Positions 1 to 63,020 of a stretch of 63,020 nt of DNA are shown piece by piece. Under the pieces are notes generated by a model. That model ran no database searches. It was not told the DNA's origin and was given only the letters and a program-made list of their open reading frames with translations. How positions within the stretch are numbered: position 1 is the stretch's first letter; the number at the start of each line of letters is the position of its first letter. The DNA is taken from IMG/VR virus record IMGVR_UViG_3300010885_032116, positions 1-63,020 of that record; one strand, written 5' to 3'. This stretch comes from a virus. The position numbers were made by a program, and so were the translations under genes.

Positions 1-77
1 AGAACCTGAATTAAGTGCATTTCTTTTTCAACAAGACGCGGTTCACTGAACCACAGCTTGACCATTGTTGTTGACAT
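1..77 (-). CDS. partial leftward gene, N-terminus only
   Basis: A leftward reading frame starts with ATG at 77 and runs off the window edge, giving 25 codons beginning MSTTMVKLWFSEPRL. It is preceded by a strong ribosome site (AGGGAGG, about 82-89 on this strand). The same arrangement of hairpin, T-rich stretch, AGGGAGG and ATG is seen before the leftward gene starting at 62132, which supports it as a real start. Function cannot be told from this fragment. Confidence 0.6.
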   Translation of the reverse strand, partial: MSTTMVKLWFSEPRLVEKEMHLIQV

Positions 78-97
78 TTTTCCTCCCTAATAAAAAT

Positions 98-121
98 AGC
101 CCCAGTCGGATGACTGAGGCT
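98..121 (-). terminator. leader hairpin with U-tract upstream of the leftward edge gene
   Basis: AGCCCCAGTC (98-107) pairs with GACTGAGGCT (112-121), nine of ten positions, with loop GGAT. Read leftward it is followed by ATTTTTATT, so it looks like an intrinsic terminator. It sits only about 20 nt before the start of the leftward gene and downstream of a possible leftward promoter, so it may act as an attenuator in that gene's leader. That role is inferred. Confidence 0.5.
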
Positions 122-144
122 TGTTTGCTTTGAGAGCTTTGGCT

Positions 145-165
145 TTGTCCACAGGGTTGTCCACA
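145..165 (+). other. two DnaA boxes, possible replication origin
   Basis: TTGTCCACA occurs exactly at 145-153 and again at 157-165, 12 bp apart. This is the DnaA-box form preferred in high-GC Gram-positives. A one-mismatch copy, GTGTCCACA, lies at 412-420. An AT-rich stretch (about 250-320) lies beside them, and the helicase and primase genes follow. Together these suggest an origin that recruits host DnaA. Chance occurrence of a single 9-mer would be unremarkable; the close tandem pair is what counts. Confidence 0.5.
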
Positions 166-249
166 CTTGTGGTTATCCCGAAGAGACCCCTGAATCTGCC
201 TATCAGAGACTATTTCAGGGCAAGCCAACGGTTAGTGCTCTCTCGGCTA

Positions 250-320
250 TGACTTAATTATGACACATATATACTTAAAAAGCAAGTTATATAAAGAAAA
301 TATAAGAAGTTTTTTATAGC
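250..320. other. AT-rich stretch, possible unwinding element
   Basis: This stretch is nearly all A and T (runs such as ATATATACTTAAAAAG and TTATATAAAG), in contrast with GC-richer flanks. It holds the leftward promoter candidate and lies between the DnaA boxes and the folded RNA region. It could be the DNA unwinding element of an origin or simply a promoter region. No coding sequence is visible in 78-740 as a whole. Confidence 0.35.
257..285 (-). promoter_or_regulatory. candidate leftward sigma-70-type promoter
   Basis: On the minus strand, TTGCTT (280-285) and CATAAT (257-262) are separated by 17 bp. A TG lies one base before the -10 hexamer, as in extended -10 promoters. No gene lies between it and the leftward start at 77, so it could drive that gene through a leader of about 170 nt. 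Pattern match only. Confidence 0.35.
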
Positions 321-325
321 ATCCT

Positions 326-690
326 GGAGTGGGACATAGATCGCCCCTACCCCAGCGAAACTTCCGCTAGGAGAGGCGACAGTCGACCACTCCGAAGACA
401 CCATCCTGTGTGTGTCCACAAACCCCCGAAGGGGACCCTGATCACTGGCTGTGACCAGACCGTCGCGGTGGGGCGCATATCCCACCAAGAGCGGGCAGAT
501 ACTGCTTAGCTTGGTAAAACCTTGTGAGGGCTCTCCGTGTCTCACAAGTACCTTGCAGCTCCCGGTTTACGTCCGGTAACGGCCTTGAAACTTATTGACG
601 CATCCCGTAAGGTCTGCACCAAGGTGTTTCTTGGCGGATCGCACCTTACAGCACCCCTCGGCTAGCTTGTCAAGGCCGGGGGGTGTTTTT
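326..690 (+). ncRNA. candidate large structured RNA, about 365 nt
   Basis: This non-coding stretch contains successive perfect or near-perfect stems: GGAGTGG/CCACTCC (326-332/387-393) enclosing TCGCC/GGCGA (341-345/375-379) and GCG/CGC; CCCC/GGGG with a CGAA loop (423-434); CTGG/CCAG (445-458); GGTGGG/CCCACC (467-472/481-486); ACCAAG/CTTGGT (484-489/510-515) enclosing GCAG/CTGC; CTTGTGAG/CTCACAAG (521-528/541-548); CCG/CGG (562-582); GTAAGGT/ACCTTAC (607-613/643-649) enclosing CCAAG/CTTGG; and a terminator. Two neighbouring stems overlap by 3 nt and may be alternatives. The terminator sets the rightward strand. It lacks the RNase P signature GAGGAAAGUCC and the T-loop and CCA end of tmRNA. 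Its class is not recognised, and the 5' end is uncertain because no convincing rightward promoter was found. Confidence 0.55.
652..690 (+). terminator. strong intrinsic terminator ending the folded RNA
   Basis: CACCCCTCGGCT (652-663) pairs along its full 12 positions with GGCCGGGGGGTG (674-685), using two G-T wobbles, with a 10-nt loop. TTTTT (686-690) follows directly. It ends any rightward transcript through 326-690 before the helicase gene. Confidence 0.8.
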
Positions 691-767
691 GTCTTCAAAA
701 AGAAATTTGTAAACAATCAGATTCTGCTCTTGACCAATCATTGCCAGGTCATGTAGAAATGCTCACT

Positions 768-2000
768 ATGATCCGCCCTTCCGCTGAAGTTCTATTAATC
801 TCCGCGCTTATTAATGCCGGGGACGCGACTGCCGCAGAACAGTTCGGGGTACTCCCTGAGATGTTCACTGGTTATCAGGCTGAGTACCGATGGGTTCTCA
901 GCTATCCCGGGGTTTACGCAGGCCAGCAGCCAAGTAAGGATTCGTTGCTGACTAAGTTCCCCGATTTCCGAATTACCGACAACGTCGACGTGGCTTTTCC
1001 AGCCGACGAGGTGATTTACCACTACACCAAAAGAGAGTTTACGCGTGCTGTTCGCGATGCGGCCACAATGCTGTCTGACGGAGATCTTGAGTCGGCAGTT
1101 ATGGCTGTTGCGGGCTTTGCCTTGCCCTCAAAAGCAAAACCTCTTGTAGACGCGTTAAGCGACATGAGCTTTCTGGACGATTACAACCTTCCCGTGGATC
1201 GACTACAAATCGGTTGGCCTACTTTGCGAACCACTACTGAAGGTATTCGACCAGGAGACTTGTGGTACGTCGCAGCTCGCCTTGGACAGGGCAAGAGCTG
1301 GTATTTGGGTTATCTAGCCAAAGACGCGCTTATGCAAGGGAAGCGGGTTATTTTTTACTCGCTAGAGATGAGCGAAAAACAGGTACGCACCAGAATGCAC
1401 ACCTTGCTGGCTCGGGAGCTAGGTATCGACGTACGCCACTCTGAACTGCATGGGCGCTCCTACGATTTGCTGGCCTACAAGCGCCTTGCTAACACGATCA
1501 AAGAGGGCGTGCCGGGTTCATTGCTCATTGTGGACTCCTCTTACGGAAGAATCTCTCCAGCGACTATTGCGTCCCACACGGACAAAGCTGATTTGTTTAT
1601 TGTTGACTACGCGGGCCTATTGGCTTCCCCGACGGGAAATCGTGCTGTAGACGACTGGCGCACTATGGCTTCGATTTCCAATCAGCTTAAAGAACTTGCT
1701 GTATCCAAAGACATATCAATAATTTCCGCAGCTCAAATTAACCGAGATGGGGACCAAGGGGGCTGGCGCCCTCCCAAGGTGCGAAATCTTGCTCAGTCTG
1801 ACGCCCTTGGGCAGGACGCGGATGTGGTTATTACTCATAAGCGTTACTCTCAAACCTCTATGGTTGCTTCAATAGAGAAAAACCGCCATGGTTCCTCTGG
1901 AGTAATGTTTTTCTCTGAGTTTGACCCCGAACGAGGAAAGTTTAGTGAAATCGCTCGCGAAGAAGCAGACCAACGCCGCGATGATGAAAGCGACGACTGA
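768..2000 (+). CDS. DnaB-like replicative helicase
   Basis: RecA-fold hexameric helicase that would unwind DNA at the phage fork. The ATP site is LGQGKSW (about residues 172-178 from this start), followed by a strand ending YSLEMSE as in DnaB. A Walker-B-type segment IVDYAGLL and a late AAQINRDG motif follow. About 410 residues is a little shorter than host DnaB, with a divergent N-terminal domain. ATG at 768 is chosen; ATG 759 and TTG 741 are in frame, and none has a clear ribosome site. The stop overlaps the next ATG. It is the first gene of the replication block. Confidence 0.85.
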   Translation: MIRPSAEVLLISALINAGDATAAEQFGVLPEMFTGYQAEYRWVLSYPGVYAGQQPSKDSLLTKFPDFRITDNVDVAFPADEVIYHYTKREFTRAVRDAATMLSDGDLESAVMAVAGFALPSKAKPLVDALSDMSFLDDYNLPVDRLQIGWPTLRTTTEGIRPGDLWYVAARLGQGKSWYLGYLAKDALMQGKRVIFYSLEMSEKQVRTRMHTLLARELGIDVRHSELHGRSYDLLAYKRLANTIKEGVPGSLLIVDSSYGRISPATIASHTDKADLFIVDYAGLLASPTGNRAVDDWRTMASISNQLKELAVSKDISIISAAQINRDGDQGGWRPPKVRNLAQSDALGQDADVVITHKRYSQTSMVASIEKNRHGSSGVMFFSEFDPERGKFSEIAREEADQRRDDESDD

Positions 2001-2218
2001 TGATGGTTGATATCTGCGTAAACTGCGGTAACGACGAGGGACACTATCCTTTGTGCATGGATTGTCTCTCCGCTACTGAAACTCCTCATTCCGATGGGGT
2101 GCTCATGGTCGCTTTGACAACTCAGGATTTTGTTGATTTTCTCGCTGCTGCCGAAGAACATGGGCAAAGTTTGCGCGAGTGGGCCGTTGAGGCTCTGAGA
2201 GAGAGGGTGTACCGATGA
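2000..2218 (+). CDS. small CxxC...CxxC protein
   Basis: A 72-residue protein with CVNC and CMDC pairs in the first 20 residues, which would form a small zinc knuckle. A helical, mildly acidic tail follows. The start overlaps the helicase stop (TGATG), and the stop overlaps the primase start (ATGA), so the three genes are translationally coupled. The position between helicase and primase suggests a replication accessory role, which is inferred. Family not recognised. Confidence 0.65.
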   Translation: MMVDICVNCGNDEGHYPLCMDCLSATETPHSDGVLMVALTTQDFVDFLAAAEEHGQSLREWAVEALRERVYR

Positions 2219-3024
2219 ACCATCGCACCCTAGCCGACGCTGTATCCCGAGGTACTGGTAATGAGCGCTCTTTTTTGTGTCCAGTTCATAACGACCATTC
2301 TGCCTCCGCCAGCGTCAATATCCTCAAGGGGCTTTGGTACTGCTACGCCTGCGGAGCTTCGGGCAAGGTGGATGGCTTCTCTGAACCGGATATCCACGAT
2401 GTCCACCGCGAAATTGAGGGCCTGCTGGACTTTGAACAGAAAATCTACCCAGAAAGCTGGCTAGACATGTTCGACTCTCCAAAGGACCCGTACTGGCTCA
2501 GCCGGTTTACACCAGGGGCGCTGAAGCACTTTCGGTTAGGCCGGGACCCAGTTAAGGATGTCCCGGTTTACCCCCTCAGAGACCCTCAGGGGCGCGTTCT
2601 GGGGGTAGTCTCGCGGTCTCAAGGAGAAGGTCCCAAGTATCGATACCCGTTTGGCGTCAGAACCTCAAGGCTGATGTTTGGGTATACAGAGGGCGTGGTC
2701 GCAACCCCAGTGCTTGTTGAAGGAGCCATGGACGCCATAGCGGTGTGGGAAGCGGGCTACGTCGGCCTTGCTTGTTACGGATCTCGGCTTTACCCTGAGC
2801 AAGTACGGCTATTGAGCCGCTTGAGCCCTACTCGCGTGATCCTGGCATTCGATGAAGACAGGGCGGGAATTGCTGCCCGAGAAGACGCTGAACGGCTGCT
2901 CGGAGATATTGGAATCTCCACTGTCAGCCTCCGGTGGCAGGATTCGGTTAAGGATTTGGCCGAAATGGACTGCGACACCCGAAAGACTTTGCTCCAAGAT
3001 GTTGCACTTTTACCCACTCTGTGA
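2215..3024 (+). CDS. DnaG-like primase
   Basis: Makes RNA primers for replication. The N-terminus carries a CHC2-type zinc finger (C22, H25, C43, C46). A TOPRIM domain follows, with the acidic residue in LVEGAMDA (E169) and the DxD pair in AFDEDRAG (D213, D215). At 269 residues it is much shorter than bacterial DnaG (about 600) and lacks the C-terminal helicase-binding domain, as is usual for phage versions. It overlaps the preceding gene by 4 nt and belongs to the same unit as the helicase. Confidence 0.85.
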   Translation: MNHRTLADAVSRGTGNERSFLCPVHNDHSASASVNILKGLWYCYACGASGKVDGFSEPDIHDVHREIEGLLDFEQKIYPESWLDMFDSPKDPYWLSRFTPGALKHFRLGRDPVKDVPVYPLRDPQGRVLGVVSRSQGEGPKYRYPFGVRTSRLMFGYTEGVVATPVLVEGAMDAIAVWEAGYVGLACYGSRLYPEQVRLLSRLSPTRVILAFDEDRAGIAAREDAERLLGDIGISTVSLRWQDSVKDLAEMDCDTRKTLLQDVALLPTL

Positions 3025-3037
3025 TTAAGGTGTGTCT

Positions 3038-3454
3038 ATGAAGATCCGCAGGCAAGATAAAGCAATTAATACCGACGAGTTGGCTGAAGCAATTCGCGTT
3101 GCGCGCGAAGCGAAGTTGGCTTACCAGCATTCCGAGGAACAGCACAAAAAGGCTCAACACATGCTGGCAGAACTGATGATTGCCCGGCAGGTAAAAAGCG
3201 GCAGCGCAGACATTGATGGCCAGGAAATTATTGCCACGGTTGTGCAAACCGAACGCAACGTCATAAATGAGGAAGGGTTACGGTCCTCCCTCGGCAGCGA
3301 TTTTGAAAAGATTGCTGTTCTTAAAGTGGACAATGGCATGCTCGCAAAAGCCATTACTGAAGGAAGCATTGACATGAACGCAATAGCTGAAAACGTCAAA
3401 GTTGTTCCAAGTACCCCGTATGTTCGATTTAGTGTGCGAGGTGTTTCTTCATGA
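3038..3454 (+). CDS. unknown protein with helical N-terminal half
   Basis: About 138 residues. The first 50 are rich in Ala, Glu, Lys and Gln (AEAIRVAREAKLAYQHSEEQ) and look like an extended helix or coiled coil. The second half is more beta-like. ATG 3038 is preferred over GTG 3032 because AAGG at 3027-3030 is then 7 nt upstream. It overlaps the next gene by 4 nt. No family recognised; the context points to replication or recombination. Confidence 0.6.
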   Translation: MKIRRQDKAINTDELAEAIRVAREAKLAYQHSEEQHKKAQHMLAELMIARQVKSGSADIDGQEIIATVVQTERNVINEEGLRSSLGSDFEKIAVLKVDNGMLAKAITEGSIDMNAIAENVKVVPSTPYVRFSVRGVSS

Positions 3455-3924
3455 GTGTCGTTCCTCGTGATCCGTCTACACGGTTTGTGCGCTCCCTCAG
3501 CGGCGAGTACTTTAAATTGTCAGAGGCTGCCACGATGCTAGGTGTTTCTCAGGTGAGCCTGCGTAAGTTCATCCGAGAAGGCACTGAAGGGCTTACCCCA
3601 AGCAAAGCGGTGTGGTTTGGAAAGCTGAAAATTCACCTGTACACCAGAGAAGACATTGGCAGAATCCGTGGCCTTCTTAACGCTCGCCGTGAAGTAATTG
3701 ACTCTGATGGCCCAATGCCCAAACGCGGGCGTCCGGCTAAATGGTCAGTCGAACAGCGCAAGGAACGTCAAAAAGCATATTCACGTGCGTACTACTACAA
3801 GAAAAAAGCTGAACAGCTACAAAATGAAGGAAAAGAAGAAGAAGCGTCGCACATGACAAGCAAAGCAAACGAGATCAAAGAATGGAGCGATTTGCTCCAA
3901 CCTGCATATGAGGAGGGCAATTGA
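3451..3924 (+). CDS. HTH DNA-binding protein with basic tail
   Basis: A 157-residue protein. Residues about 18-70 (YFKLSEAATMLGVSQVSLRKFI) form a MerR/excisionase-type winged helix-turn-helix. An unusually basic segment (KRGRPAKW, an AT-hook-like RGRP core) and a helical Lys/Glu-rich tail follow. It is likely a DNA-binding accessory or regulator of the replication block. It could serve as an excisionase-like factor, but no integrase is visible. The start overlaps the preceding stop. Confidence 0.7.
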   Translation: MSVVPRDPSTRFVRSLSGEYFKLSEAATMLGVSQVSLRKFIREGTEGLTPSKAVWFGKLKIHLYTREDIGRIRGLLNARREVIDSDGPMPKRGRPAKWSVEQRKERQKAYSRAYYYKKKAEQLQNEGKEEEASHMTSKANEIKEWSDLLQPAYEEGN

Positions 3925-4118
3925 GCAACGTAGAAATCTCAATAACTCATGAACTGCACATCAACGGCGACAAGGCGTGGGTGAAGCTAGGAGTTTCTCG
4001 TGAGGTAGAAGCGGGCGAGACCCTTGAAGACGCTATTTCAAACACGTCTGCTTTAGTTAACGAGCAGATCATCAAAGTCATTGAAGACACAGTTGAAACT
4101 GTAGAGAAGTACTCCTAA
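3921..4118 (+). CDS. small unknown protein, TTG start
   Basis: A 65-residue acidic protein. It appears to start at TTG 3921, which overlaps the preceding stop and has AGGAGGG at 3911-3917 just upstream. No other start codon fits the ribosome site. It has alternating polar and hydrophobic residues and no motif. It is likely coupled to its neighbours; function unknown. Confidence 0.55.
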   Translation: MSNVEISITHELHINGDKAWVKLGVSREVEAGETLEDAISNTSALVNEQIIKVIEDTVETVEKYS

Positions 4119-4144
4119 CAACACACAGGAAGAAGAAAAAAAAC

Positions 4145-4897
4145 ATGAAATTTGGAACAGCGAAGAAAAACATCTCAGAGGGACCTCGCGACGCCGACTG
4201 GCTGCGCAACTTTAAGGCCGGTGACACCAAGGTCCGTTTTATAGAGGAATGCGACGATTGGATTGTCTACCGCGAGCACTTTATGGAGGGCAAGTCTTTC
4301 CCGTGCACGCAGGATCGAAACACCTGTCCTGGTTGCTTGTCTACTGACGATCAGGTCTCTCGCGCTAGCCGCAAATATGCCACCAACGTACTTATGCCCG
4401 AGACAGGCTACGTGGTGCCAATCAAAATGCCAGTCACGCTGGTCAATCGCCTGGTAGCGCGCGCCGAACGTAACAACGGGACTATTACTAGCCGCGATTA
4501 CATCATCATTAAAGATGGTAAAGGTTTAGAGACTACTTACGACGTTGAGCAGGATGACAAATACGATGTCGACACCGATGCCCTCAAGCGTCAAGCTAAA
4601 GACATTGAATCCATTCTTACGCAGTCATATGTTGACGCGTGGGGCGAAACGCCAAACGACGGTTCGGCTCCAAAGCCAAAGGCAAAGCCTGCGGTTAAGG
4701 AGGAGGACGAAGAAATCCCTTTTGATGCAGCCTCCGCTAAGGAGGCAGTAAGCGAGGTGGTCGATGAGGAAGCCGTGCGAAAAATGACCAAACGCGAACT
4801 AGTGGAATTGGCCAAGCGCGCCAGTATTAGCATTAGCGAAGATGGTGAGCGCGAAGATATCATCGAAGAGTTGCTTACTTCGATGGCTGAGGAGTGA
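4145..4897 (+). CDS. gp32-like single-stranded DNA-binding protein
   Basis: Likely coats single-stranded DNA at the phage fork. A T4-gp32-style zinc site is visible: H45, C54, C61 and C64 (HFMEGKSFPC...CPGC). An OB-fold-like beta region precedes a proline/lysine linker. The acidic C-terminal region (DEEIPFD and the EEDIIEEL end) is typical of SSBs that recruit partners through the tail. The last 45 residues look like a SAP/HeH-type helical segment (MTKRELVELAKRAS). It lies between the HTH gene and the polymerase, with a 4-nt overlap into the next gene. Confidence 0.75.
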   Translation: MKFGTAKKNISEGPRDADWLRNFKAGDTKVRFIEECDDWIVYREHFMEGKSFPCTQDRNTCPGCLSTDDQVSRASRKYATNVLMPETGYVVPIKMPVTLVNRLVARAERNNGTITSRDYIIIKDGKGLETTYDVEQDDKYDVDTDALKRQAKDIESILTQSYVDAWGETPNDGSAPKPKAKPAVKEEDEEIPFDAASAKEAVSEVVDEEAVRKMTKRELVELAKRASISISEDGEREDIIEELLTSMAEE

Positions 4898-5202
4898 ACA
4901 CAGCAACTCAGGCGCGCGACGAAGCCATCGACAGAGTCAGAGAGCACGCCAACCCGATATGGAAGGCCAAGGCGTTGGCAGTAGTTGCTCGGCTGTCTCG
5001 CAACTGCGGAGAGTTCACCACTGACGATGTGTGGGAGGCGTTGGATTTAATTGGAGAGTCTACCCATGAGCCGCGCGCGTTAGGTGCAATAATGCAGGCA
5101 GCACGTAAACAGGGAATTTGCTTTCCAACGGAGACCTATATACCTTCGGCGCGTACCGCCTGTCATGCTCGCCCAGTGCGGGTATGGAGGGCTAAAAAAT
5201 AA
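4894..5202 (+). CDS. conserved actinophage-type hypothetical, helical domain
   Basis: A 102-residue protein starting at GTG 4894, overlapping the SSB stop. The core (EFTTDDVWEALD followed by THEPRALGAIMQAARKQG) resembles a small helical protein common in actinobacteriophages near replication genes. It looks like a winged-helix-sized fold with a basic C-terminus (RPVRVWRAKK). Biochemical role unknown; a DNA-binding accessory to the SSB or polymerase is a guess. Confidence 0.65.
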   Translation: MNTATQARDEAIDRVREHANPIWKAKALAVVARLSRNCGEFTTDDVWEALDLIGESTHEPRALGAIMQAARKQGICFPTETYIPSARTACHARPVRVWRAKK

Positions 5203-5238
5203 ACAACAACTGAATAGGACCCCTGTCGCCTGAGGTGG

Positions 5239-5263
5239 CCTGCCCGTCCAAGCCGGGCGCAGG
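5239..5263 (+). promoter_or_regulatory. hairpin overlapping the polymerase ribosome site
   Basis: CCTGC (5239-5243) pairs with GCAGG (5259-5263), and CCG (5244-5246) with CGG (5254-5256). The right arm overlaps the AGGGA that serves as the ribosome site for GTG 5267. It may limit translation of the polymerase. The 64-nt gap holding it contains no gene. Confidence 0.35.
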
Positions 5264-5266
5264 GAC

Positions 5267-7909
5267 GTGAATATAAAAATTAAGAGAACTCCAAAAATAT
5301 GGAACCTCCACAGTCACTCGAAGTTTTCCGCTAACGACGCCTTGCCGGATGTCAAAGACATGGTGGCTACGGTCGCCCGCATGGGTCAGAAGGCTCTGGG
5401 ACTGACCGACCACGGAAACATGGCTGGATCTGTGCAGCTGTACAAACACGCCATGAAAGCTGGCATCAAGCCGTTCCCTGGCACTGAACTTTATGTCGTG
5501 GGAGATCGCGGAGATAAGAAAGCCAAGCGTCACCACATGTGTGTAGTTGCCTTCACTACTGAGGGTTACCAGAACCTCGTACGGCTGAGCACGCTGAGCC
5601 ACCAGAACTTCTTTCACAAGCCGATAGTGGACCAGGCTGATCTTGCCGGTCTGGCCGAGGACGGCTACCTCAAAGGCTTGGCGGCAACCAGCGGGTGCTA
5701 CTTCGGGTTTACCTCTCAGGCAATTTCTCAAGGCGACATGGACGCCGCCCGGTCTTACCTCACGGGGTACGCCAAGTGGTTCGACCGGTTTTACGTTGAG
5801 CTGCAAAATCACAACATTGATCATGGCAACGGACAAGACGATGATTCTCTATCAAACGCTTTGATGGGGCTGGCTGATGAACTAGGTTTGCCCTGTGTAC
5901 TTACTCAAGATTCGCATTATTGCGATCAACACGACAAGGAGACACATGACGCACTCAAAGGACTGGTCGCTTTCGGAGACGATCCAGATGACGCTAGATT
6001 TCCCGGAGACGGATTTCACTTGGCTGATGACCAATGGCTACGGGAGCGACACCACGACGCCCGGTTTGCTCGGGGATGCGAAGGACTTGCCGACCTCCTG
6101 GAGGCACACGACCTGACCATTCCGGAGTTAGAACAATACTCTTACCGGATTCCCTTTACTGTGGCAGAACCTGAGAAATCTTTGCGTTTGCGCACTATGC
6201 AGGAGCTTTCGAATCGTGGTGTTGACTCTAAGCGCTACATTGATCGCCTAGAGACTGAAATGTCAATCATCTCCGATACCGGAATGAGCGGATACCTATT
6301 GCTGGTATCCGAAGTGACTGATTACTGCAAAAACAACCGCATTTTTTATCAAGCGCGAGGGTCGGCTTCTGGGTCGATTGTTTGTTGGTTGCTGGGCATC
6401 ACTCAGGTAGATCCTTTGAAGTGGGGTCTGTTGTTTGAGCGCTTTATCAGCCGAGACCGGACTAAACCGCCGGATATTGACCTTGACGTTGAGCATTCCC
6501 GTAGACCGGAACTGATGGCGTGGCTAGAAAGTAGGTTTTCCGTCAACCAGATTGGAACTTGGCTCCAGCACACAATCACCCCAGAAGAAGAAGATGGCAA
6601 GGGAAGCTTGCGGGTGCGTTATTACCAGCGCTTGAAAAAGCAAGGAAAACCCACACCGCCATGGGATTTAATCCCCATTGAAGACAAACGTCAGCTTGTC
6701 AAAATTGCCTCTCACGGTCCGTTTAATGCCTACGGAACACATGCGGCTGGTCTGATTGTCACTACAACACAGAGCGAGTTTGACAAAATTGTCCCAATGA
6801 TGAAGGTGGCTTCATCTAAAACCTCAGTAAGCCAGTACGAAATGGGAGACATCGAATCTCTTGGACTGGTCAAACTTGACGTTCTTGGGTTAAAAACTCT
6901 TTCAGTACTCAACCAGACGATGATCAACCTCGGGAGGGACCCTTTCGAGGGACTTGACTGGATTCCGCTTAACGACGCCAAGACCTACGCCGCTATTGCC
7001 AAAGGCGACACTGATGGTGTTTTCCAGTTGGAGGGTTACACTGCGCGCCGTGGATGCCGGGAACTCAAGCCGACCACTATTAACGACGTGGTTGCCTCGA
7101 TGGCCTTGTTCCGCCCGGCGACGATTCAATCGGGAGCTACTTCCTCCTACATTAGGCGCAAGCACGGGTTGGAAACGGTTGCGGAAAGGCACCCAATCAT
7201 CGCGGCTAAAACAAAGACCACTTATGGGATCATGGTATTCCAAGAGCAAGTGATTGCAATACTCCGCGAATTGGGAATGGACCCTGATGATTTGACGGCT
7301 TTTTTGAAAGCTGTTAAGGCTTCCAACGCAGATGTTGGGGACGCTGGTGGCGTCATTCGTGGCTACCGAGATCAAGTTCGTGGCATGGCCGACGCCGCCA
7401 ATATGACTGACGAGGATTGGGAATGGCTGTGGGGCGCCATTGAGGGATTCGCCGCCTACGGTTTCAACCAATCCCATTCGGTTGCCTACGGGCTCACTGC
7501 TTACCGATGCGCTTATTTGTCTGTCCATCACACTCTGGACTTCTACGCCGCTTTGCTTGCCGTTGCTGCGGGCACGGACAAGGAATTTGACTATGTTGAC
7601 GCAGCACGATCCAGAGGCTTGAGAGTTCTTAAGGCAAACGTGAACGACTCCGGTGTCACCTACGGGATAGACCCCAGGCGTAAAGGAATCCGCAAGGGAA
7701 TGCTGAGTGTTCCTGGGGTTGGCGAGAAGGCCGCGGAAGAAATAGTTACTGCGCGGCCTGAAACTGGTTACACGTCTATGCACCATCTTGCTTCTATTGT
7801 AAATCATAGAAAAGTTACTGGAATCAAGTCATTGCGAGAAAGCGGTGACCGGTCAGTTGGGACAATCGCCAAAATAGAGTCTTACGGCGGATTCGGGAAC
7901 TTGGAATGA
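5267..7909 (+). CDS. DNA polymerase III alpha subunit (DnaE-type)
   Basis: C-family replicative polymerase. The N-terminal PHP domain keeps H15, H17, D48 and H49 (HSHS...TDHG). The catalytic palm carries PDIDLD (402-407), and the third acidic residue lies in KLDVLGL (D538). A fingers region and a helix-hairpin-helix-like segment (SVPGVGEKAAEEI) follow near residue 810. At 880 residues it is about 280 shorter than E. coli DnaE and ends before the OB and clamp-loader-binding regions. It starts at GTG 5267 with AGGGA upstream. The stop overlaps the HNH gene by 4 nt. Confidence 0.92.
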   Translation: MNIKIKRTPKIWNLHSHSKFSANDALPDVKDMVATVARMGQKALGLTDHGNMAGSVQLYKHAMKAGIKPFPGTELYVVGDRGDKKAKRHHMCVVAFTTEGYQNLVRLSTLSHQNFFHKPIVDQADLAGLAEDGYLKGLAATSGCYFGFTSQAISQGDMDAARSYLTGYAKWFDRFYVELQNHNIDHGNGQDDDSLSNALMGLADELGLPCVLTQDSHYCDQHDKETHDALKGLVAFGDDPDDARFPGDGFHLADDQWLRERHHDARFARGCEGLADLLEAHDLTIPELEQYSYRIPFTVAEPEKSLRLRTMQELSNRGVDSKRYIDRLETEMSIISDTGMSGYLLLVSEVTDYCKNNRIFYQARGSASGSIVCWLLGITQVDPLKWGLLFERFISRDRTKPPDIDLDVEHSRRPELMAWLESRFSVNQIGTWLQHTITPEEEDGKGSLRVRYYQRLKKQGKPTPPWDLIPIEDKRQLVKIASHGPFNAYGTHAAGLIVTTTQSEFDKIVPMMKVASSKTSVSQYEMGDIESLGLVKLDVLGLKTLSVLNQTMINLGRDPFEGLDWIPLNDAKTYAAIAKGDTDGVFQLEGYTARRGCRELKPTTINDVVASMALFRPATIQSGATSSYIRRKHGLETVAERHPIIAAKTKTTYGIMVFQEQVIAILRELGMDPDDLTAFLKAVKASNADVGDAGGVIRGYRDQVRGMADAANMTDEDWEWLWGAIEGFAAYGFNQSHSVAYGLTAYRCAYLSVHHTLDFYAALLAVAAGTDKEFDYVDAARSRGLRVLKANVNDSGVTYGIDPRRKGIRKGMLSVPGVGEKAAEEIVTARPETGYTSMHHLASIVNHRKVTGIKSLRESGDRSVGTIAKIESYGGFGNLE

Positions 7910-8247
7910 GCGACAAGCAACGACGCTTGATTCAGGAGCGGTCCGGCGGCATGTGTGAGGCTTTAGTCTCCGTTAACAACACGTGGTCAAGGTGCTGGCA
8001 AACTCCTGTAGAAATACACCACATGCTTACTAGAGCCCGAGGCGGCGGAGCATTAGACAAAGCCGGGGAGATTTACCACTTGGTTGCTTTGTGCCCGGGC
8101 TGTCACCGTCTTAGCGACGGCGCTGAAGCTTATGAGGGCGGATTGCTTCTTGAGGGCAGCGCAATTTGGGACAGCACAAACAACAAACCGATATATACCG
8201 GACCCGACGATTATCTAAAAAGGAAGTATGGGCGTGACCAAACTTAA
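7906..8247 (+). CDS. HNH-type endonuclease
   Basis: A 113-residue HNH/His-Me finger protein: C17 and C30, then IHHM (H38, H39) and CPGCH (C63, C66, H67), consistent with a zinc-stabilised beta-beta-alpha metal fold that cuts DNA. It overlaps the polymerase stop by 4 nt and the next gene by 20 nt. It may be a structural or repair nuclease rather than a homing enzyme, because the flanking genes are intact and coupled. Confidence 0.75.
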   Translation: MSDKQRRLIQERSGGMCEALVSVNNTWSRCWQTPVEIHHMLTRARGGGALDKAGEIYHLVALCPGCHRLSDGAEAYEGGLLLEGSAIWDSTNNKPIYTGPDDYLKRKYGRDQT

Positions 8248-9016
8248 GCAACTATTGCGCGCAGCCCAGGGAGACTTGCCCATTACGGTGCGCCACGAAC
8301 GCTGGATGTCTTCCAATCCCAACCCAATTTACTCAGAAAAAGCGTTGGAATTTGCCCAACAAGCCCTCCAGCGCAATGTAGGGGGGTCTCGCAAAAGAGC
8401 CAGGCTGTTCCGCGCTTCGGGAATGGCCAGATGCCCACGCTCTCGTATGTTCACGTATTTAGGTATGCCTAAACGTCTAGACATTGATTCACAGCTAGCT
8501 GGAATATTTTCAATGGGGGAGTTTATTCACCTGCGCTGGCAAATGGCTGGAATCACCGAAGGCTGGCTGGTTTCGCCCGAGGTTCCCGTTGAGTCTCCTG
8601 AAATAATGCTAGGAGGGACAATGGATGGTGTTTTGTATGACAATAGCGGGTTTGAGTTGAAGTCCATAAACTCCCATGGGTACCGCCGTGTCATGGATTT
8701 TGGTCCCAAAGAGGAGCATCTGCTTCAGGTCCACGCCTACATGATCATGCGCAAAGAGGTGTCAGACCGGTTCTCTATTGTCTACGAAAACAAAGACACG
8801 TCGGAGTGGCGGGAGTTTAGAGTCACTTATGACCAGGTTATTGCTCAAAAAGCTATGAACGAGATTGAATCTCTAATTAGTAATTACACCAGCAATACCC
8901 TCCCGCCCATGCTTAGCTCTTGTGAAACTAAAGAGGGTTATATCTGGAGGGGATGCGAGTTTCGCGACATTTGCCCTTCCGCCTCATGGCCTGAGTCGAC
9001 TGACGGGGGAGTCTAG
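8228..9016 (+). CDS. Cas4/RecB-like PD-(D/E)xK exonuclease
   Basis: Nuclease core: GTMDGV (D133), then FELKS (E143, K145) and a QVHAYM motif (Q167), which is the RecB-family arrangement. Four cysteines sit where Cas4/AddB proteins bind a 4Fe-4S cluster: C69 N-terminal to the core and C232, C243, C249 after it. It likely resects DNA ends for phage recombination or genome processing. There is no CRISPR locus in the window, so this is not a Cas operon. It overlaps the HNH gene by 20 nt. Confidence 0.8.
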   Translation: MGVTKLKQLLRAAQGDLPITVRHERWMSSNPNPIYSEKALEFAQQALQRNVGGSRKRARLFRASGMARCPRSRMFTYLGMPKRLDIDSQLAGIFSMGEFIHLRWQMAGITEGWLVSPEVPVESPEIMLGGTMDGVLYDNSGFELKSINSHGYRRVMDFGPKEEHLLQVHAYMIMRKEVSDRFSIVYENKDTSEWREFRVTYDQVIAQKAMNEIESLISNYTSNTLPPMLSSCETKEGYIWRGCEFRDICPSASWPESTDGGV

Positions 9017-9035
9017 AAGTGAGAGAGGTGGCGAC

Positions 9036-9233
9036 ATGGAGCGCATTGAAATTCGTTACGGTGACCTGGAGACAACAGTCTTTATTAACCGGTCTTACCC
9101 AGATTCCCTTGACGACGCTACTCGGCGCGCAATGGAGGTTTTTGCCCACGCCGCCTCAGTCATTGCAAAATACGAGTGGTCTCCGCATATTCCACTTGAG
9201 GAACTTGTCGAAGTCGAAGACGACGACGAATGA
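9036..9233 (+). CDS. small acidic unknown protein
   Basis: A 65-residue protein beginning MERIEIRYGDLETTVF and ending in an acidic tail (EVEDDDE). ATG 9036 is chosen because GAGAGAGG lies 7 nt upstream. It is the last rightward gene before a convergent leftward gene. No family recognised. Confidence 0.6.
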   Translation: MERIEIRYGDLETTVFINRSYPDSLDDATRRAMEVFAHAASVIAKYEWSPHIPLEELVEVEDDDE

Positions 9234-9237
9234 CAAA

Positions 9238-9290
9238 GGCCCAGCTCCAGTAAAGAAGCCAGGCCCTTGCCGTGTATCTGATCAGATACG
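9238..9290. terminator. bidirectional terminator region between convergent genes
   Basis: Two folds fill the gap between the rightward gene ending at 9233 and the leftward gene ending at 9295. One is an imperfect stem, AAAGGCCCAGC with GCCAGGCCCTT (about 9235-9267). The other is a perfect 16-bp palindrome, GTATCTGATCAGATAC (9274-9289). Long U-tracts are lacking. The palindrome could equally be a protein-binding operator. Confidence 0.45.
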
Positions 9291-9294
9291 TGGT

Positions 9295-9651
9295 TTAGTA
9301 AATTGTGAAAGCACTCACGTTCACCGTTCCGCTGACGGTGATCTTTGCCAAGCCATCGGCCGGATCAGCAAAGCTATCGTCAATCGGACCAACTGCAATA
9401 TCGCCAGAGGTCAGCGGGGCAGTTACTACAAGATCCGGGATGGCAGAGTTCCATGCGGTAGTACCAGGAGCCGCTACTGTGACGGTCACCGCAGATCCAC
9501 CGGTATTCTTGACGCGAATAAAGACATTCTTGCCCGGAGCAACGGTAGCGGTATCGGCAGAGGTGACCGATTGACCGGCGACTCCAGCCAGGCTAAGCGC
9601 AGCGCCTGCTGTGTAAGTAATTGCGTTTGAAGCCAAAGTGACTGTAGCCAT
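9295..9651 (-). CDS. structural-type beta protein, inverted orientation
   Basis: A 118-residue Thr/Val/Ala-rich protein with regular alternation (TVTVAAPG, ITVSGTVNV), as in head-decoration, fibre or Ig-like virion proteins. The ribosome site GGAGGAACT immediately precedes ATG 9651 on the minus strand and fixes the start. It is the only leftward gene between 0.7 and 58.9 kb, flanked by a convergent terminator and a 64-nt divergent spacer, so it has its own transcription unit. A capsid decoration role is inferred from composition only. Confidence 0.7.
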   Translation of the reverse strand: MATVTLASNAITYTAGAALSLAGVAGQSVTSADTATVAPGKNVFIRVKNTGGSAVTVTVAAPGTTAWNSAIPDLVVTAPLTSGDIAVGPIDDSFADPADGLAKITVSGTVNVSAFTIY

Positions 9652-9715
9652 AGTTCCTCCAGATAGAAAAGATGTTCATCTCCAAGATAAGGTTGACTAC
9701 AATTCAGGAGTGGTT

Positions 9716-10126
9716 ATGTCGGTAAAAATCCGCCGGGGAAGCACTGAAAATGCTCCAAAAGACGTACAGCTAGGTACGAGACTTACCGAAGTTCCCACAC
9801 AGTATGGACTGCCCAGTGTTGAAGAACTGTGGAAAGAGATTCATGGCTATGTTGATATTTTGTTGGGAAGAACAGATTCTCCGGTCAATTCTCCATATTT
9901 AGCCATGGGGGAGGTAGCCACTACCTATTATTCTCGCGCTCAGGAGATTGACATGCTTATCCACGTAGCCGAGCGTGAGGGGATTGTTATGCGTGGATCC
10001 CCATTTTACAAGTTTCGCACAGGGGAGCTGAGGAGCTTTATTGAGCTGTCTAGAAAGTGCGCGGAGTTGGGATCAAGGCGCCTCACCCAGGAGCAGCTCT
10101 TGCACGCTCAGCGCTATGAGGAATAG
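9716..10126 (+). CDS. conserved phage hypothetical, about 136 residues
   Basis: Starts MSVKIRRGSTENAP at ATG 9716, with AGGAG at 9706-9710. An earlier in-frame start at 9638 would run into the divergent gene and lacks a ribosome site. The middle is helical (YYSRAQEIDMLIHVAEREG). The C-terminus is basic and helical (ELSRKCAELGSRRLTQEQ). Proteins of this kind occur in actinophage replication regions; function unknown. Confidence 0.6.
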   Translation: MSVKIRRGSTENAPKDVQLGTRLTEVPTQYGLPSVEELWKEIHGYVDILLGRTDSPVNSPYLAMGEVATTYYSRAQEIDMLIHVAEREGIVMRGSPFYKFRTGELRSFIELSRKCAELGSRRLTQEQLLHAQRYEE

Positions 10127-10201
10127 TCACGGAAAAATTTGTGATTAAATATGAGTCGAAACCTTTTGTATTATGAAGATACCTTCGTTGTTAGGAGCAC
10201 C

Positions 10202-10570
10202 ATGCCAAACAGTCTTACAAGGGGAAACGCCAGAGTCGGTTCCCTCACTGCTACCCGTGATCTTTCTGCCGCCACCCTCACAGTAGGCGGCGGAACAACT
10301 ATCAACAAGATTGCTTCTGGAACCGCGTCTGTTGACTTTCCCTCTATCGCGGCAGTATCTACCGGAAGCGCTACTTTCACGCTTACCGGAGCCACCACGA
10401 GCGATATTGTCATCCTCAATGTTCCCGCCCTCACAAATGGACTTGGGTTTGTTGGGGCATCCGTTACGGCAGCAGATACCGTTACTGTCTACGCTGTAAA
10501 CACCACTGCTGCTGCGATCAACAACGCTGCGGTTACTTTTAAATATCTTCTTGTAGATGCCTCAGCCTGA
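10202..10570 (+). CDS. small structural-type beta protein
   Basis: A 122-residue Thr/Ala/Val-rich protein (ATLTVGGGTTINKIASG, SATFTLTGATTSD) resembling repeat-like phage fibre or decoration domains. ATG 10202 is preferred: AGGAG lies at 10193-10197, whereas the in-frame ATG 10151 has no such site. Its composition resembles the inverted gene at 9295-9651, so the two may be partner virion proteins placed away from the main structural block. It overlaps the resolvase start by 14 nt. Confidence 0.6.
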   Translation: MPNSLTRGNARVGSLTATRDLSAATLTVGGGTTINKIASGTASVDFPSIAAVSTGSATFTLTGATTSDIVILNVPALTNGLGFVGASVTAADTVTVYAVNTTAAAINNAAVTFKYLLVDASA

Positions 10571-11015
10571 AACTAAACAAATGAGCTGGGGAGTCGACCT
10601 GGGGGTACGTAGTGTTTATGCTGCGCACCTTGATGGATTGACTCTCCAGCTTTATTCATTTGTGCTGAAACGTGGACTAGGTAGAGCCTTAGAACTGAGT
10701 CAAATATCTGAATGGATAGACAAAACAATTAGCACAGAAGAACCTGTGTACATCGAGGAGCCGCCTTTAGCAGGCTCTCGTAACATCAGGACTGCCCTGC
10801 AACTCTCTATGACGGCCGGGGTGATTGCATCAAGGCTCCCCCAAGCTGAGTTTGTCCCCGTAGCCTCTTGGAAGAAAAAAGTAGTAGGGAGGGGAAATAT
10901 GGATAAAACCGGCGTGTCGCAATGGCTTAATCTATTGCACCCCGACTATTTTGTGTTATGTGCCGGTGACCAAAACCACATTGACGCCACCTGCATTGCC
11001 CTCTTCGGGCGTTAA
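10557..11015 (+). CDS. RuvC-like Holliday junction resolvase
   Basis: RNase-H-fold junction resolvase. Acidic residues appear in the RuvC order: D14 in GVDLG, E67/E68 in VYIEEPP, and D138/D143 in DQNHIDA near the end. At 152 residues it has the usual family length. It would cut branched intermediates before packaging. The start at ATG 10557 overlaps the preceding gene; ATG 10578 (MSWGVDLG) is a close alternative. Confidence 0.75.
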   Translation: MPQPETKQMSWGVDLGVRSVYAAHLDGLTLQLYSFVLKRGLGRALELSQISEWIDKTISTEEPVYIEEPPLAGSRNIRTALQLSMTAGVIASRLPQAEFVPVASWKKKVVGRGNMDKTGVSQWLNLLHPDYFVLCAGDQNHIDATCIALFGR

Positions 11016-11430
11016 ATACTACTCTCTGACGAACACACGTTCGAATTCAGCGTTAGACGAGCTATATGGGGAAGACGAGAAAAAGGGTCTAGGCCTGGGC
11101 CGTCTTATTCCGGAGTGGCATAATCACGCCGCCTGTGCCGGAGTCCCCGACAGGGTGTTTTTTGGAACCTCTGAGGCGGGGGTAAGGCCAGCTCTAACGG
11201 TCACCGAGATTAGTAACGCGCGGCGTTATTGCGACACATGTTCGGTTTTTGTTCATTGCCTTACTCACGCCCTAGAAGTCCGAGAAAGATATGGCGTGTG
11301 GGCAGGTACTTCCGGGCGTACTCGGAATAAGATGTGGGTAGAAATCGACACGGGACTAGCCAGCATCCCTGAAATTGTTGAGCGGACCAAGATTATCAGT
11401 GAAAAACGTGCCAAACGCAGGAAGCCTTAA
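10951..11430 (+). CDS. WhiB-like Fe-S transcription regulator
   Basis: Four cysteines (C62, C94, C97, C103) in the WhiB C...CxxC...C order and the following GVWAG turn (115-119) identify the actinobacterial Wbl family. These bind a 4Fe-4S cluster and contact the major sigma factor. The basic C-terminus (EKRAKRRKP) would contact DNA. It may alter host transcription, as phage Wbl proteins can. The true start is uncertain: the frame overlaps the resolvase, and GTG 10960/10966 or TTG 10981/10996 are possible. Confidence 0.8.
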   Translation: MCYVPVTKTTLTPPALPSSGVKYYSLTNTRSNSALDELYGEDEKKGLGLGRLIPEWHNHAACAGVPDRVFFGTSEAGVRPALTVTEISNARRYCDTCSVFVHCLTHALEVRERYGVWAGTSGRTRNKMWVEIDTGLASIPEIVERTKIISEKRAKRRKP

Positions 11431-11451
11431 TTAACAGAAGAGGAGTACCGC

Positions 11452-11838
11452 ATGAGCCACGGACCACATTGCAAGTACCCTGAAAACTCCATCTGTATGT
11501 GTGAGCTGGAGCCTGAAACGGCGCCTAGCCTTTACCACGACATTTTGTGCCCAATGCGTCAAAACCCCTGCGCTCCCCTGACTAACAAAGAGGGCAACGT
11601 CATTGTTACCACCAAGCAGGACCATTTTGAGTCTGAGGACCGAGATTGCGAACGTTGCGGGGAAAAATGCTTGTGCACAATCATCCATCTGACGCGCTAC
11701 GACGAGCGACGACGCATGGAGACAAAGGAAAAGCATCCTTCTAACAAGCACGGTAAACACGAGAAGACTGCCGAAAACGAGATGGTTGTTTACACATACA
11801 AGAACCCCGGCAACTGGCGGGTGATCAAAAATGCATGA
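11452..11838 (+). CDS. Cys/His-rich small protein
   Basis: A 128-residue protein with a clear ribosome site (AGAGGAG) upstream. Three metal-ligand clusters are visible: HGPHC...CMC at the N-terminus, HDILC in the middle and CERCGEKCLC near residue 65. The N-terminal H-x2-C...C-x-C pattern is shared with four neighbouring small genes. It likely binds zinc; target unknown. The end overlaps the next gene by 8 nt. Confidence 0.65.
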   Translation: MSHGPHCKYPENSICMCELEPETAPSLYHDILCPMRQNPCAPLTNKEGNVIVTTKQDHFESEDRDCERCGEKCLCTIIHLTRYDERRRMETKEKHPSNKHGKHEKTAENEMVVYTYKNPGNWRVIKNA

Positions 11839-12055
11839 ACACGACACCCATTGTCCCTCGCTCCTGGGCCTTCCCTGCTGCTGCACGCTGCTTGCTAGAA
11901 CCAGAAAAGATGAGCGCGAGAAAGCCGCGGAGAGGGTAAACGCCCAGCCTTGGGCAGTCTTTGAGCACGGTGGCGCCTTAAGGATGATGGTTATCCGAGA
12001 AGACGCCATGGCGGCAGCCAACGGGTTTCTTGGGGCAGAGGAGCAGGAAAAGTGA
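11831..12055 (+). CDS. HxxxC...CCC small protein
   Basis: A 74-residue protein starting MHEHDTHC, with CCC at 16-18. It is the same H-D-x-x-C...C-x-C layout as its neighbours, followed by a basic helix (LARTRKDEREKAAER). Overlaps on both sides indicate coupled translation. Function unknown. Confidence 0.6.
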   Translation: MHEHDTHCPSLLGLPCCCTLLARTRKDEREKAAERVNAQPWAVFEHGGALRMMVIREDAMAAANGFLGAEEQEK

Positions 12056-12330
12056 CCACGCCCGATTACTACTTAACTCCAGCCGAGTTCTTTGACGCCA
12101 TAGAGAAAGCTTTCTTAAAGGTTTATTGTGAGGAAAACGAAAAAGACTTTTACGAAATTAAGTGCCATCCGGAGGATATTGCGGTTAACGCGACCGTAAT
12201 TATTGAGTCCGTTAGCGCATATCTTTGTGCGCGGATGTACGCAGAACGACGTATGACTCGTGAGTCATCATCTTTAGCAGCCAAGCCTGAAAAAAGGAAA
12301 GGCGCCCCATACCCAAAGGAGCGCACGTGA
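12052..12330 (+). CDS. unknown small protein
   Basis: A 92-residue protein from GTG 12052, overlapping the previous stop by 4 nt. The N-terminal half is acidic and helical (AEFFDAIEKAFLKVYCEE). The C-terminus is basic (KPEKRKGAPYPKERT). It lacks the paired cysteine motif of its neighbours. No family recognised. Confidence 0.55.
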   Translation: MTTPDYYLTPAEFFDAIEKAFLKVYCEENEKDFYEIKCHPEDIAVNATVIIESVSAYLCARMYAERRMTRESSSLAAKPEKRKGAPYPKERT

Positions 12331-12506
12331 CTCACGACCCCTTGTGCCGACATACCGTAGACAGTTTTACGGGAAACGAGCACTGTGACTGCATTCTCAT
12401 TAAAAAAGTCAGATCTGATGAGGTTGCTCAATTTGTTGAACTGGTTAAGGCAGCTAAATCAAAACGCAAGAATACCCTGTGGAAAAGATTTAGGAAATTC
12501 TGGTGA
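12327..12506 (+). CDS. HDPLC...CDC mini-protein (59 aa)
   Basis: Short gene from GTG 12327 (overlapping the previous stop, GTGA) to TGA 12506. The peptide begins MTHDPLC and carries CDC at residues 20-22, then a basic helical tail ending WKRFRKFW. It belongs to the local set of H-x2-C...C-x-C proteins. The overlapping starts and the shared motif argue that it is real. Confidence 0.6.
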   Translation: MTHDPLCRHTVDSFTGNEHCDCILIKKVRSDEVAQFVELVKAAKSKRKNTLWKRFRKFW

Positions 12507-12607
12507 GCAGCGTAGTCATGTTCATTATGGCGGTTCTTCTTGGCTCGCTAGTATTGGTCATGCTGTTGAACTGGTCCAGAGAAAAAAACGGGGATGACGA
12601 GGAGTGA
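12503..12607 (+). CDS. single-helix membrane peptide (34 aa)
   Basis: GTG 12503 overlaps the previous stop, and TGA 12605-12607 overlaps the next GTG. The peptide starts MSSVVMFIMAVLLGSLV, continues with about 10 more hydrophobic residues and ends in an acidic tail (NGDDEE). It is one predicted membrane helix. Overlaps at both ends make coupled translation plausible. Role unknown; a small membrane-acting early protein is possible. Confidence 0.5.
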   Translation: MSSVVMFIMAVLLGSLVLVMLLNWSREKNGDDEE

Positions 12608-12837
12608 AGTGGGCTTACGATGCTGCGTGCAGATTGCCAGGAAGCAATCCTGTGTGGTGGGACGAAGAGGGTGTGTGCACCGACTTGGCCATCCAAATTT
12701 GCTCTACGTGCCCTGTTCAGCCGGAATGCCTGGACGAGGCCTTAACCGCTCAGGAAACAAATGGAATCTGGGGTGGCCTGACGCCAAAGCAGCGCCAGAG
12801 GATTGGGGCCACTAGGTGGGAGAAAGGAAGAAGATGA
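12604..12837 (+). CDS. second WhiB-like protein
   Basis: A 77-residue Wbl-family protein: C9, C33, C36 and C42 as cluster ligands, then the canonical GIWGG (54-58) and a basic tail (WEKGRR). It is closer to a minimal Wbl domain than the first copy at 10951-11430. It starts at GTG 12604, overlapping the membrane peptide, and its stop overlaps the next ATG. Two Wbl genes within 2 kb suggest regulatory control of host or phage promoters. Confidence 0.85.
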   Translation: MKWAYDAACRLPGSNPVWWDEEGVCTDLAIQICSTCPVQPECLDEALTAQETNGIWGGLTPKQRQRIGATRWEKGRR

Positions 12838-13061
12838 GACAACATCACCCGCTATGTGAACGACACTCTGAAGGCAACGTCAAGGTGTGTATCTGCCCAG
12901 AAATTGAGCAAGCCCGCGCTGAGGAACGCCGAGCTGTGATAAAACTGGCCATCTACCTACAAGGCCGGGGATACGGTCAAGCAAACAGCATTGACGCTGG
13001 AGACTTTATTGACGCACTAAACGAGCGATCGTGGAAAGACAATCCCTATTGGGAAGGATGA
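12834..13061 (+). CDS. HHPLC...CIC small protein
   Basis: A 75-residue protein from ATG 12834 (ATGA overlap with the WhiB stop, GAAAGGAAG upstream). It begins MRQHHPLC with CIC at 19-21, again the local metal-ligand pattern. A helix (EQARAEERRAVIKLAIYL) follows. Function unknown. Confidence 0.6.
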   Translation: MRQHHPLCERHSEGNVKVCICPEIEQARAEERRAVIKLAIYLQGRGYGQANSIDAGDFIDALNERSWKDNPYWEG

Positions 13062-13062
13062 T

Positions 13063-13509
13063 ATGTCAGACAAAGACGGTGAGCTTGTTCCTCTTCCCGA
13101 CAACCCCACCCAGGACGAGCGCGCTTATGCAGCTCACCAGCTTAGGCTGGGAGGTCTGACGTGGACGGAAGTATCCACTAAGGCTGGTTACGCCAACGCA
13201 GCCACAGCAAACGTGGAAGTAAAGGCTTTCTTGCAAAGAGCTGCTCTTATGCGTGATTACGCCCTGCGCCAGGAGTCTTTGGACATGGAAATGGACCGCC
13301 TTGACGCCTTACAGGCTGCTGCCTGGGGAGCGGCTATGACTGGAGATCTCAAGGCCATCGACACCTGCATCCGTGTCATGGGACACCGGGCCAAACTTCT
13401 AGGACTGGAATACCGTGAAGAGACCGTAGTGAACAGAACTATTGTGGTTACTGGGTCTACTGAGCAGTACGTACAGACCTTGAAAATGATTGCTGGCACT
13501 GATGAGTAA
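13063..13509 (+). CDS. terminase small subunit
   Basis: A 148-residue protein with an N-terminal helix-turn-helix (YAAHQLRLGGLTWTEVSTKAG) and a helical oligomerisation core (DMEMDRLDALQAAAWGAA, then DLKAIDTCIRVMGHRAKLLG). The latter is the layout of actinophage small terminases that recognise the packaging site. The large subunit lies 6 kb downstream, an unusual separation. Confidence is moderate because small terminases diverge strongly. Confidence 0.65.
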   Translation: MSDKDGELVPLPDNPTQDERAYAAHQLRLGGLTWTEVSTKAGYANAATANVEVKAFLQRAALMRDYALRQESLDMEMDRLDALQAAAWGAAMTGDLKAIDTCIRVMGHRAKLLGLEYREETVVNRTIVVTGSTEQYVQTLKMIAGTDE

Positions 13510-13702
13510 TTTCATTGGGACTTTACTCGTAGCATTGGAACAATTAGAACGTTATATGGACAAGTTTTCCAAAATGTATGGGATGAGGACAGTGAAGCAC
13601 GACTCAAATTGCGAGATTAGCGAGGCTTGCCTTCAGTGCCGCTGTCTCCCAGACGACATGTGCGAATGCACCTGTGGAAAGCTGGATGGATACCGTGGCT
13701 GA
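13502..13702 (+). CDS. Cys-rich small protein
   Basis: A 66-residue protein from ATG 13502, overlapping the terminase stop. The C-terminal half has HDSNC, then C-x2-C-x-C and CECTC, so at least seven cysteines lie within about 25 residues. It is the fifth member of the local H-x2-C...C-x-C set. Likely metal-binding; function unknown. Confidence 0.55.
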   Translation: MSNFIGTLLVALEQLERYMDKFSKMYGMRTVKHDSNCEISEACLQCRCLPDDMCECTCGKLDGYRG

Positions 13703-13919
13703 GCTATACGGGTTGTATTTTCCCGAAATCAACCCTGCGCAATACCAGCCTTTAGAGGCGATGGTGCTTATCAAGGGGTTCGATTCCCACCAGCGCATCC
13801 GTTACCGCGAGATTGCCACGGGTGGATTAGGGCCAATGGAGTGTTATGGAATGGCCATGAGCGCCGCAGACACCTGGCGGCAGGTGCTTATGAATGGCTT
13901 GCGGAAGGCTGAAGACTGA
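13686..13919 (+). CDS. unknown protein, about 77 residues
   Basis: Starts MDTVAELYGLYFPE at ATG 13686 (GTG 13695 is an alternative) and overlaps the previous gene. It is helical with a conserved-looking centre (YREIATGGLGPMECYGMAMS). The ending LRKAED resembles short helical linkers in head genes. No family recognised. Confidence 0.5.
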   Translation: MDTVAELYGLYFPEINPAQYQPLEAMVLIKGFDSHQRIRYREIATGGLGPMECYGMAMSAADTWRQVLMNGLRKAED

Positions 13920-13923
13920 TCCC

Positions 13924-14364
13924 ATGATTAGTGCATTCGGTATTGAACATGGTGGTGTTTCTAAGGGTCTTCCTTCGGTGTTGCGCGCTGGCGTAAAAGC
14001 TGGAAAGGTATTCCCCGGGGCCGCACGCGGTATGGGCCGTGAGACTAATCAGGCCCAGAACTACATGCGTTATCGAGTTGCCGCGAATAAGGCCGGGCGT
14101 GACGCTGCTCGCACGGGAAGCTTGAATGACACGTTTGTTCGAACGGGAGGGCGCGACGCCCTTGGCGGCGCTGAAGTGCGTGGGGTTATGTCGCGCAAGA
14201 ACGTCGGTCGTCAAATGAAGAAGGAAAGCACTCTGCTTGGCACGACAAAGCCGGGTGTTCCAGGGACTCCTCAGGGTATGCGCGCGTCTGCCGCTGCCGA
14301 TAGGACGGCAAGCTACCGCCGCACTAAAGGTCGCGCCCCACTCACGACACCTCGGCTACCCTAA
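13924..14364 (+). CDS. SAFG-tag basic protein 1
   Basis: A 146-residue very basic protein whose first 15 residues, MISAFGIEHGGVSKG, match the starts of several other proteins here. The body is rich in Arg, Gly and Ala with no enzyme motif, and it contains KGLPSVLRA, repeated as KGLPSALRA inside the 14947 protein. Basic composition and location near the terminases suggest a virion or DNA-associated protein. That is inference. Confidence 0.6.
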   Translation: MISAFGIEHGGVSKGLPSVLRAGVKAGKVFPGAARGMGRETNQAQNYMRYRVAANKAGRDAARTGSLNDTFVRTGGRDALGGAEVRGVMSRKNVGRQMKKESTLLGTTKPGVPGTPQGMRASAAADRTASYRRTKGRAPLTTPRLP

Positions 14365-14373
14365 GATCCTTAC

Positions 14374-14859
14374 ATGATTAGCGCATTCGGAGTAGACCAT
14401 GGCTCGGTTTCCAAAGGACTCCGGGACAAGATTGACCGTCGCCCTGAGAAGCTGCGCCGCTCAGCTACGCGTAGACACGTGGCCGCATCGAACACAGAGC
14501 TCGCAGGCGGAGCCCTCGTTGGCGCTTCGTTACCAGCAGCTGCTTGGGGCGTAGGCAAGATCAAACACCCTATGGCTCAAAAGATTTCCGGGAAGATGAA
14601 CCTGGATAGCCTAAAGGGATCGGTAGGGAAAGTCCCATCCCGTGGCATTCCAGCCAAGGTAATTATGGGTGTTGGCCCGCATCTCCCAGGGTCAGCAGGA
14701 AAAGTGCTTCGTCATCCACTAACTATTGCTGGAACTGCAGCTGCTTTCGGCGGTCCGGTGCTTTACCACAACATAAAGAACCATAAGGCAGCAAACGCGG
14801 AGTACAAAAGCCTTAAGGAAGACTACAAACAAAGCAAGAAGAAGAACACTAGCGCCTGA
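14374..14859 (+). CDS. SAFG-tag basic protein 2 with hydrophobic segments
   Basis: A 161-residue protein starting MISAFGVDHGSVSKG. A glycine/alanine-rich hydrophobic stretch (ELAGGALVGASLPAAAWGVG, about 45-65) and another near 120 (LTIAGTAAAFGGPVLY) could be membrane hairpins. Ends are strongly basic (KEDYKQSKKKNTSA). It lies in tandem with two other SAFG genes. Function unknown; membrane-active virion protein is a possibility. Confidence 0.6.
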   Translation: MISAFGVDHGSVSKGLRDKIDRRPEKLRRSATRRHVAASNTELAGGALVGASLPAAAWGVGKIKHPMAQKISGKMNLDSLKGSVGKVPSRGIPAKVIMGVGPHLPGSAGKVLRHPLTIAGTAAAFGGPVLYHNIKNHKAANAEYKSLKEDYKQSKKKNTSA

Positions 14860-14865
14860 CGCGAC

Positions 14866-14940
14866 CTCCTCGGGACAATGACAAGTAAGCCGGGGCAGGT
14901 CAAATGGGCATAGACAGCCCCGGCCCCTAAGCCCGAGGAG
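14866..14940 (+). promoter_or_regulatory. nested hairpin sequestering a ribosome site
   Basis: CTCCTCGGG (14866-14874) pairs perfectly with CCCGAGGAG (14932-14940). Inside, GCCGGGGC (14889-14896) pairs with GCCCCGGC (14917-14924) around a 20-nt loop. The right outer arm contains GAGGAG, which is the ribosome site for GTG 14947, six nt further on. Folding would block translation of the 630-residue SAFG protein. No U-tract follows, so translational control is likelier than termination. It lacks a T-arm, so it is not a tRNA. Confidence 0.6.
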
Positions 14941-14946
14941 CCATAC

Positions 14947-16839
14947 GTGATTTCAGCATTCGGAGTAGAGCACCCCGAGCCTATCGGGAAGAAGCTCACC
15001 CCTGAGGAACTCAAGCGCGCCAAAGATCGTGCACGCAAGGCCGGTCGACGCTATCCCAACGCATATGACAATATGGTCTCTGGTGGGGCTAAGTGGCGCG
15101 TAAGTAAGGCGCAGAAGCGCAATACTGCCGCAGGAGTAGCGGGAGTTGCAGGCGGGACGGCTTTAGCAACCAGCGCTGTGCGTGCGAACAAGACAATGGA
15201 CGTTATTCGGGATAGATCCAATCGTTTTATTGATTCTGAGCAGGCTAAGGCCAAGTCCAAGGCAACGCCTCCTGGGTACAAAATGGCTCGCCCAGCCAGC
15301 CCATCTAAAGAAAACCTTAATTTTGCTCGAATGTCGGCAAAAAACGACAGAATCACTAACGTCAAACTGCAGCGGATAAACACAAACGCAAACAAGGCGC
15401 GCAAAGCAGTCAAGCTTGCTACCGGGATGAAAGGACGCGGAGCTCTGATCTCGGCTGGATTCCTTGGAGCTATTCCGGCAACCTGGCTAGGCGCAAGGGA
15501 ACTGGCCAAGCCTAAGGCTGTAGAAAAGGCCTACAAGAAAGTAGACCCTAACGACGTAGACGCGGCTCTAGGAGGCGGTCTGGCGGCCGCAGGGGGCTAT
15601 CAGGGAGGTTTGTACGCCACCAAGGCGTACGACCGCAAGATTGAGCGCAAGCAGCGGGCAGCGATGGAGTCCAGGCCCGGCGTGGCGAATAAAACCAAGA
15701 CGATTCTTGATAACCACCGCAAGACCCACGGAATCACCCCGCAGACCACAAAGGGTGATGCCAAGTGGCTGAAGTTCTACCGCTCCTATCCCAAGGAGCT
15801 TCAGGGGTACAAATTCAAGCGAACGATGTCTTACCTGCACGGGGGCAAGAGCCAGGTTGCCCTTACTGCAGGCGCGGGGGCAATTGGAGCTGGTGTTGCG
15901 CTAGCCGCTAACCGTAAGTTTGACCCTAAACCTAAGCGTGGATATGTAACAAAGGGTCTTCCAAGTGCTTTGCGTGCGCGCTCGTTACGAATAGACCCTA
16001 ATAATTACAGTAAATACACAGGCTCGTACCAGTTGTACCGACGCAACGCAGCCGAATATGGAAAATCCACGGCCAAGTTTAAAAACAAGATGAAAAATGA
16101 TCCAAACAGTCTTGATTACACCGACACAATCAAAAACAATATTACGCAAGGCAAAGTAAACCGTACCAAATCGCGGCGTATTGTTTCTGGAGAGCCAAAA
16201 GCCCCGTACTCGGGTCCAAGGAGAGGCCTAGGTGGCGTTCAAGGCGTAACAAAGAGTTCTACTGGTTTCACCCCAAACGAACGAGCTCAACTTGACCGAC
16301 GCAAGCGACTTGGCCGCAACCTTTCCCTAGGGGGAGGAACTTTGGGTCTTGGCGCCTTGGCGCTACGTACACCAGCAGGAGCCAAGCTCGCCTTAAAAGG
16401 AATCACACGAGCAACCAAGGCTGGATCTAACCCTGGGCGTATTACCCGAGGCCTGAATCGGCTTTCATCTAAGGAAGCCGGAGCCACCAGGCTTTCCAAC
16501 ACCACTGGAATCTTGGCTATTGGCTCAGGGGCAGCAGGATCGTTTAACTACGCATCACAGCAGCGCTTAGAGCGCAAGCGCGACGCCAATCTGGCCAAGT
16601 CAGCAATGGGCAATATTCCACGTTATGGTAAAGTCGCCCGCGTGGGGCACGCCCGCATAGCGGACTACCGCAACGGAAGGTTCCGCATTGACTACAAGGG
16701 AATGGACCCCAATGTGCAGCATTGGGTGCCGCGCAAAGACATCACTTTTTACAAGCCGAAGAAGCCAAAAGCCCCTAAGGTGATTAACCCGCCCAAGCCC
16801 AAGCAAGAGCCGGGCGACACCCAAGAGACCCTGTTCTAG
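14947..16839 (+). CDS. large SAFG-tag basic protein with glycine-zipper segments
   Basis: A 630-residue protein from GTG 14947, starting VISAFGVEHPEPIGKK. At least five Gly/Ala-rich hydrophobic stretches (for example AAGVAGVAGGTALATSAV, ALGGGLAAAGGYQGG, ALTAGAGAIGAGVALAA, LSLGGGTLGLGALAL, ILAIGSGAAGSF) alternate with highly basic segments. KGLPSALRA inside repeats the start of protein 1. The C-terminus has a small domain (YRNGRFRIDYKGMD) and a Pro/Lys tail. It looks like a virion protein that could cross or associate with membranes; no enzyme motif. Its ribosome site lies in a hairpin. Confidence 0.6.
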   Translation: MISAFGVEHPEPIGKKLTPEELKRAKDRARKAGRRYPNAYDNMVSGGAKWRVSKAQKRNTAAGVAGVAGGTALATSAVRANKTMDVIRDRSNRFIDSEQAKAKSKATPPGYKMARPASPSKENLNFARMSAKNDRITNVKLQRINTNANKARKAVKLATGMKGRGALISAGFLGAIPATWLGARELAKPKAVEKAYKKVDPNDVDAALGGGLAAAGGYQGGLYATKAYDRKIERKQRAAMESRPGVANKTKTILDNHRKTHGITPQTTKGDAKWLKFYRSYPKELQGYKFKRTMSYLHGGKSQVALTAGAGAIGAGVALAANRKFDPKPKRGYVTKGLPSALRARSLRIDPNNYSKYTGSYQLYRRNAAEYGKSTAKFKNKMKNDPNSLDYTDTIKNNITQGKVNRTKSRRIVSGEPKAPYSGPRRGLGGVQGVTKSSTGFTPNERAQLDRRKRLGRNLSLGGGTLGLGALALRTPAGAKLALKGITRATKAGSNPGRITRGLNRLSSKEAGATRLSNTTGILAIGSGAAGSFNYASQQRLERKRDANLAKSAMGNIPRYGKVARVGHARIADYRNGRFRIDYKGMDPNVQHWVPRKDITFYKPKKPKAPKVINPPKPKQEPGDTQETLF

Positions 16840-16849
16840 GACGGATGAC

Positions 16850-17245
16850 ATGGCAGAAAGCATCAATCTCACAGTAGACAGGCGGGAAGACCTTTACCTA
16901 CAGGTTTACTGGACAGACCTTAACGACGTAGCTTTTTATGTTACTGCGGCTTTTATGAACGCTTCTAGTGGTGGAACTGTGCTGTTAAGCAGCGATAACG
17001 CTTATGCCGCAGATTCAGCCAGATACGCAGCGTGCGATCTGACTGTGACTCCAGCCATTTCTAGCACTAACCTTACGGTCACGTCTGAAGACGGTTTGGT
17101 AACGATTAGCGTGCCTTATAGTGTGGTGTCCGGATGGACGGCGGGAAGTTACGCCTATAGCATTGTAGTTAAATACACTGGCTCTGTAACCACTGAGAAT
17201 TCTTACCGCAAGGTGCTTATGACTGGGACGTTGGTGGTTGTGTAG
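16850..17245 (+). CDS. minor tail/fibre-associated protein
   Basis: A 131-residue beta-rich protein starting MAESINLTVDRREDLYLQ, which resembles baseplate or fibre N-terminal domains. Ser/Thr/Val alternation dominates. It overlaps the next fibre gene by one base and opens the fibre cluster. Confidence 0.55.
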   Translation: MAESINLTVDRREDLYLQVYWTDLNDVAFYVTAAFMNASSGGTVLLSSDNAYAADSARYAACDLTVTPAISSTNLTVTSEDGLVTISVPYSVVSGWTAGSYAYSIVVKYTGSVTTENSYRKVLMTGTLVVV

Positions 17246-17988
17246 TGAGCGTCTCAGTTTACCGCAAGACCGACCAAACCAAATTGGTTGTCGTACGTCC
17301 AGCGCCAACTCTTTCTTCCGAAGTCGGTCCACAAGGAGCTTCAGGAATATACGGGGTTCAGGGCGTAAAAGGCGTTACTGGCATCACCGGGTCGATTGGC
17401 AGTATTAGTAATTACTTTCTTACCTTTGCCACGTCGGGAAGCTGGGACTCACCTGTATCTAACCCGTTTACAGTCTCTTTGGGGACGGACGTTGATGTAG
17501 ATTTTCCAACTTCTGCGGTAAGGCCGTGGCTAAAGGGAACTCTTGCCGGGTATTACTCAATCTTGATTAAGTCTTCCGTGACGCTGACTAAGACCGGATC
17601 AACAGCTATAGGACCAAATTGTCAGCTGCGCTACACGCTCAACACCAACGCAGGAGAGCCATTAGGATCTGTGCAACAAGCATGGGCATCTTCAGCTAAT
17701 GCCTCTGAGACTCTTTTGGTGTCTTTCTATTGCACTGGATACTTAGGCGCTGGGTCTACTTCAGACCGTTTTAAAATAACCCTTACTCGCGAAGGACCGT
17801 CTGATTTCACCGTATCTGTAAACTGGGTGGCAGCGCTGTTGCACCCCATGGGCACTTTCGCCACAGGACCTACTGGGCAAAGAGGTATTTCTGGTCTTCA
17901 AGGAATCCGAGGAATCCAAGGAGTGCAGGGATACCGTGGATCACCCAGCGAAGGATATTCCACCTACAACCAGATTCCAACGCCCTAA
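17245..17988 (+). CDS. collagen-like fibre protein 1
   Basis: A 247-residue protein from GTG 17245. A short Gly-x-y run near residue 30-50 (GASGIYGVQGVKGVTG) and a second near 210-235 (GLQGIRGIQGVQGYRG) flank a beta-rich domain of about 150 residues. It ends YNQIPTP. Such proteins form trimeric host-contact fibres. The ending and downstream spacer are almost duplicated at the next gene. Confidence 0.7.
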   Translation: MSVSVYRKTDQTKLVVVRPAPTLSSEVGPQGASGIYGVQGVKGVTGITGSIGSISNYFLTFATSGSWDSPVSNPFTVSLGTDVDVDFPTSAVRPWLKGTLAGYYSILIKSSVTLTKTGSTAIGPNCQLRYTLNTNAGEPLGSVQQAWASSANASETLLVSFYCTGYLGAGSTSDRFKITLTREGPSDFTVSVNWVAALLHPMGTFATGPTGQRGISGLQGIRGIQGVQGYRGSPSEGYSTYNQIPTP

Positions 17989-17996
17989 GGAGCCCA

Positions 17997-18707
17997 ATGA
18001 GCAACTATTTTGTAAGGGGAAATACTCTTACTATCAGTTCTATTGGCGTTTCTTCCTCAAGCAACGCTGGCCCATCCGGCCCTCAAGGGGCTCAAGGAAT
18101 TCAAGGGATTCAGGGAATTCAGGGAACTACTGGCTCCACTGGTACGCCGTATTTCCAAGGTGGGCTGTTTACCGGCTCTTCTGCAACCAGCTTATCTACT
18201 TCCGGAACTGCCGTTCAAGTGTCTTTGGATACTGCTGAACTCAATGAAATGGCATTTGGTTTCTCGTCTAACACAGTTACTACCCCGTCTCTAAACGCAG
18301 ACTACGCTATTACTGGGCAGTTGTGGTTTCCTACCAGCAATACGTCTGGCGTGCGAATGGCTCAGCTGAAGATTAACGACGTCGAGGTGGCTACAAACTT
18401 CTCCCCGCCAATCTATACCTCCACTACCCAGCCCTACGTACCAGTAATGGTCACTTGGTTTGGACGAATTAACGCCTCCACAACAATCAAATTGTTTGGA
18501 GCTTATTATGGAACTGGTACTACAACGGTGTCCGGTACGCCAAAACCTCGTTTGACCATTTCCGCTATTGGAACAGGCCCACAAGGATCTCAGGGAGTTC
18601 AGGGAATCCAAGGCATACAAGGAATCCAAGGGCTGCAAGGAATTACTGGACCTTCTGGTACTGGAACTGTTCAATTTGCCACCTACGACCAGATCCCCAC
18701 CCCTTAA
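17997..18707 (+). CDS. collagen-like fibre protein 2
   Basis: A 236-residue protein with the same layout as the previous gene: a Gly-x-y run (GPQGAQGIQGIQG, about 25-40), a beta-rich middle, a second run (GVQGIQGIQGIQG) and the ending YDQIPTP. Likely a paralogue produced by duplication and divergence of the middle domain. The stop is followed by AAGGAGCACA before the next gene. Confidence 0.7.
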   Translation: MSNYFVRGNTLTISSIGVSSSSNAGPSGPQGAQGIQGIQGIQGTTGSTGTPYFQGGLFTGSSATSLSTSGTAVQVSLDTAELNEMAFGFSSNTVTTPSLNADYAITGQLWFPTSNTSGVRMAQLKINDVEVATNFSPPIYTSTTQPYVPVMVTWFGRINASTTIKLFGAYYGTGTTTVSGTPKPRLTISAIGTGPQGSQGVQGIQGIQGIQGLQGITGPSGTGTVQFATYDQIPTP

Positions 18708-18716
18708 GGAGCACAA

Positions 18717-19517
18717 ATGCCAGGCACTACCTCAAACATGGGGCTCCCGTTTCCTCTGGGGTCGGAAAAACCATATATCGCTCAGGCAATTCAGAATCTT
18801 GCTGTAGCGGTTTCATTGCAGGCCGCTAACGCAACGCACACTCACACGAATGATCAAATTCCAGCCAAAGTAACCGCAGCTGCTGTAGCTGACACGCTTT
18901 CTACGGTTTACACTGGAACTGTATCCGGAGCGGTTACCGGAACCTTTTCTGGCCTAGCTAACTCTGCGGCAAGTATCGTTACTAGCCTCCCTAATACTCA
19001 CGACAGCACGGCTACCAACGCGCATCCGAACCTATTGCGCAAGGACAACGCCGGGACTGAAACTATGCTCGGCAACTTGGTTGTTACTGGAACTCCGTAC
19101 AAGTTAGATTCCTCTAACAAAGCACTGGTGTTTGAAAACCCTTCAGATTCTAGAGTGTGGAACATTACTGGGCGGCGAATTAGAAATCTTGAATATGCCA
19201 CCACAAACGCAGGATCAACAACTCTTACTGCCACAAGAACCTCTATAGTAGCTTCTGGCGTAGTGACTATAACTTTTGACGGAACAGGACAAAGCTCCAA
19301 TGTTGAATTAGCAATTCCCGATAATCCTTTTTCCGCTATTCCTATTGTTGTTGCTAGCATTAGCTCTACTAGCTCTGCCGCTGGCATAAATCTTATGAAT
19401 GTGAGTGTTTACGGTAAGGGTAATAACACTTTTAGAGTTTCTGCTGCAAGAATTGATGGCGCTTCGCCCACTAATGGAACAAGCGTTATTGTCAACTGGA
19501 TCGCAATAGGGATCTAA
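18717..19517 (+). CDS. tail fibre protein
   Basis: A 266-residue Thr/Ser/Ala-rich protein. The N-terminal LPFPLGSEKPYIAQAIQNLA is typical of phage fibre or structural attachment domains. HTHTNDQIPAKV echoes the QIPTP ends of the two preceding genes. The C-terminal half is beta-rich and could be a receptor-binding or trimerisation domain. The last base overlaps the large terminase start. Confidence 0.65.
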   Translation: MPGTTSNMGLPFPLGSEKPYIAQAIQNLAVAVSLQAANATHTHTNDQIPAKVTAAAVADTLSTVYTGTVSGAVTGTFSGLANSAASIVTSLPNTHDSTATNAHPNLLRKDNAGTETMLGNLVVTGTPYKLDSSNKALVFENPSDSRVWNITGRRIRNLEYATTNAGSTTLTATRTSIVASGVVTITFDGTGQSSNVELAIPDNPFSAIPIVVASISSTSSAAGINLMNVSVYGKGNNTFRVSAARIDGASPTNGTSVIVNWIAIGI

Positions 19518-21013
19518 TGTCCTTTGTCCTCGATCGATTGCCCACGAACGACGACGAACTCTGGTGGGCCGTTAAGGTCCTTTGGGGCGTCAATATCCCT
19601 CGTACGCGCGTATGCCCAGATCACATAGCTCCATTTGACGCCTTTGCGGACGCGTATTTCAACCGAGACGGAACAATCTCGCTATGGCACGGTTCCCGCG
19701 GTTTATCTGGAAAGTCTTTTACGCTATCGGTGCTGGGATTGACCAAGGCCGTCTTGCTTGGATCGGATGTCAACCTTCTGGGAGGATCACTAGCCCAGTC
19801 GGCCAACATCCACGAAGCCATGCGCGCTGCGTGGGAGTCAGAAAACGCTCCTCGGGAAATGGTGGGAATCGAGTCTAAAACCGAGATCCGATTGACCAAC
19901 AAGGCCAAAATCCGCCCGTTGACTGCTTCCCAAAAGACTGTCCGTGGCCCCCACCCGCCATTCTTGCTTCTAGACGAGATTGACGAGATGGACATTGACA
20001 TCCTTAATGCCGCCTTGGGACAGCCAATGCCGCAGAAGAATTACCTTGGCGAGATCATTCAGCCCTACACCGTTTTGTGCTCAACATGGCAAAACCCCAA
20101 TGGGACGTTCACAGAGATAAAGCGCCGATTTGAGGAACGTGGCTTACCGATGAAGACATGGTGCTGGCGAGAAAGCGCCAACGAAGTCGACGGATGGCTA
20201 GCCAAAGAAACCGTAGAGGCCAAGAGGCGAGAAATTCCCGCTGAGATGTGGCGGGTGGAATACGAGCTAGGCGAGCCATCAATCGGAAACCGAGCATTCG
20301 ACTCCGACGCCATTGAGGCAACCTTCTGCCTGCCAATGGAGCCGATCAAGTCTGAGTCAATGAAAGACTTTGAGCGTTACACGTTTGAGGAGTTTAACCC
20401 AGGCGGAACCTATGTTGCTGGCGCAGACTGGGCCAAAGAGCACGATTACACCGTCATTGCTGTGATGCGCACTGATGTTTCCCCTGTCCGTTTGGTCTCC
20501 TGGACGCGGGTTAACCGTCGCCCTTACCCAACCATGGTGGGTTATTTCAACGAGGAAATCGACAAGTATGACGCTGAGGCAATACACGACGCCACGGGCT
20601 TGGGAAACGTAGTCAGTGACTACTTAGACATCAGAGCCCGCGGGTTCACCATGACCGGAGAAAAGCGCGACGCTATGCTTAGCGAATATGTCTCCGCAGT
20701 TGAGCAGGGAAGGTTTAATTTTCCTAAAATTCTTACTGCATATACGGCGCACAAATACGCTCAAGTTGGAGATTTGTACTCAAGAGGACAGCAGTACCAC
20801 TTGCCAGATGAGGTCTGCGCGCTGGCTCTGTGCAATAGGCTTATTAGTCGCTCTGCTCCAACCGCCCCCATAGTAGGAGTACGCAAAAACGACACGCCGA
20901 ACAAGTTTGCTGCGGTATTTGACCGTCCCATGGACAACAATGAGACTGCTTACACGGTTGACGGTGTGGTCCAAGTCAAGGACAGCAACGACGGCTTCAG
21001 TCTCATGGTGTGA
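19517..21013 (+). CDS. terminase large subunit
   Basis: Packaging motor, 498 residues. The ATPase half has a phosphate loop GSRGLSGKS (near residue 60) and a Walker-B strand FLLLDEIDEMD (about 150-160). The RNase-H-type nuclease half has AGADWAKEHD, with the first catalytic Asp near residue 305, and later acidic residues in the HDATGLG segment. It would pump DNA through the portal encoded 36 nt downstream and cut concatemers. Confidence 0.9.
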   Translation: MSFVLDRLPTNDDELWWAVKVLWGVNIPRTRVCPDHIAPFDAFADAYFNRDGTISLWHGSRGLSGKSFTLSVLGLTKAVLLGSDVNLLGGSLAQSANIHEAMRAAWESENAPREMVGIESKTEIRLTNKAKIRPLTASQKTVRGPHPPFLLLDEIDEMDIDILNAALGQPMPQKNYLGEIIQPYTVLCSTWQNPNGTFTEIKRRFEERGLPMKTWCWRESANEVDGWLAKETVEAKRREIPAEMWRVEYELGEPSIGNRAFDSDAIEATFCLPMEPIKSESMKDFERYTFEEFNPGGTYVAGADWAKEHDYTVIAVMRTDVSPVRLVSWTRVNRRPYPTMVGYFNEEIDKYDAEAIHDATGLGNVVSDYLDIRARGFTMTGEKRDAMLSEYVSAVEQGRFNFPKILTAYTAHKYAQVGDLYSRGQQYHLPDEVCALALCNRLISRSAPTAPIVGVRKNDTPNKFAAVFDRPMDNNETAYTVDGVVQVKDSNDGFSLMV

Positions 21014-21049
21014 CTAGGTGGAGACAATGTCCAATGAGGAGGCTGTCCA

Positions 21050-22711
21050 GTGACCGTGCCCACGAATCAAGAGTACCGAGGGTTTGACCTAAACCCTGGC
21101 GAGAACATGCCCACACGGGTTTCGCCAATGATCGAGCTTGGTGCTACTGGCCTGCGCCGATTCTCTGGATACATTGAAGAAGAGTTCCTTCCGCAGCTCC
21201 GCGGGCGCAAGGCAGTTCAGATCTACCGCGAGATGGCAGACAACGATCCGGTAGTTGGTTCCTTGCTGTTCGCTATTGACCGATTGCTACGCCGTTTAAA
21301 GTGGAATGTTGAGCCTGCTAGCCAAAAGCCTGAGGACCGCAAGTATGCGGAATTCGTAGAATCGTGCATGAACGATATGTCCCACACATGGGATGATTTC
21401 ATTTCCGAAGTTCTCACGATGATTACCTACGGGTGGAGCTTCCACGAAATTGTCTACAAGCGTCGTTTGGGCATTTGGGAGAAAAACTCTTCAAAGAAAT
21501 CCCAGTACAAGGACGGGATGATTGGATGGCGCAAAATGCCTATCCGATCGCAGGAGACTTGGCTTCGCTGGGTCTTTGATGAAAAGGGCGGCATTCAGGG
21601 AATGGTGCAGCTTGCCCCTCCTGCGTACCACACCACGCTAATCCCGATTGACAAGTCTCTTCTGTTCCGTACTACGACGGCAAAGAACAACCCTGAAGGC
21701 CGCTCTATGCTGCGTAACGCCTACCGACCTTGGTACATGAAGAAGCGGCTTGAGGAGATTGAGGGCATTGGCATTGAACGAGATCTTGCCGGTTTGCCAG
21801 TCGCCAAAGTACCTGCGGACTACCTAACAGCCAAGCCTGGCACTGAAAAAGAAAAGATGGTCCAGGCTTTTCGCAAGATGGTTCGTTCGGTGCGCCGCGA
21901 TGAGCAGGAAGGCATTATTCTTCCCACTGCATACGACCAGGATACCAAGCAGCCTTTGTTTGACTTTTCGCTTCTTACCTCTGGCGGAGGACGGAGTTTC
22001 AATACTGACCAGATTATCCGCCGCTATGAAGAGCGGATTCTTATGACGGTGTTGGCTGACTTTATCCTCGTTGGGCACCAAGGCACTGGCTCGTACTCAA
22101 TGCACACCGACAAAACTGGAATGTTCCGTGCGGCAATTAACTCTTTGGCTGAATCCATTGCCGATGTGCTAAACCGCCATGCAATTCCTCGGCTTTTTGC
22201 CCTCAACGGATGGAAGGTTGACGAACTTCCGCGCATTGTCCCAGGAGACGTAGATCCGCCGGATCTTGGTCAACTTGCGACGTTTATGACAGCGATGCAG
22301 TCAACTGGCGTTCAATGGTTCCCTGACGCCACCCTGGAGAACTTTGTTCGCGACATTGCTCGCTTGCCTAAGTTGGACGACGACCAGGAAAAGGTCAAGG
22401 AGCAGATGACAAAGCAGTCACTTGTCATTGCCATGGCTAACCAGCAAATGGAATCGCTGAACTTGGAGCGCCAAGCAGAAACCGCAGCCGCTCAGTCCCA
22501 GCAAGAACAAATTGGACTAGAGCAATCCCAGATGAGCGCTACGCAGCAGAAAATTGGTCTAGACCAGCAAATGGCTCCGCCAGACCCTCAAGAAGAACAG
22601 GCCAATGGCGAAAAAAATGCCCTAGATATTGAACATCAAAAAGCCGACCTGGAACAAAAGAAAATCCAGATTCAGCAAGCGATGAAGCCCAAGCCGGGAG
22701 GAAAAAAGTGA
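21050..22711 (+). CDS. portal protein
   Basis: A 553-residue protein from GTG 21050, with GAGGAGG at 21036-21042. The DNDPVVGSLLFAIDRLLRRL segment, the long helical middle and the Gln/Glu-rich C-terminus (repeated LEQSQ, QQKIGL and QKKIQIQQ) fit DUF935-like portals. A dodecamer would form the DNA channel. It sits immediately after the large terminase and overlaps the next gene by 4 nt. Confidence 0.85.
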   Translation: MTVPTNQEYRGFDLNPGENMPTRVSPMIELGATGLRRFSGYIEEEFLPQLRGRKAVQIYREMADNDPVVGSLLFAIDRLLRRLKWNVEPASQKPEDRKYAEFVESCMNDMSHTWDDFISEVLTMITYGWSFHEIVYKRRLGIWEKNSSKKSQYKDGMIGWRKMPIRSQETWLRWVFDEKGGIQGMVQLAPPAYHTTLIPIDKSLLFRTTTAKNNPEGRSMLRNAYRPWYMKKRLEEIEGIGIERDLAGLPVAKVPADYLTAKPGTEKEKMVQAFRKMVRSVRRDEQEGIILPTAYDQDTKQPLFDFSLLTSGGGRSFNTDQIIRRYEERILMTVLADFILVGHQGTGSYSMHTDKTGMFRAAINSLAESIADVLNRHAIPRLFALNGWKVDELPRIVPGDVDPPDLGQLATFMTAMQSTGVQWFPDATLENFVRDIARLPKLDDDQEKVKEQMTKQSLVIAMANQQMESLNLERQAETAAAQSQQEQIGLEQSQMSATQQKIGLDQQMAPPDPQEEQANGEKNALDIEHQKADLEQKKIQIQQAMKPKPGGKK

Positions 22712-25700
22712 GCGAGAAGCTGTCAAAGGCATTTTTTGGAGCCGAAGGCGATCCTGCATTCGATCTCAAGGCCGCCCGGGGCGCCTACCAATGGGTCATG
22801 GAACATGATTACGACGAGGCATCGATGTCTTTGCGTATTGCGCTATTTGACGAGACGGCGCGCGACCTAGAGAAGTATGGGGACTTTGTTCGCACAGAGG
22901 TTGCCAAAAAGGCCAAGGGCCGCCTTGACCACGTTCGCAAGGCAGTTGCCAAGCGCCACGTAGCAAATCCCACCCAGGAGACCGCTAATTTACTGCATGC
23001 TATCTCCAAAGCAGAAGACTTTATTGACCCAGACCTATCGCTGCGAGCAAAACGCCAATGGCGATCTGGAGATGGTCGATTCCGCGTTATGAGCACCAGC
23101 CTCAGTTACGGAAACCAAAAGAAGCCGCTTAGTGGCGCGCAAGCTTCACGCCTAAATATTCCTCGCCCCACTGAAGGCGGCGGGACTAAGAAGACAGTAA
23201 GCCTGAGCCGCGAGCAGATGCGCAACTACCAAGAGGCCTACACGCAAATCTCCCAGACTTTGCGCCAAGCTCGCAGCATCGACCCTAAAGCAATTCTACA
23301 GATCCACTACGAGGATGGAACCCCGTCTAAAGAGATTCTGGTTAACGACCAGACTCAGGTGGACTCCCTCATTGACGGAAACCAGTTTAAGAGCAATAAC
23401 CGAATTGCTCGGGTAGATGTGCAAATTGCTGACGATACCGCGCGCGGAGCTGCTTTTGACGTCATGGGAGCGATGCGAGTACCGACAGCAATGTCTACCG
23501 CGATGGCCGGATCCTCTGGCGTATCGGGAGACAAGATTAGCGCGCTTCGCCAAAATTGGGTAGACGACCCGACTCAAGATGACAAATACCTTATTGCCAA
23601 CCCCTCACAGCGCGCCTACCGTCGTTTAGAGGCGTCAAGCGAGTTCCTTGATTCTTTGCTTCCCGCAGACGACCAGCGCAACGGGCTTCAACGCAAAGTG
23701 GCACTGGCGTTTAGTGCGGGCAAGTGGGCTGGCAAGTATGGCACTGAGATTGAGCAGGTCATTGGGCCATCAGTACGGCGCAGTGCATACCGCTATCGGG
23801 GTACTGAAAAGAAACCCACGGAAGGCCTGCAAAGTTCAATTAATTCTTCCATAATGCGAAACCGCGGAGACATGGATCAAGCTCGCAAAGAAATGATTTA
23901 CGGGCGATTTGAAGTCAGCGAAAACGGGCGTGGCGGCTTAAACGAAAGCCACGAGGAATCTCCAATTATTTCCTATTTCGTGGGAAGACTACCTAAGTCT
24001 GAGCTCTCTCGCCTACAAAACAAGGCCGGGGCTACCCCTCCAAGCCAGGGAATGATCATTGACCGTGACGGCAAGGTGGCTACCGAGGCTGTTGGCTACG
24101 GCGATGACTGGTATCTGCCCTTTGATTTGAAGAACCTCGGACGCATGCGCGGTGGAGAATACATCAGAACCCGTACTTACGGAGGTCCAACTACCGAGGA
24201 CGTTTACGCGGGTATGGTTGGCGGAGCACGGGCAATGACCGTGGTATCTCGTTCAGGTGTGTTTACCGTGGAATTTGATGACACTTTCCGTGGATCTCGC
24301 CGGTACAACGACAATGCGGCTCGGATGGTAAAGCGATACGGCCTGCTTTTAGACGCAGTAAAAAACGGCTCAATTACGCTAGACGAGTTGCCGCAAGACA
24401 AGATCGAAGAACTGCGCGAAGAAGCAGAGCGCGAATTTGGACCGGGAACGGATACTGAGCGCCAGCGCGATGAATGGGTAAACCAGCAAAAGAAAGACCC
24501 CAGAGTTCGTCGCCGGATGTCCAAAGTCCGTCGTGAAGCAGCCGCCAATGATTTCCTTAATGACCGTTTAGCGGATAGCTCTTCTGGGTGGGAAGCGCAG
24601 GTAGCAGACCGAGTCAAGCGCAAAGCCTTAGATGAATTGAAAGCAGACAGTAATTTTCAAACTGTACAAAACATTGCTAATGGAAGCTCGCCGGAACTTC
24701 CAAACTTAAATAAAGAACAGGCTAGGGAGGCAATGCGCCAACGTGCCGCAGATACTCTTGCCCGCGTATCTGAGGACTACAAAGGAGCAGAGGCTGCAGC
24801 CCAGCAGATGTTCCCTGCGGAATTTGGTAGGTTTATGAACCTCCAAGAGAAAGATTACGAAACCCGTCTTAAGGAGCTTTCCTTGGACGGGGATGGCTAC
24901 GCCAAGGCTCTAGAGGCACTGCAGGAGCAGTTTCCTTATTACATCAAGGAAGTTCGTTTCCGTCGTCTAGAAAAAGGTAAGTCCGCAAATGGACGCCTAG
25001 ACACTGGATACGTCAAGCCGTTCTACATTCGTCCTGAGGCGGCACTAGTTGGATACTACGACGAGACCGTAATGGGACAGTCTGACGTTCGATTGTCTAG
25101 TGAACGCTACACCGGCGGAAAAATGACTGCAGACCGTGCTTTCTACCAAAACTCGTCTAGAGCTTTTAATCGTCCAAGTCGGTTCTCCACATCGCAACCT
25201 GAGCGCAGCCAGCCCGAGCAGCAAGACAGAGAGCAAAAAGTAGCTCCAGAAGATGTTAGATCTTCGCAGACTGGCCCACTGCAAAGTATCGACCGAGAAG
25301 CTCGTGCAACTTCAAACCTTGTGTCTCACGCAAGGGACAACGGGTGGAACGCCCAATTTGGCTCAAAATTCGGTTCTGACAAAGCATCATCTGATTTTCC
25401 TTTGCTTACTGGCGAGATGAGCAACGACGATTTGGTGGAGTTTATTATGTCCTCACCAGCCAACCGCGCAAAGCTGGATCGTGAATTACAAGAAATTAAC
25501 CGACTAATTTCAAACCCTGACGACCTTGAAAAACTTAAAGCCAGGGGAGTATTTGGTCTGGACAAAGACCTCCGCGAAGCTTACCAAAATCGCGGGGAAG
25601 TGCCCGAGCAGATTAAATACGACATGATTAATTTCTTGAGTCCAGGAGGCTCAAAGAGGATTTACGACTTTGGAGCGTCCTACCGTCCTGGACGTGCGTC

Positions 25701-26235
25701 TCAAGAATACGAACGCATGTTCGATTCCGACCCATCTTTGGAGCGCGCCAAGAGGCTCGCCGGAATTAGAATAATTGACGATAGCCAATTCTCTGAAAAG
25801 ATTTCCGACGGAATTAAAAAAGCCCGATCAAAAATGATTCAAATAGAAATTGCTAACCGAAATTTTGCAGCAGCGCCTCCTAGCGGCCTTCCTAAGCGAG
25901 CCGAGGTCGAATCCGAGATTATGGGGCTGGCCAAACTGCGCCAACTCAATACTCTGTACAAGGAGGCCGCAAACGCCGAGGACGCCCCTACGGCGGCTCC
26001 TCAGGCTGGAGCGCAGGTTCGGGTAGTAAACCTGCCAGACCTAGATGATGGAACCCAGAGGACCGTGCTGACCCTTGAAGGTCCTCAGGCCAAAAGTGAG
26101 TTAGATCGGCTACTTGGCCAAGCGGCTTTAGATAATCCAAACACAAACGAAACGGATCGATTGATTGCCAGCGTAGACCTAATGCTTGCCGAGGCCGAGG
26201 CAAACCGAAACACCAAACGGGGCACTCAAAGGTGA
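22708..26235 (+). CDS. very large unknown head-region protein (1175 aa)
   Basis: From GTG 22708, coupled to the portal and to the MuF-like gene by 4-nt overlaps. Mostly charged and helical with long Arg/Lys/Glu stretches. A beta-rich middle (about 430-560) contains VVSRSGVFTVEFDDTFRGSR. No enzyme motif recognised. LSKAFFGAEG at the N-terminus and AISKAED near residue 110 carry the short hydrophobic-x-Lys motif seen in the scaffold. A virion-internal or ejected protein is inferred from position and size. Confidence 0.55.
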   Translation: MSEKLSKAFFGAEGDPAFDLKAARGAYQWVMEHDYDEASMSLRIALFDETARDLEKYGDFVRTEVAKKAKGRLDHVRKAVAKRHVANPTQETANLLHAISKAEDFIDPDLSLRAKRQWRSGDGRFRVMSTSLSYGNQKKPLSGAQASRLNIPRPTEGGGTKKTVSLSREQMRNYQEAYTQISQTLRQARSIDPKAILQIHYEDGTPSKEILVNDQTQVDSLIDGNQFKSNNRIARVDVQIADDTARGAAFDVMGAMRVPTAMSTAMAGSSGVSGDKISALRQNWVDDPTQDDKYLIANPSQRAYRRLEASSEFLDSLLPADDQRNGLQRKVALAFSAGKWAGKYGTEIEQVIGPSVRRSAYRYRGTEKKPTEGLQSSINSSIMRNRGDMDQARKEMIYGRFEVSENGRGGLNESHEESPIISYFVGRLPKSELSRLQNKAGATPPSQGMIIDRDGKVATEAVGYGDDWYLPFDLKNLGRMRGGEYIRTRTYGGPTTEDVYAGMVGGARAMTVVSRSGVFTVEFDDTFRGSRRYNDNAARMVKRYGLLLDAVKNGSITLDELPQDKIEELREEAEREFGPGTDTERQRDEWVNQQKKDPRVRRRMSKVRREAAANDFLNDRLADSSSGWEAQVADRVKRKALDELKADSNFQTVQNIANGSSPELPNLNKEQAREAMRQRAADTLARVSEDYKGAEAAAQQMFPAEFGRFMNLQEKDYETRLKELSLDGDGYAKALEALQEQFPYYIKEVRFRRLEKGKSANGRLDTGYVKPFYIRPEAALVGYYDETVMGQSDVRLSSERYTGGKMTADRAFYQNSSRAFNRPSRFSTSQPERSQPEQQDREQKVAPEDVRSSQTGPLQSIDREARATSNLVSHARDNGWNAQFGSKFGSDKASSDFPLLTGEMSNDDLVEFIMSSPANRAKLDRELQEINRLISNPDDLEKLKARGVFGLDKDLREAYQNRGEVPEQIKYDMINFLSPGGSKRIYDFGASYRPGRASQEYERMFDSDPSLERAKRLAGIRIIDDSQFSEKISDGIKKARSKMIQIEIANRNFAAAPPSGLPKRAEVESEIMGLAKLRQLNTLYKEAANAEDAPTAAPQAGAQVRVVNLPDLDDGTQRTVLTLEGPQAKSELDRLLGQAALDNPNTNETDRLIASVDLMLAEAEANRNTKRGTQR

Positions 26236-28613
26236 CCGCGCAGCCCGAGGAGTTCCTGGGGCAGTCACCTGAGGACTTCCTCAACCAGTCTCCTGAAGAT
26301 TTTCTTGACCCTCAGCAATTTGTCAACGGAGTTGACGTTAGTGACCAAGTAGGGGCTTCACAGCGCCGCAAAGTTCTCTTCTGGATAGCGTTGGCTATCG
26401 CAGCGGCGCTATATGCCCACCACAGAATTGTTGTTGCTCGGCTGCGTGAGGAGCAGGCGCAAAGCGAGCGCGATTTAAGAGAGGCTTTGTTGCGAATTTG
26501 GCCTAAAGCCATGCCCACTTGGCAAAAAATGGTCATTCCAGCGGTAATGCACTCTTTTAAACTGGGTTCCACCACAAGCCTTTCTTACGCAGAACTAGAA
26601 GCTCTGGCGGGAGCCTACGCCGAACAAATGGGTGAATATGTCACCAGCACGTCTACAGAAGCGCTTATTGAAGGATTTAACGCTCAGCTCAACGCGGGCT
26701 TGAACCCCCAAGTGGCTGCAATACGCGCCAAAGAGGCGTACGGGCTAGACGCCCAAAGCATGCGCCAAGCGATTTCCTCGTTTGTCAAAGGAGACCCAAC
26801 TTATTCCGGTGATCTTGTTCCGGCATCAGTACGCACCATCATTGACCGACTAGTCCTAAAACGCGCAGAGCTTCTTGGCAATAATGAGGCATATGCTTCG
26901 GTTCAGATGGCCAAAGCGCTTACTTGGCAGTTTGCCTACAAGAGCGGAGACATGCCCGAAGACGCTCAAAAAATGTGGATCACCGCTAAAGACGAGCGGG
27001 TATGTCCAATTTGTGGCCCAATGGATCGTCAAATGGTAGCTCCAGACGATTACTTTGTTTCTGGGGATGAGAAGTATTTTGCCCCGGGGGTTCACCCGCG
27101 ATGCCGATGCCGGGTCCAGCTTGTCTATTCCACGCAATTTCAAAAAGTAGCTCCAGGGGATCCTTACGACCGAGATCGCTCTGGTAGGTTTTCTAGAAAT
27201 GAGCAGCGTAAGGCCCCCAGCGCTCGTAGAGTAACTTTGACTAGAAATAAGAAAAAGTCTTCTGAAACTCAAAGAATTCTTAGTGACCTTCAGGAAAAAT
27301 TGCGACTTGAGCGCAAGGCTATGAACGATCAAGTAGAACAAATTGGGCTGAGCTCATCTTCCGAAATTGGGTTAGAATCGGCTTCTACTTCTACTTTGTC
27401 TTCTGCTTCTTTGTTGTCGTCAGCGCAATCATCAGAATTGTCTTCATCTCAAACTCAACAACTTTCTCAAACTGATACGCAAGAACAAACTGATACGCAA
27501 TCATCAGAATTGTCTTCATCTCAAAATCAACAACTTTCTCAAACGGATACGCAAAAACTTACTGAACAATTGTCACAACAACTGTCCACCATTGACGTAG
27601 AGGCGCTGTCAAATTCTTCAGTTTCTCAAGTAGCTGCGCTTATTATTGCTCGTCGCGCGCCATCAATAAATGAAAAAATTCCCGAGGAAAATAGAGGGGA
27701 CTTCGGTCCCGATGAAGCAGACGCATGGATGTTCTACGACGATTACGCCACTCTTATTCGCCAACAGGGAAAATTCACTCCAAGAATTACATCACCTGGT
27801 GAAAAGATCAATTTTGCGGAACTAAAGAATGCCCTAGACGAAGGTTTTTCTGACATTCCAGAAAATATACGGCCTCCAATTATTGGATATCGATCGGAAT
27901 ACAGCGGATACTCAAACTTTGATTTGGGTCTGCACGAGGCACTTATTGACTCCAAAGAAATAGCCCGCGCCCGTTTTATAGAAGGACAGGCTGCAAAACA
28001 GGCGTTTGGAGCTTCGGGGAGAGGCATGGACGCCGCTTACTCTTACGCTAGAGAATTATTTGATGAAAATCTTTACGAGATTATTGCTGACGATGAAGAT
28101 CTTACTGATTATGACATTAAATCGTTCTACGGCGAGGACGCTCCAAACCTGTCTGGGGAAAATCTTCGCGAAAAATTCTACATGGATCTGCGCAAAAACA
28201 ACGAAATTGCACAATACATAGGGGAGCAGTACAAGCTATATTTGGCTGCAAACCCAGAAAAAATGTATGCGCTTGATTTGGACGCCGACCTTCTTACAAT
28301 GGGGGCGATGGCCGACTGGCTCATTCCCATGACTGTGGATTTTGATGACGCCGACTCCACTATGGATACTGGGGAATACATGCCAACCGTGCTTCGTTTG
28401 AGATCACCGCAAACGCGCACGGGTGAATATATGAGTAATTACATTACACTTGATAAAAGTCGCCCAGTGACTCCAGTGGAAATTGACCCAGACGGCGAAT
28501 ATGAGGTGGTTTCTGTGGATATTAAAAAACTTGCCCCTGACGATGATTTGTCCGCCTACCTTAGTGAAAATATCTATAAATACCGGATCATCACGCTCGC
28601 CCGAACGCGGTGA
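26232..28613 (+). CDS. MuF-like minor head protein with long C-terminal extension
   Basis: A 793-residue protein. An N-terminal acidic repeat (three copies like SPEDFLxQ) is followed by one hydrophobic helix (FWIALAIAAALYAHH, about 50-64). The MuF domain ends with DERVCPICGPMD and HPRCRCRV (about 250-295), a zinc-type signature. A Ser/Gln/Thr low-complexity linker (about 370-460) leads to a 300-residue C-terminal domain that includes IIGYRSEY and ends EYEVVSVDIKK...YRIITL, which could be ADP-ribosyltransferase-like. MuF proteins help portal and DNA entry, and some carry C-terminal toxin domains. Confidence 0.75.
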   Translation: MTAQPEEFLGQSPEDFLNQSPEDFLDPQQFVNGVDVSDQVGASQRRKVLFWIALAIAAALYAHHRIVVARLREEQAQSERDLREALLRIWPKAMPTWQKMVIPAVMHSFKLGSTTSLSYAELEALAGAYAEQMGEYVTSTSTEALIEGFNAQLNAGLNPQVAAIRAKEAYGLDAQSMRQAISSFVKGDPTYSGDLVPASVRTIIDRLVLKRAELLGNNEAYASVQMAKALTWQFAYKSGDMPEDAQKMWITAKDERVCPICGPMDRQMVAPDDYFVSGDEKYFAPGVHPRCRCRVQLVYSTQFQKVAPGDPYDRDRSGRFSRNEQRKAPSARRVTLTRNKKKSSETQRILSDLQEKLRLERKAMNDQVEQIGLSSSSEIGLESASTSTLSSASLLSSAQSSELSSSQTQQLSQTDTQEQTDTQSSELSSSQNQQLSQTDTQKLTEQLSQQLSTIDVEALSNSSVSQVAALIIARRAPSINEKIPEENRGDFGPDEADAWMFYDDYATLIRQQGKFTPRITSPGEKINFAELKNALDEGFSDIPENIRPPIIGYRSEYSGYSNFDLGLHEALIDSKEIARARFIEGQAAKQAFGASGRGMDAAYSYARELFDENLYEIIADDEDLTDYDIKSFYGEDAPNLSGENLREKFYMDLRKNNEIAQYIGEQYKLYLAANPEKMYALDLDADLLTMGAMADWLIPMTVDFDDADSTMDTGEYMPTVLRLRSPQTRTGEYMSNYITLDKSRPVTPVEIDPDGEYEVVSVDIKKLAPDDDLSAYLSENIYKYRIITLARTR
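27426..27554 (+). repeat. 72-bp direct repeat encoding the Ser/Gln linker
   Basis: CAATCATCAGAATTGTCTTC starts at 27426 and again at 27498. The copies match over about 57 bp with two differences and encode repeated SSELSSSQxQQLSQTDTQ. The unit can expand or contract in frame (24 codons), giving linker length variation in the MuF-like protein. Confidence 0.8.
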
Positions 28614-30056
28614 GTGGAAAAGAGCACCAAGATGGGTAATGTGATGAACGAACAAGAGTCATTTGCCGCCGTACTTGGCGCAGTGCTGGGCGACGCTGTC
28701 GACCCGCAAGCAGCGTGGGACGTTGTATCTAAGATGAATGACGCTTCCGAGATGCACGTCCAGCGGAATCTTAAAGTTGTCGGCAGGAGAGCTAAAAAGA
28801 CAAAGGACGTTGCTCTTACTGTAGGTGCGGTAACTCCCAGAGGCAGGGCTTTAAAAAAGCTTACTGACCAGGTTGTTGTTAAAGGCGGATCAATAAGCAC
28901 TTCCGGAAAACCACCCAACAAGAAGGAAGTTCGCGTCGGTCAAACCCTTAATGTTGTAGCGACAGTTGGCGCCCTTAACGCTATTCGTCACCAAGCGCCC
29001 GCTTCTATTAAGGCTATGCGTGGCTGGAGCAAAGGATCCTACGATAAAAAGCTTCAAACTGGTCACATGCCAAAAAGCCCCCCAAAGCCTCCAAGCGCGA
29101 CCAAAGTAAAAATATCAAATGCCGCTAGAACAACAAAGCTTGCAGCAAAGAAGGTCCCTGGTATTAAGAGCATTGTCAATCACCCGGGGCGTTCTGCTGC
29201 GGTAGTCGGTGGAGGGTTTTTGGCCCTGCACGGCGGAGAGCTAGCTGGCGACGCTATCGCAGCAAGAGCTTTACATAGGCAGTCAAAAATTGCCAAGAGA
29301 GACGCTCAAGAAATGCTTTCCCCTATCCTCGCCGCTCGCAAGGACGGCGTAATTACCAGTTCTCAGGCCATCAATATGGCTGAGGAAATTGCCAAGAGGT
29401 TTTCGGCAACTAAAGGCGGTCCCGTAGCTGGGTCTTACCGAGCTGGTAGGTCTATAGCCCGCAAGGTGACCGGAAAGCCTTTTCTCGGCGGTCCTAGCGA
29501 GTCTGCGTACAGAAGTTCAATGAAGAACGCCTCGCGCGCAGGAGTCCGTAATCTTGCGATCCTTGGTGGAGCCGGAGCCTTGACTGCCGGGGCAATAGCG
29601 CTTTCCAAGCCAAAGCAACCGGTAGTTAAAGATTACGGCCCCGACATGGAGTGGAGCGCGGAAATCTCTAAGGTTGACGAAGACAAGAGGCAGGTATTCG
29701 GATGGGCCTCGTTGACTTCAGTAGATGGACAGCCAGTAGTTGACCGTCAGGGAGACTACATTCCGCTGGACGAGATTGAAAAAGCGGCCTACCACTACGT
29801 TTTGTCTTCCCGTAAGGGTGGGGACATGCACGCTCGCGACGGAGAAGGACCAAAGCACACAGCCGATCTCATCGAATCCTTCCTTGTCACGCCTGAGAAG
29901 CTTAAGCATATGGGATTGGCCGAGGATGCCCTGCCCCATGGCTGGTGGATTGGAATGAAAGTTCAAGACGACGACCAATGGGAAATGGTAAAGAAGCAAG
30001 AGCGAACCGGCTTCTCTATCCACGGCAAGGGTTCGAGAATAGAAAAGGATCTGTAA
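28614..30056 (+). CDS. XkdF-type prohead protease with basic N-terminal region
   Basis: A 480-residue protein. The last 140 residues (from about 345, KVDEDKRQVFGWASL...DRQGDYIPLDEIEKAAYHY...HTADLIES) match the XkdF/S78-like phage protease fold, with candidate catalytic His in KHTAD and Ser in IESFL. The first 330 residues are basic with two Gly/Ala hydrophobic stretches (SAAVVGGGFLALHGG, LAILGGAGALTAGAIAL), like the SAFG proteins. It would cleave scaffold and head proteins during maturation. GTG 28614, ATG 28632 and ATG 28644 are all possible starts. Confidence 0.75.
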   Translation: MEKSTKMGNVMNEQESFAAVLGAVLGDAVDPQAAWDVVSKMNDASEMHVQRNLKVVGRRAKKTKDVALTVGAVTPRGRALKKLTDQVVVKGGSISTSGKPPNKKEVRVGQTLNVVATVGALNAIRHQAPASIKAMRGWSKGSYDKKLQTGHMPKSPPKPPSATKVKISNAARTTKLAAKKVPGIKSIVNHPGRSAAVVGGGFLALHGGELAGDAIAARALHRQSKIAKRDAQEMLSPILAARKDGVITSSQAINMAEEIAKRFSATKGGPVAGSYRAGRSIARKVTGKPFLGGPSESAYRSSMKNASRAGVRNLAILGGAGALTAGAIALSKPKQPVVKDYGPDMEWSAEISKVDEDKRQVFGWASLTSVDGQPVVDRQGDYIPLDEIEKAAYHYVLSSRKGGDMHARDGEGPKHTADLIESFLVTPEKLKHMGLAEDALPHGWWIGMKVQDDDQWEMVKKQERTGFSIHGKGSRIEKDL

Positions 30057-30511
30057 TGTGCGCAGCATGCGATTGTGATTGCAAGAAAGGCAAGCCCGAG
30101 CCTGGCTGCAAGTGTTCTTGCGCCATGTGCAAAAAAGCCCGACAAAGTGTGGAGAAGAACATGTCTGTTTCAGCTTTTGGCGTAGACCACGGCGGAATTT
30201 CCAAGGCCGAAAGGAAGAGCTCTGGAAACCCATCGGTCGCTCGCATGGCCGCGGGGGGACTATTTTCCCCTTATCACGCCGCAGTTGCTGGCCGTAAAGG
30301 TAAGAAACTTCGCGCAGTTGGAAACCAAGCCGGTGGAGCAGCTCTCGGTACGCTTCCCGGCGCAGCTCTTATGGGCGTTGGCGCGGCGACAAGAAAGCCC
30401 GGCATGGCTATGGGAGGACAGCTTCTTGGCGGAGCCGGAGGAATTGCAGGCGGCGTAGCGGGCACGCGGAGAGCAAACCGCAAGGGATATTTCAAGCCTG
30501 AAGAGAAGTAA
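30056..30511 (+). CDS. Cys-cluster plus SAFG-tag membrane-type protein
   Basis: A 151-residue protein whose first 25 residues hold eight cysteines (CAACDCDC, CKCSCAMC), then at 36-50 the SAFG tag (MSVSAFGVDHGGISK). A Gly/Ala hydrophobic region (GGAALGTLPGAALMGVGAA, LLGGAGGIAGGVAG) follows, with a basic tail. The ATG overlaps the protease stop. GGAGAAG-like sequence GGAGAAGAAC before the internal ATG 30161 means a shorter form starting at the tag could also be made. Confidence 0.6.
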   Translation: MCAACDCDCKKGKPEPGCKCSCAMCKKARQSVEKNMSVSAFGVDHGGISKAERKSSGNPSVARMAAGGLFSPYHAAVAGRKGKKLRAVGNQAGGAALGTLPGAALMGVGAATRKPGMAMGGQLLGGAGGIAGGVAGTRRANRKGYFKPEEK

Positions 30512-30539
30512 AACTAGCCCACTTAAAGGAGAAACTCCC

Positions 30540-31460
30540 ATGGAGGAGTTTGGTAGCCCGCTTTCACAGCGCCTTGCTGAGGTTTTGGCCAGCACTTTTG
30601 CGTTCTACACGCGCGCGCACGCGGCGCATTGGAACGTGACCGGAGCCGGTTTCCCCCAATACCACGAGATGTTTGGGGAAATCTACGAGGACGCTCAAGG
30701 AGCTATCGACCCACTTGCGGAGAACCTGCGTAAGTTAGGCGAATTTGCCCCGTGCTGCTTAAGCGAAATGTCTGAGCTTAACGGCAAAGAGCGCAAACCA
30801 AACGGGACAGATGGAATGGTGCTGGCCGGGGATCTAATACTGGCCAACACCGATTTGCTTGGGCGGATTAAGCGTGCTCTAGCGGAGGCTGCAAAAGCGG
30901 ATAATCAAGGTCTTCTCAATTTCCTTGCTGAGCGTCAAGACATGCAATCTAAATGGGCCTGGCAGCTTGCGGCGCTTATGCAAGGAAAGTCCGTGTCCAA
31001 ACGCGAATACGACCCTGAAAAACGTCGAATGAAGCGAATGGAAATTTACTCTGCCGGGGCTGCGGCTGGAACTGGTCTAGTAGGTAGTGGAGCTGCAATT
31101 TCCGCTTATCGCGGATCAAAGAAACTACGTGCCGAGGTCTCTGGCGTTCGCGCTAGCACGCAAGATTTGCGTAGTGCCCTGCGTAATGCTGCTAAAAAAA
31201 CTCAGGGTAACGAAATTGCAACAACTGCGCGCACGCGACCGGTATTTAACAGCGCCAAGGGAACCTTAAAGTCATTGGGCCAGCTTAAAAGCAAGGCTGG
31301 TGGAGTTTCACAGCTTCGCCGTGCCGGAAAGCTTGGGGTAGTAGCCGCTGGGCTTGGAGGAGCAACTGTGTATTTGGAGCGCCAGCGCACCGGAATGGGC
31401 CGCCCGTACACGTCCTGGATGGACGGAAAGAAGCCTCGAAAGAGGATCGTCGCGTCGTAA
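30540..31460 (+). CDS. Dps-like ferritin-fold domain fused to a basic membrane-type tail
   Basis: Residues 1-155 match Dps: HAAHWNVTG (H30), YHEMF (H42), D57 and E61, in exact register with the Dps ferroxidase ligands, except that the usual Asp between H42 and D57 is Gly (G46) with Glu next to it. Residues about 165-306 are a Gly/Ala hydrophobic segment (YSAGAAAGTGLVGSGAA) and a long basic tail ending KKPRKRIVAS, unlike any free-standing Dps (about 160-180 residues). Dps proteins bind DNA and oxidise iron. Here a DNA-condensing or virion role is possible. It lies between the protease and the lysis genes. Confidence 0.75.
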   Translation: MEEFGSPLSQRLAEVLASTFAFYTRAHAAHWNVTGAGFPQYHEMFGEIYEDAQGAIDPLAENLRKLGEFAPCCLSEMSELNGKERKPNGTDGMVLAGDLILANTDLLGRIKRALAEAAKADNQGLLNFLAERQDMQSKWAWQLAALMQGKSVSKREYDPEKRRMKRMEIYSAGAAAGTGLVGSGAAISAYRGSKKLRAEVSGVRASTQDLRSALRNAAKKTQGNEIATTARTRPVFNSAKGTLKSLGQLKSKAGGVSQLRRAGKLGVVAAGLGGATVYLERQRTGMGRPYTSWMDGKKPRKRIVAS

Positions 31461-31488
31461 TCTGCGTCGTCCGATCGACGTTCCTGAC

Positions 31489-31518
31489 TTGGTCTCTTTG
31501 TTACCTTGTCTTTATAAA
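31489..31518 (+). promoter_or_regulatory. candidate promoter for the lysis genes
   Basis: TTGGTC (31489-31494) and TATAAA (31513-31518) are 18 bp apart in the 87-nt gap before the lysis cassette. A small hairpin, TTGTCTTT/AAGGACAA (31506-31524), overlaps the -10 element. Pattern match only. Confidence 0.35.
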
Positions 31519-31547
31519 GGACAAAGCGTAGCTAGAGGGAGTCCAGA

Positions 31548-31790
31548 GTGCCGCCGTGGATCAATGAGTCAGGTGAGTTGCTTACTTGGCTTTCTATTCT
31601 TGGCATCGTGCTTGGCGGCCTTACTTGGCTAGGTAGAAGGTACATGCGCTGGCTTAAAGAAGTGATCAGGGAAGAAGTTTTTAGCCACACCAGATTGATT
31701 CAACCCACTTCCAACGGCGGCAAGTCGCTGCCGGATATTGCCCGCAAGGTTGACCTTTTGATGGAACACCTAGGAATTGAGGAAAAATGA
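31548..31790 (+). CDS. DUF2746-like membrane protein, probable lysis accessory
   Basis: An 80-residue protein from GTG 31548. One N-terminal membrane helix (LLTWLSILGIVLGGLTWLG), a basic helix and the segment QPTSNGGKSLPDIARKVDLL resemble the DUF2746 proteins found beside actinophage endolysins. It overlaps the holin start. A role in lysis timing is inferred from position. Confidence 0.65.
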   Translation: MPPWINESGELLTWLSILGIVLGGLTWLGRRYMRWLKEVIREEVFSHTRLIQPTSNGGKSLPDIARKVDLLMEHLGIEEK

Positions 31791-32044
31791 TGTCGGAATG
31801 GCTTGCTAAATCTCCCTTAGCTTCAGCGCTGCGCACCTTTGTGGCTGTAGTTATTACCCTTGCCATTGCCGATTGGACGACTGGCGGAACCATTTCTTTG
31901 GACCGCTGGCAAACCTGGGTAATTGCAGCCGCCGCTTCCGCGCTGCCGGTGATCGTGCGCTGGCTTAACCCGGCCGACAAGGCATTTGGGGTTGGAACTG
32001 GACAGCCAGTTGAGTTACACGACATCTTTGATGACGAGGTCTGA
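31787..32044 (+). CDS. holin
   Basis: An 85-residue protein with two hydrophobic segments (LRTFVAVVITLAIADW and WVIAAAASALPVIVRWLN) and the ending NPADKAFGVG common to actinophage holins. It would form membrane lesions that release the endolysin. The start is at ATG 31787 (31790 also possible), overlapping the previous gene by 4 nt. The endolysin begins 2 nt after its stop. Confidence 0.7.
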   Translation: MMSEWLAKSPLASALRTFVAVVITLAIADWTTGGTISLDRWQTWVIAAAASALPVIVRWLNPADKAFGVGTGQPVELHDIFDDEV

Positions 32045-32045
32045 C

Positions 32046-32612
32046 ATGCCTACTTCTATTAGCGGCTGGCCGGTATTAGACAACCCAGCTTGGGGAGACC
32101 CACGGGCTAAGAACGCCAAGGTTCCTGGCGTCGGAACCGCGCTGTGGACCCACGAAGAAGTATGGCCCCTGTTTTCATCCCTCGTGCGGGACTATAACCG
32201 CGTTATCAACAAGGTTACGTCTTCTGACGGCTATGACTATCGTCCAAGCCGAGTTCCCGGGGCGGGCTGGTCAAACCACAGCGCTGGGGTCGCTATCGAC
32301 ATTAACGCATCTGCTGAGGGCGCAACTGGAACTGGCGTAAACGGCTGGTGGAAGCAGTTTAACCGGAACATCAAAGCTCAAAGACTACGTAGCCGTTACC
32401 AAATTGTTACATGGGGCGCGTCTGTGGAGATTGCAGATGATCCGCATACCCCTCAAACTGAGGGCTGGAATAACAGCTGGGCCGACGCAATGCACTGGGA
32501 ACTAAAGTCCGGAACGACCGTAGAAGACGTGCGAAAAGTTATAAAAAGTTTAAACATTGGCAAGGACGGAATCCGTCGCGATGCTAAGGGACGCGTTATC
32601 CCTCATATTTGA
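32046..32612 (+). CDS. endolysin, M15-type peptidase
   Basis: A 188-residue protein from ATG 32046. Zinc ligands of the VanY/M15 family appear in order: H78 and D85 in SNHSAGVAIDINA, and H150 in DAMHWEL, with E near the active site. It would cleave the peptide part of peptidoglycan. There is no separate cell-wall-binding domain. It directly follows the holin. Confidence 0.8.
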   Translation: MPTSISGWPVLDNPAWGDPRAKNAKVPGVGTALWTHEEVWPLFSSLVRDYNRVINKVTSSDGYDYRPSRVPGAGWSNHSAGVAIDINASAEGATGTGVNGWWKQFNRNIKAQRLRSRYQIVTWGASVEIADDPHTPQTEGWNNSWADAMHWELKSGTTVEDVRKVIKSLNIGKDGIRRDAKGRVIPHI

Positions 32613-32655
32613 GCGTTAGTCCTGTCTCTTACCGCCCAACAAGAGAAAGAGGCTT

Positions 32656-32901
32656 ATGAGTCTCAAAGAGCGTTTGATAGAGCCAGTTAAATCGCTATCA
32701 AGTGGAAAACCATGCGGGATTAAAGTTCTAATGGATAGCTTGAATGAAGACGAGCGTGTCGCCCTGGCAAAAGCGCTAAAAATAGATTCTGGATGGGGGC
32801 ACACTGCTTTGAAAGTCATTTTGGTGGACGAAGGCCATTCAGTGTCAGTAAAGATAATTGAAAGACACCGCCGCAAAGAGTGCACCTGCGGGCAGGCCTG
32901 A
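32656..32901 (+). CDS. small HTH-type protein ending RHRRxxCxCG
   Basis: An 81-residue protein with a helical core (MDSLNEDERVALAKALK) and a C-terminus (SVKIIERHRRKECTCG) typical of small phage DNA-binding proteins in actinophages. The following gene is a metallophosphoesterase, a pairing that looks conserved in such phages from memory. DNA binding is inferred from the HTH-like spacing and the basic end. Confidence 0.6.
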   Translation: MSLKERLIEPVKSLSSGKPCGIKVLMDSLNEDERVALAKALKIDSGWGHTALKVILVDEGHSVSVKIIERHRRKECTCGQA

Positions 32902-32902
32902 G

Positions 32903-33940
32903 GTGGCGCTGTCAGACCGTTTGAGCCAAGAAGCTCAATCGGTTCAGCTAGAGGTTGACGACCTACGAGCGGCTCTTATGCGCTCTCAACGAGATCTTAT
33001 CCGCGCCAAGTCGCGAACTGACCGTCTAGTCGAGGCGACTATCGATGCGGCACGAGATGCAGTTCTGGCCAGAAAAATCGAATCAGTTACCAAGCCTGCT
33101 AAAGATGTTCGCAAGAAGTCAGCAGAAGTGGCGCTATGGCATTTGACTGACTGGCAGGGAGCCAAGCTCACTTCGTCCTACAACTCCCAAGTAATGCGGG
33201 AGCGTGTGCACCGCTTTGTGGACAAGGCTTTGCAGATTACCGAAATTCAGCGTACCCACCACCCAGTCAAGGACTGCACTATTGCTCTGGGCGGAGACAT
33301 GATTGAGGGCCTGTTCAACTTCCCCACGCAGCCTTTTGAAATTGACGCCACACTGTTTGAGCAATTTATTACGGTGTCTAATCTTCTGGTGGAAGTAGTG
33401 CGGCGAGCATTGGCTGCCTACGAAAGCGTCACGGTGGTGGCTGAATGGGGAAATCACGGAAGGCTCGGCTCCAAACGTGACGCGGTGCCTCGTTCGGACA
33501 ATGCCGATCGTATGACCTACGAGCTGGCACGTCAGATCTTGTTGTCCTCCGGAGAGACAAGACTCATCTGGAAAGACTGCCCAGAGGATATCCAGAGGCT
33601 AGAAATTGGCAACTACCGCGCTTTGGTAATCCATGGAGACGAAATTGGGCGAAATGGGTTTGCTTCGGGGAACACCATTGTCAACCACGTAAACAGGTGG
33701 CGCTCTGGGTCTTATCCGTGGTCTTTTCGGGATGTGTATGTCGGCCACTACCACACCCACTACCAGGCAAGCCTTGCCGACGGTGCTGGGGCGGTGTACG
33801 GCACTGGCTCTACGGAGTCCGACAACCGATACGCGTCAGTTGGGCTAGCTTCCTCGGCTGTTCCATCGCAAAGATTGCATTTCATTGACCCGCAAGAAGG
33901 CCGAGTTACTTCTCAATATCAGATTTGGCTTGATAAGTAA
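32903..33940 (+). CDS. calcineurin-like metallophosphoesterase
   Basis: About 345 residues from GTG 32903. The metallophosphoesterase motifs are present in order: WHLTDWQG, GGDMIEG, WGNHGR, VIHGDE and GHYHTHY. An N-terminal coiled-coil-like helix (about 1-60) precedes the domain. It may be a Mre11-like DNA nuclease or a nucleotide phosphatase; the sequence does not decide. It is the last gene before a 140-nt gap and the capsid operon. Confidence 0.8.
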   Translation: MALSDRLSQEAQSVQLEVDDLRAALMRSQRDLIRAKSRTDRLVEATIDAARDAVLARKIESVTKPAKDVRKKSAEVALWHLTDWQGAKLTSSYNSQVMRERVHRFVDKALQITEIQRTHHPVKDCTIALGGDMIEGLFNFPTQPFEIDATLFEQFITVSNLLVEVVRRALAAYESVTVVAEWGNHGRLGSKRDAVPRSDNADRMTYELARQILLSSGETRLIWKDCPEDIQRLEIGNYRALVIHGDEIGRNGFASGNTIVNHVNRWRSGSYPWSFRDVYVGHYHTHYQASLADGAGAVYGTGSTESDNRYASVGLASSAVPSQRLHFIDPQEGRVTSQYQIWLDK

Positions 33941-34080
33941 CTTTTTTTAAGTTGGCTGACAAAGTCAGCCTGCGAGCGCGCGCAACGCATGCCCATGTGC
34001 GTGCAAGAAAACTTTAGTTAAAAGACTTTATACAAAACTGACTTGCGCTATCACCCAAGATAGTAGACAAGGAGGGCGAC
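33941..34080 (+). promoter_or_regulatory. intergenic region before the capsid operon
   Basis: A perfect 7-bp hairpin, GGCTGAC-AAA-GTCAGCC (33954-33970), has a T-run before rather than after it, so it is not a classic rightward terminator. An imperfect repeat (ACGCA/TGCGT) follows. TATACA (34029-34034) could be a -10 element, but no good -35 is spaced from it. AAGGAGGGCG lies just before ATG 34081 as a strong ribosome site. A promoter for abundant capsid transcripts is expected here but not proven. Confidence 0.4.
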
Positions 34081-34857
34081 ATGTCACGGAGAGTGAAAGA
34101 ACTGTCCAACATTGAGATCGATGAGATCTCATTAGTGGATCGTCCTGCCAACCAACACGCTCGCGTTGCAATTGCCAAGCGGGCTACTGAGGAGGAAATC
34201 GTGCCCGAACTGTTTGATGAGACAGGCGAGGCCATCGAGCTTGAGGACCTTGTTAACGGTCAGATCGTATTCGACGCCGAAGGCGAAGCATACGTATGGG
34301 ACACCGATGATGAGGACGAGACCGATGAACTGGCCTACGAAGACGAGCTAGAACTCGTTGGTAAGTCGTTTGGCGATTCGGTGCGCGAAGAGCTGTCAAA
34401 GGCTCTTACTGACATCGAGCGCGATGACGTTATCGCCAAGGCCGCTGACGAAATCTCTAAGGCTGAGGCTCGCGCCGCAGCTGCTGAGCATATCGCCAAG
34501 GCCGAGCGCGACCTTCGCCTCACGCGTGAATACGTGGCTAAGGCGGCTGAATACAACGTGCCGATCGACCCAGTTGAACTGGGACCAGTCCTCATGCGCA
34601 TGGCTAACGCCATGGACTACGAAGACTGCGCGGTCATCCACAAGGCGCTTTCCGCCGCAGGCGAGGCGCTCTTTGAAGAGTTGGGCTACGACGGAATGGC
34701 GTCACACAATGACGTTATTGCAGAGGTTGACGCCTACGCATCAGAGTTCATTACAAAGTCTGATTCTAAGGTAAGCAAGTTTACCGCGCAGGCCGACATC
34801 TTCAGCTCTAACCCAGCCCTGTACGACCAGTACTTGGCCACCCGCAACAGCCGATAA
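34081..34857 (+). CDS. scaffolding protein
   Basis: A 258-residue acidic, helical protein directly before the decoration and major capsid genes. It opens with EISLVDRPANQHARVAIAKR, typical of capsid-assembly proteins linked to XkdF-type proteases. The short motif hydrophobic-x-Lys-(Ala/Ser) recurs about ten times (IAKRA, VGKSF, LSKAL, IAKAA, ISKAE, IAKAE, VAKAA, IHKAL, ITKSD, VSKFT). These could be sites where the protease shreds the scaffold, which is inference. Confidence 0.75.
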   Translation: MSRRVKELSNIEIDEISLVDRPANQHARVAIAKRATEEEIVPELFDETGEAIELEDLVNGQIVFDAEGEAYVWDTDDEDETDELAYEDELELVGKSFGDSVREELSKALTDIERDDVIAKAADEISKAEARAAAAEHIAKAERDLRLTREYVAKAAEYNVPIDPVELGPVLMRMANAMDYEDCAVIHKALSAAGEALFEELGYDGMASHNDVIAEVDAYASEFITKSDSKVSKFTAQADIFSSNPALYDQYLATRNSR

Positions 34858-34869
34858 GGAGATCCAACA

Positions 34870-35289
34870 ATGGCTGGAAGTGACATCCTTCGGTCCATCT
34901 CGCTGGTGGCCGATTCAACCGTGGCATCTGCCACAGGAGTTCCAGGTCAGACGACCTCGGGCTCTGACAATTCAGGGAAGATGTACCGGTTTGTAAAGGT
35001 AACCGGTCGTCGTACTTGCGGTCTTGCTGACACCACCGCAAACGAGGTTGTCATTGGCGTGCTTACGAGCAAGCCGCAGGTCACAGGCGCTGCCTGCACC
35101 GTTGCGGTCGCCGGTGTTACCCTAGTTGAGGCTGGCGGCACAATCAGCGCTGGCGCTGCAGTCAAGGTAAACAGCGTCGGTAAGGCCGTGGCTGCAACCC
35201 TTTCGGCAGACGCAGCTCTGGTAGTTGGCGTTGCATTAGAAGCCGGTGTGTCCGGGAAGCTCGTTTCTGTCCTGCTTCAGGTCGGATGA
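34870..35289 (+). CDS. head decoration protein, DUF2190-like
   Basis: A 139-residue Ala/Gly/Val/Thr-rich protein. The repeating beta pattern with KVTGRRTCGLADTTANEVV, GGTISAGAAVKVNSVGKAV and GVALEAGVSGKLV resembles DUF2190 capsid-surface proteins. It lies between scaffold and major capsid genes, the usual place for decoration proteins. Confidence 0.75.
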   Translation: MAGSDILRSISLVADSTVASATGVPGQTTSGSDNSGKMYRFVKVTGRRTCGLADTTANEVVIGVLTSKPQVTGAACTVAVAGVTLVEAGGTISAGAAVKVNSVGKAVAATLSADAALVVGVALEAGVSGKLVSVLLQVG

Positions 35290-35304
35290 GGAAGGTAAAA
35301 GAAG

Positions 35305-36318
35305 ATGCCAAACCCCACACAGTCTGATCTCCACGTCAATGTTCCGTTGACGTCGGTCTCAGTCGCATACCTTCAGGCCGCTGAGGATTACATCGCTACT
35401 AAGGTGTTCCCCAAGGTCCCGGTGCAAAAGCAGTCCGATCTGTACTGGAAGTACAGCAAGATTGACTGGCGCCGTACCGACGTTGAGCGTCGCGCCCCAT
35501 CGACTGAGTCGACAGGCGTGGGCTGGAACGTCAACACGGATAGCTACTTCGCACATGTGTACGCAGTTCACAAGGACATTGACGATCAGCTTCGCGCGAA
35601 CGCCGATTCAAACTTCAACTTGGACTCGGACAGCACGAAGTTCATTACCAACCAGCTCCTGCTCAAGCGGGATATTGATTGGTGCGATAGCTTCTTTAAG
35701 ACCGGAGTTTGGACCACCGAGTACTCAGGTGTTGCAGCCTCCCCGAGCAGCTCGCAATTCCTTCAGTGGAACAACGCTGGATCGGATCCCATCAACGATG
35801 TCGCCAAGTGGGTCATCGGTTTCCGTCAGCTAACCGGATACGCCCCGAACATCATGGTTTTGGGCGCAAATGTGATGCAGGAGCTTAAGAACCACCCTGA
35901 CATCATTGATCGTATTAAGTACACTCAGCGCGGAATTGTGACTGAGGACTTGATTGCTATGTTGTTTGGTGTGCCCAAGATCGTGGTGGCCTACGCGACC
36001 AGCACGGATCCGGCTACCACTCAGCCTTACAACTACGCAAACACCACCCAGGACAACACAGTGGCCAACTTCAAGTTCATTGCAAACTCGAAGGCAGCTG
36101 CTTTGTACTACACGCCTGATTCACCATCTCTCATGACGCCATCTGCTGGCTACTCGTTCACGTGGAACGGCTACTCGGCTGGTAACTCGGAAGGCATCAA
36201 GATTAAGTCCTTCCGCATGGAGCACATTGCTTCGGATCGCATCGAGGCCGAGATGACCTACGACATGAAGGTTGTCGCGGCTGACATGGGCATTTACTTG
36301 GCAGACGCTGTCGCCTAG
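35305..36318 (+). CDS. major capsid protein
   Basis: A 337-residue protein of HK97-like type. The N-terminal LQAAEDYIATKVFPKVPVQK, the central NIMVLGANVMQELKNHPDII and the C-terminal beta/alpha region ending DMKVVAADMGIYLADAV fit phage major capsids in this scaffold-decoration-capsid order. Codon choice is noticeably more uniform and GC-ending than in neighbouring genes, consistent with high expression. A strong terminator follows. Confidence 0.88.
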   Translation: MPNPTQSDLHVNVPLTSVSVAYLQAAEDYIATKVFPKVPVQKQSDLYWKYSKIDWRRTDVERRAPSTESTGVGWNVNTDSYFAHVYAVHKDIDDQLRANADSNFNLDSDSTKFITNQLLLKRDIDWCDSFFKTGVWTTEYSGVAASPSSSQFLQWNNAGSDPINDVAKWVIGFRQLTGYAPNIMVLGANVMQELKNHPDIIDRIKYTQRGIVTEDLIAMLFGVPKIVVAYATSTDPATTQPYNYANTTQDNTVANFKFIANSKAAALYYTPDSPSLMTPSAGYSFTWNGYSAGNSEGIKIKSFRMEHIASDRIEAEMTYDMKVVAADMGIYLADAVA

Positions 36319-36338
36319 TAAGAAGCACTAAAGCACCG

Positions 36339-36369
36339 GAGGGGGCTGGGCCACAAGCCTGGCCCCCTC
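36339..36369 (+). terminator. intrinsic terminator after the major capsid gene
   Basis: GAGGGGGC (36339-36346) pairs perfectly with GCCCCCTC (36362-36369), with a further GGC/GCC inside. TTTGCTGCTTT follows. It ends or reduces transcription after the capsid gene. Confidence 0.75.
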
Positions 36370-36415
36370 TTTGCTGCTTTGACGGCACTCGTACGTTTGT
36401 CCTAGGAGGTACATC

Positions 36416-36667
36416 GTGTACATCGCCAAAAAGGTCATGACTGTCAACGGGGAGCAGCGCTTTCCTGGCGATCCCGTTCCTGAGGCAGCCGGATGGCTGC
36501 GGGTAGAGTCCTACCTGCGCGCAGGATGGATCGTAAAAGCCAAAGACGCCCCAGAGCCTGCCAAAAAGGCAGAACCTAAACCTGAGCCGGTGGCCGTAAA
36601 GCCAAGGCCAGCAAAGACCGCAGCTGCTTCTAAAAAGGCAGCACCTAAGTCCGGACCCAAGGCGTAG
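36416..36667 (+). CDS. small protein with Lys/Ala/Pro-rich tail
   Basis: An 83-residue protein from GTG 36416 with TAGGAGG upstream. The N-terminal 45 residues form a small beta-type domain (MYIAKKVMTVNGEQRFPGD). The C-terminal half is low complexity (AEPKPEPVAVKPRPAK, repeated AAxKKAAPK). Similar small proteins follow major capsid genes in actinophages; head-tail or capsid-associated role inferred. Confidence 0.6.
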   Translation: MYIAKKVMTVNGEQRFPGDPVPEAAGWLRVESYLRAGWIVKAKDAPEPAKKAEPKPEPVAVKPRPAKTAAASKKAAPKSGPKA

Positions 36668-36669
36668 CC

Positions 36670-37461
36670 GTGAAGTCCGCATTTGGTATTTCTCACCCAA
36701 TTGAGCCGGTGCGCAAGTCCACCCCTAAGTTGAAGAAGCTTTCAAAAAGCCTTCTGGGCGCGGGTGTGAAAGCAGCCAACCGTGGCGCCAAGGGAGTTCG
36801 CGGAGTTCCCCCGGCGATGAGCGCAGGAGAAGCAGCTTCTTACAAGGCCGCTCAGCTGGGACGAATGAAACAGGCGTTTACTGGAAACAAGCAGGTTGCC
36901 ATTCGGCCAAAGCCTGGCGCGCTTGTTTCAACGCGGGTGAGCGCTCCAAAGCCGCAGCTGGCCATCGGAGGACCTAAAGCTCCTAGTAACCTTCCTGCGG
37001 TCCGCCAGGGGCCAGTAAAGGTCGCTAACAGGTCTTTGGTGCGCTCCAGCGGGCCTTCAGGCGGCGTTCTGCTTCCCACGCGCGTAATTCCCGCCGGGGC
37101 TAAGGCAGGCGCCAAAGCAGGCGGTCGCTCACGCTCGCGAAGCAACTTCAACGCATCAATGAGCGCAGGAGCGGCTAAGTTTGGCTCTAAAGTCCGTTCA
37201 AGCGCTGCTGGCCGCCTCAAGAGCCTTCGCAAGCCCGTAGGAGGCCCTACGGCGGCCTCTGGAGCCAATCAGGTAAAGAACGTTCAGGTCAGCCCGTTGG
37301 CCGCTACGCTCGTCGGTGGAGGCGTTCTCGGGGGTGGCGCTCTAGTAGCCAACTCCATTCGCAACAAGCCTGCGCAACAATCTTCCCCGCAGCCTCCCGC
37401 AATGGCACCGCGACAGACCGCACGCGCTCCTGAGCCTAAAAAAGTTAAGAAGCCAGTCTAA
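36670..37461 (+). CDS. SAFG-tag basic protein 4
   Basis: A 263-residue, very basic protein from GTG 36670, starting VKSAFGISHPIEPVRKS, a divergent form of the SAFG tag. Ser/Ala/Gly/Arg/Lys dominate. A glycine-rich hydrophobic stretch near 215-235 (ATLVGGGVLGGGALVAN) precedes a Pro-rich end. It is coupled to the next gene by a 1-base overlap. Function unknown. Confidence 0.6.
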   Translation: MKSAFGISHPIEPVRKSTPKLKKLSKSLLGAGVKAANRGAKGVRGVPPAMSAGEAASYKAAQLGRMKQAFTGNKQVAIRPKPGALVSTRVSAPKPQLAIGGPKAPSNLPAVRQGPVKVANRSLVRSSGPSGGVLLPTRVIPAGAKAGAKAGGRSRSRSNFNASMSAGAAKFGSKVRSSAAGRLKSLRKPVGGPTAASGANQVKNVQVSPLAATLVGGGVLGGGALVANSIRNKPAQQSSPQPPAMAPRQTARAPEPKKVKKPV

Positions 37462-38591
37462 TGTCTAACTGGAAGAACATTGAACAGCGCCAGATAGACG
37501 CCAAACGAGGGCGGCGCGCTACACGACAAGGCAGAACAGCCGTGGCTTCGGGAATTGGGGCCATTGGCGTTGGCGCTGGTCTTGGAGCCATCGGGGCAAC
37601 AAAACGCGCCACGGATGTCTATAGAGACGCGCGCCGTCCCCGCACATCCGGAATGATGGCGTGGGACAAGAGCGGAAAAATGGTTGCGTCTGATTTGACG
37701 ACCATCCGCGGGGCGAGCAGAAAAACAGCCGGAAAAATAGCGTCGCTTCACTTAAATAGTAGGCAAAAGCTTGCCGTGGGCGCTGCAGCCGGAGGAGCGG
37801 CTCTTATTGCCGGTGGTGTAGGGGCTGTTGGCTACGGCAAAGCCAAAGAACGCTATTCCGAGCGCAAGATTGCCAATATGCGCCGTGGGCGCGCTAGCCA
37901 GATTAAAAAGTCAGATTCACTTTCTGCTTTTGGAGTTGATCACGGATCTGGGATCGCCAAGTCAGCTGGGTCCTACACCCGCGACCTTGAGGGCGGGAAG
38001 ACTAGCGAATCGCGTAGGACTGTTCTTGCCGCCAAGACTCCGCGCGAGATGAAGCGCAAGGGGGCGTTCCTATCCCGGCACTATGATTCTGATTCTCCCG
38101 GCGGCTACGTAAAGCCCAATGGCAAACCAACCCCAAAGGCCGAGCAGGCTGCCCGATGGGGCGAGCCGGTGCCTCGAAACGCTCAGGACGCAGCCAAATT
38201 GCACGCCAAAGGACAGCGGATGCTGGCTTCGGTGGGCAAGCGAGCTACGGTTCCAGACGTGCTCACACCCGTTCTTCCGGCGTCCTCAGTAAAAGCCTAC
38301 GATCGCTCGCGCAAGAACAAAGGCCGGGCTTTCACGGAGAACATGGGTGCTCGCTTTGGCGGGTCAGCTATTGGCGGAGCAGCAGGAATTGGTTTGCTGG
38401 CTTTAGGCCGCAAGAAGGTTCCGTTTCTTCTTAAACCTTCTAAAATTGCCGGTCGCACCCTTAGCGCGGAACGCAAATACGGCTTTGCACAATCAGCGGC
38501 AGCTGGAGCTGTTGGTGGCCTAGCTGGAGGAGCCGCAGGAAACGCCTCGCTCAAACGCATTAAAAAGAACCCCAGGTTCGAATACCGGTAA
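37461..38591 (+). CDS. basic protein with internal SAFG tag and DUF6321-like segment
   Basis: A 376-residue protein. Two Gly/Ala hydrophobic pairs occur at the N-terminus (ASGIGAIGVGAGLGAIGA, VGAAAGGAALIAGGVGAVG) and again near the C-terminus (GGSAIGGAAGIGLLAL, AAAGAVGGLAGGAAGNA). In between, the SAFG tag (LSAFGVDHGSGIAKS, about 154-168) begins a second module that contains KGAFLSRHY and ARWGEPVPRNAQDAAKLHAKG, resembling DUF6321-type segments of actinophages. It reads like a fusion of an untagged and a tagged protein. Confidence 0.6.
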   Translation: MSNWKNIEQRQIDAKRGRRATRQGRTAVASGIGAIGVGAGLGAIGATKRATDVYRDARRPRTSGMMAWDKSGKMVASDLTTIRGASRKTAGKIASLHLNSRQKLAVGAAAGGAALIAGGVGAVGYGKAKERYSERKIANMRRGRASQIKKSDSLSAFGVDHGSGIAKSAGSYTRDLEGGKTSESRRTVLAAKTPREMKRKGAFLSRHYDSDSPGGYVKPNGKPTPKAEQAARWGEPVPRNAQDAAKLHAKGQRMLASVGKRATVPDVLTPVLPASSVKAYDRSRKNKGRAFTENMGARFGGSAIGGAAGIGLLALGRKKVPFLLKPSKIAGRTLSAERKYGFAQSAAAGAVGGLAGGAAGNASLKRIKKNPRFEYR

Positions 38592-38619
38592 AGGTCTAAT
38601 TTTGGAGTAATATCCAGAT

Positions 38620-39600
38620 ATGCCCACTTTAGCCTCTCTGGCATTGGATTGTGGCGGTAGCATCGGGAAGTTGTACTTACCTGGCACAAAGGTTGTCTCA
38701 CAGACCAACCCGTCAGTAGCAGTATGCAACGGTCGACTGCTTACCATTATCCGCGGCCTCAATTATGTCCTTTGGCAAGCAAGCCGATTTCCTTGTGCAT
38801 GGGGACCGCTTGCTTATATGCACCCAGAAAACGACCGAACATTAACTACGACCAATTATTTAGCCGAGTTGGATCCAACAACGCTAGATGTGACCAGATT
38901 TACTGAAATTAAAACTGATGCCTTAGATGAGTTACCTCTATGGCAATTTATTGGGAAAGAAGACGCGCGCCTTTCCTGGTGGAACAACCAGATGTGGATT
39001 AGCGGGGTGCGCAGAGACAACAACCCTACGGGCATTGGCCGCATGGAAACTTCTCGCATTGAGGTCAACTGGGACGCGTTTACGGCTGTTGAAGTAGAAC
39101 GCCACCTCATCCCAGTACCATCCGGAGATAGTTACTGTGAGAAAAATTGGATGCCTGTAGCCGATTTGCCTTTTCACTACGTCAAGTGGACGCAGCCTAC
39201 TGAATTAGTGCGAGCTAACCTAGACGGCACGACGGAATCTTTGTCCATTGTTGACACTAAAATCCCAGTCTACGCCGATCAACGAGGAAGCTCACAGGTA
39301 TTGCAATGGGGAAAATATCTTATTGCCATTACTCACGAGGTTGACCTTTTTACGCACCGTAACTGGGCTCGTGATGCGGTTTATAGGCATCGACTAGCTG
39401 TTTGGGACGAAGATTTCCAGCTAATGGGTTTGAGCAAGCAAAACTTCTCCTTTATGGATGGAAACATTGAGTTTTGCGCTGGCGCGGCAGAATTAAACGG
39501 GGACTTAATAATTTCATACGGCTTTCAGGACAATTGCGCTTACGCATTAAAAGTGCCTGAAGTGCTTGTCGACAGCATGATTGAGGAGGCGCTGTGCTAG
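38620..39600 (+). CDS. GH130-like beta-propeller protein
   Basis: A 326-residue protein with a five-bladed-propeller look: repeated W/Y-rich strands, EKNWMPVADL (about 165-175), RGSSQVLQWGKYLIAITHEV and a late SFMDGNIEFCAGAA...GDLIISYGFQDNCAYAL. These match the GH130-like glycoside phosphorylase/hydrolase-related family that often travels with glycan-modifying genes. Catalytic residues cannot be confirmed by eye. It overlaps the methyltransferase gene by 7 nt. Confidence 0.6.
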   Translation: MPTLASLALDCGGSIGKLYLPGTKVVSQTNPSVAVCNGRLLTIIRGLNYVLWQASRFPCAWGPLAYMHPENDRTLTTTNYLAELDPTTLDVTRFTEIKTDALDELPLWQFIGKEDARLSWWNNQMWISGVRRDNNPTGIGRMETSRIEVNWDAFTAVEVERHLIPVPSGDSYCEKNWMPVADLPFHYVKWTQPTELVRANLDGTTESLSIVDTKIPVYADQRGSSQVLQWGKYLIAITHEVDLFTHRNWARDAVYRHRLAVWDEDFQLMGLSKQNFSFMDGNIEFCAGAAELNGDLIISYGFQDNCAYALKVPEVLVDSMIEEALC

Positions 39601-40874
39601 AAAGCTTTGTCAAAAACCCAGATGACATTGTTTTGTGCGCTGAAATGGCTTTGGAGTGTGAACGAGAAGGAGACATTGCGGGAGCCATTTCATATTTTCA
39701 GCGCGCCGCTCAAAACTCAGCGGCAGACACTCAATTTCTCCTTGCTTACTGCTGCTTGCTACGTTGCGCCATGTTGCTGGAGCGTCTAGGAGACAGGCAA
39801 GAGCTAACCGAACATATGTACTTAACCGCTATCGACTTGTGCCCAGACAGGCCAGAGGCTTATGCCATGGTGGCAAGAAATTACCTTTCCCAGAATCATC
39901 GCATCAAAGCGCAAATAGCAGTAGAAAGAGCACTCAAGTCTCCTAACTGTTCTGCTCCGCCAATCTGGCTGCCTTATCAAGGAGAATTTGATCTGTTTTA
40001 TCTAAAGATACAAACTTTGTACCACTTGGGACGTTACGCGGAATCACAAAAAATCCTAGAATCCACTTTTCACAGACCCGATTTGTGGTGGGGAAGAGAC
40101 GCCTTAATTAAGCTTACCGAGCAAATGGGAACTGATCCTCAAGGCAATCCTGCGCTTACTTATCCACAGATATCCGGTTTTTCTACAGCAGAGCCAATTA
40201 TTTATCATTACCGAAAGTACTTTGGTCCGGTAGCCCATACTATTTTTGATATCGGCAGTAGGGACGGACGGGACGCGATAGCCATGAAAGAGGCGTTGCA
40301 CGCGGAGCAAGTGCTTGTCTTTGAAGCTCACCCAGACTGCGCTAAAAACACTAAAGCTGCCTTTCCGGAACTACTTGTCTATCATTTTGCGGTAACTGAC
40401 AACGATGGAGAAACCGATTTTCAGGTAGTCCGTTCCGACAACGAAACCCTCGTAGGCTGCTCTTCAATCCACGCGGACAAGATTCTGCAAAAACCTGAAT
40501 TTGACGGCACTATGACTCTGGAAAGGGTCAAAACGGTACGAATGGACAGTTTCTTAGAGGACCGGGCGTTTCCAAGATCTATAGACGTAGTCAAGATTGA
40601 CACCGAAGGATTTAGCTGGCAGGTGTTGCTCGGATTTGGAGACTGGTTGTTTCACGTGAAACTTCTTCATGTGGAAACTGAGCTAGAGGCTACTCACCCA
40701 GAGCATCGAAACAACCAAAAAGTGGCCGAGTTGTTGCGCGAACGTGGATTTGTTCTTGTTGACACTACCTATGAATGGGGTCCTGGTATTGAGGACCAAT
40801 TGTGGGTAAACCAAAGGCTGGCTTTGCCCCCGCACGACAATGGACTTGAGACGTTCCCCCACCCACGGAGCTGA
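39594..40874 (+). CDS. TPR and FkbM-family methyltransferase
   Basis: A 426-residue protein from GTG 39594 with GAGGAGG upstream. The N-terminal ~190 residues are TPR-like helix pairs (AISYFQRAAQN, AYAMVARNYLSQNH, YHLGRYAESQKIL). The C-terminal domain has a SAM-binding loop FDIGSRDGRDA followed by VFEAHPDC, then IDVVKIDTEGFSW, the FkbM signature. It probably methylates a sugar or glycan. Together with the propeller and the sulfotransferase it forms a modification set among fibre genes. Confidence 0.8.
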   Translation: MLESFVKNPDDIVLCAEMALECEREGDIAGAISYFQRAAQNSAADTQFLLAYCCLLRCAMLLERLGDRQELTEHMYLTAIDLCPDRPEAYAMVARNYLSQNHRIKAQIAVERALKSPNCSAPPIWLPYQGEFDLFYLKIQTLYHLGRYAESQKILESTFHRPDLWWGRDALIKLTEQMGTDPQGNPALTYPQISGFSTAEPIIYHYRKYFGPVAHTIFDIGSRDGRDAIAMKEALHAEQVLVFEAHPDCAKNTKAAFPELLVYHFAVTDNDGETDFQVVRSDNETLVGCSSIHADKILQKPEFDGTMTLERVKTVRMDSFLEDRAFPRSIDVVKIDTEGFSWQVLLGFGDWLFHVKLLHVETELEATHPEHRNNQKVAELLRERGFVLVDTTYEWGPGIEDQLWVNQRLALPPHDNGLETFPHPRS

Positions 40875-40875
40875 C

Positions 40876-43422
40876 GTGCCCGTAAACGGTGAGTTTTCCC
40901 CGCGTATTGCCTCTCGGATAACCGGGACAGGCGGTACGCCATATGCAGTTGTTCAATCAGCAACTGAGCCGGAAAACCCTTTTGACGGGATGATCTGGCA
41001 AGACACCGATACCGGGTCCTTCTACATTTTTCTTGTAAATGTTTGGGAAGAGCTTGGTGGAGGAGCTGGTGGGGGCGGCGCACAAGGTATTCAGGGTATT
41101 CAGGGTATTCAGGGAGTCCAAGGAACTCAAGGAACTCAGGGTATTCAAGGAACTCAGGGAGCTACCGGTACTCAAGGAACCACTGGCTCTCAGGGCGCTC
41201 AGGGTGTCCAAGGAGCCCAAGGCGTTCAGGGATTACAGGGTACACAGGGTACACAGGGTATCCAAGGAATACAGGGTATTCAAGGCATTCAGGGTACGCA
41301 AGGCGCTCAAGGACTACAGGGAGTCCAAGGAATTAGCATCCAAGGCGTACAAGGCGCACAGGGCATTCAGGGGGCACAGGGCATAACTGGTACGCAAGGC
41401 ATTCAGGGTCTTCAAGGAGTGGGAGGAACACCACCGGGTTTTCGGTATAGATTCTCTAGCAGTACGTCCGGTGACCCTTCTACCGGTTATTTTAGATTTA
41501 ATTCGTCATCAGTATCTTCTACAACATCTATTGTGTTCAATTTAACTGACTATGATGGAACTGATCGATCGTTTGCTCTCACTGGGGCTAACGCAGACAA
41601 GTTATTTGTGTATGCGTCATCTACCGCATCTCCCCTCATCTTCACGGTAAATAGTGCCTCCGTATCTGGGGGAATTGTTACTCTAAGTGTTTCCTATGAA
41701 GACTCTGGCTCAGTGCCAGCAAATGACAGTATTGACTACATTTTTATAGCCAAAACTGGTGCTGATGGGGTTCAGGGAATACAGGGTGTTCAAGGTATTC
41801 AAGGGAGACAGGGAACTCAGGGAATTCAAGGAGCACAGGGAACGCAAGGAACAATCGGTAACACAGGCGCTGGGTCTCAAGGCGTACAAGGTATTAGGGG
41901 TTATCCAGCCGGAGTTGTCTATAACTGGTCCACTAATACTGCCGACTCGGATCCCGGTAGTGGATATCTTCGTTTTGATAGCGGAACCGTAGGCTCAATT
42001 GGCTTTATGTATATAGACAATTTGGATGCAAACGGTATATCGCAAACTTCTTGGTACGACATCTGGGACGATTCGACTGCTAGTACTAAAGGTTTTGTAA
42101 CTATTACCAGCCTAAATACCGTGTATGCGCTGACTGTTGCTGTGACTGGAGCAGTAACTGTTGCCTCTGGTTATTACAAGATCCCTGTGTCTTATATATC
42201 GGGGTCTCTTCCCTCCACAGGCGCGGCTCTTTTCTTAGAGTTTACTAGAAACGGTGATGTTGGGACTCAAGGAGTTCAAGGCGTACAGGGAACGCAAGGT
42301 GTGCAGGGTGTGCAGGGAATACAGGGTACGCAAGGACTTACCGGTACAACGGGCAATCAAGGTCTGCAGGGCGTGCAGGGCATACAGGGCACAACCGGTA
42401 CTCAGGGCGCGCAAGGACTCACTGGTACGCAGGGCACTCAGGGCACGCAGGGCATAACTGGCGCGCAGGGGGTTCAGGGAGTTCAGGGAGTTCAGGGAGT
42501 TCAAAGCGCCCAAGGACTTCAGGGTATTCAAGGAACGCAAGGACTACAGGGTATCCAGGGAATACAGGGTATTCAAGGAATACAAGGTACACAGGGACTA
42601 CAGGGAGTCCAAGGCATTAGCGTTCAGGGTATACAGGGAATTCAAGGTACACAGGGAATCCAAGGAATACAAGGAATCCAAGGAATCCAAGGAAACAGCG
42701 TTCAAGGAATCCAAGGAACTACTGGAACTACCGGCATTCGTGGCGGTGTTCAATACAGTTACGCGACCAGCACCACTGACGGTGATCCAGGAAACGGTAA
42801 TCTTAGGTTCAACAACGCCACTACAGCGTCTGTAACTTTTATTTACATAGATAATTTGGATGAAACCGGAAGTAACATGACCGGTTGGTATGACACCTGG
42901 GACGACTCTTCCAGCGCTGTTCCCGGCTATGTGACTATAACTACAAATACAGGGTCTACTACAAGTGTGTTTCGAGTAACTGGTGCAGTTACTGCAGCAA
43001 CTGGTTATTATAAAATTCCAGTCGCTTGGGTATCTGGCACTAACCCGTCAGGTTCGATAACTACCGTATTACTTTCATTCAGTAGGACCGGAGACAACGG
43101 AGCTACAACTACTATCAACGCTCAGACTGCTTCTTACACTTTGGTTATTGGAGATGCAGGTAAGCAGGTTGAGATGAACGTTGCTACTGCGAATACACTC
43201 ACAGTTCCGTTGAACTCTTCTGTAGCGTTTGCTGTCGGAGCGCAGATAACTATTCTTCAAACTGGTGCTGGTACTACCACTATTTCTCCTACAACTGGTG
43301 TGACTATTAACTATTACTCACCATCAGCTGCTGCAACAAGAACCTTAAAAGGTCAATGGGGAGCAGCTACTCTTGTCAAAAGAGCAACAGACACGTGGGT
43401 TTTAATAGGTAACCTGACATGA
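40876..43422 (+). CDS. long collagen-like fibre protein
   Basis: About 848 residues from GTG 40876 (GGAG upstream). Three Gly-x-y blocks made mainly of GIQG, GTQG and GVQG units (DNA about 41083-41420, 41758-41910 and 42262-42735) alternate with three related beta domains of about 100 residues (each with SxxDGDPxxGxxRF or SDPGSGYLRF-like starts). The protein ends with a roughly 110-residue cap (TTINAQTASYTLVIGDAGKQ...TWVLIGNLT) typical of phage fibre tips. It would be a trimeric host-binding fibre. Confidence 0.8.
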   Translation: MPVNGEFSPRIASRITGTGGTPYAVVQSATEPENPFDGMIWQDTDTGSFYIFLVNVWEELGGGAGGGGAQGIQGIQGIQGVQGTQGTQGIQGTQGATGTQGTTGSQGAQGVQGAQGVQGLQGTQGTQGIQGIQGIQGIQGTQGAQGLQGVQGISIQGVQGAQGIQGAQGITGTQGIQGLQGVGGTPPGFRYRFSSSTSGDPSTGYFRFNSSSVSSTTSIVFNLTDYDGTDRSFALTGANADKLFVYASSTASPLIFTVNSASVSGGIVTLSVSYEDSGSVPANDSIDYIFIAKTGADGVQGIQGVQGIQGRQGTQGIQGAQGTQGTIGNTGAGSQGVQGIRGYPAGVVYNWSTNTADSDPGSGYLRFDSGTVGSIGFMYIDNLDANGISQTSWYDIWDDSTASTKGFVTITSLNTVYALTVAVTGAVTVASGYYKIPVSYISGSLPSTGAALFLEFTRNGDVGTQGVQGVQGTQGVQGVQGIQGTQGLTGTTGNQGLQGVQGIQGTTGTQGAQGLTGTQGTQGTQGITGAQGVQGVQGVQGVQSAQGLQGIQGTQGLQGIQGIQGIQGIQGTQGLQGVQGISVQGIQGIQGTQGIQGIQGIQGIQGNSVQGIQGTTGTTGIRGGVQYSYATSTTDGDPGNGNLRFNNATTASVTFIYIDNLDETGSNMTGWYDTWDDSSSAVPGYVTITTNTGSTTSVFRVTGAVTAATGYYKIPVAWVSGTNPSGSITTVLLSFSRTGDNGATTTINAQTASYTLVIGDAGKQVEMNVATANTLTVPLNSSVAFAVGAQITILQTGAGTTTISPTTGVTINYYSPSAAATRTLKGQWGAATLVKRATDTWVLIGNLT
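41083..42735 (+). repeat. Gly-Ile/Thr/Val-Gln coding repeats in three blocks
   Basis: Nine-base units coding for G-(I/V/T/L)-Q repeat dozens of times, many of them identical (GGTATTCAG, GGAATCCAA). Blocks span about 41083-41420, 41758-41910 and 42262-42735. Near-identical units allow slippage or recombination that changes fibre length in frame. Confidence 0.85.
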
Positions 43423-44252
43423 TCTCTATTGGAGTCATAGCCTCGTCCGTGTCAGCAGCGGCAGGCGGGTTCTCTGCCACTGGCGGAACAACATCTACTT
43501 CCGGCGCATACACCTACCACCTATTTACAGGCAATGGAACGTTCACCCCAAACGGCAGCGGAACGGTTGAAATTATTGCCGTTGGCGGCGGCGGTAAGGG
43601 TGGTGGCCTTAATACAGATGGAAAAGGCGCATATGGTGCAGGCGGAGGAGGAGGTGGCGGTAGGTATATTCTCTCCACTGGAGTTGCTGTAACTGCTCAA
43701 GCATATGCAGTAGTAGTTGGCAGCGGGGCAACTTCATACTCCACATCAGGCTCACCTATTACTGGTGGAACAACTACTATAGGCTCTTTAGCAAGTGCTG
43801 CTGGCGGAGTAAGTGGAACTAATGATGACACCAGTGCTACACAGTATGGCGCTGGAGGAACTGCTCCAGGAGGGGCAGGAAGTCCATGTAGGTACACCCC
43901 TACGCCTCTTGGTTCTGGCGGTGGAGCGTCGCAGTCAACAAACGGTGGTACGGCTGGTGCGTCAAGTGGGGTTGGAGGTGTTGGCGCAGCGGGTACTGTT
44001 AACCCTTGGCCTGTAGGAGCGACTGGATTCTCTGGCGGTGGCGGCGGAGGTGGAAGTATTAGTGGTGGCGCCGGTGGAACCTATGGTGGAGGCCTTGGCC
44101 GAGTAATTCAAGCAAATAACCCCCCAGCGGGCGTGGCTGGTACATCTAATACTGGTGGCGGAGGTGGTGCTGGCGGTGGAGACGTCTTTGGTGGTGCTGG
44201 ACCAAGCGGCAATGGTGGAACTGGCGTAGTGATCGTGAGGTACTTGACGTGA
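43419..44252 (+). CDS. glycine-rich adhesin-type tail protein
   Basis: A 277-residue protein. The YHLFTGNGTFTPNGSGTVEIIAVGGGGKGGG segment (about 33-63), written here by position, and later runs of glycine match the glycine-rich fibre-tip domain that forms polyglycine-II bundles in phage adhesins. It ends VVIVRYLT, the usual closing strand. Likely receptor binding. It overlaps the neighbouring genes by 4 nt on both sides. Confidence 0.75.
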   Translation: MISIGVIASSVSAAAGGFSATGGTTSTSGAYTYHLFTGNGTFTPNGSGTVEIIAVGGGGKGGGLNTDGKGAYGAGGGGGGGRYILSTGVAVTAQAYAVVVGSGATSYSTSGSPITGGTTTIGSLASAAGGVSGTNDDTSATQYGAGGTAPGGAGSPCRYTPTPLGSGGGASQSTNGGTAGASSGVGGVGAAGTVNPWPVGATGFSGGGGGGGSISGGAGGTYGGGLGRVIQANNPPAGVAGTSNTGGGGGAGGGDVFGGAGPSGNGGTGVVIVRYLT

Positions 44253-44449
44253 TCGAATGGGCGATGATTGACGAAAACAACGTTGTAGTAAATATCTCCA
44301 TAGGAGATGAAGACGTTGTGCCAGTGCTTGAGGAGTTGACCGGACTTAGATTTTTGCCCGCTACTCCGCCAAATGGGTGGATGAACGCGTTTATCGGGAC
44401 TGTATGGGATGGAACTAACTTTGTACTGCCTTTAGGGAGCTCCCAATGA
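44249..44449 (+). CDS. small fibre-associated protein
   Basis: A 66-residue protein from GTG 44249, coupled to the adhesin and to the next gene by 4-nt overlaps. The pattern (WAMIDENNVVVNISIGDE, PNGWMNAFIGTVWDGTNF) resembles short tail-fibre assembly or cap proteins that follow glycine-rich adhesins. Role inferred. Confidence 0.6.
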   Translation: MIEWAMIDENNVVVNISIGDEDVVPVLEELTGLRFLPATPPNGWMNAFIGTVWDGTNFVLPLGSSQ

Positions 44450-45105
44450 TTGCAGTATGTGGCATGACTCGTTCTGGAACTACCCTTGCTTGGCAGATCG
44501 CTTGCGGCCTGACTAAAGACGCGGGCTGGGAAAAACTTGAGTATGTGAATACTCCTTTTTCTGTAGCAAGACAATCACAAGGACAAAGCGTAGTTCTTAA
44601 AACCTACCGTACGGTCAACACAGAACCTACAAACCACATCTCAGACAATCCCAGTGACAGTCTTTTGGTCTGCTACAGAGATATTCGTGATGTTGTTGCG
44701 TCAACTATTAGTAAAAAGAGAGTTTTGCCTGTCAACAGAAACCCTGAGTACGCAGCATTTCTTGCTCAAATAAACATTGAGATGTTTGAGTTTTTTAACG
44801 CTCATGAAAACAAAACTTTACTCAGATATGAAGACTGCTACGCAGATGTTCCAGCGCATGTGGAGCGCATTGCAGGAATAATCGGAGTGCCGAATATCCC
44901 AGCAGTTGCCGATGAGGTGTCTATCCCTAGACAGATTGAAAGATGTCGTGAAGCTTTGCAGACCGGTAAATCCGTAGACCTCATTGAGCAGTTCCACATC
45001 ACTAACGTTAACCCCGGGGCTTGGCAGACTGTTCTTACTGCCGAAGAAATTGATTCTGTGACGCAGGTGGCGGGAGAATGGCTAGTAACTAACAATTATG
45101 CTTAA
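44446..45105 (+). CDS. sulfotransferase-like protein
   Basis: A 219-residue protein with the PAPS phosphosulfate loop CGMTRSGTTLAW (5-16) and the 3'-phosphate-binding motif CYRDIRDVVAS (76-86). These two mark the sulfotransferase superfamily. It may sulfate a host or fibre glycan using host PAPS. It ends the fibre cluster, and a short A/T-rich stem (45107-45120) follows. Confidence 0.75.
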   Translation: MIAVCGMTRSGTTLAWQIACGLTKDAGWEKLEYVNTPFSVARQSQGQSVVLKTYRTVNTEPTNHISDNPSDSLLVCYRDIRDVVASTISKKRVLPVNRNPEYAAFLAQINIEMFEFFNAHENKTLLRYEDCYADVPAHVERIAGIIGVPNIPAVADEVSIPRQIERCREALQTGKSVDLIEQFHITNVNPGAWQTVLTAEEIDSVTQVAGEWLVTNNYA

Positions 45106-45154
45106 AAAAAGCTGGCTTTTCTGAGTAAATAAGATTTAGTGAAAGGAGCGGACT

Positions 45155-45628
45155 GTGACATTTAGCTACTCGGGAAACCCGGCGAACTCAAATCTGGACG
45201 AAGTACGTTTCTACGCCCAGGACACTGACCCTGTCGACCCTTTGCTGTCCAATGAAGAAATTAATTTCCTTATTGGAGTCTGGAAACCGCTATACGAGTC
45301 CAATATTTACGTCGCGTCTATGGTCTGCGAAACAATTTCAGCTAAATTTGCCCGTGAAGTGGCTTATTCTGCAGACGGAGTAAGCGTTCAAGCCACCGAG
45401 CTACAGCAGAAATACAATATGCTGGCTGAGTCCCTACGCGATCTCTACAAAGCCGAGCAAATCAACGGCGGGCCAGATGTTGGCGGAATTATGTTTGATC
45501 CTGTCTATGATCCAACCCTTAAGCCTCTTATTTGGGGTGTGGGCATGAATGACAATTTCCGGGCTGGTCAGCAGGACTACGTTGGGGACATTGCTGAGAC
45601 TAGGCCGGACTACGAGAGCTGGCGCTAA
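45155..45628 (+). CDS. head-tail adaptor protein
   Basis: A 157-residue protein from GTG 45155 with AAAGGAG upstream. The helical N-terminal part (NLDEVRFYAQDTDPVDPLLSN, EEINFLIGVW) is the usual look of actinophage head-to-tail adaptors that dock on the portal. First gene of the connector/tail block. Confidence 0.65.
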   Translation: MTFSYSGNPANSNLDEVRFYAQDTDPVDPLLSNEEINFLIGVWKPLYESNIYVASMVCETISAKFAREVAYSADGVSVQATELQQKYNMLAESLRDLYKAEQINGGPDVGGIMFDPVYDPTLKPLIWGVGMNDNFRAGQQDYVGDIAETRPDYESWR

Positions 45629-46059
45629 TGCCCAGGACAATTCCTACCAGCGCTAGCGAATATGTCCGGAGGCGGGCCGAGGCTCAGATGCAGTGCCAGG
45701 TAAAAATCTACCGGAACACCAAAACTGAGTTAAACCCAGCCACAGGGAAAATCGTCTCGGGGCAGGGCCAAGTCTCTTATCAAGGAAAAGCTCGTATTTG
45801 GGGCGTAGATGGGGCGGGAGCAATTCCTGTAGGAGAAGGCGAGTTTACGACGCGCGCCACCTACTGCTCAATACCAGTTACGCACACACCAGTGCCAAGT
45901 AATGACGACACAATACTTGTCCTGACCTGCCCGTATGACCCTGATCTGGTTGGACGCACGTTCCGAATTACCTCGGTAGATGGCGGCGGAATGCTCTCAG
46001 CCACCCGCCGTATGCAAGTTGTTGGATTCTACGAGAACCGAACCTGGAGACCTGAGTGA
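45628..46059 (+). CDS. head-tail stopper, DUF6093-like
   Basis: A 143-residue beta-rich protein (QGKARIWGVDG, PYDPDLVGRTFRITSV) resembling the DUF6093/stopper family that closes the capsid channel. It is coupled to the adaptor (1-base overlap) and to the next gene (4-nt overlap). Confidence 0.65.
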   Translation: MPRTIPTSASEYVRRRAEAQMQCQVKIYRNTKTELNPATGKIVSGQGQVSYQGKARIWGVDGAGAIPVGEGEFTTRATYCSIPVTHTPVPSNDDTILVLTCPYDPDLVGRTFRITSVDGGGMLSATRRMQVVGFYENRTWRPE

Positions 46060-46532
46060 CCGCCGCAAGCGCCGATTTGACCTCTTTGCTGGGCAATTTT
46101 GCCAGCGCTAAGGCAAATGCTCCTAAGGCCGCCGCAGAAATGATCCGCACTATTGCTGAGAAAGTGCGTAGTGAGGCAGCCACTAACGCCCCTTTTAAGA
46201 CTGGGGCGCTGCGTAACTCAATAACTATTACCTACGAGAACCCCTTGCGCGCCAGCATTGGTCCACAGGTTCCTTACGGGGTATATCAGGAGTACGGCAC
46301 TGGTTCAAAGGGAGAGTTCCCCGGCCAGCCTTACGAGATCCGTCCTAAAAACTCAGATGGAAGATTGGTGTTCAAAACCAAAGACGGTAAATGGGTTTCG
46401 GCAAAACTTGTCAAACACCCGGGTATTTCGGCCCGCCCATACATGCGCCCGGCTCTTACGGCAGCGCTTGGGGACGCAGCTTCTGAACTAGCTGCCAGCG
46501 GCGCACTAAATATAACGAGGGGAACACGATGA
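46056..46532 (+). CDS. HK97 gp10-like tail completion protein
   Basis: A 158-residue protein from GTG 46056. The motif PFKTGALRNSI, then PYGVYQEYGTGSK and ISARPYMRPAL, is the HK97 gp10 signature. It joins head and tail during assembly. Confidence 0.85.
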   Translation: MTAASADLTSLLGNFASAKANAPKAAAEMIRTIAEKVRSEAATNAPFKTGALRNSITITYENPLRASIGPQVPYGVYQEYGTGSKGEFPGQPYEIRPKNSDGRLVFKTKDGKWVSAKLVKHPGISARPYMRPALTAALGDAASELAASGALNITRGTR

Positions 46533-46975
46533 TTGAGCGCAGGATACTCACCAAAAAGTTTATTGAAAAATTGGAGACCGGCGGGGCAAAAATTGGCAAC
46601 AACCGCGCTCCGCAGGATTCCGGCTGGATAGGCCAACCAAACAAAACCGGGACTAATTTTGTCCCCTATTCGGTAGTCGCAGCTATGTCGGCTTCTTCTT
46701 CCTCTGGTCCAATTGCTAATTTACAGGCTGACTGGGAACTTTTGTACTCAATTTCCTCTTTTGGAGTGTCTCCTGAACAGTGTGAGTGGATGGCCGACGC
46801 CTCGCGTACCAAGGCTGACTTGCTACGTCGGGAAACATTGTCCTTAGGAGACGCCAGATACCGGGTAGCCCTGGTAACAGTGTCCTCGATAGGAGCAGTT
46901 CAGCGCATTGATGCGGTGGATCCACCTTATTGGGGCGAATCTGACGTCATCGTGGTTCGGATTATCGGATTATAA
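46529..46975 (+). CDS. tail terminator protein
   Basis: A 148-residue protein directly after the gp10-like gene and before the tail tube. Size, position and the DWELLYSISSFG segment fit tail terminators that cap the tube at the neck. Assignment leans on gene order. Confidence 0.6.
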   Translation: MIERRILTKKFIEKLETGGAKIGNNRAPQDSGWIGQPNKTGTNFVPYSVVAAMSASSSSGPIANLQADWELLYSISSFGVSPEQCEWMADASRTKADLLRRETLSLGDARYRVALVTVSSIGAVQRIDAVDPPYWGESDVIVVRIIGL

Positions 46976-46985
46976 AGGAGACGGC

Positions 46986-47246
46986 GTGAGCAAGTACATC
47001 ATTGCTGATCCAGATGGCAACACTGCCATTGTCGATCAGGAAGCTCTTCGCGTATGGGTTCCACTCGGATACGAAGTGATCAGCGTTCACAATGGCCAGA
47101 TCATTGAGACCGATCCGATCCCCTTCGAGGTGCTAGGCGAAACCGTCGCCGCGCATCACATCACCACAATCATCAACGCCCCTCACAAGGGTGACGAGCA
47201 GCCTGTGGTGAAATCAAATGACAAGACCAACTCCTCGGAGGACTGA
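46986..47246 (+). CDS. small protein before the tail tube gene
   Basis: An 86-residue protein from GTG 46986, chosen because AAAGGAGA lies just upstream. It is beta-type (YIIADPDGNTAIVDQEAL) with a polar tail (SNDKTNSSED). Commonly seen before tail tube genes in such phages; function unknown. Confidence 0.55.
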   Translation: MSKYIIADPDGNTAIVDQEALRVWVPLGYEVISVHNGQIIETDPIPFEVLGETVAAHHITTIINAPHKGDEQPVVKSNDKTNSSED

Positions 47247-47249
47247 GCC

Positions 47250-47723
47250 GTGGCACGTTTGATTCCTAATGCTAATACCTGGATCGGCTTTAAGACCGTT
47301 TCCTCACCCTCGTACGTCACTTCGTACGCGGCATCATCCGTCAGTAGTGCTACCAACCTGACGCCGTTCTTGATTAGTCTCAACGCCTCGGCGCAGCTCA
47401 ATGTGCTGCCTGCCCCGGCAATGGACTCGATCTTTGAGCGCACGATCTCTGGCACCGAGCAGGGCACGCTGTCTGCGGACCTATACCGCGATGACTCGTC
47501 CGACACTGCATGGAGTGCCCTGGGCCGTGGTGTTGAGGGCTACTTCATTGTTGCCCGCTTCGGCACTGCCGGTGCTACTCCCACAGCCAGCAAGACTGTT
47601 GAGCTGTGGCCAGTGCGCATCACCCAGCGGTCGATGTCAAACATGGCCAACAACACGATCCTCACCTTCACGGTGCAGGCTACAGTCCTTGATCGCCCGA
47701 ACGAGGCTGTTGTTCTCTCATAA
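47250..47723 (+). CDS. major tail tube protein
   Basis: A 157-residue protein from GTG 47250. Its beta-rich composition, the GTLSADLYRDDSSD segment and the position immediately before the chaperone genes and tape measure identify the tail tube subunit. Codon use is GC-ending as in the capsid gene, consistent with high expression. Confidence 0.8.
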   Translation: MARLIPNANTWIGFKTVSSPSYVTSYAASSVSSATNLTPFLISLNASAQLNVLPAPAMDSIFERTISGTEQGTLSADLYRDDSSDTAWSALGRGVEGYFIVARFGTAGATPTASKTVELWPVRITQRSMSNMANNTILTFTVQATVLDRPNEAVVLS

Positions 47724-47746
47724 CCTACTAATAAGGAGCGCTGTCT

Positions 47747-48175
47747 ATGCCCGAGGCAAGCGTAAGAGTGTCCCGTCAGAAGCAATCAAACGCTTCTAAG
47801 CGAGCTACTTTTGAGCGTCTAAAGCTTAAGCCACGCCTTTCTCGCGAGGTTGTCCTCAAAATGCCCAATGAGGATGGCGCGCTGGAAGAGGTCACGCTGC
47901 TGTTCAAGTCCATCGGATCGTTGGACTATGACAAGCTGCTGACTAAAAACCCGCCAAACACTGAACAAAAGTCAGAGGGTAACTCCTACAACATCCATAC
48001 TTTTGCGCCCGCCTTGTTGTCTAAGGTGTGCACAGAGCCAGAGATGTCTGAGGAGGAATGGTCGGAGATCTGGAATTCACCTGACTGGAACCGCGGCGAA
48101 GTTATGCAGCTGTTCATGTCGGCTGTTGAGATCTGCAACCAGGGCATGGAGGTCCCCCCTACCGAAGCCGTCTGA
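47747..48175 (+). CDS. tail assembly chaperone (G product)
   Basis: A 142-residue protein before the tape measure gene, with AAGGAGCG upstream. It acts as the G part of the lambda G/GT pair that guides tape-measure assembly. A slippery CCCCCCT lies seven codons before the stop, so a share of ribosomes should shift into the next frame to make a longer protein. Confidence 0.75.
   Translation: MPEASVRVSRQKQSNASKRATFERLKLKPRLSREVVLKMPNEDGALEEVTLLFKSIGSLDYDKLLTKNPPNTEQKSEGNSYNIHTFAPALLSKVCTEPEMSEEEWSEIWNSPDWNRGEVMQLFMSAVEICNQGMEVPPTEAV
48154..48160 (+). promoter_or_regulatory. -1 ribosomal frameshift site
   Basis: The heptamer C-CCC-CCT (48154-48160) lies in the X-XXY-YYZ register of the G frame (codons GTC CCC CCT). 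A -1 slip enters the frame that reads YRSRLRADGQFYLEMTI and continues without a stop through the ATG at 48202 to 48531. This is the classical way tailed phages make the G-T fusion. Confidence 0.8.
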
Positions 48176-48531
48176 GGGCTGACGGTCAATTCTATTTAGA
48201 AATGACTATCTGTTCCGAATACGGCATCACCCACTCCGAGTTCCTTTCCTGGTCCCCAGACGACCGTTCCAAGGCTGTTGCGTTCTTTATTGAGAAGAAC
48301 GCCAAGTGTGGCATGTGCGGCACAGCAGAATGGGAGTGGGAAGAGGACAAGCACGCCTACGAGCCCGTAGAAAAGTTCTGCATGGGCTGCTACCTCAAAG
48401 AAATATCCGGCGAGGAAGCAGGCAGACAGATGCCCGGGACGACGGTGTCGCTAATGCCCACTGGCACTAGGGAGCACGCGCAATACCTGGTGAACATGGA
48501 GCGGAGGTGGAGGCTTAATGGCGTCGAATGA
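48155..48531 (+). CDS. tail assembly chaperone T extension (frameshift product)
   Basis: Made as a fusion to the upstream chaperone by -1 frameshift. The first in-frame ATG is 48202, but translation from the slip adds RLRADGQFYLEM, a very typical chaperone sequence. The T part has two zinc-type pairs, CGMC and CMGC, about 30 residues apart. It ends 14 nt inside the tape measure gene. Confidence 0.75.
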
Positions 48532-51500
48532 GAGCGCTAACGCTAACGTAGTCCTGACCGCTGACGTTTCCAACTACACCCAGAGCATCAACGAGGCTGA
48601 GTCCTCTACTCAAAAGCTTGTACGAGGCGTTAGCACGCTGTCCGCGGCCATCTCAGGGGTTCGCAAGGCCGCCGCTACGCGACTGGTCATCTTTGCTGCG
48701 GCAGACGTAGGTTTGCTTGCTGCTGGCGTAGCAATTGCGTCAAAGTTTGAACAGCAACTCAAAACACTTTCTGGCGTAACGGCAGCCGCGTCAAAGAACC
48801 AAGGCCAGTTTAACGCCAGCATGGCGACCTACCGGGACGGCATCAACAAGATTGCCCGGGACTCCTCAACTAGCCGCGGGGAGATTGCCCAGCTCACCAC
48901 CGCGCTTACCCAGATGGGCGTTAAAGGCCCTGCAGAGGTCGTCAAGGTCGCAAAGACCATGGACCAGCTATCCAAGGCCACTGGAGAGTCCGCGACCGCT
49001 ATGGCGGCCAGCCTTACTCAGTTTGCTCAGCAAATGGGAACTCTTGGAAACGGCGCCGCCTCGCTAGACCGTTACGCCGATTCCCTGGTTAAAGTTTCCT
49101 CACAAGCGGGCGTAGCGGCTTCATCTGTTGCTTCTTTTGCTCAATCCATCGCCCCTGTAGCCCGCGCAGCGGGAGTAAGCGCGACTGAGGTAATTGGATT
49201 TTCGGCAGCTTTCTCCAAAGCTGGAGCGGACGGCTACGCGGCTGCAAACACATTTAACTCAATTCTTTCGGAGATTACCCGAGGCGTTCAGTCCGGTTCA
49301 CCCGATATGGCCAAATACGCCAACCTCATTGGGGTGACAGCAGGCGAATTTGAAAAGATGAATAAATCCGAGTCGATTATTCAAATTTTTGAGGCAATTA
49401 ACTCTGCTGGTCCAAAGTCTTTGCAGATTCTTGATCAGCTAGGAATTGACGGAGTACGGGCTCAACGGGCTATTCAAGCAGTGTCTTCCTCAGGAAACCT
49501 GCGTAAGACTGTTTATGACGCCACCGGAGACAATTCTGGTTTGACTGGAAAAGCCGCGGACGCTGCCGAGGACAATCTTGGGTCTTCTTTGTCCCGCGTT
49601 CAAAACCAGTTTGAACAAATTGGATCAACAATTGGCGAAATGTGGATTGGTCCTTTGACAAAGGTTGTCCAACTTTTTGGAACCTTGCTTAGCAAAGTCA
49701 TGCCAATTCTTGATCCTATTCTTAAAATTGGTTCTGTTATAGCGGGGATTGTTGCCCCAATTGCCGCCGTAGCAGCGGCGTTGTTGTCAATCGCTCCAAT
49801 TATCACTCCTCTGGCTTTGGCTATTACTGCCCTGTCTGGATTGCGCGCTCTATCCGCTGGGTTTAGAGGCGGCGCCGGAGATTTAAGGACTGGAGACAGG
49901 TTTCAAGAGCGTTACGTCAATAACCAAATGGGTCCTGTTCAAAAAGCTTTGTTTAACACCGCAGCAGGAGCCGGGCAATTAGCTAACAGAATGGGCTACA
50001 CGCCTTCAGCTGCAGGAGGTGGCGGTGTAGGCGGGATTATTAGAGGCGCGGGTGCATACCTTGCACAAGGAGCTGGTTGGTATTTTCGAGCAAACGAGAA
50101 CCTTTATAACACAGCTCGATTGGCTGGAACAGACGCAAAAGAATCAGGCGGAAATCTAAAGCAAAACCTGACAAACGCTGGCACTGCGCTTAAAAACATG
50201 TTCACAAGCACAGACGGATTACGCAAGGGGATGGACGACGCTCGCACGAGGATTGCTGCGGGAGTTGGCCCGGCTCCTTCGCTTGGCGCTGCAATAAAGG
50301 GCGCAGCTGGAGATTTTGTTAAAATGGGTTACGCGGCAGGCAAAATGGGTGTCGCTCTTGGTGGCAGCGCAATTAGCGGAGTCGCCGGGCAACTTGGTGG
50401 CGGCATAAAAGCTCTAGGTAGCAACCTCTTGGGAGGCATTGGCGGACCAATGGCTTTGGCGAGCATTGGTATGGGGATTTGGGCAATGTACAACTCCGGT
50501 TCAGACAACCGGAATAAGAAAGTTGTTCAAGACTCTTCGGTTTACTATTCGGCAGCAAACGAATACGCCAGAGCTCTTGACTTTGCCTCTACAGAAGTAA
50601 CTGGTTTTGCCGCTGCGGTTTCGTCAGCAAAGAAATCCATGAGTACTGAAGAAGCAACCGCAAACATTACTGTAGCTGACGTTAACGCGGCTATGGCTCC
50701 GGACAGAAAATACACGTCCGATTACATTGCCGGGAACTCCCAAGAAGCAGTTATGGCTTGGATGAAACGGCTAAGCCCAGACTATGACCCAAAGCTTTTT
50801 GACGGTCTTAAGCTTGACTTAATCCAAAAATTTGGAGCTTTAAAGGCTCAAGACATGCTTACCGAATACCGCAAATTTACCGGAATCGGTCAAGGAAATT
50901 CATATCGGCTGTCTGACCAAACAAAAGAGCAAAATCAAGGGCAGATTACCGGAGTTTTGTCGCTTGATGACTTCAGAAAAGCAGGAGAAAGTGCCGGAAG
51001 GCAGCAAGATGCTTTCTTTGGAGTACCGGCAGGCGTATTTGATTTTACGACTAAAAAAGCTAACGTCACCGAAGGCGCGCAAAATTCAATAAACCGCGCT
51101 TTTTCAGACCTAAATACTGCTTACCAAAAGCTTAGCTTAACTAGCCCAGAAGATGCCAAACAACTTTATGCTGGTGGACTTCGCGAGATTGCAAAAGGAG
51201 CGTTTTTTGGAGCACGAGAGGCTGATCGGTCTAAATCCGGTTTTAATTCTACTGTTGATCCAATTGACACTGCCCAGACGTTGTTAGAGGGTTTAAAAAT
51301 TTCGGCTCCGTCTTACGGTTTTGATCAGTTTAACGAAAGTATATTTAGGAATTTCACATTTACTGGCACGGCAGCAAACATTGGCTCAAACACCGGTTAT
51401 AGCGGTGTAGACCCAAATGATTTAGTACGCAATTTTTACCAAATGCTTCAAGACCACGGCGGCGAGGGAATACAAAGATATATCAAAGAGCAGGGCGGCA

Positions 51501-53755
51501 TTGAGGGCATTATGAGTGCCCAATTTGATCCAAACAAAATCGTAAACAAAACTGTTGACCCAGTGATTGCAAAGCTAAGCGCATCCGATGTTGGAAAAAA
51601 GATTGTAGACTCACCAATTATTGGTAATGCGTTGACGCGCCTAAACGATCCAAAGGCGAACGCCGCCGCTGTAGGCGAATTAGTTCAGCTTACAAAAGGT
51701 TTTGCAGGCGGACTAAACGATGCGATTGCAGGGCTTCAAGGTTTTAAAAACAACATTAACGATACTTCTAGTCGGCTGTACCAACTCTATGATGCCGCGC
51801 AGCGTCAGCTTATGTCTTACCGCTCGTCTAACAGAGGGTTTATGTCGATGGCGGAACGCGGTCAAGACACCGTTTCCGATTATAACCGTGTTGTCGGGCT
51901 AATGGGGGTTAGCCAAAAAGCGCTGCTTGACGCGCAAAGCTTTCTTAATAAATATTCCTCAGAAACTCTTGCTGGACGGGCCGGAGGAAGAATTCGGCGG
52001 CGCTCTGGGATTAATATTGATATTGCGTCAGAAGGAGTATCCAACACTTCAGAACAACTTGAGAATAGCAAGCAAGAAATCCAAAAAGCATATGACGATT
52101 ACATTTCAATGCTTAACAACGCAGGCATCTCCCAGCGAAACTTTTACACTCAAATGGGTTATCAACAGGCGGATTACCAAAAACAACTTGTTCGAAGCAA
52201 CTTTAGTTTTGAATTAAGTATGGGACGACAAAAAGATGATTTCCGGCGACAAGAAAGTCGTTCAATAACAAACTTTAATCTCCAGCGTAGATACGCAGAG
52301 GAAGATTTTCAGCGCCAGCGTAAATACTCGCTTCAGGATCATCAGCGCGAAATTAAAAACATGGTCTCCCAGCAAATGCAAACAATTTACAACCCCTACC
52401 AGACCGTTCAGGCTCAGGGCGGAATGAGTAAAACCATGCTCTTTTCTAACTTGCGCGACCAAACTCGTTTGCTTAAAGACCAGCGCAAAAACCTTAACTT
52501 GTTTAAGAAATTATTCCCCAACGAAGCTGCGGCGCGCAACGCCATTGACATGCTTGATTTGACTAACCCAGCTAACGCCGGGCAACTGGATGAGCTTGTT
52601 CGCACTATGAGTTCTCAAGACGCCGCTAGTCTTACGCAGATTTATGGTCAACGCCGAAAGGCTACTGCCGATATTGTTGCAAACGAAGACAACTTTGGTT
52701 ACCGCACTCAAGAAGAAGGATTTAAGCGCAGCTTAAAGAGACAAGACGAAGAATTTGAACGACAGTTAAACAGGCAAGAAAAAGCATTTAAATTGTCTTT
52801 AAGGCTTTCCAGAGAGGATTTTGCCAGATCTGTGCGCCATGCAAGAGCCGATTTCTTGCGCAACGCTGAGTGGGCAGAGGCAGACTTTCAAGAATCAATG
52901 GGACGTGCGCAGACTGCGTTTGAACTTTCCATCACGGACATGGTAGATGGCACTTCGCACCTTTATGACGGATTTGCGCTAGTTAATAGCCTCATGGGCG
53001 ATGGCCCAGGAACCACCCTAGGGACTTTAAAAGATATTGTTGCGGTCGGACAAAACTTAGGAATTAGAGGTCCAATTTACGACCAACTTGTCACTCTTTC
53101 TGATGGTGCAAACAATCTAAGCACGTCTTTGGGAGCGCTGGACGGGAAAACGGTCACACTTGGTATTGTTTCTACTCCGGAAACTGACAAAACCTTGACG
53201 CAGGCAAATGCTCTTGTTTCTACTCTTAGATCAATTAATGGTTCTACGTACTCCTTTACTATCAAGCCAAAAACCGATGGAACCACAGGAACGGCGCCCG
53301 GCAACCCTGAAACAGATAAGTACAATGGCGGGAACTCTGGTCGTGTTGTAATTACGTCAGCAGCCGGAAGCGGCCCAATCCAAGTTGTTGACATTCGAAA
53401 TATCACCATTGGAAAGCGCTGGGGTGGCAAAGTTGGTCATCCCTACGACACCGTACCGGTCATGGCGCAAAAGGGTGAATGGTTCCACCGCGCCGAATCT
53501 TCCAATTACTATGGCGACGACATAATGAGCGGAATAAACGACATGCGGATTAACCGCTCTGCCCTCAAGCAGGCAATGCAAGGAAACTACGCTTCTACGG
53601 TTGCCTACAAGGGCACCGATAATGGATCAATAACCAACATTAACGCCTCTACAAACTTCAATGGTGAAATTACCGTTCAGGCGCAAGACCCCAACGAGAT
53701 GGCCCGCAAACTCGCAAGCAAGCAGCGCATGGCTGCCCTAACGAGGAGGAAATAG
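48518..53755 (+). CDS. tape measure protein
   Basis: At 1745 residues it is the longest protein here. At about 0.15 nm per residue this predicts a tail near 260 nm. It opens with a helical region and a hydrophobic helix (LVIFAAADVGLLAAGVAIA). A long membrane-like stretch lies near 405-450 (IAGIVAPIAAVAAALLSIAPII). Residues about 1205-1470 hold repeated Arg/Lys-Phe/Tyr helices (FERQLNRQEKAFKLSLRLS, EDFARS). The C-terminal part is Gly/Thr-rich. It sets tail length and is probably ejected ahead of DNA. Confidence 0.9.
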   Translation: MASNESANANVVLTADVSNYTQSINEAESSTQKLVRGVSTLSAAISGVRKAAATRLVIFAAADVGLLAAGVAIASKFEQQLKTLSGVTAAASKNQGQFNASMATYRDGINKIARDSSTSRGEIAQLTTALTQMGVKGPAEVVKVAKTMDQLSKATGESATAMAASLTQFAQQMGTLGNGAASLDRYADSLVKVSSQAGVAASSVASFAQSIAPVARAAGVSATEVIGFSAAFSKAGADGYAAANTFNSILSEITRGVQSGSPDMAKYANLIGVTAGEFEKMNKSESIIQIFEAINSAGPKSLQILDQLGIDGVRAQRAIQAVSSSGNLRKTVYDATGDNSGLTGKAADAAEDNLGSSLSRVQNQFEQIGSTIGEMWIGPLTKVVQLFGTLLSKVMPILDPILKIGSVIAGIVAPIAAVAAALLSIAPIITPLALAITALSGLRALSAGFRGGAGDLRTGDRFQERYVNNQMGPVQKALFNTAAGAGQLANRMGYTPSAAGGGGVGGIIRGAGAYLAQGAGWYFRANENLYNTARLAGTDAKESGGNLKQNLTNAGTALKNMFTSTDGLRKGMDDARTRIAAGVGPAPSLGAAIKGAAGDFVKMGYAAGKMGVALGGSAISGVAGQLGGGIKALGSNLLGGIGGPMALASIGMGIWAMYNSGSDNRNKKVVQDSSVYYSAANEYARALDFASTEVTGFAAAVSSAKKSMSTEEATANITVADVNAAMAPDRKYTSDYIAGNSQEAVMAWMKRLSPDYDPKLFDGLKLDLIQKFGALKAQDMLTEYRKFTGIGQGNSYRLSDQTKEQNQGQITGVLSLDDFRKAGESAGRQQDAFFGVPAGVFDFTTKKANVTEGAQNSINRAFSDLNTAYQKLSLTSPEDAKQLYAGGLREIAKGAFFGAREADRSKSGFNSTVDPIDTAQTLLEGLKISAPSYGFDQFNESIFRNFTFTGTAANIGSNTGYSGVDPNDLVRNFYQMLQDHGGEGIQRYIKEQGGIEGIMSAQFDPNKIVNKTVDPVIAKLSASDVGKKIVDSPIIGNALTRLNDPKANAAAVGELVQLTKGFAGGLNDAIAGLQGFKNNINDTSSRLYQLYDAAQRQLMSYRSSNRGFMSMAERGQDTVSDYNRVVGLMGVSQKALLDAQSFLNKYSSETLAGRAGGRIRRRSGINIDIASEGVSNTSEQLENSKQEIQKAYDDYISMLNNAGISQRNFYTQMGYQQADYQKQLVRSNFSFELSMGRQKDDFRRQESRSITNFNLQRRYAEEDFQRQRKYSLQDHQREIKNMVSQQMQTIYNPYQTVQAQGGMSKTMLFSNLRDQTRLLKDQRKNLNLFKKLFPNEAAARNAIDMLDLTNPANAGQLDELVRTMSSQDAASLTQIYGQRRKATADIVANEDNFGYRTQEEGFKRSLKRQDEEFERQLNRQEKAFKLSLRLSREDFARSVRHARADFLRNAEWAEADFQESMGRAQTAFELSITDMVDGTSHLYDGFALVNSLMGDGPGTTLGTLKDIVAVGQNLGIRGPIYDQLVTLSDGANNLSTSLGALDGKTVTLGIVSTPETDKTLTQANALVSTLRSINGSTYSFTIKPKTDGTTGTAPGNPETDKYNGGNSGRVVITSAAGSGPIQVVDIRNITIGKRWGGKVGHPYDTVPVMAQKGEWFHRAESSNYYGDDIMSGINDMRINRSALKQAMQGNYASTVAYKGTDNGSITNINASTNFNGEITVQAQDPNEMARKLASKQRMAALTRRK

Positions 53756-54259
53756 ATGGCCGTCGTTATTACTCCCGGGGACATCTCACCCGAACAGCCC
53801 ACAGCTCAGGAAAAGAACCTTACTAACTTTACTTGCGCTATTTCTACGCCTTCAGGCGGCTGGTTGGATCTCAACGACACTATTAACTACCGGGTTACCG
53901 CTGAATCTTTTAACTCCTACAGCCAGTCTTGGAGGCGCACTGAGGTAACTAGCCCGTGGATTGCGGGAAAGTATCTGGTGCACGCAGTACCGGACGCGGT
54001 AGAGGAGGGCGTCTCGGTTTATGTCATGGGCACTAGCCAGACACAAATGCGCGGGTCTATTGACTACCTCATCGCTTGCGCCACTCAGTTGTCCTACCAG
54101 GTCCGCTACGAGCTTGACGAGGTCCGAGTCACCTGGGACTGCCTAGCTGCAGATTTCAGCGTAGAGATGAGCCGTGAGCTGCTTAACAATGCCATGGCTA
54201 CAGTTAAGCTCTCGGTTACTCGGCAACCACAGGTGTTCCTGGAGAGGGTAGCGCAGTGA
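53756..54259 (+). CDS. minor tail protein
   Basis: A 167-residue protein directly after the tape measure. It is beta-rich (WLDLNDTINYRVTAESF, GKYLVHAVPDAVEEGVSVYV). Position suggests a distal-tail or tip component. It overlaps the next gene by 4 nt. Confidence 0.6.
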   Translation: MAVVITPGDISPEQPTAQEKNLTNFTCAISTPSGGWLDLNDTINYRVTAESFNSYSQSWRRTEVTSPWIAGKYLVHAVPDAVEEGVSVYVMGTSQTQMRGSIDYLIACATQLSYQVRYELDEVRVTWDCLAADFSVEMSRELLNNAMATVKLSVTRQPQVFLERVAQ

Positions 54260-54675
54260 ACTTTACTTCCTATGGGCGTCAACTTTTGATAGCAACCACT
54301 TTTGGTCAGCTTCTACAAACGCCGCAAGTTCTTTATTTGGCTCTGCTTTACACAACACCAAACGATACTGATTCCGGAAGCAGCCTTGACGAACCAGATA
54401 CGGCAGACGGATACTCTCGCTTGGCAATACCAAATGATTACACGTCTTTTGAAGTTGACGGACTAGGCGCGATAGTTCTGAAAGAAGATCTGTTTTTTGA
54501 AGAAGCCACTGCGGACTGGGGCAGAATTATTGGATTTGCTCTTTGCGACGATTTGGTGGCTGGTTCCGTTATTGCGTACTCTGACATTGTCGGCAGGTTT
54601 AATGTAATGACTGGAGACCAAGTGGTCCTTCCTGAGGGGGCGCTGCAGTTCCTGGTAAACCCAGGGGAGGTTTAG
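54256..54675 (+). CDS. minor tail/fibre protein
   Basis: A 139-residue protein from GTG 54256. The pattern LYLALLYTTPNDTD, DGYSRLAIPND, then WGRIIGFALCDD is that of a known small tail-fibre family. A related layout is seen in the protein at 58409-58783. Confidence 0.65.
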   Translation: MNFTSYGRQLLIATTFGQLLQTPQVLYLALLYTTPNDTDSGSSLDEPDTADGYSRLAIPNDYTSFEVDGLGAIVLKEDLFFEEATADWGRIIGFALCDDLVAGSVIAYSDIVGRFNVMTGDQVVLPEGALQFLVNPGEV

Positions 54676-54676
54676 G

Positions 54677-55711
54677 GTGGCACAAATTAAGCTACCTGCG
54701 ACATCTGCCGCAAGCCGAATAATTGCTTCAAATACAATTACCGTGTTGCGAACTCAGGCCGATCTAGACACACGAATTTACCCACTTAGGGCAATGCGCC
54801 TAGAAGTTCCTGATTACGCGGTTTACGATGGGTTTCCTTCTTCCACGCCGCAGGCCCTTTCGGTATTTCGAGCCACTACATCGGCGTCCGGACAGGTTGT
54901 TTCCAACGACAATCTTAGTAACCTTGATTTAGGCGCGACAAAGCGTTGGATAGCTTCTGTTAATTACAACGGTTCTACGTGGCTTCCTATTAACCCAGTT
55001 ACCAACGAAAGTTATTACTGGTCTACTGGATCAGGTTACGGCCCAGAGCAGATTATCCGAGAATGGTCAGAGCGAGTATCCGGAGCGTACCGGAATATGT
55101 ATAGAACTGGATTGTCTTTTCCCGTGTCGAGCTACAAACACATGTGGGCGTCTTTTCCTATTGACACCGCCGACACCTTTATGCTCACGTTAGTGGTTGA
55201 TCCTTACGAGACCACAAGCCAGTATGCAATTATAGACACCGGAGCCGCAACACCATTGTCTGCGGCACTACCGCAGGACGAGACGCTGTTTGATTTTACT
55301 GAGCCTATTGAAAACCGTGTATATCTACACGCAAATGCACAAAACAACAATACTTTGCTTAAATTGGGAACATCCGGAACTACTCCGCTAAAAATTTCCC
55401 AAGCAAACGTGTCTAGTGAATGGCCAGTAGTAATTGCAATTGTTGGAAGACGATCTGCTTTAGAGCTGTATATATGGAATCAAAACTCAGCGAGACCTTC
55501 TTCGCAAGATAACCCAATTAAATCAATATCGCGAACTAAGTCTCCATATTCCACTCAATTTTTACTTGGTCGGTCTAACGGAACAATTGACAAGTGCGGT
55601 CAGATGACGGTATTTGATGTTGGCTTTTGGGAAAGCGCCCCATCTCAAGAAGAAGTAATTAAAATCATGTCTAGTCTTCGTACTTCCTACCAGATTGTAG
55701 TAGCGGCATGA
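54677..55711 (+). CDS. minor tail protein with lectin-like region
   Basis: A 344-residue protein from GTG 54677. The second half (residues about 150-340: ADTFMLTLVVDPYETTSQYAI, QFLLGRSNGTIDKCGQMTVF, DVGFWESAPSQEE) looks like a concanavalin/LamG-type beta sandwich, as in carbohydrate-binding tail proteins. The end overlaps the next start by 4 nt. Confidence 0.6.
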   Translation: MAQIKLPATSAASRIIASNTITVLRTQADLDTRIYPLRAMRLEVPDYAVYDGFPSSTPQALSVFRATTSASGQVVSNDNLSNLDLGATKRWIASVNYNGSTWLPINPVTNESYYWSTGSGYGPEQIIREWSERVSGAYRNMYRTGLSFPVSSYKHMWASFPIDTADTFMLTLVVDPYETTSQYAIIDTGAATPLSAALPQDETLFDFTEPIENRVYLHANAQNNNTLLKLGTSGTTPLKISQANVSSEWPVVIAIVGRRSALELYIWNQNSARPSSQDNPIKSISRTKSPYSTQFLLGRSNGTIDKCGQMTVFDVGFWESAPSQEEVIKIMSSLRTSYQIVVAA

Positions 55712-58407
55712 TCTCGGCAACTACTGTGGACAACAGAGCACTTGGATATTTGGCAATCGAGGTAACTCCTCCAAGTGGTGAGCCCATAGACATTACTATT
55801 GTTCGCGGTATCCCCACGCAAATTGGCGATTTCTCAATTTCAGACCCTTTTGGTGACAATCAGTTGTCTTTTGTTTTGCCCGCCGTGACAATTTACGACA
55901 AGCCTGGAAACGGCGACATTAGCTGGTTGCGCCCTTTTAGCAAAGTTGAAATGTTTTGGAGAATTGACCCTGAATCGCTTGGCACTGACTTAGAGCCAAT
56001 TCTTCGCGATTGGCGCTGGTGCGGATACATTGCTTCGTGGGATCAGTCACAAGACAATAGTACTTCGCGCACCACCGTAGAATGTATTGGCGCGTTGCAG
56101 ATTCTCAACAACATTCTTGCCGTACCTTTTGTCACTAGCAACCCATACCCGGTAGAGACAGTAATCAACATGCTTGTTGCACGGGCTGTTAGCGTCGGAC
56201 TTCTTCCTACAGGTATGGTCACCACTCACAAATCAAATGATTGCGCCACCATGGGGACCTATCCCGCGGGAAGCGTTTTGGCGCCAGTTGGTGTGCGACC
56301 AGGAAGCAAATGGTCTGGAGTGTCTACAAGGTCCGTTGGCAGCCTTTCAAGCAAAGCTGGAGAGTTTATTAAGTCAACATTGCTGCCAATGTTGTACACC
56401 CCAGCGGGTCGACAGTACACGCTCGTTAACGACCACTGGGTGCCCAGACTTAAGGTGCGAGCCGATATGTCAGTGTCTGACGCTCTGCGTATCGATCTAG
56501 CAACTCCGGGGGTAACTTTTGGGTTTAGCCAGGATTACAGCACGGCGCCTAATTCCCTTTACACTACGGGAAAAGACCTCGACGGGACTCCCTACAACTC
56601 ACTTGGGAGAAGCACTCCAGCTAACTACAAAGTTCCTTCTGGTAACAAAAGTGCGCTGTCAAACCGGCTAAGTTTCAATAACGCTGCCCCTTTTGCCTCT
56701 CTGCCTAGCGTTCTTAACGCCGACACAATGCTTAACGAGGGATCTCTTACCATTTCCGATGGAATGACACTGTCGGACGCTTTGGAAGTATCACGCAAGA
56801 AATTGCTGCAAAATGCCGATCCTGGTTATTCTGGATCTCTTGTGCTTTCCAGCGACCCATCTACTGCTAGCGGTACTACCTACCCGAGATACTGCATTCA
56901 GCCGGGAATGTCTATTGAAGTATCTGGAATCGCAAACAACGCTGTGCTATTTCACATTGCTAACGTGTCAGTTAATACTGAAGACGGTAGAGTCACCCTT
57001 ACCATTGACAGTAAACAGCGCGATATTGACACAGTTGAAGAAATGCGCGCGCGAACTCGCGATCCACTAGATACCATTAGATCTGTAAACGTCAAAAATC
57101 GCGGAGAGAACTTTCCGCCAGACATTCTTTTGCCGTGGCAGCCCGGTAAGTCTGGAATCATTCCCTACTCCTCAGGAAAATCAACCGAAATATTTGCCGA
57201 AGTAAATGACGTGGGATCTTCGTTCCCGTGGACGGACGTAACTACAAAGTATCCTCCGCGAAAATACGAAAACGCCTACGCCAAAATTACCAAGGCAAAT
57301 TATATTGATAATTCAAAAAATTACTTCTTAGGCACGGTATTGCTAGCTTCGTATTCAGATATTCGAATGCTGCAAATGGCTGCGTACGACATAGATGGAA
57401 ACGTCTTGCCGGTGGAGTTTCACGCTTCTTTTTATTCTAGAGTAGATATTGACGAAAACGTCATGCCTAGAGTGTTTCAAGACTCCGGTAAAGTTGGTAG
57501 CAAATCAGTTACCGTATCCCCATGGCGTCAACGCGCTACGCACGCTCAAGGCACAATAAGGGTATACGGATTTCGGCAATGGCAGCAAAAAACAAAATCT
57601 AAGAAAACTGCTCAGTGGTTTAGCTATCTTATTGTCGACTCGTCTACTCCAAAATTGCCATACGAAGCAACTTTGTTTATTGAAAACGTAAACGCGGCAG
57701 TAAACTCTACTTCCAACGGAACAGCTCGGGCAGTCAACAAAGTTTTCGAAGTACCTACTGAATTTGAAAGAAAAAATAAAGACGGAAAGTTTACCGAAAG
57801 CATTAACAATTATAAAGATAGGATTGGCATACCATCTGGATTTAATATGGCAAACAAAGAAATTGTTTGGTTGGCCCCGGGCACTACAGCAGCTCAGGAC
57901 TTTTCCCTAGGATCTACGGCAAAATTTACCATTGTCACTGCCGCTACGTCTGGATCAGCAGGAAGCATAGTATATACGCGCTACACTCAAACAAAAGGAT
58001 GGCCGGAATATACCCCGTACCCATTCTTTGAACTAGCCTGGACTGACAGATACCCAGACGGTGGCTACATAGACACGGTAGTTGGAAATGGCCTAAACAC
58101 TCAATTTACCCTTCCGAACAGCGTTGCTGGATTCCTGAACGGGTGGGGCACGTACCACAATCCAGCAGGATACTGGCCAGCTACCCAAGTGCTTCCTAGC
58201 ACGCCAAAGACCGGTTTACTTCAAGACGAATCTACTTGGTCAGTAGACTTAAGTAAGGCAACGGTAAAGTGGGAAACTCGTAACCCTGGAAAGATTCCAG
58301 TAACAGGAAATCTACCCGGGCACGCAAAAGTCATTATTTATTGTGAATCACCGGCGCAGGACGTTTATTTCCTTGGCCGTCTCCTTAACAAGCCGCAAGG
58401 GACATGA
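55708..58407 (+). CDS. large minor tail protein, probable tip/hub component
   Basis: An 899-residue protein. The N-terminal ~450 residues (DFSISDPFGDNQLSFVLPAV, RDWRWCGYIASWDQSQ, PVETVINMLVARAV, EVSGIANNAVLFHIANVSV) resemble actinophage tail-hub proteins with a gp27-like fold. The remainder is beta-rich and may bind the host surface. It is the last large tail gene. Confidence 0.65.
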   Translation: MISATTVDNRALGYLAIEVTPPSGEPIDITIVRGIPTQIGDFSISDPFGDNQLSFVLPAVTIYDKPGNGDISWLRPFSKVEMFWRIDPESLGTDLEPILRDWRWCGYIASWDQSQDNSTSRTTVECIGALQILNNILAVPFVTSNPYPVETVINMLVARAVSVGLLPTGMVTTHKSNDCATMGTYPAGSVLAPVGVRPGSKWSGVSTRSVGSLSSKAGEFIKSTLLPMLYTPAGRQYTLVNDHWVPRLKVRADMSVSDALRIDLATPGVTFGFSQDYSTAPNSLYTTGKDLDGTPYNSLGRSTPANYKVPSGNKSALSNRLSFNNAAPFASLPSVLNADTMLNEGSLTISDGMTLSDALEVSRKKLLQNADPGYSGSLVLSSDPSTASGTTYPRYCIQPGMSIEVSGIANNAVLFHIANVSVNTEDGRVTLTIDSKQRDIDTVEEMRARTRDPLDTIRSVNVKNRGENFPPDILLPWQPGKSGIIPYSSGKSTEIFAEVNDVGSSFPWTDVTTKYPPRKYENAYAKITKANYIDNSKNYFLGTVLLASYSDIRMLQMAAYDIDGNVLPVEFHASFYSRVDIDENVMPRVFQDSGKVGSKSVTVSPWRQRATHAQGTIRVYGFRQWQQKTKSKKTAQWFSYLIVDSSTPKLPYEATLFIENVNAAVNSTSNGTARAVNKVFEVPTEFERKNKDGKFTESINNYKDRIGIPSGFNMANKEIVWLAPGTTAAQDFSLGSTAKFTIVTAATSGSAGSIVYTRYTQTKGWPEYTPYPFFELAWTDRYPDGGYIDTVVGNGLNTQFTLPNSVAGFLNGWGTYHNPAGYWPATQVLPSTPKTGLLQDESTWSVDLSKATVKWETRNPGKIPVTGNLPGHAKVIIYCESPAQDVYFLGRLLNKPQGT

Positions 58408-58408
58408 C

Positions 58409-58783
58409 ATGGCAGTTACAGAGTTTCTCACTAGCAAAATTACTGACTACCTGATTGGTAGAAATTTTTACGTCGGCCTTCATATTTCCGACCCAGCTCT
58501 GGCAACAAATCCAGGAGGAACTGAGTTGACCTCTTTGGTCTACCAGCGAGCCGTAGTGTCGTTTGCTACTACTGCTAGCGGCCTTGGAGCGTGGAACAGT
58601 ACCGCTGCCACGGTACGTGGCCTGCCAACGGGAACAATTACACACGCTGGAATCTGGACAGTTGCAGATCCGGCAAGCAATGGAGACCTAGTGTTCTCTG
58701 CAGAGCTAACTAATGCCCCGCTTACACTGTCTGAACAGACCTTTCAATTTGCAATACATCAATTGGTTCTTAGTTTTGACTGA
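58409..58783 (+). CDS. tail fibre-family protein
   Basis: A 124-residue protein from ATG 58409 (AAGGGA upstream). The pattern YVGLHISDPA, GGTELTSLVYQRAVVSF, THAGIWTVADPASNGDLVFSAEL matches a widespread small phage tail family. Last rightward gene; a terminator region follows 10 nt after the stop. Confidence 0.7.
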   Translation: MAVTEFLTSKITDYLIGRNFYVGLHISDPALATNPGGTELTSLVYQRAVVSFATTASGLGAWNSTAATVRGLPTGTITHAGIWTVADPASNGDLVFSAELTNAPLTLSEQTFQFAIHQLVLSFD

Positions 58784-58793
58784 TTTTGGGCAT

Positions 58794-58836
58794 AAAAAAA
58801 AAGAAGCCCCCAGCCCCCCTTTCGGGGGGCCAGGGA
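58794..58836 (-). terminator. strong intrinsic terminator for the leftward operon
   Basis: GCCCCCC (58813-58819) pairs with GGGGGGC (58824-58830) around TTTC, extended by CCCC/GGG outside. Read leftward it is followed by nine consecutive T residues (complement of the A-run 58794-58802). The hairpin may also slow rightward transcription, but the U-tract is on the leftward side. Confidence 0.8.
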
Positions 58837-58840
58837 CCTC

Positions 58841-58951
58841 GTCAGTGTCAGCAGAGTTACCTAGGTAAATCCTCAGTCGGAAAGGTGACAACTGAGGTTA
58901 CTGTCGTGAGCAATCTTTCAGCGAATTCAGGCGCTGTTAACTGACACTGAC
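58841..58951 (-). ncRNA. candidate multi-stem RNA element in the leftward operon's 3' region
   Basis: An 11-bp perfect closing stem, GTCAGTGTCAG/CTGACACTGAC (58841-58851/58941-58951), encloses CCTCAGT/ACTGAGG (58871-58877/58891-58897), CAGCG/CGCTG (58919-58923/58932-58936) and the 12-bp palindrome TTACCTAGGTAA (58857-58868). Read leftward it directly precedes the terminator, like a small RNA or structured 3' UTR that follows the last leftward stop at 58954. It does not have tRNA arms. Function unknown. Confidence 0.5.
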
Positions 58952-58953
58952 GT

Positions 58954-59253
58954 TTACTGGCAACATTCACCAGCCTCCTCTTTGTCTGCGTAGTCAGTCT
59001 CGCATTCCCCACACCGCCACATTTCTATAAGGTCGGGTTCTGAAGACTGGCACATGATGCAATCGTCTCCGCATTCCCAACCCAATACCTCGGTTGGTTC
59101 TTCGGTAAAGTGGTATTCACCGCATTCAGAGCATTCAATAGAATAACCGTCTGCAATAATCCACATCTTTTTTTGTATCCAGTCGTCATCGGAGAACGAT
59201 CCTTCACATTCCGGACACTTATATCCGTAATTTCCGGTTCGCTTAGCCTTCAT
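58954..59253 (-). CDS. zinc-ribbon-rich protein
   Basis: A 99-residue acidic protein with at least four Cys pairs: CPEC, CSEC, CIMC and CGEC, plus a terminal CC. It probably binds two or more zinc ions, as rubredoxin- or ribbon-like folds do. Last gene of the leftward operon, overlapping the preceding gene by 11 nt. Function unknown. Confidence 0.65.
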   Translation of the reverse strand: MKAKRTGNYGYKCPECEGSFSDDDWIQKKMWIIADGYSIECSECGEYHFTEEPTEVLGWECGDDCIMCQSSEPDLIEMWRCGECETDYADKEEAGECCQ

Positions 59254-59608
59254 CTAAACCCTCCATGACTGCCTCTTTTGCTTTCCAACCAAGTTGAAAC
59301 ATATACGCAGCAATTGATTTCATAGCGGTTGCGTACATGGCGTTGCAAAAGAGTATGGCTTCTGCGTTCTCGGCAGTAATCTGCGGAGTAAAACCACCTT
59401 CGTCTGACTCGTACAGCAAGCCACTTACGATCTGCTTGTACGCTTTATCTATGTAGATGCTCAGCTCATCAAGGTCAATGCCAAGCATATTTTCTTTCAT
59501 CACGCTGGCTATTGATTCGTTAAGCTCCGACTCGTTCTGCGCAGAAACAGTCTTTTCTAGCAAATCTGCGTAGAACTTGACCATTGCAGTTTCAAGCAGT
59601 GTTTCCAT
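59243..59608 (-). CDS. unknown helical acidic protein
   Basis: A 121-residue protein with GGGGGA before ATG 59608. Long amphipathic helices (YADLLEKTVSAQNESELN, YATAMKSIAAYMFQLGWKAK) and no cysteine pairs. Overlaps on both sides. No family recognised. Confidence 0.55.
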   Translation of the reverse strand: METLLETAMVKFYADLLEKTVSAQNESELNESIASVMKENMLGIDLDELSIYIDKAYKQIVSGLLYESDEGGFTPQITAENAEAILFCNAMYATAMKSIAAYMFQLGWKAKEAVMEGLDEG

Positions 59609-59855
59609 TAATCCCCCAGAGTGATGTCGCCCATTCCGTCATGCTTAAAGACAGCACTTTCGCTGAGGACGATTGCCAGAACATCTCTATGATCAGAGCA
59701 ACAATCCAAATGCAGATTGCCGCTAGCTTTGCCAGCAGCCGGTCAACTGCTCCTTCGCTGGTGAAATAGTCCCTAACTTCTTTTTCTATTTCGCGGAACA
59801 GACTGTTGGCGGTAGACATCAGCTGTTCCAGTAGCATTCCGGTGTCATCCGTCAT
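59592..59855 (-). CDS. small protein with one membrane helix
   Basis: An 87-residue protein. A helical N-terminus (MLLEQLMSTANSLFREIEK) is followed by a hydrophobic segment (LAAICIWIVALIIEMFW, about 45-61) and a short tail. The start overlaps the previous stop (ATGA). Membrane location inferred. Confidence 0.55.
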   Translation of the reverse strand: MTDDTGMLLEQLMSTANSLFREIEKEVRDYFTSEGAVDRLLAKLAAICIWIVALIIEMFWQSSSAKVLSLSMTEWATSLWGINGNTA

Positions 59856-60211
59856 GGGCGCTCCACAATTAAGTGGATGCTCAACCTACCGTCAACCAGA
59901 CCCTTGACTACCCCAGATACGCTGTCGGAGTCAAGAACTACCGTTAAAGCGTCATACTCATCTGGTTTTTGATCGGAAGCGTATATGATCCCAGCCATAA
60001 AAGCTCGGCTAGTGAGATCCCGCCACGCAGCATCCCAGAATTCAGCTTCATCTTCCTCTGGGATATCGCTTGATTGATGGACAATCTCCATGACCTCTTC
60101 AGCCAGAATCTCGCCCAGCAGATCCGATTCGTTGTTTTGTTCCCGGGCTCTATCAAAGCAAGACCGGTACTGATCGTACAATTCGTACATTTGCTTGTCT
60201 TGATCGCTCAT
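59852..60211 (-). CDS. unknown acidic protein
   Basis: A 119-residue acidic protein (EDEAEFWDAAWRDLTSR, LVDGRLSIHLIVERP). Four-nt overlaps with both neighbours indicate coupled translation. No motif recognised. Confidence 0.55.
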   Translation of the reverse strand: MSDQDKQMYELYDQYRSCFDRAREQNNESDLLGEILAEEVMEIVHQSSDIPEEDEAEFWDAAWRDLTSRAFMAGIIYASDQKPDEYDALTVVLDSDSVSGVVKGLVDGRLSIHLIVERP

Positions 60212-60408
60212 TTGATCTCCTTAAGCACGAGCTTCTTTCCGTAACCCTCGCCAAGGCGCCCAGCGCCGTGAATTGGGTAACAGACCTGACAGAGGTATCC
60301 CCAAGGTCCGTAGAAGGTCTTGGTGTCGTAGGAGGCCGGTAGCCGCTCACAAATATCGCATAGCGGCAACGAATTGACCTCACAGTATTCGTCCTTTTCG
60401 TATTGCAC
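60208..60408 (-). CDS. small CxxC...CxxC protein
   Basis: A 66-residue protein. GTG 60408 is chosen because GGAAGGAGA lies 6 nt upstream; longer frames would run into the ATPase gene. CDIC and CQVC, about 25 residues apart, form a likely zinc finger, with a basic end (GYGKKLVLKEIK). It follows the ATPase after a 64-nt gap and overlaps the next gene by 4 nt. Confidence 0.6.
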   Translation of the reverse strand: MQYEKDEYCEVNSLPLCDICERLPASYDTKTFYGPWGYLCQVCYPIHGAGRLGEGYGKKLVLKEIK

Positions 60409-60472
60409 AAAGTCTCCTTCCAAACATTTGGAGGGCCGACGGACGAGTGCCGACCATCCCCGCATGTCTTGT

Positions 60473-61891
60473 CTAGGAGTTGTACTTCTGGATGGACAAA
60501 TCGCCTTCGTCATTCTGCTTGACGAGCATGCCTTCAACGGCCTGTGAAACAACCGTCTTGAACATGTTGCCAAAGACGTCTTCCTCCCTGCGGGACTTGG
60601 CGAGTTGGTAGCCCTCCCAGTCTGGGCGCTGGGCGTCTACTGCGTCAATCATGTCAGCAGTAGTGATCAGAGGAATCTCGTGAGACAGGGCCAATGAGGT
60701 GGCAAAGTCAATGACCTTGGCGACATAGGAGTTGCCCCAGCCGTCAAGAAGTCCAGCGACGTAACCGTAGTCAAGGTCCTCGTGAGCCTGTCCCTTAAGC
60801 TTGAGGTTAAGAAAGCGAACGATGCCTTCAAAGTCAAGAGGACCAAACTCAATCTCCTTAAACATCCGGCGACGGGCGGCCTTCTCCAGGTCCTCAATAA
60901 AGTTGGTCGTGGTGACCAACATGATTTCCTGACCCTTGGACGTAGTTCCGTCCAGTTCCTCAAGAAGCTCATTGCGCTCCTCATCGGTTGCTGAACGGAT
61001 CAAGCGCTCAAAGTCCTCTGCAGCAATTACCGCTGGAGCGAACAGCCGAGCAGTCTGCAGCGCTTCACGAAGAGTAGTGGTGGCCATGACATAGGTCCAG
61101 CCATTCTCCATGCAGTGCTGAGCAACGATGTTGATCGTCTCAGACTTTCCGTTGCCTGGTTCTCCGTAGAACAACACCGAGCGGTGCAACTTGACTCCGC
61201 GCTCGCGTGCCCGGTCGGTGTGCCTAATCACGTTGATTAGTGCTCCACGCAACGAGGCATCGACGGGCTTGGACCACACGATTTCGTCCCGCTTAGTAAC
61301 GTACGGGTTGAGGAACGTGGGCATGTCCGCCGAAGTAATGGCCTTGTTCTTGTAGATTGAGTTGACCTTCAGGTCTTCCTCAATTGCTCGAAACCAGCCC
61401 TCAACAACCGGGTGGTACATCCGAGGAGAAGAAACGCTCAGCTGTCCAACTGTGCCGTATTTACGGTCGTAGGTGGAATCCAGAGTGATGAGCGCCTTGA
61501 TCTCGGGCATTTCAAACGTGCCCCACGGCACCTTTTCTGACTCGGTGTGCGAGATCGGAACCTCAATCTGCACAGTCTGTCCTTCTACTGCGAAGGGAGC
61601 GTGTCCGTAGTACGCCTTCATGACCCGCTGAACACTCAGGGCAATGTCCCACGGGCGGTAGTTGAAGGTCTTGGCGTAAGGCTCACGCTGCTTTTCCTCC
61701 GCTGCGGCTTTGGTCAGCAACTCAGCTGCCTTAGCCTTAGAGCTGGTTTCCGGGATCGCGATGTATGTTTCCGCGTGCGTCTTGATCCCGCGATCTGCAG
61801 TAAGTACCGTAGCGGTGGCGTCGGCTAACTGAGCAAACGCTGCGTTTACTGCATCAACTGACTTTGAATTATCGGATAATGTGTATGACAT
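60473..61891 (-). CDS. AAA+ ATPase
   Basis: A 472-residue protein. Walker A GEPGNGKS (243-250), a Walker-B-like AVIAAEDFE (287-295), sensor-1 TTTN (about 326-329) and the arginine cluster ARRRMF are present. The N-terminal 200 residues are a separate domain without a recognised family. AAA+ proteins of this type use ATP to remodel other proteins or DNA; the partner could be the zinc-ribbon proteins co-transcribed with it. ATG 61891 has GAAAGG upstream. Confidence 0.8.
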   Translation of the reverse strand: MSYTLSDNSKSVDAVNAAFAQLADATATVLTADRGIKTHAETYIAIPETSSKAKAAELLTKAAAEEKQREPYAKTFNYRPWDIALSVQRVMKAYYGHAPFAVEGQTVQIEVPISHTESEKVPWGTFEMPEIKALITLDSTYDRKYGTVGQLSVSSPRMYHPVVEGWFRAIEEDLKVNSIYKNKAITSADMPTFLNPYVTKRDEIVWSKPVDASLRGALINVIRHTDRARERGVKLHRSVLFYGEPGNGKSETINIVAQHCMENGWTYVMATTTLREALQTARLFAPAVIAAEDFERLIRSATDEERNELLEELDGTTSKGQEIMLVTTTNFIEDLEKAARRRMFKEIEFGPLDFEGIVRFLNLKLKGQAHEDLDYGYVAGLLDGWGNSYVAKVIDFATSLALSHEIPLITTADMIDAVDAQRPDWEGYQLAKSRREEDVFGNMFKTVVSQAVEGMLVKQNDEGDLSIQKYNS

Positions 61892-61901
61892 TTTTTACCT
61901 T

Positions 61902-62132
61902 TCAGCTCTTTCGATCATCGGATAGGTTAACGCAGTGCTCACAGGAGTAATTCGCTGAGGACTCATGCAGGTGAGCTTGGCAAAACACTGATCTTTCAGC
62001 AACGGTGTAGCCGAGAGTTTCGGACGCGACACCCTCAACAAACTGGTAAAGCGACTTCTCAAACTGCATAAGGTCTTCGTTATTCGGGTATTCGGAGATA
62101 TTTAAATCCACCGCAATACGAATAAGAGCCAT
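61902..62132 (-). CDS. small Cys/His protein
   Basis: A 76-residue protein starting MALIRIAVDLNISEYP, with AGGGAGGG before ATG 62132. The C-terminal part has CQAHLH and CEHC, a possible metal site. It lies just before the ATPase gene. Function unknown. Confidence 0.6.
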   Translation of the reverse strand: MALIRIAVDLNISEYPNNEDLMQFEKSLYQFVEGVASETLGYTVAERSVFCQAHLHESSANYSCEHCVNLSDDRKS

Positions 62133-62159
62133 TCGTGTTTTTCCCTCCTAAAAGAAAAA

Positions 62160-62183
62160 GCCCCTGGACGTATTTCCAGGGGC
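62160..62183 (-). terminator. intrinsic terminator between leftward genes
   Basis: GCCCCTGG (62160-62167) pairs perfectly with CCAGGGGC (62176-62183), with an 8-nt loop. Read leftward, CTTTTTCTTTT follows. It sits between the membrane protein gene and the AGGGAGGG ribosome site of the next gene, the same arrangement as at 77-121. Confidence 0.8.
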
Positions 62184-62197
62184 CATACTTGGTGAAG

Positions 62198-62797
62198 CTA
62201 GACTATTCTGAGATTTGGAGACTTACCGCGGGATGGCTGACGCCTTCCTTTTTTGCTGGTGGCTGGTCTAATGCTGCGCATCTTTTCGACCTGTTCCATT
62301 TCTTCAGTTGCCTCACCAATGAGCCGCCATGCCGTGGCGTACTCGTTTTTCTTGGCCAACTCCGCTTCGCGACGAATAACGTCTCCTGGAGTCATGCAAG
62401 TGAAATAGCTCCGGCGCCAAGACTGCGCCCACATGGCAAAATTGGTTTTTACACCTTCTTTGCCGCCTGGTCGCGTGAGGTCGTAAGGGGAACGTAAAGC
62501 AAGACCGATCCCGTTAATGAGCTTGTACACCACCATGACAGTGGCGGCTAGCACAAACAACACAGCAAGAACGATTGCGACCAGAACTGCCGCAACAACG
62601 AACAAGGAGACCTCAATCACCTTGATCGTAAACCGTACAGCGACCTCAATCGCGCGCACGGGGTAGTGAACTGCACCGGTAATTAACTTAGCAAAAAGCC
62701 TTGCAACCTTCTTAAACGCTTGCCCGACCGCCTTGACGGCTTTGCGGGCTGCGCTGGCGACTGAATTAAGCCAGCCAACCTTGTCCGGTTTGGACAT
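62198..62797 (-). CDS. basic membrane protein
   Basis: About 199 residues from ATG 62797, chosen because AGGGG then lies 6 nt upstream (ATG 62803 would abut it). A basic amphipathic N-terminus (ARKAVKAVGQAFKKVARLF) precedes a long hydrophobic stretch (about 62-90, LFVVAAVLVAIVLAVLFVLAA). The soluble C-terminus has RRSYFTCMTPGDVIRREAELA. Possibly a membrane-associated early protein; no family recognised. Confidence 0.6.
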   Translation of the reverse strand: MSKPDKVGWLNSVASAARKAVKAVGQAFKKVARLFAKLITGAVHYPVRAIEVAVRFTIKVIEVSLFVVAAVLVAIVLAVLFVLAATVMVVYKLINGIGLALRSPYDLTRPGGKEGVKTNFAMWAQSWRRSYFTCMTPGDVIRREAELAKKNEYATAWRLIGEATEEMEQVEKMRSIRPATSKKGRRQPSRGKSPNLRIV

Positions 62798-62871
62798 CTG
62801 CATCCCCTATCTATATTGGTTTGAATACCTCCCCGCGCTCTACGCCATGATGCGGCCAGCGAGTAGGTGTG

Positions 62872-63020
62872 TTACTTGTGACTCTTTCTGTTAGGAAAGA
62901 CGATATTTGCTGCCGACAGCACCAGCCCAATAATTAGCGGGATGGCGATAAACGGAAGCAAAAGCCCAAAGAGGATTACTCCAACCACGGGTATGCACAA
63001 CAGTGCAGCCAAGAAAAGCA
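62872..63020 (-). CDS. partial hydrophobic membrane protein, C-terminus
   Basis: A leftward open frame enters at the window edge and stops at TAA 62872-62874. The visible 48 residues are mostly hydrophobic (LFLAALLCIPVVGVILFGLL, then PFIAIPLIIGLVLS) and end FPNRKSHK. At least two membrane segments are likely. The start lies outside the window. Confidence 0.5.
   Translation of the reverse strand, partial: LFLAALLCIPVVGVILFGLLLPFIAIPLIIGLVLSAANIVFPNRKSHK

Follow-up and report, generated by a model that had tools for sequence, protein, structure and literature searches.

A putative structured non-coding RNA gene of no catalogued family beside the DnaB-like helicase gene of an actinobacterial phage lineage

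The DNA analysed here, referred to as the window, is a virus record of 63,020 bases. Its proteins place the phage among actinobacterial phages, and the Gordonia phages GMA6 and Chidiebere together with Brevibacterium phage Cantare are distant relatives by protein (helicase 30-36% identical). To the left of a block at positions 318-690 the genes run leftward, and to its right a rightward arm opens with a DnaB-like helicase gene and continues with that for primase (Table 1). The gene order, an AAA ATPase running leftward and helicase, primase, SSB-like and DnaE genes running rightward, is common to the window and a second viral contig, L026, and this suggests that the two ends of the window are joined in the real genome. 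No initiator (RepA), integrase, ParA/ParB or repressor gene was recognised among the open reading frames scanned with Pfam and PHROGs, and ARAGORN called no tRNA or tmRNA in the 63 kb.

Several other features of the window were recorded. Terminator-like hairpins with a T-run abut the ribosome-binding sites of leftward genes at 121-98 and about 62180-62146 (minus strand), and similar hairpins occur near 2340 in contig L163 and at 4394-4444 in L026; these are possibly attenuators or 5′ stabilizing hairpins. The structural gene region includes an FkbM-type methyltransferase (39594-40874), a collagen-repeat protein (40840-43422) and a sulfotransferase-like protein (44446-45105). A small protein encoded at 13063-13509 matches a PHROG annotated as RNase E (phrog_645, E 2e-21) and has no Pfam match.

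Table 1. Features at the junction between the leftward genes and the helicase arm (window coordinates).
Feature	Position	Strand	Details
Two perfect DnaA-box-like repeats, TTGTCCACA	145-165 (145-153, 157-165)	+	12 bp apart
AT-rich tract	241-320		72-80% A+T; between boxes and RNA; may serve for unwinding and hold the promoter of the RNA
Putative structured non-coding RNA gene	318-690	+	5′ end approximate; fold z -3.9, L026 homologue, consensus fold z -7.5, no shared ORF
5′ domain	325-394	+	closed by P1 (325-332/387-394), with P2 (341-345/375-379) inside
Variable region	395-460	+	three local hairpins; largely missing in L026
Hairpin A	467-486	+	GGTGGG/CCCACC; GTTTGG/CCAAAC in L026, two of six pairs changed on both sides, none broken
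Core, CAAGAGCGGGCAGATACTG	486-504	+	19 of 19 nt identical in L026
Apical stem, CTTGTGAG/CTCACAAG	521-548	+	conserved loop GGCTCTCCGT (529-538); in L026 three pairs changed on both sides, two broken on the plus reading
3′ irregular hairpin and conserved linker, GCGGATCGCACCTTAC	582-649	+	hairpin 582-635; fold and L026 comparison
Intrinsic terminator	650-690	+	stem 650-663/674-687 (14 pairs), then TTTTT; hairpin kept in L026 (4893-4932)
Predicted helicase promoter, TTGACC-N18-TAGAAA	730-768 (730-759)	+	predicted start about 766, two bases before the ATG
DnaB-like helicase gene	768-2000	+	ATG start at 768; directly downstream of the RNA block
Primase gene	2215-3024	+	after helicase

The presence of a folded non-coding block at 318-690 is confirmed. 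A reading made from the sequence alone had counted at least eight successive stem-loops; the block folds into a dozen or so successive helices, with hairpins predicted at 354-368, 397-416, 423-434, 438-458, 467-486, 513-552, 562-576 and 582-635. On the plus strand the minimum free energy (MFE) is -154.4 kcal/mol and none of 100 dinucleotide shuffles is as good (z -3.9). The 5′ domain and the terminator account for much of the excess stability, and several intervening 160-nt windows have z values near -1. The opposite strand of the block also folds well (z -4.9), so that the single-sequence fold proves little and leaves the strand unfixed. The clean terminator of the earlier reading, described there with a 12-bp stem, is present and two pairs longer. 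It is GC-rich with a loop of 10 nt, and for that reason was omitted by a simple terminator scan with a loop limit of 8.

Scans with a helicase alignment identified L026, the helicase of which is 65% identical to that of the window. The region directly upstream of this gene matches the window RNA (nhmmer E 1e-8; reciprocal E 1e-10/1e-9) and has the same position, order and orientation. The identical stretches are CAAGAGCGGGCAGATACTG, CTTGGTA, GGCTCTCCGT and CAGCTC, the 3′ terminator hairpin is also common to both phages and no ORF common to the window block and the homologous L026 region was found. In the core, GAG 489-491 pairs with CTC 559-561 and CTG 502-504 with CAG 556-558. Five core pairs are compensated, and the count falls to 0 or 1 when the partners are slid by one to three columns. 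The covariation check that had been proposed for this block, run with L026 as the one homologue, gives compensatory changes: from the core to the 3′ end the consensus fold scores z -7.5 on the plus strand against shuffled columns, with 11 double changes, four single and none broken. These values derive from two sequences, with alignment segments cut by hand and the two terminators aligned arm to arm, and the absence of broken pairs refers to a consensus structure fitted to the very alignment on which it is scored. In the 5′ domain the likeness is only architectural: L026 has a P1-like 8-bp helix (4607-4614/4699-4706) around a P2-like helix, and the former, which taken alone is not significant (shuffle p 0.20), could have arisen by chance.

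Judged by sequence comparison, the L026 homologue with its covariation provides decisive support, beyond chance, for a structured RNA. The comparison shows a common fold and position, the lack of a shared ORF and a terminator kept as a hairpin, and on this basis a conserved, structured and uncatalogued non-coding element, seen in two phages, is established at the locus. Searched against Rfam, 318-690 has no match at gathering cut-offs and a permissive scan gave chance-level matches only. The impression that it lacks the hallmarks of tmRNA and RNase P RNA also holds, neither having an Rfam match and no tmRNA being called by ARAGORN. There is likewise no match to the Rfam covariance model of OLE. 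The terminator hairpin accounts for a match to RybB that fell below cut-off (E 0.048), and this match was discarded. We estimate a probability of about 0.8 that 318-690 encodes a structured, uncatalogued non-coding RNA, most likely on the plus strand, a figure that covers the structured RNA gene only and not its function. The discrete RNA of about 365 nt, closed by an intrinsic terminator, that the sequence-only reading had proposed is thus supported by fold, homologue and covariation, and we infer that the block is transcribed, together with the strand and the 5′ end of the transcript.

How widely does the element occur? Scans with helicase, primase and DnaE returned many relatives and, among those searched, a covariance model of the RNA (R1) matched only in L026. 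When IMG/VR was scanned for the motifs, in exact and in loosened form, the matches listed (about 80 loci in each of the last two scans) held no homologue other than L026, and a scan of GTDB genomes found no prophage of this phage clade. The closest relative, with about 94% identical DNA, is a contig (L450) that covers window positions 4886-13941 only and stops short of the RNA.

In four sister phages the helicase promoter is preceded by another element, about 100 nt long (L028:604-698, L030:4357-4458, L031:3843-3942 and L033:4842-4944). It has a long stem, GCCGGGYGGGG/CCCCRCCCGG, around AAGGACTCCCATGACC and GAGGAGTACCTGCCC, and it covaries, with z -9.6 on the plus strand and six compensated pairs across the four phages. 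A promoter-like GGGACA/GAGACA-18-TAACGT/TACGTT lies upstream in three of the four. This element resembles the window RNA in its place, in being co-oriented with the helicase gene and in covarying, but the two are unrelated in sequence and fold. None of the other loci searched matches it; the model built from it (R2) does not match the window and R1 and R2 show no cross-match. Position, not sequence, is therefore what these phages have in common.

More distant loci show blocks of other kinds. In L451 about 500 nt of structured non-coding DNA (2830-3330) precede the helicase gene, folding better on the plus strand (z -3.5) than on the minus (z -1.5) and ending in a long, strong plus-strand hairpin followed by TTTCTTTT. 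The L163 block also folds better on the plus strand (z -4.4 as opposed to -0.9), and in the L106 block neither strand is better than shuffles. The L451 block contains a T-arm-like GGGAGTTCGACTCCC, and ARAGORN called no tRNA there. Gordonia phages GMA6, Chidiebere and UBSmoodge have a GC-rich non-coding block of 600-800 nt at the same divergent junction (L021 3990-4600, L023 3800-4640 and L025 3790-4640). In the Chidiebere and UBSmoodge groups only the strand that points away from the helicase gene has a consensus fold clearly better than that of shuffled columns, and on that account the Gordonia block was set aside as support for the window RNA.

The earlier reading placed the RNA next to a putative origin. 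In the window the two perfect TTGTCCACA boxes and the AT-rich tract upstream are only suggestive of an origin, and the boxes are absent from the equivalent stretch of L026, which keeps the RNA. The divergent junction, the adjoining helicase and primase genes and the lack of a recognised RepA, integrase, ParA/ParB or repressor gene also count in favour of a replication role. By analogy, the leading, though tentative, view of function is of an RNA that may set or trigger replication of the phage at the origin-like DNA beside it, with a host-directed or regulatory RNA close behind. Transcription would start in or near the AT-rich tract, at about 300-325, pass through the 5′ domain, the hairpin chain, the conserved core and the 3′ hairpin, and stop at the terminator at 690. 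The conserved core would consist of an asymmetric loop, CGGGCAGATA, facing the hairpin with the invariant loop GGCTCTCCGT, and through it the RNA would work with a protein or with the host or phage replication machinery, in the manner of the mycobacteriophage RNA-based origins. The helicase-primase-polymerase genes would start from their own promoter just downstream of the terminator. A broader proposal, in which a dedicated structured RNA made by the origin sets off genome replication in a lytic actinophage lineage and relatives have swapped in unrelated structured RNAs at this locus for the same job, is doubtful.

A second possibility, less probable than a replication role, is a trans-acting early RNA on the plus strand aimed at the host as a decoy, sponge or inhibitor, which would lie before the helicase gene since early genes start there. 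Phages L5 and D29 provide a precedent in an abundant, stable early non-coding RNA of about 500 nt, transcribed from Pleft in a region toxic to the host (PMC5712189). The structural evidence serves this explanation as well as it does the replication role, and the conserved core, single-stranded in the predicted fold, may represent a binding site. Weighing against it, the D29 right end and the block are not similar in sequence and no target was found, the conserved motifs being without a perfect complement elsewhere in the phage genome.

The strand itself bears on a third explanation, in which the functional RNA is on the minus strand, a long leader running leftward from about 690 towards the divergent genes, comparable to the leader of the early operon in L5 and D29. 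The core alignment taken without the terminator is better on the minus strand (z -4.7 as opposed to -3.1), and the single-sequence MFE z is slightly better on that strand in both the window and L026, although the difference between strands is within the null. The apical stem of L026 has two A-C mismatches on the plus reading which become G-U pairs on the minus strand, and once these wobbles were counted the plus strand was no longer treated as certain. A hairpin with a T-run also precedes the left gene on the minus strand (121-98). The plus strand is favoured by terminator polarity, by three wobble pairs in the terminator stem and by comparison within the clade: the variation of the terminator in L026, where the T-run is weak, is kept by G-U pairs on the plus strand, the core-to-end consensus is better there (z on the minus strand is -6.5) and so are the sister elements. 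No good minus-strand promoter was found. We consider that the RNA is probably on the plus strand and that a leftward leader is unlikely.

The block looks like a transcription unit of its own, ended by the terminator before a separate, predicted helicase promoter. On the plus strand of the 63 kb only one other site matches a generic promoter better than the latter, and most close relatives likewise have a near-leaderless promoter for the helicase gene (TTGACn-17 to 19-TAGRAA, placed 6-8 nt ahead of the start codon, ATG). Upstream of the RNA the same generic scan gave no convincing strong promoter on either strand. These observations bear on a fourth explanation, that the block is a regulated leader, or attenuator, of the helicase-primase-polymerase operon, the fold of which determines whether transcription stops at 690 or reads through. 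The RNA and terminator are suitably co-oriented, directly before the operon. However, the promoter-like site between the terminator and the helicase gene counts against an attenuator, as does the length of the RNA, and we regard this role as distinctly improbable.

That the hairpins act as DNA, in an origin structure or as protein-binding palindromes, fits the origin-like neighbours and the folding of both strands but is very unlikely, given that several changes are kept only by the G-U pairs of one strand, that there is an intrinsic terminator with a T-run and invariant unpaired motifs, and that the DnaA boxes are not conserved with the block.

A plus-strand structured RNA of no catalogued family would join the few large phage RNAs known; its core and location are defined, and a covariance model is available for searches. 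Sister phages keep different structured segments before the helicase gene, which suggests that these phages have in common some unrecognised step where the replication arm begins.

The ColE1 RNA II primer is a structured transcript beside an origin. A similar arrangement would fit the replication reading, but the block has no identified antisense partner corresponding to RNA I, and the comparison with RNA II is by Rfam scan only.

GOLLD and ROOL, which the sequence-only reading had suggested as possible relatives, are, like the block, large structured phage RNAs of unknown function (PMC12286853). Kinship is not borne out: both families are in Rfam and neither is matched. Many GOLLD RNAs exceed 800 nt (PMC12286853), and the window RNA is much shorter. 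GOLLD and ROOL often neighbour tRNA genes, whereas the window has none and in L026 a tRNA-Arg gene lies 3 kb from the RNA.

The right-end RNA of L5, D29 and StarStuff is also an actinophage non-coding RNA opening an early arm, with most transcripts ending in a defined region (PMC5712189). It leads a leftward arm from the genome end (PMC5712189), whereas the window block points at the helicase gene. No kinship was found in an nhmmer comparison with the D29 right end (best E 4.4).

A parallel in the use of RNA is provided by mycobacteriophages Alma, LadyBird, RedRock, Gladiator and Et2Brutus, with RNA-based prophage origins in which a non-coding RNA is needed for replication (PMC7157519); actinophages can thus employ such RNAs for this purpose. 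These origins are located upstream of parA and directed away from it, with 41-71% sequence conservation between phages (PMC7157519). No kinship was found, the block showing no sequence or model similarity to the origins of Alma, RedRock and Gladiator, the three compared. The RNA-based origins serve prophage replication near parABS, whereas in the window phage neither parABS nor lysogeny genes were recognised. The systems are nonetheless alike in that each is a non-coding actinophage region of several hundred bases, with no conserved ORF and low sequence conservation, located beside replication or maintenance functions.
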